DNA from: a virus
Virus record (IMG/VR): IMGVR_UViG_3300032217_000756
Coordinates: 1 to 25,880 of that record
Direction: 5' to 3' (one strand)
Length of the DNA stretch: 25,880 nt
In this document: piece by piece, positions 1 to 25,880 of the stretch
How the letters are laid out: each line of letters begins with the position of its first letter
How positions within the stretch are numbered: the stretch's first letter is position 1
Notes under the pieces: model-generated
Told to the model about the DNA's origin: nothing
Databases searched by the model: none
What the model saw: the letters and a program-made list of their open reading frames with translations, nothing else
Translations under genes and position numbers: made by a program

Positions 1-186
1 AAGAAGGAAGGAAACAGTCTTGTCTACACATCAGCAGATGGTGAAGTAATCAAACAATTCCGCAAGGCCTGGGAAAAGAATGAGAAGAACGGCCTTGACA
101 TTATGATGGATGATATTTCTAAACACGGTGAAAAACCCGCTTCTGGGATAACTACTACAGTTGAACCTGAAACGGAGAATATATAA
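1..186 (+). CDS. C-terminal end of an unassigned phage protein (partial)
   Basis: The reading frame is open from the first base and stops with TAA at 184-186, giving the last 61 residues of a protein whose start lies outside the window. The visible part is hydrophilic and charged (for example FRKAWEKNEKNGLD and MMDDISKHGEKP) and ends in a Thr/Glu-rich tail. No catalytic motif is visible. It lies three bases upstream of the next gene and on the same strand as uvsY, so it probably shares their transcript. In T4-like phages this neighbourhood can hold head/tail completion genes or recombination genes. I cannot assign it from this fragment. Confidence 0.6.
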   Translation, partial: KKEGNSLVYTSADGEVIKQFRKAWEKNEKNGLDIMMDDISKHGEKPASGITTTVEPETENI

Positions 187-189
187 TAT

Positions 190-423
190 ATGAAAGAAGA
201 TTTAATTGCAGATATCTGGACATTGGTATTAGAACATATTCCAGAAAAACATCGCAAAGATGTTGCCGCAGATTTTGTTAACACATTGATGGATTATGGC
301 ATCAAGGAGTCTGTATTAGAAAGTCTGCAAGGAATTGACCCTTACCTCGATGACGCCATTGACTACGTGATCGACGGAGAGGATATTATAGATGAGGAAG
401 ATGAATACGAAGACGAGGAATAA
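190..423 (+). CDS. small acidic protein of unknown function upstream of uvsY
   Basis: This is a 77-residue protein. The N-terminal two thirds look helical (an IADIWTLVLEHIPEKHRKDV-type start), and the tail is almost entirely Asp/Glu (IIDEEDEYEDEE). There is no signal peptide or membrane segment. A GGAG at 174-177 is a weak, distant ribosome site, and the start is 3 bases after the previous stop. The stop directly abuts the uvsY ATG, so translation is probably coupled. An acidic tail can mimic DNA or bind a basic partner, and the position next to UvsY makes a recombination accessory role conceivable, but no function can be shown. It resembles conserved hypothetical proteins of marine T4-like phages as I remember them. 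Confidence 0.75.
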   Translation: MKEDLIADIWTLVLEHIPEKHRKDVAADFVNTLMDYGIKESVLESLQGIDPYLDDAIDYVIDGEDIIDEEDEYEDEE

Positions 424-879
424 ATGAATTGGTACGATAAGGTTAGTAAAGACATTTCCTATATTCCTGATGCTGTGGCTTATTATGAAGCTGAGTTAAT
501 TGAAGCAAAACAAGATGTCCGCATTGTAGGAAACATTGAAAAGGCAAGTTCGTTGATGCCTGGAATTGTAGAGGAACGCTTTAATCAACTTCAAGAAATT
601 GAAGGTATCCTTGAGTACTTAAACATTGAACTTCGTAGACTTCGTAGTCAACACTTTCGTAAATATCTTGAAAACTACCAACGTCAACTAAGCTCTAGAG
701 ACTGTGAAAAGTTTGTAGAAGGCGAAGCTGACGTGGTAGATTTCGAAAAAATTATCAATGACTTTGCCCTACTACGCAATAAGTGGTTAGGTATTATCAA
801 AGCACTTGATCAAAAACAATGGCATCTAAGTAACATTGTTAAACTACGTGTATCTGGATTAGAAGACGCCAGTCTTTAA
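424..879 (+). CDS. uvsY: UvsY-like recombination mediator
   Basis: This 151-residue protein is close to the T4 UvsY length (137). In T4, UvsY helps load the UvsX recombinase onto gp32-covered single-stranded DNA during recombination-dependent replication and repair. The C-terminal half carries the pattern I associate with this family: a LSSRDCEKFVEGEADVV segment, then LRNKWLGIIKALDQKQW and SNIVKLRVSGLEDA (about residues 90-148). The start ATG follows the upstream stop with no gap, and an AGGA at 416-419 gives a ribosome site. The glycan island begins 32 bases downstream, so uvsY marks the edge of the core genome. UvsX itself is not recognisable in the window. The family call is by motif recognition, without an alignment. 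Confidence 0.88.
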   Translation: MNWYDKVSKDISYIPDAVAYYEAELIEAKQDVRIVGNIEKASSLMPGIVEERFNQLQEIEGILEYLNIELRRLRSQHFRKYLENYQRQLSSRDCEKFVEGEADVVDFEKIINDFALLRNKWLGIIKALDQKQWHLSNIVKLRVSGLEDASL

Positions 880-895
880 TTCTTGCAAAATATAC

Positions 896-911
896 GCAGA
901 TAAATATCTGC
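896..911. repeat. perfect 7-bp inverted repeat around a late promoter box
   Basis: GCAGATA at 896-902 is the exact reverse complement of TATCTGC at 905-911, with only AA between them. The palindrome contains the whole GATAAATA box and ends one base before the ATG at 912. It could be a protein-binding operator or a coincidence of an AT-rich promoter. Confidence 0.6.
899..906 (+). promoter_or_regulatory. T4-type late promoter box (GATAAATA)
   Basis: GATAAATA matches the T4/cyanophage late consensus (N/T)ATAAATA, the -10-like element read by gp55-type sigma factors with gp33 and gp45. It is in the short gap between uvsY and the first glycan gene. If transcription starts at the usual distance (box at about -13 to -6), +1 falls on the A of the ATG at 912. 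There is no Shine-Dalgarno sequence before that ATG. Confidence 0.65.
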
Positions 912-1679
912 ATGAAAACAATTGTATTAGTAACTGGCGGATTTGACCCTTTACATTCGGGTCACCTCAAATATTTCAGGGAAGCTAAAAAATTAGGTGA
1001 TATGCTGATTGTTGGCATCAACAGCGATTTTTGGCTAACAAAGAAAAAAGGCAGACCATTTATGCCTGTCTGGGAAAGATATGAAATTATCAACAATTTA
1101 AAAATGGTTGATATGACTGTTGTTGTTGCAGATGATCCCGATGGTAGTTGTACTACATTTATCAAAGAAACCCTTGAACTGTTTTCAGATGACAAAATAG
1201 TTTTTGCCAACGGTGGTGACAGAACAAAAGAAAATATTCCAGAAATGCAAGTACAAGATCCTCGTTTAAGTTTTGTATTTGGTGTAGGCGGAGAAGATAA
1301 AGCCAACAGCTCGAGTTGGATTTTAACAGAATGGAAGGCTCCTAAAACCGAGCGACCTTGGGGCTATTATCGTATATTGCACGAAAACGGTAAACAGGTA
1401 AAATTAAAAGAACTTATTGTAGAACCGGGAAAAAGATTATCTATGCAACGACATCAAGACCGAGCAGAGCATTGGTTTGTTGCAGAAGGTACTGCCACAG
1501 TCTACACATTAAATGCCAGTACTGACGAAGACCTTCTGGGAGTATTTCAACAATTTCAGCACGTTCACATCAAAAAAACTGATTGGCATCAATTGGTTAA
1601 TGAAGAAACTTCTCCTCTTAAACTTATTGAAATACAATACGGTGAGAATTGCATAGAAGAAGATATAGAACGAAAATGA
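912..1679 (+). CDS. HxGH nucleotidyltransferase fused to a mannose-6-phosphate-isomerase-type cupin
   Basis: This 255-residue protein has two domains. Residues 1-135 form an HxGH cytidylyl/adenylyltransferase: TGGFDPLHSGH carries the nucleotide-binding HSGH at 15-18, and ANGGDR near 99-104 resembles the GGD of HldE/RfaE-type transferases. Residues 147-255 form a cupin of the type at the end of mannose-1-phosphate guanylyltransferases/type II PMI: ERPWGYY, EPGKRLSMQRHQDRAEHW, then HQLVNEE and LIEIQYG. Such cupins usually follow a ManC-type GT-A nucleotidyltransferase, so pairing with an HxGH domain is unusual. Likely activities are NDP activation of a sugar or polyol phosphate plus a sugar isomerase or epimerase step; the substrate is unknown. 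It is the first gene of the rightward arm and overlaps the next gene by ATGA. The ATG has no ribosome site and sits at the predicted late start point. Confidence 0.82.
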   Translation: MKTIVLVTGGFDPLHSGHLKYFREAKKLGDMLIVGINSDFWLTKKKGRPFMPVWERYEIINNLKMVDMTVVVADDPDGSCTTFIKETLELFSDDKIVFANGGDRTKENIPEMQVQDPRLSFVFGVGGEDKANSSSWILTEWKAPKTERPWGYYRILHENGKQVKLKELIVEPGKRLSMQRHQDRAEHWFVAEGTATVYTLNASTDEDLLGVFQQFQHVHIKKTDWHQLVNEETSPLKLIEIQYGENCIEEDIERK

Positions 1680-2479
1680 AAAATTGGATCTTCTTAAGCA
1701 AAGACGGGCAAGATCAATACATTGCTAAACTTGCAGCATCCTGCGGTGGAAAGATTGTGTCAACTGACGATTTTGTCTACAGTGATTCAACTGAACCTAT
1801 TATACTTCGTGGCATCCTAAAACATAAGATTATGAAACAATGCTGGGATGACGGTAGAAATTTCTTTTATATGGACACAGGGTATTTTGGCAATGATGCA
1901 ACATCAACAAATCCTAATGGTTGGAAATACTGGCATCGAATAGTAAAAAATGATCTACAACACGGAGAAATAATTCCAAGACCCGATGATAGGTGGAAGA
2001 AATTTAACAAGACTATTGAGCCTTGGAAGAAAGACGGAAGAAAAATCATTGTTGCAAAACCAGATGAAAAACCCTGCAAATTTTATGGCATTGATCTTGA
2101 CCAATGGACCATTGATACTGTAAACACAATTAAAAAATACACAGATAGACCGGTAGAAGTTAGAGAACGAGCTCCAAAAAGAGAAGACCGTGTGTTAAGT
2201 AAGCCTTTAAAAGAAGCACTGAAAGATGATGTCTTTGCATTGGTAACCTATAATTCAGTGGCCGCAACTGAAGCAGTAATGAACGGGATCCCAGCATTCA
2301 CACTTGCTCCGTGTAACGCTGCAAGTCCTGTGGCTTCTCAGGATTTATCCAAAATTGACAGCCCGTACTACCCAGACTCAGATAAATTATATGCGTGGGC
2401 CTGTCACCTAGCATACGGACAATTTCATAATTCAGAATTGATGTCCGGCGCTGCATTAAAAGCATTAACAGAATTATAA
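1676..2479 (+). CDS. KpsC/KpsS-like (GT-B-type) glycan protein, paralogue A
   Basis: This is a 267-residue protein. The start chosen is the ATG in the ATGA overlap with the previous stop; a longer frame begins at 1649 but would overlap more and adds a basic, unconserved leader. The C-terminal half has a segment like YNSVAATEAVMNGIPAFTL (about 203-221), the signature of capsule-export/KpsS-KpsC-like and related GT-B proteins in which the NS..A..A...G.P stretch lies in the donor-binding domain. The R-x-H-P motif seen in two relatives here is replaced by VRERAPKR. It is clearly related to residues 274-552 of the next protein (shared DTGYFGN, W..DTV..IKK, SKIDSPY..D). It may transfer a sugar, or be a degenerate donor-binding partner. 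Exact activity is unknown. Confidence 0.7.
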   Translation: MKNWIFLSKDGQDQYIAKLAASCGGKIVSTDDFVYSDSTEPIILRGILKHKIMKQCWDDGRNFFYMDTGYFGNDATSTNPNGWKYWHRIVKNDLQHGEIIPRPDDRWKKFNKTIEPWKKDGRKIIVAKPDEKPCKFYGIDLDQWTIDTVNTIKKYTDRPVEVRERAPKREDRVLSKPLKEALKDDVFALVTYNSVAATEAVMNGIPAFTLAPCNAASPVASQDLSKIDSPYYPDSDKLYAWACHLAYGQFHNSELMSGAALKALTEL

Positions 2480-2491
2480 TTAAGGAACTAT

Positions 2492-4150
2492 ATGAAGATT
2501 TTTGTCGGCTACGACTCAAGAGAAGACATTGCATATCGAGTCTGCGAATTTAGTATTAAAGCTAGGCAAGCCGGCGCAGAAGTAATACCTTTAAAACAAG
2601 ATCAACTTAGAGAAAAAGGATTATACACACGGGGAGTCGATCCATTAAGTTCTACAGAATTTACTTTTACTAGATTTTTAGTGCCGCACCTAATGGATTA
2701 TCAAGGCTGGGCGATTTTTATCGACTGTGACTTTTTATGTCAAATTGACATAGAAGAAGTTTTTAACAAGGCCGATACTAACTTTGCAGTAATGGTGGTT
2801 AAACACGATTATACACCAGAAGAAGGAGTTAAGATGGATGGCCAAAGACAAATCCCTTATCCGAGAAAAAACTGGAGCTCTATGATCCTATGGAATTGCG
2901 GGCACCCGTCAAATAAAAAATTACATCCTGATATTGTAAATTCAGAGACAGGACAATTTTTACATAGATTTCAATGGTTAAAAGATTCTGAAATTGGTTC
3001 AATAAGTCCTGAATACAATTGGCTTGTAGGATGGTATAAAACTCCAGAAAACGGAATACCAAAATTAATTCATTATACCGAAGGCGGCCCTTGGTTTGAA
3101 AATTACAGACATTGTGAAATGGGAGCAGTCTGGGAAAGAGAACTATGTAATTTAGAAAAATCTAAAATTGTGCCGCCACCTGCGGGCCCATTTGACCATA
3201 TTCCTTCCGAAATTAACTCAGTGTTTAAAAAAATATTAAAATATAGAGTGGATCCGGCCGGAGAAGTCTATGGTGTACAGGTTAATGAAATAATTGAGGA
3301 TATAAAGATGTTAGATAATAAAAAAGTTTTTGCTGTTGACGGCGGAAGAGACCCCAATGACGGCAAAGGTCTTGGTTGGGATCCTTATATGGAATCTTTT
3401 ATCCTTGGCAGCGGTGGACAGATTACTAACTACGATAAAATAGAAGGATTAAAAACACCTGTGGTATTTAGAGGCATCACTAAAAACAAACATATGAAAG
3501 CCTGTGAATCTCAAGGTCGAGATTACTATTATATAGACACCGGATATTTTGGTAATGTAAGAAAAAAATTCTATCATAGAATTACAAAAAATGCCATGCA
3601 AAATTTAGGACCTATTATAGAGCGTCCCTTTGATAGACTCGAAGCTACAGGCTGGAAAAGAAGTAAATTTAGGACAGGCAGAAATATATTGTTATGTCCG
3701 CCTAGTGCTAAAGCCATGTCGTGCTTTGGATTAGATTTAGACAAATGGATGGAAGAAACTGTTAGTATCATCAAGAAGCACAGCGATCGTCCTATTGTTA
3801 TAAGACTAAAGGGCAGTAGAAGAGATAGAACCGCCAACGATACAATGGAAATGGCATTGTCTAAAGATGTACACTGTCTTGTTACTTTTAATAGTATTGC
3901 TGCCACAGAAGCATTGTTGTTAGGCAAGCCTGCAATTACGCTAGGACCTAATGCTGCTCAACCGTTGTGCAAACAAGATCTATCTGAAATTGAAAGACCA
4001 TATATGCCAACTGCTGACGAAGTTGAAGCCTGGGCTGCACATCTAGCCTACGCACAATTTAGCGAAGCTGACATGAAAGACGGAACTGCTTGGCGTATAC
4101 TTAATGAAGATGGAAAAATTTGGATTCCTCCAGTAAAAGATGATAAATGA
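2492..4150 (+). CDS. two-domain glycosyltransferase: GT-A domain fused to KpsC/KpsS-like domain B
   Basis: This is a 552-residue protein. Residues 1 to about 240 look like a GT8-type GT-A glycosyltransferase: MKIFVGYDSREDIAYRVCEF start, SSTEFTFTRFL, and a DxD metal/nucleotide-sugar motif in FIDCDFLC (D78-C-D80), followed by NWLVGW. After a short linker, residues about 274-552 repeat the domain of the preceding gene: DTGYFGN, a SIIKKHSDRPIVIR strand, FNSIAATEALLLGKPAITL and ERPYMPTADEVEAW. A good ribosome site AAGGA (2482-2486) lies 5 bases before the ATG. The fusion suggests two successive sugar transfers, or one transfer plus recognition of the same glycan. It overlaps the next gene by 11 bases. 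The GT-A call is more secure than the function of the second domain. Confidence 0.8.
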   Translation: MKIFVGYDSREDIAYRVCEFSIKARQAGAEVIPLKQDQLREKGLYTRGVDPLSSTEFTFTRFLVPHLMDYQGWAIFIDCDFLCQIDIEEVFNKADTNFAVMVVKHDYTPEEGVKMDGQRQIPYPRKNWSSMILWNCGHPSNKKLHPDIVNSETGQFLHRFQWLKDSEIGSISPEYNWLVGWYKTPENGIPKLIHYTEGGPWFENYRHCEMGAVWERELCNLEKSKIVPPPAGPFDHIPSEINSVFKKILKYRVDPAGEVYGVQVNEIIEDIKMLDNKKVFAVDGGRDPNDGKGLGWDPYMESFILGSGGQITNYDKIEGLKTPVVFRGITKNKHMKACESQGRDYYYIDTGYFGNVRKKFYHRITKNAMQNLGPIIERPFDRLEATGWKRSKFRTGRNILLCPPSAKAMSCFGLDLDKWMEETVSIIKKHSDRPIVIRLKGSRRDRTANDTMEMALSKDVHCLVTFNSIAATEALLLGKPAITLGPNAAQPLCKQDLSEIERPYMPTADEVEAWAAHLAYAQFSEADMKDGTAWRILNEDGKIWIPPVKDDK

Positions 4151-5042
4151 TGTTGTTGTTTACCTGAGTTCTTTAAATAAACAAGTACCAGGAAGAAAAG
4201 TTGATACGTTAACTGCATTTGCACAGGGAGCAAAGGCCGCTGGCGCAAGAGTACACATTGAAACAAAATATGTACATAGACCTGCTAAATTAGCGGTCAT
4301 CTTAGGCTGGCCAAGTCCTATTCAAACTGCTGTAAATATCAAATTTAGACAAGAAGTAGTAGACAAACAAAAAGAACAAGGCAGTCACATAATGGCCATA
4401 GATGCAAATTGTTTTAAATTTGCAGACCAAGAAAGCAGATATCTAAGATACAGCATCAACGGAGTATTCTATGATACCAGTGAATATGCTAATAAAAATT
4501 CAGACGCGACTAGATGGAATCAATTATCCAATGACACCGGATTAAGTTTAAAAGAATGGAATCAAGCTGGCGAGTACATTTTATTTTTAATTCAGCGAGA
4601 CGGTGGTTGGGGAATGAAAGGACTAAACCCTGTGCAGTGGGCTGCAAACAAAATCAAAGAAGTAAGAAAATATTCTAATTTGCCTATTGTTTTAAGACCA
4701 CATCCGGGAAAAATTGCAGACCTAAGACAGCTAGTGGATCCCGGAATCACTATCAGTGACAGTACAAAAATTTCATTGCTAGATGATCTTAGCAGGTCAA
4801 CGGCTGCTTTTGTGTTTAATAGCAGCAGTGGCGTTGCTAGTGTGTTATCCGGAGTACCTTTATGGGTTGATGATTCAAGCAGTGTTTGCTGGGATGTTGC
4901 TAACAAAGATGTATCTACAATTAATAGTCCTCAATTATTTGATAGACAACAATGGTTAAATGACCTAGCTGCTTGTCATTGGACTGATGAAGAAAGTAGA
5001 CAAGGTCTTGTTTATAACAAGTTTCTGCCGTATCTAACCTAA
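4140..5042 (+). CDS. KpsC/KpsS-like (GT-B-type) glycan protein, paralogue C
   Basis: This is a 300-residue protein of the same family as the two upstream genes but more divergent. It keeps IVLRPHPGK (about 181-189), the R-x-H-P motif of capsule polysaccharide Kdo-transferase-like and CDP-glycerol-transferase-like GT-B proteins, and FNSSSGVASVLSGVPLWVD (about 224-242). The end, NSPQLFDRQQWLNDLAAC, matches the NPQLPDREEWFLKL of the protein at 14148. The ATG is inside the end of the previous gene, in another frame, consistent with translational coupling. Its TAA abuts the TAA of the leftward operon with no gap. It is probably a glycosyltransferase or glycan-binding partner; donor and acceptor are unknown. 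Confidence 0.72.
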   Translation: MINDVVVYLSSLNKQVPGRKVDTLTAFAQGAKAAGARVHIETKYVHRPAKLAVILGWPSPIQTAVNIKFRQEVVDKQKEQGSHIMAIDANCFKFADQESRYLRYSINGVFYDTSEYANKNSDATRWNQLSNDTGLSLKEWNQAGEYILFLIQRDGGWGMKGLNPVQWAANKIKEVRKYSNLPIVLRPHPGKIADLRQLVDPGITISDSTKISLLDDLSRSTAAFVFNSSSGVASVLSGVPLWVDDSSSVCWDVANKDVSTINSPQLFDRQQWLNDLAACHWTDEESRQGLVYNKFLPYLT

Positions 5043-5522
5043 TTATTTTTGTTTTATTAACTCTGTCGAGTACTGAGGCAATGCTTTGGCGTTGTCTTTT
5101 TCTTTGGCATTTTCTAATTTTGCAGTTCTTTCTCTAAGTTCGCTAGAGGAATAAATGTGACCACGTTTGTGATAATGCAATTCAATCCCAACGTCCATAC
5201 AATATTGTTTTCCGGTAAAATCTCTATTTAAATATTCTTCACTTAAGAATCTAATATGAATAGTCTGTGTCTGCAATAATTGCAGTAAATCAAATTCAGT
5301 TTCGTAGATTAAAATCTCATCAACATACTTGCAGGCCTGCAACTGTACATATCTTTCGTAGGCACTTTGCACAGGCTTATTTTTAATACCTGGACGATCA
5401 ACAGTTGGATCAATTTGTAGTGCAACTATTAGATAGTCACACAATTCTTTTTCCATTTTTAACATTGTTACGTGACCTGCGTGTAACAAATCAAAACTAC
5501 TGCAATTAAAACCTATTTTCAT
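5043..5522 (-). CDS. TagD-like HxGH cytidylyltransferase
   Basis: This 159-residue protein has the length of single-domain glycerol-3-phosphate/ethanolamine-phosphate-type cytidylyltransferases. The HxGH nucleotide-binding motif is in FDLLHAGH (HAGH 14-17), and YSSSELRER near residues 126-134 stands where these enzymes have their second conserved motif (ISTTxI-like). The start chosen is the ATG in the ATGA overlap with the preceding methyltransferase gene; an upstream in-frame start would add 11 residues without family support. It is the last gene of the leftward operon. It probably makes a CDP-alcohol or similar activated group for the glycan. The substrate (glycerol, ribitol, ethanolamine or a sugar phosphate) cannot be read from the sequence. 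Confidence 0.83.
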   Translation of the reverse strand: MKIGFNCSSFDLLHAGHVTMLKMEKELCDYLIVALQIDPTVDRPGIKNKPVQSAYERYVQLQACKYVDEILIYETEFDLLQLLQTQTIHIRFLSEEYLNRDFTGKQYCMDVGIELHYHKRGHIYSSSELRERTAKLENAKEKDNAKALPQYSTELIKQK

Positions 5523-6136
5523 GGTGCAAGTCCTCCCAAAGGGATCGAATACCAATTGTTAATTTGGTGGTCCGTATCTCTAAACCACCAATATAAATCA
5601 GGGCCTGTCCAGTCTTTAAATTGTTCTTTGTACCACTCAATGGTGCGAGGGTATGTTACCCAATTAGGATCATACATTCTTTTTTTGGCTTTTATAGGCT
5701 TATCTGGTTTGTGCAGACCTATGAATACAAATTTAGTAGCATAGTTCATTAATTTGTCCTTTAACCAAGGAATGTCTACATCTGGAATACTACCTAAAAC
5801 CTGAGTACATATCACAGCATCAAATGTTTGTCCAATAGGTTCTATTTCAAATTCTTTCACACAAGGATCAAATTTATAAACACTTTCTGCATTTATTCTA
5901 GTTTGAAAAGTCATAGGCTCTGTAATTTGATCGTGAGGTAAACCATAAGCAACTAAATTTTGGTATTGTCTACCTTTGCCGCAACCGTAGTCTAATACAG
6001 TTTTGGCATTGTATTTGTCCATTAACACTCTAATCTGATTGTGATAATTTTTACAATCGTCACCACCCCAACTGCTGTTATTCAATTGAAATTGTTTTCC
6101 TAATTCTACACTTTGTAAATAATATGCACTTGGCAT
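5519..6136 (-). CDS. class I SAM-dependent methyltransferase
   Basis: This is a 205-residue protein. The S-adenosylmethionine-binding loop is LDYGCGKG at residues 48-55, followed by an acidic strand-2 region and a motif-4 like stretch FDAVICTQVLGSIPD (about 105-119). The C-terminal third is rich in aromatic residues (DPNWVTYPRTIEWY, LYWWFRDTD) and may form the acceptor site. The start overlaps the previous stop as TAATG, and its own stop overlaps the next start as ATGA. It most likely methylates a sugar or other small group of the glycan, given its neighbours. The target is unknown, and nothing points to a DNA methyltransferase (no DPPY/NPPY-type motif). Confidence 0.8.
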   Translation of the reverse strand: MPSAYYLQSVELGKQFQLNNSSWGGDDCKNYHNQIRVLMDKYNAKTVLDYGCGKGRQYQNLVAYGLPHDQITEPMTFQTRINAESVYKFDPCVKEFEIEPIGQTFDAVICTQVLGSIPDVDIPWLKDKLMNYATKFVFIGLHKPDKPIKAKKRMYDPNWVTYPRTIEWYKEQFKDWTGPDLYWWFRDTDHQINNWYSIPLGGLAP

Positions 6137-6855
6137 TACAATTTTCCTATAAATTTTTTATTTTCCGCGACCCACTTTTGTGATTCTACAGATTTATTAT
6201 ATTGACTGGTCCAATCACTGTATATTTGCCAATTACTAGGTGTATCATATTCTTTACGAATTAGATACATTTGACAACTAACTTTCACTGCTTGTGCGCC
6301 TTCACCTAAAATATACTTAAACATCACATTACCACTTTTTTGTTTTGAGGGTGCATTTACTTTTGCCAATACAGTTTCTGTAGAAGCGAGCATAGACTTT
6401 CGAGCTATGATTAAAAAATCAGGAACTTTTTTTTCTATAGCTTCTGCTCTTTCGTATAACTTATCACAGCAATTTAAAAAGTCTAGCCCCATAAAAGAAA
6501 CATCAGTGTTGCCAGCTACAATCTCATCAATTTCTTTTAATACAACCTGCATAGAATTTTTTGTAAACCAAATGTCAGTACGTATTTTAATAATGATATC
6601 TTCAGTGACTTGTTTATTGGCCTGTACAAAATCCCATAACTGAATAGCACCACTGGAATCATACGGACAAGTTGTATCACTAGAGTTTGATCTGAATCTA
6701 TCAGTGAACTCTCCCATATTTAATCTTTTACCTTTTGCAAAATCATAAATTGTTAATTCATATTTTGTTCTTAACAGATTAAAAAGTTCTTCGTGATTAG
6801 CTTGAGAAGTCTGATGAAACCTTCGTTCGCCAATATATGCTATTCCGATTGCCAT
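6136..6855 (-). CDS. WavE-like glycosyltransferase, tandem paralogue 3
   Basis: This 239-residue protein is the third of three tandem paralogues. Shared features, in order: a short hydrophobic start (MAIGIAYIG), CPYDSSG near 63, QLWDF near 72, the KIRTDIWF motif (90-97) that probably provides the Asp for metal or nucleotide-sugar binding, and a SGNVMFK element near residues 173-180. The R.RTD.WF pattern resembles the WavE lipopolysaccharide-synthesis family, a GT-A-like group. A ribosome site AAGGA lies about 8 bases before the ATG. It overlaps the upstream paralogue by 16 bases and is joined to the methyltransferase by TAATG. It is probably a sugar transferase; the exact family needs a profile search. 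Confidence 0.72.
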   Translation of the reverse strand: MAIGIAYIGERRFHQTSQANHEELFNLLRTKYELTIYDFAKGKRLNMGEFTDRFRSNSSDTTCPYDSSGAIQLWDFVQANKQVTEDIIIKIRTDIWFTKNSMQVVLKEIDEIVAGNTDVSFMGLDFLNCCDKLYERAEAIEKKVPDFLIIARKSMLASTETVLAKVNAPSKQKSGNVMFKYILGEGAQAVKVSCQMYLIRKEYDTPSNWQIYSDWTSQYNKSVESQKWVAENKKFIGKL

Positions 6856-7697
6856 TTTTTAAAATCCTTGATATCTAGATCCTGCGTACCCCATCCTTGC
6901 TGACTTCTCCACCAATCAGTGGCAGCTTGCATAGGATGAGGAATTATAAAAGTTTTTTTACCTATTTCAGACTTGTCGTCTAATATATAGCTTTGTATAT
7001 AGTCCTTGCAAACGTCATTGTCGTTGGGATATGACGTATATGTTTTTCTAATGAGCCATAGTTGACATAGTATTCTATAAGCCGATATTTCTTGCACATA
7101 TGATCCATCTTCTAATTGATGCATAGGAATCAGTAACTTAAAAAGATTATTACCACTTCTACGTTTTTTAGGGTTAAGTCCATTTATATAATCAATGACT
7201 TGATCTCCAGGTTTAAGATTAGCTCTATTAGCAATAATAACAAAGTCTTGTACCCCAGGTGCAACACCGTCAATTACCACCAATTTATGATCGATCTTGC
7301 CAGCATTTTCGTGAATCCAATCACTGCCTAGATATGCAATATCTGTACGACCCGATAATATTTCTTTTACCTCATTACAAATTACATCAATACTAGAATC
7401 TGTAAACCAAACATCAGTTCGTAGTCGCATTACATATGGTTCGGTGGTACGCTTGCAACTTCTTACAAAATCCCAAACCTGTATACCGCCACCTTGACCT
7501 CTACGATACACAGTATCCAAATTAGGATCTCCTTCTTCGTAGGGACACACACCACGTTCTGGGTCGTCTTTGGTAAACCAGTAAAGATTAATATCGACAA
7601 TATCTTTAAGACGATCAAACAATTTTTGATGATTTTGTTTGGCGATATCTATATTGTGTCTTTTGTCGCCGGTATAAAATATTGCCATTACAGCCAT
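6840..7697 (-). CDS. WavE-like glycosyltransferase, tandem paralogue 2
   Basis: This is a 285-residue protein, longer than its two paralogues because of insertions after the CPYEEGD motif and in the C-terminal third. It shares QVWDF, RLRTDVWFTDSSIDVICNE (D95 of the RTD motif) and RRSGNNLFK with them. The start chosen is the ATG at 7697, which has AAGGA 6 bases upstream and gives a 10-base overlap with the previous gene. An ATG at 7688 (TAATG overlap) and a start at 7724 are alternatives. It is probably a glycosyltransferase adding a sugar in the same glycan as its paralogues, perhaps with different donor or linkage. The Trp-rich end (DWWRSQQGW) is unique to this copy and to paralogue 1 (QWWTNNK). 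Confidence 0.72.
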   Translation of the reverse strand: MAVMAIFYTGDKRHNIDIAKQNHQKLFDRLKDIVDINLYWFTKDDPERGVCPYEEGDPNLDTVYRRGQGGGIQVWDFVRSCKRTTEPYVMRLRTDVWFTDSSIDVICNEVKEILSGRTDIAYLGSDWIHENAGKIDHKLVVIDGVAPGVQDFVIIANRANLKPGDQVIDYINGLNPKKRRSGNNLFKLLIPMHQLEDGSYVQEISAYRILCQLWLIRKTYTSYPNDNDVCKDYIQSYILDDKSEIGKKTFIIPHPMQAATDWWRSQQGWGTQDLDIKDFKKWQSE

Positions 7698-8392
7698 TGT
7701 TTGTCCTTGTTGTTTGTCCACCACTGTTTTGCTTCGACTACTGTATCAGCAAGATAGTATTCTAAAAAATTCCAACCCATAATCCAATCGTTGAGTATTT
7801 CTGTTTCTTTTCTAATAATATAAATTTGACAAAATACTTTTGCAGATATTGTTTGAGGAGTAGTAAGTACTTTAAAAGTTGAATTACCACTTCTTAGATG
7901 TGCAAGTTTTCCTTGTTGGAGATCCCGCAATGCCAACTCTTTTTTTCTAATTTTATCTTTATTAACAATAATAACCAAATCTAGAACTTTATCTTTCTTC
8001 ATAGGCATTCTAACATATTTTTCTGAAAAGTTAAAAGAGCTATCACAGCCCATATAACTAATATCTTGTTTTTCGCTAACAATTAAATCTATTTCAGATA
8101 TAACAACATCAATTGATGATTGCGAAAACCAAATATCAGATCGAAGTTTAATTACTATTTTTTCGTTAACTAAATCTAACGCTTTGTAAAAATCCCAAAT
8201 CTGTATTCTGGCGGCTCCGGTTTCATTTGGTGGGAAGGGGCAGTCAGCTCTATCTAGTTTAGGTTGAAGGAAATCGTATTCAACTACATCCCACCTTTCG
8301 TTTAATTTGTTTAACAAGTGCCTATGATTATTAAATCCTAATTCTTTAAATCGTGGCAAACCAATATAAACTATCGCTATCTTATGTTTCAT
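7688..8392 (-). CDS. WavE-like glycosyltransferase, tandem paralogue 1
   Basis: This 234-residue protein is the first of the tandem trio in transcription order. It has IAIVYIG at the start, CPFPPNETGA near 51, IQIWDF near 63, the IKLRSDIWFSQSSIDVV motif (S85-D86) and LRSGNSTFK. The middle is very rich in lysine. Its ATG overlaps the upstream stop as ATGA. Divergence among the three copies is large outside the motifs, so the triplication is not recent. The expected activity is transfer of a nucleotide sugar. The motif match to WavE is my reading and not a database result. Confidence 0.72.
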   Translation of the reverse strand: MKHKIAIVYIGLPRFKELGFNNHRHLLNKLNERWDVVEYDFLQPKLDRADCPFPPNETGAARIQIWDFYKALDLVNEKIVIKLRSDIWFSQSSIDVVISEIDLIVSEKQDISYMGCDSSFNFSEKYVRMPMKKDKVLDLVIIVNKDKIRKKELALRDLQQGKLAHLRSGNSTFKVLTTPQTISAKVFCQIYIIRKETEILNDWIMGWNFLEYYLADTVVEAKQWWTNNKDKQWL

Positions 8393-9414
8393 AAAAAATC
8401 TCTTAGATTATCCGTATCTCTTTTTAAATTTATAGCAATTGCTCTTGGAAATGGGTTAGCTTCATTGTAGTCATTTATTAAAATTCTTTTGGTGTTAGGC
8501 AACCCTGTGATTAATTTAAAATTCATAAACCCTAATCTTTTTAACATTTTTTCTATACGGTTATGAATTTTTTCAGGGCGGGCTGTTGTAAAGATTATTA
8601 AACTACCGTCTTTTTGCAGTTCCAACAATCTAGAAACATTCTGTTCTAAAGGCGTTGGGTCTTCTTGATATTCATGTCTAGCCTGCGCTTTAACTAATGT
8701 TCCGTCGATGTCACAGAAAATAACTGCTTTATTATTGTATTCAAACCACTCCTCTGCAGTTCCTACGTCGGCATAATTCCAAACAATACTTTCTTTAAAA
8801 ATATGATGTTCATTAAGGCATTCTTCAATAATATGACTAACAAATATTTCATTAACATGAGCTTCGATTAATTTCTCATAGGTAGAGATAAACATGTTTG
8901 CTGATTCAAATTTATAACCTCCTACACAAAATTTATCGGACACAACTTGTTTTTCAATTATAGAATTGATAATTCCCTGATCATTAGTAATTACAAAACT
9001 TTTTGAACCTAATCGTTTTAATATTTCATGATTCTTAATACTAGAAACACAAACATAGTTACCTTCTTGGTATTCATGTTCGAAGAAACTATCACAATCT
9101 TTAATTAATATGTCTTCATCTTCTGGAAGTTCTATTTGTTTTAATATTTGATATACGGTGTCGGCAGGCCCGGCTGTTCTTTCTTTTAATATAACTACCG
9201 TAATATTATCGCCGTACTCCTGTTCAATGTATTTTGATATATTGTATTTGTCTTCGTGCTCTTGTAATAATCCGATAGTAACATGATGTTTACCAATAAA
9301 CGGACTTAACGATTTTTCAAACATCATTTTACCCGAATAATCAGTCAATGTATACTTAGGGCGCATATTAGGAAATCTTGTCGATAATCCTGCTGCTGGC
9401 ATTATTATTTCCAT
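8389..9414 (-). CDS. sugar/choline-phosphate nucleotidyltransferase fused to a HAD phosphatase
   Basis: This is a 341-residue protein. Residues 1 to about 215 form a GT-A nucleotidyltransferase: MPAAGLSTRF (5-14) is the nucleotide-binding loop, ERTAGPADTV is a second conserved segment, and DCD (106-108) supplies metal ligands. Residues about 219-341 form a HAD phosphatase: VIFCDIDGTL (nucleophile D225 and general acid D227), FTTAR (265-269) with the motif II Thr, and LINDYN (302-307) as the motif III/IV acid. A nucleotidyltransferase and a phosphatase in one chain suggests successive steps in making an NDP-linked sugar or alcohol. The gene overlaps the kinase gene by 10 bases, which points to a kinase-transferase pair such as the LicA/LicC type. 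The substrate is not determinable. Confidence 0.82.
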   Translation of the reverse strand: MEIIMPAAGLSTRFPNMRPKYTLTDYSGKMMFEKSLSPFIGKHHVTIGLLQEHEDKYNISKYIEQEYGDNITVVILKERTAGPADTVYQILKQIELPEDEDILIKDCDSFFEHEYQEGNYVCVSSIKNHEILKRLGSKSFVITNDQGIINSIIEKQVVSDKFCVGGYKFESANMFISTYEKLIEAHVNEIFVSHIIEECLNEHHIFKESIVWNYADVGTAEEWFEYNNKAVIFCDIDGTLVKAQARHEYQEDPTPLEQNVSRLLELQKDGSLIIFTTARPEKIHNRIEKMLKRLGFMNFKLITGLPNTKRILINDYNEANPFPRAIAINLKRDTDNLRDFL

Positions 9415-10148
9415 AATTTGTTAATTCCTTGTAAAATAAAATTTCTTTCTAAGGTATTAGGTTTACTATGCCTATATACTCTTAACAACATTAGAATTAA
9501 CAGATAGTCGTTGTTGGCTTCTGGGTATTGTTCTAATATTTGCTGTTGTATGTGTTTGGTTTTTACATCTAGCATTACATTATCTTTTCTAATAAACCAT
9601 CCTAGTTCTAGATCTTGTCTTAATTTTGCAATATCAAAAATATAGGAGTCGTATTCTGTTGTGGCACAATCAATAAGAAAAAATCCTCGATCAGCAGTAA
9701 AGATAATATTTTCCAATGTTAGGTCGCCGTGATAATTTGAACTTGGCAATATTTTAGGCAGACGCTCTAAAAGTTCTTCACGGTTAAATGGTAGTTCGTC
9801 AAAGCTAACTTCTTCTAACTTCTTAATATATGTTTCTGTGTAATCTTTATCTACAGAATTTTTAGAAAGTTTACCTAATACAGACAATATAAAATCTAAT
9901 AATTTTTCATAGTTGTTGGTTTTAAGATATGTTTTAATATCTAGTCCGTGTAGATATTCCATATCAATCATTTTCTTCGATACTGTGAATAATTGAGGAA
10001 GTGGGTAATCTGCAGACAATGCCTGCATACGCTCAATGTTCCTAGATATATTTCCAATCTTTCTTACAAAGAGCTTGTTGTGCTTCTGCATCAATAATAT
10101 TTGATTCCCAGAAAACCCATAAAGTTCTTTAACTACCTTAGCGGCCAT
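9405..10148 (-). CDS. APH/choline-kinase-like phosphotransferase
   Basis: This 247-residue protein has the catalytic core of the aminoglycoside phosphotransferase/choline kinase superfamily: YHGDLTLENIIF with catalytic D142 and metal ligand N147 (Brenner-type HGD....N), and FFLIDCATTEYD with the metal Asp D160, followed by DIAKLRQDL as in this fold. The N-terminal lobe is short (FVRKIGN carries a likely ATP-binding Lys). It probably phosphorylates a sugar or small alcohol that the next gene's nucleotidyltransferase domain then activates; the ten-base overlap supports this. Antibiotic resistance is unlikely in this setting. It sits one base after the stop of the preceding methyltransferase gene. 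Confidence 0.8.
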   Translation of the reverse strand: MAAKVVKELYGFSGNQILLMQKHNKLFVRKIGNISRNIERMQALSADYPLPQLFTVSKKMIDMEYLHGLDIKTYLKTNNYEKLLDFILSVLGKLSKNSVDKDYTETYIKKLEEVSFDELPFNREELLERLPKILPSSNYHGDLTLENIIFTADRGFFLIDCATTEYDSYIFDIAKLRQDLELGWFIRKDNVMLDVKTKHIQQQILEQYPEANNDYLLILMLLRVYRHSKPNTLERNFILQGINKLWK

Positions 10149-10149
10149 A

Positions 10150-10704
10150 TCACTTGTAAGCTACGACCCTACTATCAATTGGAGTTTTTTGATGTAGGTT
10201 TGACTGAATTTCTGCTCGAGAAAATCCTGCCTCTAAGAATAATTTTCTCATACTTTCTGCACTGTATCCCCACTTATGTAACATAGTAGGGTCTGGATAT
10301 CTAGCACTGTCTCCATAGATTCCGGAAATTGTTCTTTTAACTAATCTTTTATCGTGTGTCCAAAAACAATCTGGATTGTTTACAACTTCTTGGCACATCT
10401 TTAGTAGATCTGGCCATTCCATAGCAACACACCCGCCGGGTTTACAAATTCTATAAAATTCTTTAAACATAGGAGGAATATATTGCCTACTAAGGTGTTC
10501 AATGACATGAACGGTTAAAATTTCGTCGACGCAGTTATCAGGAAGTGGAAATGGTTGTGTAATGTCGTGCAATGTTACATTAGGGTCGTGTGCCATATAA
10601 TCCCCGTCGATGTTTATATACCCATCTAAATGAACACTGCCACAGCCTAGATGTAATTTTACAAAAGATTTTTGATTTATTTTTTCTTGCACTTTGTTAA
10701 GCAT
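10150..10704 (-). CDS. class I SAM-dependent methyltransferase (KLHLGCG type)
   Basis: This is a 184-residue protein. The SAM-binding loop is KLHLGCGS (16-23), followed by GYINID with the acidic residue after strand 2, and then VDEILTVHVIEHLS, the methyltransferase-11 type motif with the EHL turn. PGGCVAMEWPDL follows as strand 5. Such short KLHLGCG proteins are frequent in glycan clusters and marine phages. The ATG overlaps the previous gene by 8 bases. The likely role is O-methylation of a sugar, but some family members have no demonstrated activity. Confidence 0.82.
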   Translation of the reverse strand: MLNKVQEKINQKSFVKLHLGCGSVHLDGYINIDGDYMAHDPNVTLHDITQPFPLPDNCVDEILTVHVIEHLSRQYIPPMFKEFYRICKPGGCVAMEWPDLLKMCQEVVNNPDCFWTHDKRLVKRTISGIYGDSARYPDPTMLHKWGYSAESMRKLFLEAGFSRAEIQSNLHQKTPIDSRVVAYK

Positions 10705-11275
10705 TTTTTGTTCCTATCATGTTAATCATTGAATATGGAAGATATTTTTTTATAGAACCGTCTTCTTGTGTTTCAATAAATGCCCTTCGTCGATCAAAAT
10801 CGCTGTCTCTTTCTACAAATTCAATACTATTAGGTAATTCTGTAGAATAAGCATAGTGCGACCATTGAAACTTAGGGAATAAAAACTCGATGGCCTTAAA
10901 ACTATATCTATAATAATCGTCGGGATATTTATGATATTTCCAAACCCACGGACTATTGATATATAATTTTCCACTTGGTCTAACTAGATCAGATAAAACG
11001 TTAGCCATTAACCATGGTGTTGGTGTGTGTTCAAGAACACTACAACATATTACAAGATCAAAATAATTTTTAGGTAGTGGGTGATCGTCTTTAGTTAAAT
11101 CGCATATTACATCAACCCCGTCGCCTTCTTCAAGGTCAACACCTACATATTCAACAGTTATATAGTTTTTTCTAAATTCAGAAACGCTGACAATTTTACT
11201 GCCTATCTCTAATACAGGACCGATTGCGTTTGGATATACTTTTTTTAGATAAACAATATCATTTGGGCTACCCAT
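10697..11275 (-). CDS. SAM-dependent methyltransferase-like protein
   Basis: This is a 192-residue protein. The N-terminal loop is VLEIGSK (21-27), a less glycine-rich variant of the SAM-binding motif, followed by YVGVDLEEGDGVDVICDL and FDLVICCSVLEHTPTPW (about 73-89), which fit the methyltransferase-11 fold. PSGKLYINSPW is the strand-5 region, and the aromatic WVWKYHKYPDDYYRYS stretch may bind the acceptor. It is close in design to its downstream neighbour but not a simple duplicate. The weaker glycine motif leaves open whether it is active. The ATG is one base before the end of the previous gene's spacing, so coupling is likely. Confidence 0.78.
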   Translation of the reverse strand: MGSPNDIVYLKKVYPNAIGPVLEIGSKIVSVSEFRKNYITVEYVGVDLEEGDGVDVICDLTKDDHPLPKNYFDLVICCSVLEHTPTPWLMANVLSDLVRPSGKLYINSPWVWKYHKYPDDYYRYSFKAIEFLFPKFQWSHYAYSTELPNSIEFVERDSDFDRRRAFIETQEDGSIKKYLPYSMINMIGTKNA

Positions 11276-11276
11276 A

Positions 11277-12239
11277 TTATATACCTAACTGACGTTTGAC
11301 TTCATCTATAAATTTCTTTGATAGTACACGAGCAGAATAGTTTTGTTCTGTATACTCTTGTCCTAGACGAATACGTTCTTGCACTTCTGCTGGATTTTTC
11401 AAAGCCCATTTTATACCTTCAATATAATCATCTTGCCAAGTATAGGGCGCAAATTCTTCATAGCTGGCCAATGCTGTGGTAATTACAAATTTTCCAGAAA
11501 TTAAACTGTCAATTAATCTGTTTGCGCTTTTAGTATCAGTTCGAGGATTATCAGTCATTACAGGCATTAACACAATATCACATTCTGTTAACAATTTACC
11601 CTGATGTTCCCAGGTCCATTCTTGCATATCTAATTTACTAAAATTAATTCCAGATATTTGACCCTTGTTTTGTCGTTGAGTCATTTTACTAAGCACTCTA
11701 TCAGTTTTTGCACTGACCATAGTGAACTTATAATCCACAATTTCTTTTTCTAATCTCTGCCAACATTCAACTATAGGAAAGAATTTAAAACTACTTTGAC
11801 TTCCAAACCATAGCAATTTTAATTCTTTACTAGGCGTAAATTTAGGTGTTAATTTTGGCCTTTCGTAGGGATCAGGCATTACTATGCTGTCTTTTCCGGT
11901 ATGATGTTTGGTACTGATTCCCATATTAACGCTATTAACTGAAACTAAATCTGCCAGTTGACAACAAGGTTCGTATTCTTCTTTTTCTTCGAATTTATTA
12001 TCACATAGATCATAGATAGTTTTAGCACCTAGGTCTTTAGCCTTTTGAATACTGTGAGGTTGACTACGTTTTAAAAATACAACAATGGTATTTGCGTCAA
12101 CCTCACTCCAGTCTGTTAAAACTTTTGAATCATATCCTTGATCGACCAGTGCCTGACAGGTTACATCGCCTCGAAGCCTATGACTGGCTCTTTTACTTTT
12201 ATAAGCATCACTGAAAAATCGTATTTTTATTTTGTCCAT
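11277..12239 (-). CDS. GT4-like (GT-B) glycosyltransferase
   Basis: This is a 320-residue protein. It starts KIRFFSDAYKSKRASHRLRG, with a conserved-looking R-rich acceptor loop. The second half shows the GT-B donor domain: LKLLWFGSQSS (about 139-149), a LLTECDIVLMPVM strand and NRLIDSLISGKFVITT (about 245-260) in place of the usual E.x7.E/GLPVVAT region of GT4 enzymes, followed by NYSARVLSKKFID. Length is near the short end of the family (usually 350-400). It probably transfers a hexose or similar unit. The start lies inside the upstream FkbM gene end (13-base overlap). The family assignment is by pattern. Confidence 0.75.
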   Translation of the reverse strand: MDKIKIRFFSDAYKSKRASHRLRGDVTCQALVDQGYDSKVLTDWSEVDANTIVVFLKRSQPHSIQKAKDLGAKTIYDLCDNKFEEKEEYEPCCQLADLVSVNSVNMGISTKHHTGKDSIVMPDPYERPKLTPKFTPSKELKLLWFGSQSSFKFFPIVECWQRLEKEIVDYKFTMVSAKTDRVLSKMTQRQNKGQISGINFSKLDMQEWTWEHQGKLLTECDIVLMPVMTDNPRTDTKSANRLIDSLISGKFVITTALASYEEFAPYTWQDDYIEGIKWALKNPAEVQERIRLGQEYTEQNYSARVLSKKFIDEVKRQLGI

Positions 12240-12877
12240 TTCATTACCCAGTCTTTGTTAAATTGTTCTACTACTTTATAACCCCAGCCCTCTAAAATTT
12301 TAATTGCAGGGGTTTCATTCATATCGTTTTGATATTCGTGTTTTTGTTGTTCAATAACCAACACTGGTTTATTTTGTTCAATTGTTTTCATAGCGCCAAC
12401 AAGAATTTCGCCTTCAAAACCTTCAACATCTATTTTGATCATGTCTACGTTTGTTAGATTAAAACTATCTAAAGTTTTTAAAGGGATAGTTCCTTTGCCT
12501 ATTGATGATTGGTCAATGTGAGTGTGTCCTGTATTTCCTTGAACAATATTCATTTCAATAAAACTATCTTCGCGACCTAATGCCATTTGATACATGGTAT
12601 AATTAGATTCTAAAACATTCTTTTTAAAACATTCAATGAATTCACCTACAGGTTCAAAAGCAATAACATGATCAAATGATTTGACAAGATCACAAGACCA
12701 TAGTCCTACATTTGCTCCAATATCAATACAAACTCTTTTTTGATCGCAAGCAGCAACAGCAGAATCTCTAGCTCTCCATTGGTATCTAACAACCCCATCT
12801 TTTCTTAGACTTTTTTCCAACATTCTAGGAAAATGATCGTCATATTCCGGAAACCATAATCCGTGTACTTGCTTCAT
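12227..12877 (-). CDS. FkbM-family methyltransferase
   Basis: This 216-residue protein has both FkbM hallmarks: the SAM loop CIDIGANVGLW (50-60) and the MIKIDVEGFEGEIL segment (147-160), with FEPVGE (74-79) between them. FkbM enzymes O-methylate polyketides and many glycans and are common in phage and bacterial sugar clusters. The ATG overlaps the preceding stop as ATGA, and the gene runs into the GT gene by 13 bases. It most probably adds a methyl ether to a sugar of the glycan. The N-terminal 45 residues have no recognisable motif. Confidence 0.88.
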   Translation of the reverse strand: MKQVHGLWFPEYDDHFPRMLEKSLRKDGVVRYQWRARDSAVAACDQKRVCIDIGANVGLWSCDLVKSFDHVIAFEPVGEFIECFKKNVLESNYTMYQMALGREDSFIEMNIVQGNTGHTHIDQSSIGKGTIPLKTLDSFNLTNVDMIKIDVEGFEGEILVGAMKTIEQNKPVLVIEQQKHEYQNDMNETPAIKILEGWGYKVVEQFNKDWVMKWTK

Positions 12878-13728
12878 TTAAACGTACTCCAATATTCTTC
12901 TGCTCTATTTACTTTTAAATCAGTACGCAGACTGTGGCCGGTATCTTTGCGATCACCTTTGAGGTGATCAAGATATGCGCCCCACTCGCAATTGATCAGC
13001 GGGTGACCTTCTCCAACTGAATTTCCTTTAAACGGACGAAGGTCACTAAGTGACTCGCTCCAATTTAATTCGTTAAGATTGCAATTATTTCTTACTGCGT
13101 CAAACACAAAGCTATCGTGCCACTCGCCTAGTGTAAAGATTCCATTTTCAGCATCGTCGTAATACTCCTGGAATTTTTTAAGAAATAACTGTGTTGCGTG
13201 GCTGCGGAGATTCATAGCATAAAGGCCACACTCGCTGTATTTTCCTTTTCTACCTAGATAGCATAGGTCTTTTTCTAAAGGACAAAGCTCTAATACTCTT
13301 TCATAGGTAATAGGGCTATGACATACAGTGTCAGCGTCCATCCATAATAAGATGTCTGCATCGATATTTTTTGCACAATGAAATACAGCATAAACTTTAT
13401 TGGCAAATCTTATGGCATTCCACTTGAAATTCTTCTTAGAATCTTTTCTATTGCCTCTTATCGGATCACCGCTAACATCACCGTTGGCTTTAGGGACATC
13501 TTTCCATTTTTGTTTAAATTGAGTTAGATCATCAACACTATCTAAGTCTGTTAATGTCACGTGTTTGTGATTACTGATTGCAGGATTGCATTTTTCTGGA
13601 TAGATATGTAGAGTAATTTCCTCTGGCCAATTTTTGCAAAAAGTATCTATCATTCGTTGTGCATATTTTTTCAAACCTTCTTCGTGGAAGGTGGTAACAA
13701 CGGCAATTTTCAATTTAATTTTCTCCAT
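12874..13728 (-). CDS. GT-A-type glycosyltransferase with DxD motif
   Basis: This 284-residue protein starts at the ATG at 13728; a TTG three codons further upstream could extend it. It shows IAVVTTFHEEG, RMIDTFCKNWPEE, KVYAVFHCAKN, the metal motif LWMDADTVC (D131-A-D133) and an SECGLYAMNL stretch. It is a paralogue of the protein at 18176-18913, which shares AVTTF...G...Y..RMI.T...FWPE and KVYA. The two are on opposite strands in different cassettes. It probably transfers a nucleotide-sugar residue. Base composition is slightly less AT-rich than its operon neighbours, which may reflect separate acquisition. Confidence 0.78.
   Translation of the reverse strand: MEKIKLKIAVVTTFHEEGLKKYAQRMIDTFCKNWPEEITLHIYPEKCNPAISNHKHVTLTDLDSVDDLTQFKQKWKDVPKANGDVSGDPIRGNRKDSKKNFKWNAIRFANKVYAVFHCAKNIDADILLWMDADTVCHSPITYERVLELCPLEKDLCYLGRKGKYSECGLYAMNLRSHATQLFLKKFQEYYDDAENGIFTLGEWHDSFVFDAVRNNCNLNELNWSESLSDLRPFKGNSVGEGHPLINCEWGAYLDHLKGDRKDTGHSLRTDLKVNRAEEYWSTFK
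12951..12969. repeat. 8-bp perfect hairpin inside a glycosyltransferase gene
   Basis: GATCACCT at 12951-12958 and AGGTGATC at 12962-12969 are exact reverse complements with a 3-base loop (TTG). It lies near the 3' end of the GT gene on the minus strand, with no T-run after it in the direction of transcription, so it is not an obvious terminator. It may be an RNA stability or processing element, or chance. Confidence 0.4.
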
Positions 13729-14108
13729 AAATGACAATCATTAAATATTTGTGTAACAGCATATCCATAATTTTTTAAAAATTTATATTCTGTCTTACCA
13801 AATAACTCGATCCCTTGAACAAGTATGATTGGTTGGTATCTGCTTAATAATTGTGGAAGTTTTGAAACGTGAAGATCCTGATCTCGATCCATAACAATCA
13901 CATCTATATCGGGCAATAACTCTAAATGATCAAAATTTTCTTTATAAATTAAATTTCTTTTTCTAACAACCTGTTCAGTTGTAGAAATTATAAAAATACT
14001 GGAAAAACTATTACACAATTCTTCTAGTCGGTCAAATCCAGTTCCCAGAACCAAAATATTTCTAGGATTTTTTTTAGATTTGGTAATTTTTTTAATAAAT
14101 TTAGACAT
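13710..14108 (-). CDS. small Rossmann-like protein, first gene of the leftward operon
   Basis: This is a 132-residue protein. A strand-loop NILVLGTGFDRLEEL (17-31) looks like a dinucleotide or SAM-binding start, and DVIVMDRDQDLH and QPIILVQGIELFG (about 70-103) look like later strands of the same fold. The chain is about 60-80 residues shorter than a complete class I methyltransferase, so it may be a reduced or degenerate one. It starts with a basic, Lys-rich segment. It begins 23 bases after an AATAAATA late-type box and overlaps the GT gene by 19 bases. I cannot assign a function. Confidence 0.6.
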   Translation of the reverse strand: MSKFIKKITKSKKNPRNILVLGTGFDRLEELCNSFSSIFIISTTEQVVRKRNLIYKENFDHLELLPDIDVIVMDRDQDLHVSKLPQLLSRYQPIILVQGIELFGKTEYKFLKNYGYAVTQIFNDCHLWRKLN

Positions 14109-14130
14109 TGATTATCGTTAAATACACATA

Positions 14131-14138
14131 TATTTATT
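14131..14138 (-). promoter_or_regulatory. candidate T4-type late promoter box (AATAAATA, leftward)
   Basis: Read on the minus strand, this is AATAAATA, matching the marine T4-like late form NATAAATA. It lies 22 bases before the ATG at 14108, so it would give a leader of about 17 bases and serve the whole leftward operon (5043-14108). The 39-base gap 14109-14147 also holds GTTAAATA (14117-14124), a weaker rightward match that might serve the gene at 14148. Confidence 0.5.
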
Positions 14139-14147
14139 TTTATTAAA

Positions 14148-15002
14148 ATGCGCTTTAAAATTTATCAAGAAAATGGAGCTTTAAACAGTGGTCCTGTGCT
14201 AGATGCCTTTTTGGCAGGTTTAATTAGGCAAGGACACACAATTGTCAGAGAAAATGAAGATGTCGGTGTCATTTGGTCAGTGCTATGGCAAGGACGTATG
14301 AGGCCAAATAAAACAATTTATGAGAATTATAGAAGAACTAACAAGCCAATAATAATAATTGAGGTTGGAAATTTAAAAAGAGGCACTACCTGGAGAATAT
14401 GCTTAAATCATATCAACAATCTTGGAAAATTTGGCACTGATCAACCCCTAGACGTTACAAGGCCTAGTCTTTTAGGCATTTCATTAGAGCCTTTTAACAA
14501 TCGACGCCGAGGAGAAATATTAATTGCCTGCCAACACAGTGCTAGTCTTCAATGGGAAGGTCAGCCTAGTATGGAAGAATGGATAAGACAGACAATTTCT
14601 CAAATAAAAAAATATTCAGGCAGAAGAATTGTGGTTCGACCACATCCAAGGTCTCCTATACGTGAAAAATTTACAGATGCTGTTATTGAACTACCAAGCA
14701 AAATTGAAGGAAGCTATGATAGTTTTAACATTGACTATGGTTATCATTGCATCGTCAATCATAATAGCGGACCGGCAGTACAGGCAGCAATTAATGGCAC
14801 TCCAACTATCTGTGATTCTTCAAGTTTAGCATTTCCTGTAAGCGAAAACTGGGAAAATTTAGAAAATCCTCAATTACCCGATCGTGAAGAATGGTTCCTT
14901 AAACTGTGTCATACCGAGTGGACCGTAGAAGAAATAAGTCAAGGCATCCCAATTAAGAGATTAGAAAAAGATATTGAAAATTTAATGTCTATTAGGCATT
15001 GA
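14148..15002 (+). CDS. KpsC/KpsS-like (GT-B-type) glycan protein, paralogue D
   Basis: This 284-residue protein is the fourth member of the family seen at 1676-5042, placed alone on the other side of the leftward operon. It carries IVVRPHPRSP (about 160-169; the H-P motif), NHNSGPAVQAAINGTPTICD (about 204-223) and NPQLPDREEWFLKL near the end, closely like paralogue C. The N-terminus (IYQENGALNSGPVLDAFLAG) appears to match the ALTAFAQGAKAAG region of paralogue C. It is probably a glycosyltransferase or glycan recognition protein. No good ribosome site precedes the ATG. The -35 box of the next promoter overlaps its stop codon. Confidence 0.72.
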   Translation: MRFKIYQENGALNSGPVLDAFLAGLIRQGHTIVRENEDVGVIWSVLWQGRMRPNKTIYENYRRTNKPIIIIEVGNLKRGTTWRICLNHINNLGKFGTDQPLDVTRPSLLGISLEPFNNRRRGEILIACQHSASLQWEGQPSMEEWIRQTISQIKKYSGRRIVVRPHPRSPIREKFTDAVIELPSKIEGSYDSFNIDYGYHCIVNHNSGPAVQAAINGTPTICDSSSLAFPVSENWENLENPQLPDREEWFLKLCHTEWTVEEISQGIPIKRLEKDIENLMSIRH

Positions 15003-15027
15003 TTTTCAATGACACTGGTGCTATAAT
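14999..15027 (+). promoter_or_regulatory. sigma70-type promoter (TTGATT-17-TGCTATAAT) for the gene at 15034
   Basis: The -35 box is TTGATT (14999-15004), the spacer is 17 bases, and the -10 box is a perfect TATAAT (15022-15027) with an extended-minus-10 TGC in front (15019-15021). Six bases follow, and then the ATG at 15034 stands at +7 after the box, the expected transcription start. It predicts a leaderless mRNA made by unmodified host polymerase, so early expression. Confidence 0.75.
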
Positions 15028-15033
15028 AAAAGA

Positions 15034-16227
15034 ATGTCAAGTTCTCAATACGCCGAAGATATCTTTTTAGAATTTTATAACCTCATGACTCAACACGGAT
15101 TTGCCTTGGCCGGTTCGGACACAGGCGCCGTGTATAATTTTCAAACTTTGATATCGTCAGGTAATCAATTGACTCAAAGTCAGGCCAATTTTATTGTTAA
15201 AATTCTTAAAAAATATAAAACTATATCTCAAAAGTACAATCTTGACTACAGCGATCAAATTGAAAATCCTATATGGAAAAGAGAGTTTCGAATTTTAGAT
15301 CTAACAAAAAAAATATTTGTAGAAAGAAATCTAGAAGGTGAAACTCTGATACTTTTAAAATTTCCATTCGGCTTAAAAGAAGTTTTTGATAAAGAATTTT
15401 ACAGTGACAAAGATCATTTCAAACATTCTACCTGGGACCATGAGCGTAAATTGCGACAGATAAAGTTCACCGACATCAATGTTGTAGCTCTTTACGAATT
15501 TGTTAAAAAACACCAGTTTGAAATAGATGATTCTTTCTTAGAAACTGTGGAATCTGTAGAAAATATATGGGCTACACAAGAAGACGTTGTACCCTACAGT
15601 ATAGTTTTTGAAGATAAAATAGTGTTAATAAACAGCAACGAATATGCTGATTCTTATTTTGAAGAACACTCAACTGGAAACATTGACCACGATATGCTGT
15701 TGGCTAAATCAATGAGCTTTCCATTGAAATTAGTGGGGAAACCCAAAAAAATTGTTGAGAAAATTTCCTCTACTGAAAATAATATTTTTTGGATTGATAC
15801 CAACGAAAAGTTTTTCGACCTCTATAAACAGATAGATGGAACAATTTGTATTCTTTTAGATCGTGCATCCTACAAGGACAAATGGCTTGAGCAATTTGTC
15901 ATTGATTCTGAAAAATACGGAATATCCAAGTCGGATATTAGGGTATGTTTTAGAGACAATAAAGATTCTGATAGAGGATTAAATCAATGGGTCAAAGACA
16001 ACGATCTTGGTGGTCCTATTGACGGAGGAAAGATTTTTATATTTGAACATAAACCTGCTAAGTGGTTGTTTAAAAATAAAATAGATGTTAAACTTATTGT
16101 TACAAATAACTTGTATATTAGTTCTAATTCCTTTGTAAGCGATTGGATGATTAGTCATCCTTGTATTGTTTATCTAGGAGAAATAAAACCAACTTTAACT
16201 AAGGTAAAATCTTTTGCCAGCTTGTAA
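15034..16227 (+). CDS. unassigned 397-residue protein upstream of uvsW
   Basis: This 397-residue soluble protein has no signal peptide or transmembrane segment. Recognisable stretches are HSTWDHERKLRQIKF (130-144), a possible Rossmann-like strand-helix GTICILLDRASYKDKWLEQF (about 270-290), FRDNKDSDRGLNQWVKDN (about 309-326) and IFIFEHKPAKWLFKNK. No Walker, HNH or nuclease motif is obvious. It has its own strong sigma70-type promoter and overlaps uvsW by 14 bases in another frame, so it is very probably co-expressed with that helicase and likely to act in early DNA metabolism. My memory is that marine T4-like phages carry similar hypothetical proteins. I do not know a function. Confidence 0.8.
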   Translation: MSSSQYAEDIFLEFYNLMTQHGFALAGSDTGAVYNFQTLISSGNQLTQSQANFIVKILKKYKTISQKYNLDYSDQIENPIWKREFRILDLTKKIFVERNLEGETLILLKFPFGLKEVFDKEFYSDKDHFKHSTWDHERKLRQIKFTDINVVALYEFVKKHQFEIDDSFLETVESVENIWATQEDVVPYSIVFEDKIVLINSNEYADSYFEEHSTGNIDHDMLLAKSMSFPLKLVGKPKKIVEKISSTENNIFWIDTNEKFFDLYKQIDGTICILLDRASYKDKWLEQFVIDSEKYGISKSDIRVCFRDNKDSDRGLNQWVKDNDLGGPIDGGKIFIFEHKPAKWLFKNKIDVKLIVTNNLYISSNSFVSDWMISHPCIVYLGEIKPTLTKVKSFASL

Positions 16228-17668
16228 ACTGATAATCAAAGACGAAGTAAACATTAAGTTTGAAGGACTTGCTGTTGAAACACGACGAAAAATTGTTAAT
16301 AAATTAAAGTTTGATTTACCATATGCTCGTCATATGCCAGCTTATAAACTTGGTCGGTGGGATGGGACAAAAACTTATTTTGGTATTGGCGGTACTGGTT
16401 ATCTTGCACACTTAGATGTTATTCTTCCTATTGTAGAAGATGCGGGATACGAAATTGATATCGATGATCTTCGCCAGCATAGTAAAATAGAATTTACACC
16501 TATCACTGAAAATTATTGGGCAGACAAAGGAAAAACTTGGCCTAAGGGGCACCCGGAGGCAGGTACTCCTATTGTACTGCGTGACTATCAATATGATGTT
16601 GTCAACAAGTTTTTAGAAAATCCACAGGCCTTGCAAGAAGTTGCTACAGGCGCAGGCAAAACAATTACCACAGCCACACTCAGTCATTTATGCGAGCCCT
16701 ATGGCCGGACAATGGTTGTTGTTCCGAATAAATCGTTGGTTGTTCAGACTGAAGAAGATTATAAAAATCTAGGACTTGATGTCGGTGTTTACTTTGGCGA
16801 TCGTAAAGAATTAAATCGAACACACACCATCTGTACCTGGCAAAGTTTAAATGTCTTAGACAAAAAAAGCTATGACGAAGATACGCTAAGTCTGGCTGAA
16901 TTTACCGCAGGAGTGGCTGCAATTATTGTAGACGAAGTCCACCAAGCCAAGGCAGAAGTCCTGACAAAATTGTTAACACAGAACTTCAACAACTGTGCTA
17001 TTCGTTGGGGACTTACTGGAACGGTACCTAAAGAAGCGTTTGAATTTCAAGGTATTCTTGCCAGCATTGGTCCTGTTATTAATCAGGTTTCCGCACACGA
17101 TCTACAAGAAAAAGGTGTACTGGCTAATCTACAGATCAATATTTTACAAACTTCTGATGTACAGGTATTTAGAAGCTTTCAAGAAGAATATAGTTTTTTG
17201 GTCACCGATCCTACAAGATTAAATTGGATAGCCGGCAAAATTAAAGAACTGTCATTAAGCGGAAATACCTTGGTGTTGATCAATAGAATTGACACAGGAA
17301 ATAAATTGATTGATTTGATTCCGGAGGCTGTGTTTGTCAGCGGAGGTATGAAACTAGACGAAAGAAAAGAAGAATATGACGAAATTAAAACTAGTGATGG
17401 CAAGATTATTGTGGCGACTTATGGTGTGGCCGCTGTGGGTATTAATATCCCCCGTATTTTTAATTTGGTTCTTTTGGAGCCCGGAAAGAGCTTTGTCCGC
17501 GTTATACAATCAATTGGGCGAGGTATTAGAAAAGCAGAAGACAAGGACTTCGTACAGATCTGGGACATGACAAGTTCCTGCAAGTATGCCAAACGACATC
17601 TCACTGAAAGAAAAAAATACTACAAGGAGGCGAAATACCCCTTTACAATTACAAAGGTCAACTTATGA
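16214..17668 (+). CDS. uvsW: UvsW-like DNA/RNA helicase
   Basis: This is a 484-residue superfamily 2 helicase. The N-terminal domain (CKLIIKDEVNIKFEG, then YKLGRWDGTKTYFG at about 44-57) is typical of UvsW, the T4 helicase that unwinds branched DNA and R-loops and helps shut off origin replication. Walker A is ATGAGKT (144-150), the DEAH-type box is DEVH (240-243), a TGT motif follows (LTGTVP), and the C-terminal lobe ends with motif VI QSIGRGIRK. The start is probably the TTG at 16214, because no ATG in frame lies before the conserved N-terminus; AAGG 10 bases upstream is a fair ribosome site. It overlaps the preceding gene by 14 bases and the next by ATGA. Confidence 0.92.
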   Translation: MPACKLIIKDEVNIKFEGLAVETRRKIVNKLKFDLPYARHMPAYKLGRWDGTKTYFGIGGTGYLAHLDVILPIVEDAGYEIDIDDLRQHSKIEFTPITENYWADKGKTWPKGHPEAGTPIVLRDYQYDVVNKFLENPQALQEVATGAGKTITTATLSHLCEPYGRTMVVVPNKSLVVQTEEDYKNLGLDVGVYFGDRKELNRTHTICTWQSLNVLDKKSYDEDTLSLAEFTAGVAAIIVDEVHQAKAEVLTKLLTQNFNNCAIRWGLTGTVPKEAFEFQGILASIGPVINQVSAHDLQEKGVLANLQINILQTSDVQVFRSFQEEYSFLVTDPTRLNWIAGKIKELSLSGNTLVLINRIDTGNKLIDLIPEAVFVSGGMKLDERKEEYDEIKTSDGKIIVATYGVAAVGINIPRIFNLVLLEPGKSFVRVIQSIGRGIRKAEDKDFVQIWDMTSSCKYAKRHLTERKKYYKEAKYPFTITKVNL

Positions 17669-18171
17669 AGATACTAACACTCAACAATAGATCATTTGAT
17701 CTAAATGAATTGCCAGAAGAGGTAGACGAAGACACTAGATTTTCAGTATTAGATAATTCTAATCCTAACGAACCTGATTTTTTCTTTATGCCTTTGATAT
17801 TTTTAGAATCATTTAATAGTCCTGCTATTCTACTAAACATCGGAGGGTATGAAGTTCAAATGCCATTAGATTGGTGCATGGTGGTAGGAGATAAAGACTG
17901 CGGAATGGATCCAGAGGTATTACCGTTGACATCTATCAATGAACGAGGTTTTGATGCATTTATTTTTAATCCTATTAGAGGATTTAAATGCGAATATATG
18001 CCTATAGAAATAGTAAACATATACCAAGATGTTCGTTGGTATTTTCCTAAAATGAAAAACGGACAGCTTCTTAGTGTTCCTTTGCACGATGGTGACAACC
18101 CTCCGTGTGCATATTTTGTTAAAGAAGTAAGCAGACAAAGCGAAGTCATACAACTACATAAAATACTATAA
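17665..18171 (+). CDS. conserved protein of unknown function downstream of uvsW
   Basis: This is a 168-residue protein whose ATG overlaps the uvsW stop (ATGA), so it is translated together with the helicase. It is acidic at the start (LPEEVDEDTR) and has a hydrophobic middle (LIFLESFNSPAILLNIGGY) that is too short and polar-flanked to be a clear membrane helix. MPLDWCMVVGDKDCG and LTSINERGFDAFIFNPI (about 65-110) look like the conserved core. Cys residues are scattered and no metal-binding pattern is clear. I recall similar proteins next to uvsW in marine T4-like phages, but no activity is known to me. Confidence 0.75.
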   Translation: MKILTLNNRSFDLNELPEEVDEDTRFSVLDNSNPNEPDFFFMPLIFLESFNSPAILLNIGGYEVQMPLDWCMVVGDKDCGMDPEVLPLTSINERGFDAFIFNPIRGFKCEYMPIEIVNIYQDVRWYFPKMKNGQLLSVPLHDGDNPPCAYFVKEVSRQSEVIQLHKIL

Positions 18172-18175
18172 TAGT

Positions 18176-18913
18176 ATGACCACCGCGGTAACGACATTTA
18201 GTAAAGACGGCTATGAGTTATATGGTCATAGGATGATAGAAACCTGGATTCAGTTTTGGCCAGAAACTTTTAAGTTAATTGTCTATGTCGAAGGATTTAA
18301 TCTTGTAGAAAAAGATTCTAGAATTACAGAAATTGATTTAGAATCAGCCTGCCCTGATCTTGTGACTTTTAAAAAAAACAGCGGCCTACTATTTGAAGAA
18401 AATAAAGAAAATAAAAGACAACGACATCGAATACAAAAAACAATAAAATGGTGTTATAAAGTCTATGCAATGAAACACGCTTTAAATTGTTTAGACGACT
18501 ATGTAATTTTTTTAGATGGCGATACGTATACAAAAGCTCACGTTCCTCCACATTTTCCAAAAGTTTTAGTTGAAGACAATCTGTTTGCTGTACATTTTGA
18601 AAATTTACAAAACGGATTACATTTTGAAACTGGTTTGGTTGTTTTTAATATAAGCCATAGCCAGACAGTTTGGTTAAGAGAAAATTTAACATCTGCCTAC
18701 GACAGCCTAGATATATACAATATGAAAAAAACTTGGGACGGATATTGGTTTGCACATCTATATCAAGTCTATGAATTACCAGTAAAAGATTTAACTGGTG
18801 ATGATCGGGGTGTTTTTTGTCACCCCGCCGTTAATCCTATTTTAGCACATAACGTAGGAGTTAAAAAATACACAAATGCAGGTTATAACGAATATACAGG
18901 AAGAAAATTATGA
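18176..18913 (+). CDS. GT-A-type glycosyltransferase with DxD motif, second cassette
   Basis: This is a 245-residue paralogue of the protein at 12874-13728: TAVTTFSKDGYELYGHRMI (2-20), FWPETFKL, KVYAMKHALN and the metal motif IFLDGDTYTK (D114-G-D116), then FETGLVVFN. A TATAAT lies 4 bases before the ATG but has no matching -35 box. It is probably translated from the uvsW transcript, as the start is 5 bases after the previous stop. It is followed by a cupin and an epimerase, which together suggest addition of a modified sugar. A GC-rich hairpin (18806-18827) lies within the gene. Confidence 0.78.
   Translation: MTTAVTTFSKDGYELYGHRMIETWIQFWPETFKLIVYVEGFNLVEKDSRITEIDLESACPDLVTFKKNSGLLFEENKENKRQRHRIQKTIKWCYKVYAMKHALNCLDDYVIFLDGDTYTKAHVPPHFPKVLVEDNLFAVHFENLQNGLHFETGLVVFNISHSQTVWLRENLTSAYDSLDIYNMKKTWDGYWFAHLYQVYELPVKDLTGDDRGVFCHPAVNPILAHNVGVKKYTNAGYNEYTGRKL
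18806..18827. repeat. GC-rich 7-bp hairpin inside a glycosyltransferase gene
   Basis: CGGGGTG at 18806-18812 and CACCCCG at 18821-18827 are exact reverse complements around an 8-base T-rich loop. Six of the seven pairs are G-C, which is remarkable in a genome this AT-rich. The stem encodes ordinary-looking residues of the GT. No U-run follows it, so it is not a standard terminator. Confidence 0.5.
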
Positions 18914-19254
18914 AAGCTGGAAAAGTGTGGGGTCAAACAGAGTTATTAGAAGCCAACGGAGTATTGGAATTTCATCGAATTGAAGCCAAGGCCGGAGGTG
19001 TGTGTTCAAAACACAAACATAAATTTAAATGGAATGGATTTTTTGTTGAGCAAGGTGAGATGATTATTCGAGTTTGGAAAAATAATTATGATCTAGTCGA
19101 CGAAACGTTGCTTAAAGCTGGTCAATATACAAAAGTTGCTCCCGGCGAGTATCACCAATTCGAAGCAGTCACTGATTGTGTTGCTTTTGAATTATACTGG
19201 GCAGAGTTTGATCACGACGACATTGCAAGAGAAACTGTTGGCTTTGCTAAATGA
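18910..19254 (+). CDS. small single-domain cupin
   Basis: This 114-residue protein is about the size of one cupin barrel. Metal-ligand candidates are H35 and H37 (CSKHKHKFKW), E47 or E50 (FFVEQGEMI) and H82 (PGEYHQFEA), matching the two cupin motifs. The pattern resembles sugar-related cupins of the dTDP-sugar or mannose-6-phosphate isomerase type. The ATG overlaps the GT stop (ATGA) and its end overlaps the epimerase start (ATGA), so the three are translated as a unit. A role in sugar isomerisation or epimerisation is plausible. Regulatory sugar-binding is an alternative. Confidence 0.75.
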   Translation: MKAGKVWGQTELLEANGVLEFHRIEAKAGGVCSKHKHKFKWNGFFVEQGEMIIRVWKNNYDLVDETLLKAGQYTKVAPGEYHQFEAVTDCVAFELYWAEFDHDDIARETVGFAK

Positions 19255-20087
19255 AAGTATTAATCACAGGTAACTCTGGGTATATCGGTTCGCACTTAAC
19301 TAAATTGTTAAACAAGCAAACTGATCTAGAATTATATGGTCTAGATCGTAACAAGTCAGTGTTACCTGTCAAAGAACATTCTCTAAATAACATTGCAATG
19401 CCGGGATATTTTCTATGGCAAAGAGATTTTGAATTTGATTGTGTAATACATTTAGCGGCAGAGGTGGGAGTAGGACGAAGTGTATTAAATCCTACGTTAT
19501 ACTATCAAACAAACACCCTAGGGACACTGCGTATACTACAAGAGATAAAATTTAAAAGATTTATCCATGCGAGTACAGGCTCCGCCGGACCGATGAACAA
19601 TCCCTACGGTATTAGTAAACGTGCCGCAGAAGAAATAGTAGATCAATACTGTAAAGAAAAAAATATTCCGTTCACAACATTTAGATTTTTCAATGTGATA
19701 GGCACAGACGGCATAGGACCAACAAATAAAGACGGCCTTTTGTGGAATTTAATAAACGCAGAAAAAACTGGTGTGTTTAATTTGTTTGGTGACGATTATA
19801 ATACTGAAGACGGATCTGCGGTAAGAGATTATACTCACGTGAACGAAATTTGTAATGCAGTGAAGTTAGCCATTAATGACTCTACTAATCAAATAGAAAA
19901 TCTTGGTCACGGAGTAGGCACAACAGTTAAGCAGATGATTTCTTTGTACAAAAAAGTTAATAATTGCGACTTTGATGTTAGGGTGTGTCCAAGAAGAGCT
20001 GGAGACCTTGAGCGAAGTGTTCTTGACAATCCATCATCATTTATGCAAAAATTGTATACTATGGAAGATCTATTATGGGTTCATTAA
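19251..20087 (+). CDS. NAD-dependent sugar epimerase/dehydratase (GalE-like)
   Basis: This 278-residue member of the extended short-chain dehydrogenase family has the NAD-binding loop ITGNSGYIGSH (5-15), the HLAAEVGVGRSV segment, the catalytic YGISK (Y119, K123), FRFFNVIGT, and SAVRDYTHVNEI (about 190-201), which resembles the VRDYIHV signature of UDP-glucose 4-epimerases. It is about 50-60 residues shorter than GalE, with a compressed region between HASTGSAG and the catalytic Tyr. It likely epimerises an NDP-sugar used by the neighbouring GT. It overlaps the cupin by 4 bases and the next gene by 13 bases. Confidence 0.85.
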   Translation: MKVLITGNSGYIGSHLTKLLNKQTDLELYGLDRNKSVLPVKEHSLNNIAMPGYFLWQRDFEFDCVIHLAAEVGVGRSVLNPTLYYQTNTLGTLRILQEIKFKRFIHASTGSAGPMNNPYGISKRAAEEIVDQYCKEKNIPFTTFRFFNVIGTDGIGPTNKDGLLWNLINAEKTGVFNLFGDDYNTEDGSAVRDYTHVNEICNAVKLAINDSTNQIENLGHGVGTTVKQMISLYKKVNNCDFDVRVCPRRAGDLERSVLDNPSSFMQKLYTMEDLLWVH

Positions 20088-20356
20088 AGCCAGGGGCAAC
20101 CTACATTTACGAACGAAACGGCGAGGAGATATATGCTCGAGAAGTTGGCAAAAAAGATCGTAAACTAATTGGATACCAATATGAAAACACAGTAGATCCG
20201 AGAACACATGACGGACGGCCGTTGTATGAGCACATTAAAGAAGATAGACTTTGGGGCGAGATTCGAGTAGAAGCTCGGACAAACAAAGTATTGCAAGAAG
20301 CATTAGAACGTGTTAAACTAATATATCATCTAAGTAAAAACAATGGCAAAAAATAA
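20075..20356 (+). CDS. small conserved protein of unknown function
   Basis: This 93-residue protein begins SLKPGATYIYERNGEEIYAR and has DGRPLYEHI in the middle and an RVEARTNKVLQEALERVK helix near the end. It is charged, with no membrane segment. It resembles small proteins I remember from many marine T4-like phages, where they sit near replication or structural genes and have no known function. It overlaps the epimerase by 13 bases and gp62 by 14 bases, so it belongs to the same transcript and ties the sugar cassette to the replication genes. Confidence 0.75.
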   Translation: MGSLKPGATYIYERNGEEIYAREVGKKDRKLIGYQYENTVDPRTHDGRPLYEHIKEDRLWGEIRVEARTNKVLQEALERVKLIYHLSKNNGKK

Positions 20357-20822
20357 ACACGTAGATCTTTTTAAAGATATAATTCCTGCAGTTGATCTAG
20401 GAGTCAAAGAACTTTGGGATGCAACTACCGACGAAGGAAGAAAAGAAATTAAAGGTGATTTCTGGAATTTAAATCGATATATTAGTAATGTCAAAACCAA
20501 CAACAAAGAAGTTCAAGAACATTTTGTTGAAATGACCAACGAAATCTATAACAAAAATTGGGCTGTGATTCAAAATCATCCCAAGCTAGTTTGGATGTTG
20601 TTGTGCCTATGTAGCTACGGTGATGGAAAAACATACTTCCACGAATATCTTCCACTGAAAAAAACTAAAAACAAAAAAGAAGAATTGATTGCACAATTTT
20701 TTCCTAATATGAAACAAAGCGATGTTGAAACTCTTGCCTCAATCACCACAGACAAAGAAATTAAAAAATACTGCGAAGATCTTGGATGGGATAAAAAACA
20801 AATTGCAGACCTTAAACTATAA
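20343..20822 (+). CDS. 62: DNA polymerase clamp loader small subunit (gp62-like)
   Basis: This is a 159-residue protein (T4 gp62 has 187). The order LFKDIIPAVD, DFWNLNRYISN (about 36-46), EMTNEIYNKNW, NHPKLVWMLLCLC and a C-terminal LASITTDKEIKKYCEDLGWD matches the pattern I know for the phage clamp loader subunit A family. In T4, gp62 works with four gp44 ATPase subunits to load the gp45 sliding clamp onto primer ends. Neither gp44 nor gp45 is in the window. No ATPase motif is present, as expected for this subunit. The start overlaps the preceding gene by 14 bases. The family call rests on remembered patterns and should be confirmed by profile search. Confidence 0.72.
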   Translation: MAKNKHVDLFKDIIPAVDLGVKELWDATTDEGRKEIKGDFWNLNRYISNVKTNNKEVQEHFVEMTNEIYNKNWAVIQNHPKLVWMLLCLCSYGDGKTYFHEYLPLKKTKNKKEELIAQFFPNMKQSDVETLASITTDKEIKKYCEDLGWDKKQIADLKL

Positions 20823-21489
20823 GTGTGAATTCTGCGAAAAACTTTTTGCCAAAGAAAAAACATTGGTAGTGCATATCTGTGAACAAAAAAGAAGACATCT
20901 ATCTAAGAATGAAAAACACGTTCAAATGGGATTGTTAACCTTTCAACGATTTTACGAGCTTACACAAAAAGCAAAACAACCAAAGACATTTGATGAGTTT
21001 TCATCTAGCAGTTTTTATACTGCCTTTGTTAAATTTGGTAGCTTTATGGTTAATACTGCTCCTATATATCCAGAACGATTTATTGATTTTGTTATTAAAA
21101 GCGGAATCAAATTAGACCACTGGTGTCGCGATGAATTGTATGATACTTACATTAGCGAATTAATAAAAATAGAACCAGCAGATGGCGCCATTCAGCGATC
21201 AATTAAAACAATGATGGATTGGTCAGAATCTAATAATGCTCCGTGGGAACATTATTTTGCCTATGTTAATCTCAATAGAGCCACCCACGATATTAAAGAA
21301 GGTGTAATAAGCCCTTGGCTTGTATTAAATACAAAGTCCGGCAAAGAGATGTTAACAAAAATGAATGATGAACAACTGGCTATAGTTGAGCCGTATATCG
21401 ATCCTCAATTTTGGAAACGCAGATTTAAATCTCTTCCGGCAGATATGGAGTTAGTTAAAGATGTCGTCAAGGAGGCGAAGATACTGTAA
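20803..21489 (+). CDS. zinc-finger-containing conserved protein of unknown function
   Basis: This is a 228-residue protein if it starts at TTG 20803, just before YKCEFCEKLFAKEKTL. The longer frame from an ATG at 20722 would overlap gp62 by 101 bases and adds unlikely sequence. Residues about 7-29 hold a Cys2-His-Cys or Cys2-His2-type finger: CEFC, then HIC and RRH. The rest has conserved-looking segments FVKFGSFMVNTAPIYPERFIDF, LDHWCRDELYDTYI, ISPWLVLNTKSG and EPYIDPQFWKRRF. The finger suggests DNA or RNA binding, in keeping with replication genes on both sides. The overall fold is unknown. Its stop overlaps the next start as TAATG. Confidence 0.75.
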   Translation: MQTLNYKCEFCEKLFAKEKTLVVHICEQKRRHLSKNEKHVQMGLLTFQRFYELTQKAKQPKTFDEFSSSSFYTAFVKFGSFMVNTAPIYPERFIDFVIKSGIKLDHWCRDELYDTYISELIKIEPADGAIQRSIKTMMDWSESNNAPWEHYFAYVNLNRATHDIKEGVISPWLVLNTKSGKEMLTKMNDEQLAIVEPYIDPQFWKRRFKSLPADMELVKDVVKEAKIL

Positions 21490-21713
21490 TGCCACGTAGA
21501 CCAAAACCAGAACCGGTTGAAGAAGAATTAAAAGACAATGAAGAATTTATTTCTAGAGACGATATTGACATTGAAGTTGTAGTTGCAGATGACTCTTCTG
21601 ATGTTTATGTAAAATTTTCTGGGTTTGAGGATTCTGAAGATGCTGAAGAATATGCACAATTTTTAGCAGAGACTTTGCCTTTGTTATTATTTGAGACGAC
21701 GCGACTTAATTGA
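21489..21713 (+). CDS. small acidic conserved protein
   Basis: This is a 74-residue protein, strongly acidic in the first half (EPVEEELKDNEEF, DDIDIEVVVADDSSD), followed by VYVKFSGFEDSEDAEEYAQF and a hydrophobic end (LAETLPLLLFE). The compact C-terminal part looks like a small folded domain. The ATG overlaps the previous stop (TAATG), and an AAGGAGG at 21470-21476 is a strong but rather distant ribosome site (12 bases). Small size, acidity and position in the replication transcript would fit a transcription co-factor such as gp33, but I see no specific support for that. Unassigned. Confidence 0.65.
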   Translation: MPRRPKPEPVEEELKDNEEFISRDDIDIEVVVADDSSDVYVKFSGFEDSEDAEEYAQFLAETLPLLLFETTRLN

Positions 21714-21901
21714 TGAGAAATTTACTAGACGGTACAGATGCTGAAGAGCTAGACGAACCAGTTATACTGACAATAAAAACCAAATGCCCAGGCAAATGGT
21801 TATTGGCGGATAAAGAAACTGGTGAAGTCTATGTTCCCTACACAACACCTGGATCGTTGCAATGGAAGAAAATTGATCAGTGGGACGGAAAAGATGCCTG
21901 A
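21713..21901 (+). CDS. small conserved protein of unknown function
   Basis: This is a 62-residue protein starting at the ATG that overlaps the previous stop (TGATG). It has an acidic N-terminus (LLDGTDAEELDEPV), then a beta-rich core ILTIKTKCPGKWLLADKETG and EVYVPYTT, ending in QWKKIDQW. It may be a tiny all-beta fold. It overlaps the DnaE-like gene by 8 bases. No motif allows a functional call. Coupled translation with the polymerase-like protein hints at a shared role. Confidence 0.65.
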   Translation: MRNLLDGTDAEELDEPVILTIKTKCPGKWLLADKETGEVYVPYTTPGSLQWKKIDQWDGKDA

Positions 21902-22472
21902 TATTGATATAGACTTTTTAGATAGAGAACAGGCTCTAAAACTTTTTAAGTATGTAGGAGCCAGTCGTATTGACTCCGACAAACTAGTAAAACACAACAC
22001 TGGAATATATCTACACGAAGTTCCAGTGAATGCTCTAACAGGACTCTGTGCTGTTCCCTATGATGATGCTGAAGAAAAAGGTTATTTTAAAATAGACTTT
22101 TTAAATGTCAGTATCTACAAAGGAATCAAAGACGAAGCTCATCTTATACAATTAATGGAGACAGAACCGCTATGGGATTTACTACTACAAGACGATTTCA
22201 CCAGCTTGCTCTTTCACGTCAACGGGCATGGTTCCATCTTAAGAGAAATGAAGCCAATGTCGATAGAACAATTGGCAGCGGTACTGGCAGCAATTCGCCC
22301 AGCGAAGAGACATCTGATAGGCAAAGACTGGACGACGGTAATGAAAGAAATTTGGATCAAACCCGAGAACGGTGATTATTATTTTAAGAAAAGTCATGCC
22401 ACTGCTTATGCTGTAGCTGTGGTAGTTCAGATGAATTTGATCTGCGAACAGATAAGCTACGGTTATAGTTAA
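21894..22472 (+). CDS. miniature DnaE-like (DNA polymerase III alpha) core protein
   Basis: This 192-residue protein starts at the ATG at 21894; a longer frame from 21822 lacks support. Four landmarks of bacterial C-family polymerases occur in the right order: PDIDIDFLDR (2-10; the first catalytic Asp pair D3/D5), KHNTGIYLHEVPVNAL (33-48; compare the H.GG region), GYFKIDFLNVSIY (63-75; D68 as the third catalytic Asp, compare KFDFLGL), an IRPAKR segment at 134-139 where DnaE has RPGP, and FKKSHATAYAVAV (164-176; compare NKSHAAAYAL). DnaE has over 1,100 residues, so the PHP, thumb, most fingers and C-terminal domains are gone. T4-like phages replicate with family B gp43, so this may be an accessory polymerase or a repurposed binding protein. 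It overlaps the gene on the other strand by 4 bases. Confidence 0.7.
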   Translation: MPDIDIDFLDREQALKLFKYVGASRIDSDKLVKHNTGIYLHEVPVNALTGLCAVPYDDAEEKGYFKIDFLNVSIYKGIKDEAHLIQLMETEPLWDLLLQDDFTSLLFHVNGHGSILREMKPMSIEQLAAVLAAIRPAKRHLIGKDWTTVMKEIWIKPENGDYYFKKSHATAYAVAVVVQMNLICEQISYGYS

Positions 22473-22840
22473 ACTGGTTTTCTTACCAACGTAATAGATT
22501 TACGTTTAACACGTTTAACAATAATATCGTTTAAACTGGTTACTGGCCCAAGCAATACTTTTGTATCTTTTGTAGAGAAATTTCTAATAGCATACTTGTA
22601 ATTTAATATTTCTCTAGCCAGAAATATACTAATAGGAATTTGGCGGTTTGACTCCCACCACCATACTTCACCTAGTTCTATAAATCGACTTTTTTCAAGC
22701 TCTGTACGAATTAATGAATAGTCGTACATACTAGTGATCTGATGATCTTGGTTAATTATAATACCAACATATTCTTGATCTACGTGATTTAGCACGGATA
22801 TAAATGGAAAGTTTTGTTGTAGATTTTCTGTTATTCTCAT
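22469..22840 (-). CDS. conserved protein of unknown function on the opposite strand
   Basis: This 123-residue protein is the only leftward gene in the replication region. It shows FPFISVLNHVDQEYVGIIIN (12-31), a VWWWESNRQIPISIF stretch (about 59-73) and TKDTKVLLGPVTSLN (about 90-104), ending in a basic tail (IVKRVKRKSITLVRK). No catalytic motif is clear. The basic tail may bind nucleic acid. Its ATG is 30 bases from the start of the divergent gene at 22871. A perfect late box TATAAATA (22889-22896, minus strand) precedes it, so it is probably late, unlike its neighbours. It resembles hypothetical proteins I recall from marine T4-like phages. Confidence 0.72.
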   Translation of the reverse strand: MRITENLQQNFPFISVLNHVDQEYVGIIINQDHQITSMYDYSLIRTELEKSRFIELGEVWWWESNRQIPISIFLAREILNYKYAIRNFSTKDTKVLLGPVTSLNDIIVKRVKRKSITLVRKPV

Positions 22841-22841
22841 A

Positions 22842-22849
22842 GATAAATA
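22842..22849 (+). promoter_or_regulatory. T4-type late promoter box (GATAAATA, rightward)
   Basis: GATAAATA is identical to the box at 899-906. The predicted start is at about 22855, giving a leader of 16 bases that carries AAAGG (22855-22859) as a ribosome site before the ATG at 22871. This fits late expression of a virion gene. Confidence 0.65.
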
Positions 22850-22870
22850 TTGCTAAAGGTCCGTTAATGT

Positions 22871-23674
22871 ATGCAACAAATTTCAGTTTATTTATATCCA
22901 AATAACATCGATGTATTCACAAATATCGGCACCTGGTCAACAGAGAGGTATCGAAAAGTGTATCAACGAAATATAAAAGCCTATGGTGGTGTAGACAACA
23001 AAATCAAGGTACAGGTTAAAAATGCCGATCAAAAATCATTGAATATCGCCGGATCTACAGTGGTATTTACATTAGTGAGTAGAGATACTCAAGAATTAAT
23101 TTTACAAAAAGATTGTGTAGTAACTGACCTAGCCACAGGAAAGATTTATTTTACACTAACTGCTGCCGATCTATTAGAATTAGAATCAGGAGATTATCAA
23201 TATAGTCTACATAGAGAAACTAGAACAACTATCGATGCAGACGAATATTTGGTAACTGAAAAAACTCCGTTGTATTCCGATAGTCAATATGGATTGTTCG
23301 GCACCATAGAAATTCATCAATCCATTTACGGTGCTCCTACAATCAGCAATTCTATCAAAGTTTTTAGTCTACATAAGAGTTTTGGAGAACCTTTTTCTGA
23401 TTACTACATCAGTAGTCTTATAGATGCTAGACCTGAAGTTACTGCTCCAAATTCACTGCATACCTTTCAATTCTATCTTACTAACTACACCGGCGCGGTT
23501 ACCATTCAAGGCAGTTTAAGTGACGGCAGCAGTCCTGAAATTTGGGCTGATATCACGACATTGAACTTTAACAATTCTACCAACGAATACCATAACCTAA
23601 CTGGAAAATACAATTGGTTTAGAATTAAACACGTTCCGACTACCGGAACCGTTGACAAGATTCTATACAGATAG
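22871..23674 (+). CDS. probable virion structural protein (baseplate/fibre, BppU-like N-terminus)
   Basis: This is a 267-residue, beta-rich protein. Residues about 40-110 (KIKVQVKNADQKSLNIAG, STVVFTLVSRDTQELI, ATGKIYFTLTAADL, GDYQYSLH) look like the immunoglobulin-like domain at the start of BppU/baseplate upper proteins. The second half (FSLHKSFGEPFSDYYISSL, LHTFQFYLTNYTGAVTIQGS, YNWFRIKHVP) looks like a further beta domain. There is no enzyme motif, few Cys and much Ser/Thr/Asn, as usual for virion adhesins. The late box in front supports a structural role. It stands between replication genes, and the primase promoter overlaps its 3' end. Confidence 0.65.
   Translation: MQQISVYLYPNNIDVFTNIGTWSTERYRKVYQRNIKAYGGVDNKIKVQVKNADQKSLNIAGSTVVFTLVSRDTQELILQKDCVVTDLATGKIYFTLTAADLLELESGDYQYSLHRETRTTIDADEYLVTEKTPLYSDSQYGLFGTIEIHQSIYGAPTISNSIKVFSLHKSFGEPFSDYYISSLIDARPEVTAPNSLHTFQFYLTNYTGAVTIQGSLSDGSSPEIWADITTLNFNNSTNEYHNLTGKYNWFRIKHVPTTGTVDKILYR
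22889..22896 (-). promoter_or_regulatory. T4-type late promoter box (TATAAATA, leftward)
   Basis: On the minus strand this is TATAAATA, the exact T4 late consensus. It lies inside the first codons of the gene at 22871 and points at the gene 22469-22840, with a predicted leader of about 43 bases. With the rightward box at 22842-22849 it forms overlapping divergent late promoters. Confidence 0.5.
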
Positions 23675-23680
23675 TATACT
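23652..23680 (+). promoter_or_regulatory. sigma70-type promoter (TTGACA-17-TATACT) for primase
   Basis: TTGACA (23652-23657) is a perfect -35 box, the spacer is 17 bases, and TATACT (23675-23680) matches the -10 box at 5 of 6 positions. Six bases later is the primase ATG, where transcription is expected to start. The -35 box and spacer lie in the 3' end of the upstream structural gene. No ribosome site lies between box and ATG. Confidence 0.75.
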
Positions 23681-23686
23681 AAGTCT

Positions 23687-24700
23687 ATGACTCTCGTCTT
23701 AGACAAATTTCGATCTCTGTTGCCTAAAACTAAAACCAGCCCAAGCGGTTGGATTAGTTTCAATGCTCCCTGTTGCCATAATAGAGGACACGCTCGAGAT
23801 ACAAGAAAACGAGCAGGAGTTATGTTCAGCGAAGGTGTTGTCTATAACTGTTTTAATTGCAAATACACAGCTAGTTGGCAACCTGGTAGAACACTAACTG
23901 AAAAGTTTAAATCTCTATGTAGATGGTTAGGAGCCAGTGACGATCAAATAAAAGAAATGATGTTTGAAGCACTGAAAACTGAAAGCCTTGACTACGAACC
24001 AGATCACTTTGTTGAAAAAGTTAAGTTTACAGAAAAAGAATTGCCAGAAGGTGCGTTACCTCTAGTTGAATGGCTTGATGCTAAATTAGATGAAGAGCAA
24101 GAACAACAGTTGATAGCGGTAGTTGAATATGTTGTTAAGAGAGGATACGATCCTCTAAATGGATATTTCTATTGGAGTCCCATGCCAGGATTTGCTGATA
24201 GAGTAATCATACCATTCGAATATGAGGGTAAGATAGTAGGTAACACTGCACGTAAGATCAAAGAAGGCAGACCTAAATATCTGTCTGATCAACATCCTTT
24301 CTTTGTGTTTAATATAGATGCACAAGACGAATTAAACAAATATGTATTTGTCTGCGAAGGTCCGTTTGATGCTTTAGCCGTAGGAGGAGTTGCGCTACTT
24401 ACCAACGAGCTATCGCAACAACAGGCTCACATTATCAACCAATTAGGCAAAGAAGTTATTGTTATCCCAGATCAAGACACCGCTGGATTGATGCTGATAA
24501 AACAGGCCATTGACTATGACTGGGCAGTGGCATTTCCTAACTGGGGTGATGATGTTAAAGATTGCGCAGATGCCGTTCAGCAGTACGGAAAATTATTTGT
24601 TATTGTCGATGCCATTAATACTGCACAACACGGTGAAATTAAGATCAGTGTAGCAAAGAACAATCTTGAAACACGCCTTGCAATACAACAAGAAAGATAA
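23687..24700 (+). CDS. 61: DNA primase (gp61-like)
   Basis: This 337-residue protein matches T4 gp61 in length (342). A zinc-binding module lies at the N-terminus (CCHNRGH at 29-35 and CFNC at 55-58), used to read the template start site. The TOPRIM catalytic region shows CEGPFDALA (223-231) with the conserved Glu and PDQDTAG (261-267) with the conserved Asp pair. It synthesises RNA primers for lagging-strand replication together with helicase gp41, whose gene follows. Expression is probably from the sigma70-type promoter just upstream and leaderless, since no Shine-Dalgarno precedes the ATG. Confidence 0.92.
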   Translation: MTLVLDKFRSLLPKTKTSPSGWISFNAPCCHNRGHARDTRKRAGVMFSEGVVYNCFNCKYTASWQPGRTLTEKFKSLCRWLGASDDQIKEMMFEALKTESLDYEPDHFVEKVKFTEKELPEGALPLVEWLDAKLDEEQEQQLIAVVEYVVKRGYDPLNGYFYWSPMPGFADRVIIPFEYEGKIVGNTARKIKEGRPKYLSDQHPFFVFNIDAQDELNKYVFVCEGPFDALAVGGVALLTNELSQQQAHIINQLGKEVIVIPDQDTAGLMLIKQAIDYDWAVAFPNWGDDVKDCADAVQQYGKLFVIVDAINTAQHGEIKISVAKNNLETRLAIQQER

Positions 24701-24706
24701 TATAAT
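24678..24706 (+). promoter_or_regulatory. sigma70-type promoter (TTGCAA-17-TATAAT) for helicase gp41
   Basis: The -35 box TTGCAA (24678-24683) matches consensus at 4 of 6 positions, the spacer is 17 bases, and the -10 box is a perfect TATAAT (24701-24706). The gp41 ATG follows after six bases, at the expected start point. The -35 box lies in the primase coding end. Confidence 0.7.
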
Positions 24707-24712
24707 ATAACT

Positions 24713-25880
24713 ATGATTAAAGATTACGGATACGAAGTACAGAAACTATATCTTGAACTGATGCTGGCAGACGCTGAAGTGTTTGTACGCTGCCAGGGTA
24801 TTTTTGATCACACATTGTTTGATCGAAAACTACAAGATGCGGCAGAGTTCATGAATGAATATGCCAAGGGCTATAATGTATTGCCAGATTTTGAAATGGT
24901 CAATGCTAGTTGTAGAACAGAACTTAAAAAGCCAGAAGACATCAAAGAAGGGCATATGGACTGGTTGTTAGACGAGTTTGAAAACTTTACTCGTCATAAG
25001 GCACTAGAACGTGCTATTATCAGCAGTGCCGAATTGTTAGAAAACAAAAACTATGGCGAAGTCGAAGCACTGATTAAAGAAGCTGTTCAAATAGGTCTTG
25101 CTCGAGATATGGGCACAGATTACTTTGCTGATCCTAGAGCAAGATTGATGGGGTTGAAAGACAAAAACGGCCAGGTCAGTACAGGTTGGCCCTGTATGGA
25201 TCGTAAGTTATTTGGCGGCTTTAATCGAGGAGAACTGAATATCTTTGCTGGCGGATCTGGTGCAGGTAAGAGTTTGTTCTTGGCAAATCTAGGTGTTAAT
25301 TTTGCACTTGCAGGACTTAATGTTGTTTACCTTACATTAGAACTTAGCGAAGCACTGGTGAGTATGCGTATTGATAGTATGGTCACCGGAGTTAGTACTA
25401 GAGAGATCTTTAAGAACCTAGACGACATTGAAATGAAAGTCAAGATGATCGGCAAGAAGTCAGGTATGCTACAGGTCAAGTATATGCCCAGTGGTAAAAC
25501 TGTCAATGATATTCGTGCCTATCTAAAAGAATACGAAATCAAATGCGGCAAGAAGGTCGACGTACTGCTAGTAGATTATATGGACTTGCTGATGCCCATT
25601 GGCAAGAAGATTTCAGCAGAAAACTTGTTTGTCAAAGACAAGTATGTATCAGAAGAACTGCGTAATCTAGCAATGGAAAAGCAATGTGTGTTTGTAACTG
25701 CGGCACAGTTGAATCGCGGTGCGGTTGAAGAAGTTGAGTTCGATCACAGTCACATCAGTGGCGGTTTATCAAAGATTCAAACAGCAGATAACGTTATTGG
25801 TATCTTTACATCAAGAGCAATGCGTGAGCGTGGACGTTATCAACTACAGTTAATGAAAACACGTAGTAGCAGTGGAGTAA
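24713..25880 (+). CDS. 41: replicative DNA helicase (gp41, DnaB-type), 5' part
   Basis: This is an open frame from ATG 24713 to the end of the window, 389 codons visible and no stop, so the gene continues outside. Residues 1 to about 150 form the helical N-terminal domain. The RecA-like motor follows: Walker A AGGSGAGKS (179-187), YLTLE, and Walker B VDVLLVDYMDLL. FVTAAQLNRG and the DHSHISGGLSKIQTADNVIG segment are DnaB-family motifs, and RGRYQLQLMKTRSS is near the arginine-finger region. As a hexameric 5'-3' helicase it unwinds the fork and carries primase gp61, encoded just upstream. T4 gp41 has 475 residues, so about 80-90 are missing. The ATG lacks a ribosome site and sits at the predicted transcription start. 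Confidence 0.95.
   Translation, partial: MIKDYGYEVQKLYLELMLADAEVFVRCQGIFDHTLFDRKLQDAAEFMNEYAKGYNVLPDFEMVNASCRTELKKPEDIKEGHMDWLLDEFENFTRHKALERAIISSAELLENKNYGEVEALIKEAVQIGLARDMGTDYFADPRARLMGLKDKNGQVSTGWPCMDRKLFGGFNRGELNIFAGGSGAGKSLFLANLGVNFALAGLNVVYLTLELSEALVSMRIDSMVTGVSTREIFKNLDDIEMKVKMIGKKSGMLQVKYMPSGKTVNDIRAYLKEYEIKCGKKVDVLLVDYMDLLMPIGKKISAENLFVKDKYVSEELRNLAMEKQCVFVTAAQLNRGAVEEVEFDHSHISGGLSKIQTADNVIGIFTSRAMRERGRYQLQLMKTRSSSGV

Follow-up and report, generated by a model that had tools for sequence, protein, structure and literature searches.

Split forms of the bacterial replicative DNA polymerase are already known in phages. A split minimal DNA polymerase III (Pol III) was described from the genomes of group 2.2 jumbo phages, in which an NTP-binding N-terminal half and a metal- and template-binding C-terminal half are encoded apart, with a family B DNA polymerase (PolB) alongside, and the arrangement was proposed as a model for the ancestral Pol III (Iyer et al., 2021; PMC7824862). 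Parts of the system appear in two genome reports. The paper on phage CBB (2017) lists a truncated 172-residue Pol III alpha (PMC5259590), which corresponds to the N-terminal half, and the paper on phage Atu_ph07 (2018) notes that Pol III alpha and epsilon subunits are conserved in RaK2-like phages (PMC6102473). Our literature search, which left out most subscription papers, found no published polymerase assay of either half or of the pair. In the full-length enzyme of E. coli, DnaE, the catalytic Asp triad is formed by Asp401, Asp403 and Asp555; His760 is the steric gate that selects the deoxy over the ribo sugar and has been called invariant in all Pol III alpha proteins (PMC8485763). A homologous palm is found in the full-length phage DnaE of other phage groups (PHROG 405; group 3.2 jumbo, Bacillus and Streptomyces phages), which is a single long chain, usually with a PHP domain, whereas the protein analysed here is short and split. 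The T4 replicase gp43, a family B polymerase, belongs to an unrelated fold and family.

The window, a 25.9-kb (25,880-nucleotide) fragment from an uncultured virus, carries an environmental member of the already described split Pol III family. It encodes a C-terminal half (hereafter C-half) without an N-terminal half (N-half), and shows no difference of kind from the system of Iyer et al. The translated ORF is 192 residues long and opens with MPDIDIDF. Its ATG lies within an 8-nt overlap with the end of the upstream ORF, and such small overlaps are the usual packing in phage operons. An alternative GTG start at position 21,822 was rejected, since in most relatives the start codon is at or beside the ATG, and the added stretch runs back over the upstream ORF. 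The ORF is a real, strongly conserved relative of the C-family polymerases with the DnaE landmarks in order. A preliminary description of this DNA had listed these landmarks as PDIDIDF, KIDFLN, RPAKR and KKSHATAYA, with palm Asp residues D3, D5 and D68, and all of them occur in the translation as placed, KIDFLN at residues 66–71 and RPAKR at residues 135–139 (Table 1).

PHROG 11778, annotated as 'DNA polymerase', matches residues 3–186 at E = 5.7e-66, and PHROG 405 matches at E = 1.3e-9. A Pfam hmmscan of the protein gave no match at E ≤ 1, and NCBIfam returned nothing or mere trace matches. Neither the palm model PF07733 nor the fingers model PF17657 exceeded its cut-off on the 192 residues; a genome search gave a weak match of the C-half to PF07733 model positions 98–114, below cut-off. 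With no Pfam match the protein reads as unannotated, and routine annotation would call it hypothetical, as many deposited records of its relatives found by tblastn indeed do.

Table 1. Motifs of the C-half and genes of the surrounding replication cassette, in window coordinates. E. coli residue numbers were assigned by motif alignment.
Feature	Position	Strand	Remarks
UvsW-type helicase	16214–17668	+	Same cassette
PHROG 11279	17665–18171		168 residues; kept in the cassette of 85/93 covered relatives
PHROG 11758	20343–20822	+	159 residues; conserved upstream neighbour, near in 187/188 covered relatives
PHROG 11058	20812–21489	+	Upstream neighbour in 190/191 covered relatives; weak C2H2-like zinc-finger match; start approximate, longest ORF begins at 20722
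C-terminal half of split minimal DNA polymerase III alpha (PHROG 11778)	21894–22472	+	192 residues
PDIDIDF (residues 2–8)	21897–21917	+	D3 and D5 align with catalytic Asp401 and Asp403 of E. coli DnaE
H34-x-x-G37	21993–22004	+	Aligned with a palm strand of DnaE (hhalign)
KIDFL (residues 66–70)	22089–22103	+	K66 and D68, the third catalytic Asp (E. coli Asp555)
RPAK (residues 135–138)	22296–22307	+	Aligned with the start of the DnaE fingers (hhalign)
KKSHATAYA (residues 165–173)	22386–22412	+	O-helix of the fingers; H168 is aligned with His760, the steric gate in E. coli
PHROG 11637	22469–22840	-	123 residues; conserved convergent neighbour, near in 172/175 covered relatives
T4 gp61-type DNA primase	23687–24700	+	PHROG 47, E = 1.4e-33; near in 167/169 relatives
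T4 gp41/DnaB-type helicase	24713–25880	+	PF03796, E = 1.6e-18; cut by the contig end

Homology of the C-half to Pol III alpha is supported by profile comparison and by the predicted fold. With hhalign, 128 C-halves matched an alignment of 11 bacterial DnaE proteins (95.8%, E = 6.7e-9), pairing H34 and G37 with HAAGV, KIDFL with KMDFL, and RPAK with RPGP. The order PDxDxDF, HxxG, KxDFL, RP.. and KSHA..YA is shared with cellular DnaE, as is the predicted palm and fingers fold. A scan of bacterial genomes with the 192-residue protein alone retrieved relatives at E values of 6e-7 to 7e-5 which, where checked, were full-length DnaE. Thirteen of these relatives were long ORFs (973–1736 residues) matched in order by the HMMs of both halves; where the C-half match began at PDxDxDF, the N-half match stopped at most about a dozen residues before it. 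An AlphaFold2 model built from the 128-row alignment reached a pLDDT of 92.8 and a pTM of 0.83. When this model was compared with the PDB by Foldseek, each of the top 16 matches (best E = 5.4e-4) was a Pol III alpha or a PolC, and unrelated folds appeared only at E > 1; among viral models the leading named matches were likewise DNA polymerases III alpha. The TM-scores are modest, 0.36–0.50 of the query, since two large deletions interrupt the matched region. Sequence searches of the PDB were not significant for the single protein (E ≥ 0.15) and marginal for the C-half profile (best 3e-4), and a tRNA hydroxylase in the profile search (8fhc, E = 0.023) was discarded as a chance match. In view of these weak matches, the case for homology rests on the profile–profile comparison and the fold.

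The 192-residue chain contains no GRGS motif. In this family the nucleotide-binding motif GxGRGS is carried by the N-half, a separate protein of about 155–180 residues (PHROG 11127; PHROGs labels both halves 'DNA polymerase'). PF07733 scored above cut-off on such a separate 155–180-residue protein in 12/12 isolate genomes tested. The N-half spans PF07733 positions ∼13–98 and the C-half starts at ∼98, indicating that the palm is cut just before PDxDxDF. The motif residues G119, G121, R122, G123 and S124 are fixed in 16/16 N-halves, and R84 and E88 are also fixed. The N-half aligned with bacterial DnaE at E = 1.5e-10 in hhalign, and its AlphaFold model (pLDDT 93.7) had only Pol III alpha and PolC among its top 16 PDB matches. 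The 192-residue protein is therefore the C-terminal half of a probable two-gene enzyme and not a whole polymerase core. The preliminary description had proposed an extremely reduced C-family core; the reduction and the family assignment hold, while the core is not self-contained, its GRGS part being encoded by a separate gene.

A tblastn search of 50,697 phage records identified 63 with a C-half, at 36–54% identity among the matches listed, and at least 556 relatives were found in IMG/VR, up to 82% identical among the matches listed. The isolates include RaK2, K64-1, PBECO4/121Q, GAP32, CBB, BF, the SNUABM phages and PA5oct/MIJ3, as well as Atu_ph07, Phosso, XacN1, SCTP-2 and Vibrio phage 2.275.O; the 141-kb Alishewanella phages Slicko01 and Slickus01 are smaller. 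A family B polymerase is encoded in all 12 isolate genomes examined. The preliminary description had expected relatives without a known role in marine T4-like phages. Among the isolates, jumbo myoviruses make up nearly all of the relatives, the same tblastn search matched the C-half to no classical T4 phage, and a role had been put forward with the split minimal Pol III alpha of Iyer et al. and is implied by the PHROGs label.

The two halves occur together in most genomes. By tblastn, the N-half was found in 60/63 isolate records with a C-half, a count that takes three unnamed C-half records to be three additional N-half records. No N-half was returned for a 109-kb Klebsiella record, which is probably partial, or for either Alishewanella phage, of which Slicko01 does have one by profile. 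Among large metagenomic and deposited contigs the N-half was present in 16/19, including every contig longer than 300 kb, and a profile search found none in the window's own 25.9-kb fragment. The genes of the two halves lie about 4 kb apart in locus L332, 11 kb in Slicko01, 34 kb in RaK2 and more than 180 kb (linear coordinates) in Atu_ph07 and Phosso. In RaK2, where the N-half is ORF162 and the C-half ORF124, the N-half gene lies ∼1 kb from gp44, with gp39 and gp52 close by. When the ORFs of 359 loci were searched for a natural fusion, only bacterial full-length DnaE matched both HMMs, and no viral ORF did. Seven loci (L334–L340) considered as split intermediates proved to hold phage DnaE of full length that is interrupted after KxDxLG and so read as two ORFs. 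In L340 (2255–4096 and 5872–8229) an intein-like sequence is also inserted after RPG. Separately, contig IMGVR_UViG_3300017824_000198 (L191) carries, besides a 199-residue C-half, a second, unsplit DnaE-like ORF (10833–12206; at least 458 residues, cut by the contig end). This ORF lacks PHP, begins at the palm and has matches to PF07733 and PF17657.

Sixteen positions of the C-half are invariant in 213/213 relatives, namely D3, D5, D7, H34, P44, K66, D68, L70, Y75, W94, P121, R135, P136, K138, H168 and Y172; G37 is kept in 211/213. The invariant set includes the complete Asp triad of PDxDxDF and KxD, and the steric-gate His of KSHxxxY. A fold unlike DnaE or a variable Asp triad would have spoken against the preliminary description, and neither was seen in the sequence, profile and Foldseek comparisons. 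The change of RPGP to RPxK is not a degeneration, K138 being part of a fixed family signature. The dN/dS ratio among relatives has a median of 0.10 and a range of 0.05–0.17 (143 pairs). Together with this ratio, the invariance of the triad, K66 and H168 indicates that the active-site chemistry is under selection. Conservation of this kind is what a working catalytic site shows. That the ORF is a dnaE gene cut short, in decay or wrongly assembled, which the length far below that of DnaE and the word 'truncated' for the 172-residue N-half in the CBB genome paper (PMC5259590) might bring to mind, is refuted by at least 213 full-length relatives of near-constant length, by a dN/dS of about 0.1 and by the same order of neighbouring genes.

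Much of DnaE is nonetheless missing from the C-half, which has 192 residues against about 1,150 and contains no PHP, GRGS, thumb, mid-finger, clamp-binding or C-terminal region. The thumb interval, from PDxDxD to HxxG, is 32 residues in the C-half and about 111 in DnaE, and the mid-finger interval, from RP to KSH, is 31 residues versus 112–120. About 80 thumb and about 85 mid-finger residues have thus been lost, among them R699 and K704/K705, which are invariant in the DnaE alignment. The chain ends shortly after the O-helix, which leaves out the clamp-binding and C-terminal domains. The N-half, which ends at EFL, has lost both Arg residues of FERFLNPER.

The C-half gene belongs to a replication cassette of conserved order. 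In the window and its relatives a fixed block runs PHROG 11279, PHROG 11758, PHROG 11058, C-half and PHROG 11637, followed by a structural-type protein, the gp61 primase and the gp41 helicase. This agrees with the preliminary description, which had placed a reduced C-family palm and fingers beside T4-type replication genes. PHROG 11637 always lies directly after the C-half on the opposite strand (202 relatives). The Slicko01 counterpart of PHROG 11758 comes after gp44 and weakly matches the clamp-loader PHROG 225 (3e-4); the counterpart in locus L091 lies at 6545–6973. As a lead only, PHROG 11758 may be a gp62-like small subunit of the clamp loader. RaK2, GAP32, PBECO4 and BF have a gene annotated as a DnaQ-like exonuclease directly upstream of uvsW; in XacN1 such a gene is annotated close to the C-half.

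Sequence and model comparisons suggest that the C-half is probably the catalytic half of a two-protein minimal C-family nucleotidyltransferase of jumbo myoviruses, serving as an accessory polymerase. The C-half carries the two-metal Asp triad (D3, D5 and D68), K66, RPxK and the O-helix with H168, and the N-half carries the palm GxGRGS motif. In the proposed enzyme the halves would associate such that the GRGS loop of the N-half faces the Asp triad and binds the triphosphate of the dNTP. The pair may then act as a DNA polymerase beside the main family B replicase, extending primers or filling short gaps close to gp61 and gp41, or taking part in repair. Processivity would be borrowed from the phage clamp system and proofreading from the separate DnaQ-like exonuclease. 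It appears likely that the two parts make up an active enzyme, of whatever kind, in which the labour is divided in this way. The narrower proposal, that the halves form an active two-subunit C-family polymerase of ∼350 residues that dispenses with thumb and PHP and works alongside a family B replicase, primase and clamp, is more tentative and nearly evenly balanced. Against a two-half polymerase stand the thumb and mid-finger losses, the two Arg residues missing from the N-half, the usually wide separation of the halves (about 4 to >180 kb), and the lack of an N-half in the window fragment. An active pair would possibly be the smallest known C-family enzyme.

The same losses can be accommodated if the two halves build a DnaE palm with its metal site for a different nucleotidyl transfer, such as terminal addition, nucleotide sensing or modification. 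Fixation of the metal triad and GRGS alongside deletion of the thumb and mid-fingers, which would weaken templated synthesis, is consistent with such an activity, and the fold lies within the pol-beta superfamily of nucleotidyltransferases (PMC7824862). We consider this unlikely, as the deoxy-selecting H168 is identical in 213/213 relatives and the cassette holds a primase and a helicase. Less probable again is a non-catalytic replisome part derived from DnaE, a scaffold for DNA or clamp binding. The very small size, the loss of the thumb and most of the fingers, and the PolB in 12/12 genomes, which presumably does the main replication, would suit a scaffold; yet a scaffold could do without three Asp residues, K66 and a steric-gate His that are all fixed in 213/213, and without a partner that retains GxGRGS. 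It is highly improbable that the halves are directed at the host replicase, imitating or poisoning it through contacts with host Pol III partners, and not at phage replication. They do resemble host DnaE, but the 192 residues hold neither a clamp-binding nor an OB nor a tau-binding region, the family stays the same in phages whose hosts differ greatly, and the C-half sits within a phage replication cassette.

With the family already in print, the discovery value of the window is modest. New here are the precise position of the cut, the extent of the deletions, the finding that the active-site and steric-gate residues do not vary, the pairing counts, the structural support and the gene context. 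Should the two-protein enzyme prove active, it would mark out the minimal C-family polymerase and would place C-family and B-family enzymes together in one replisome. The prediction is now sharp, consisting of two proteins of about 190 and 170 residues with named active-site residues.

Elsewhere in the window, positions 912–14108 hold a long block of glycan genes in this phage contig. It includes a cytidylyltransferase fused to a mannose-6-phosphate-isomerase-type cupin (912–1679), a family 8 glycosyltransferase (2492–4150) and an FkbM methyltransferase on the minus strand (12227–12877). An epimerase and a cupin are encoded at 18910–20087.
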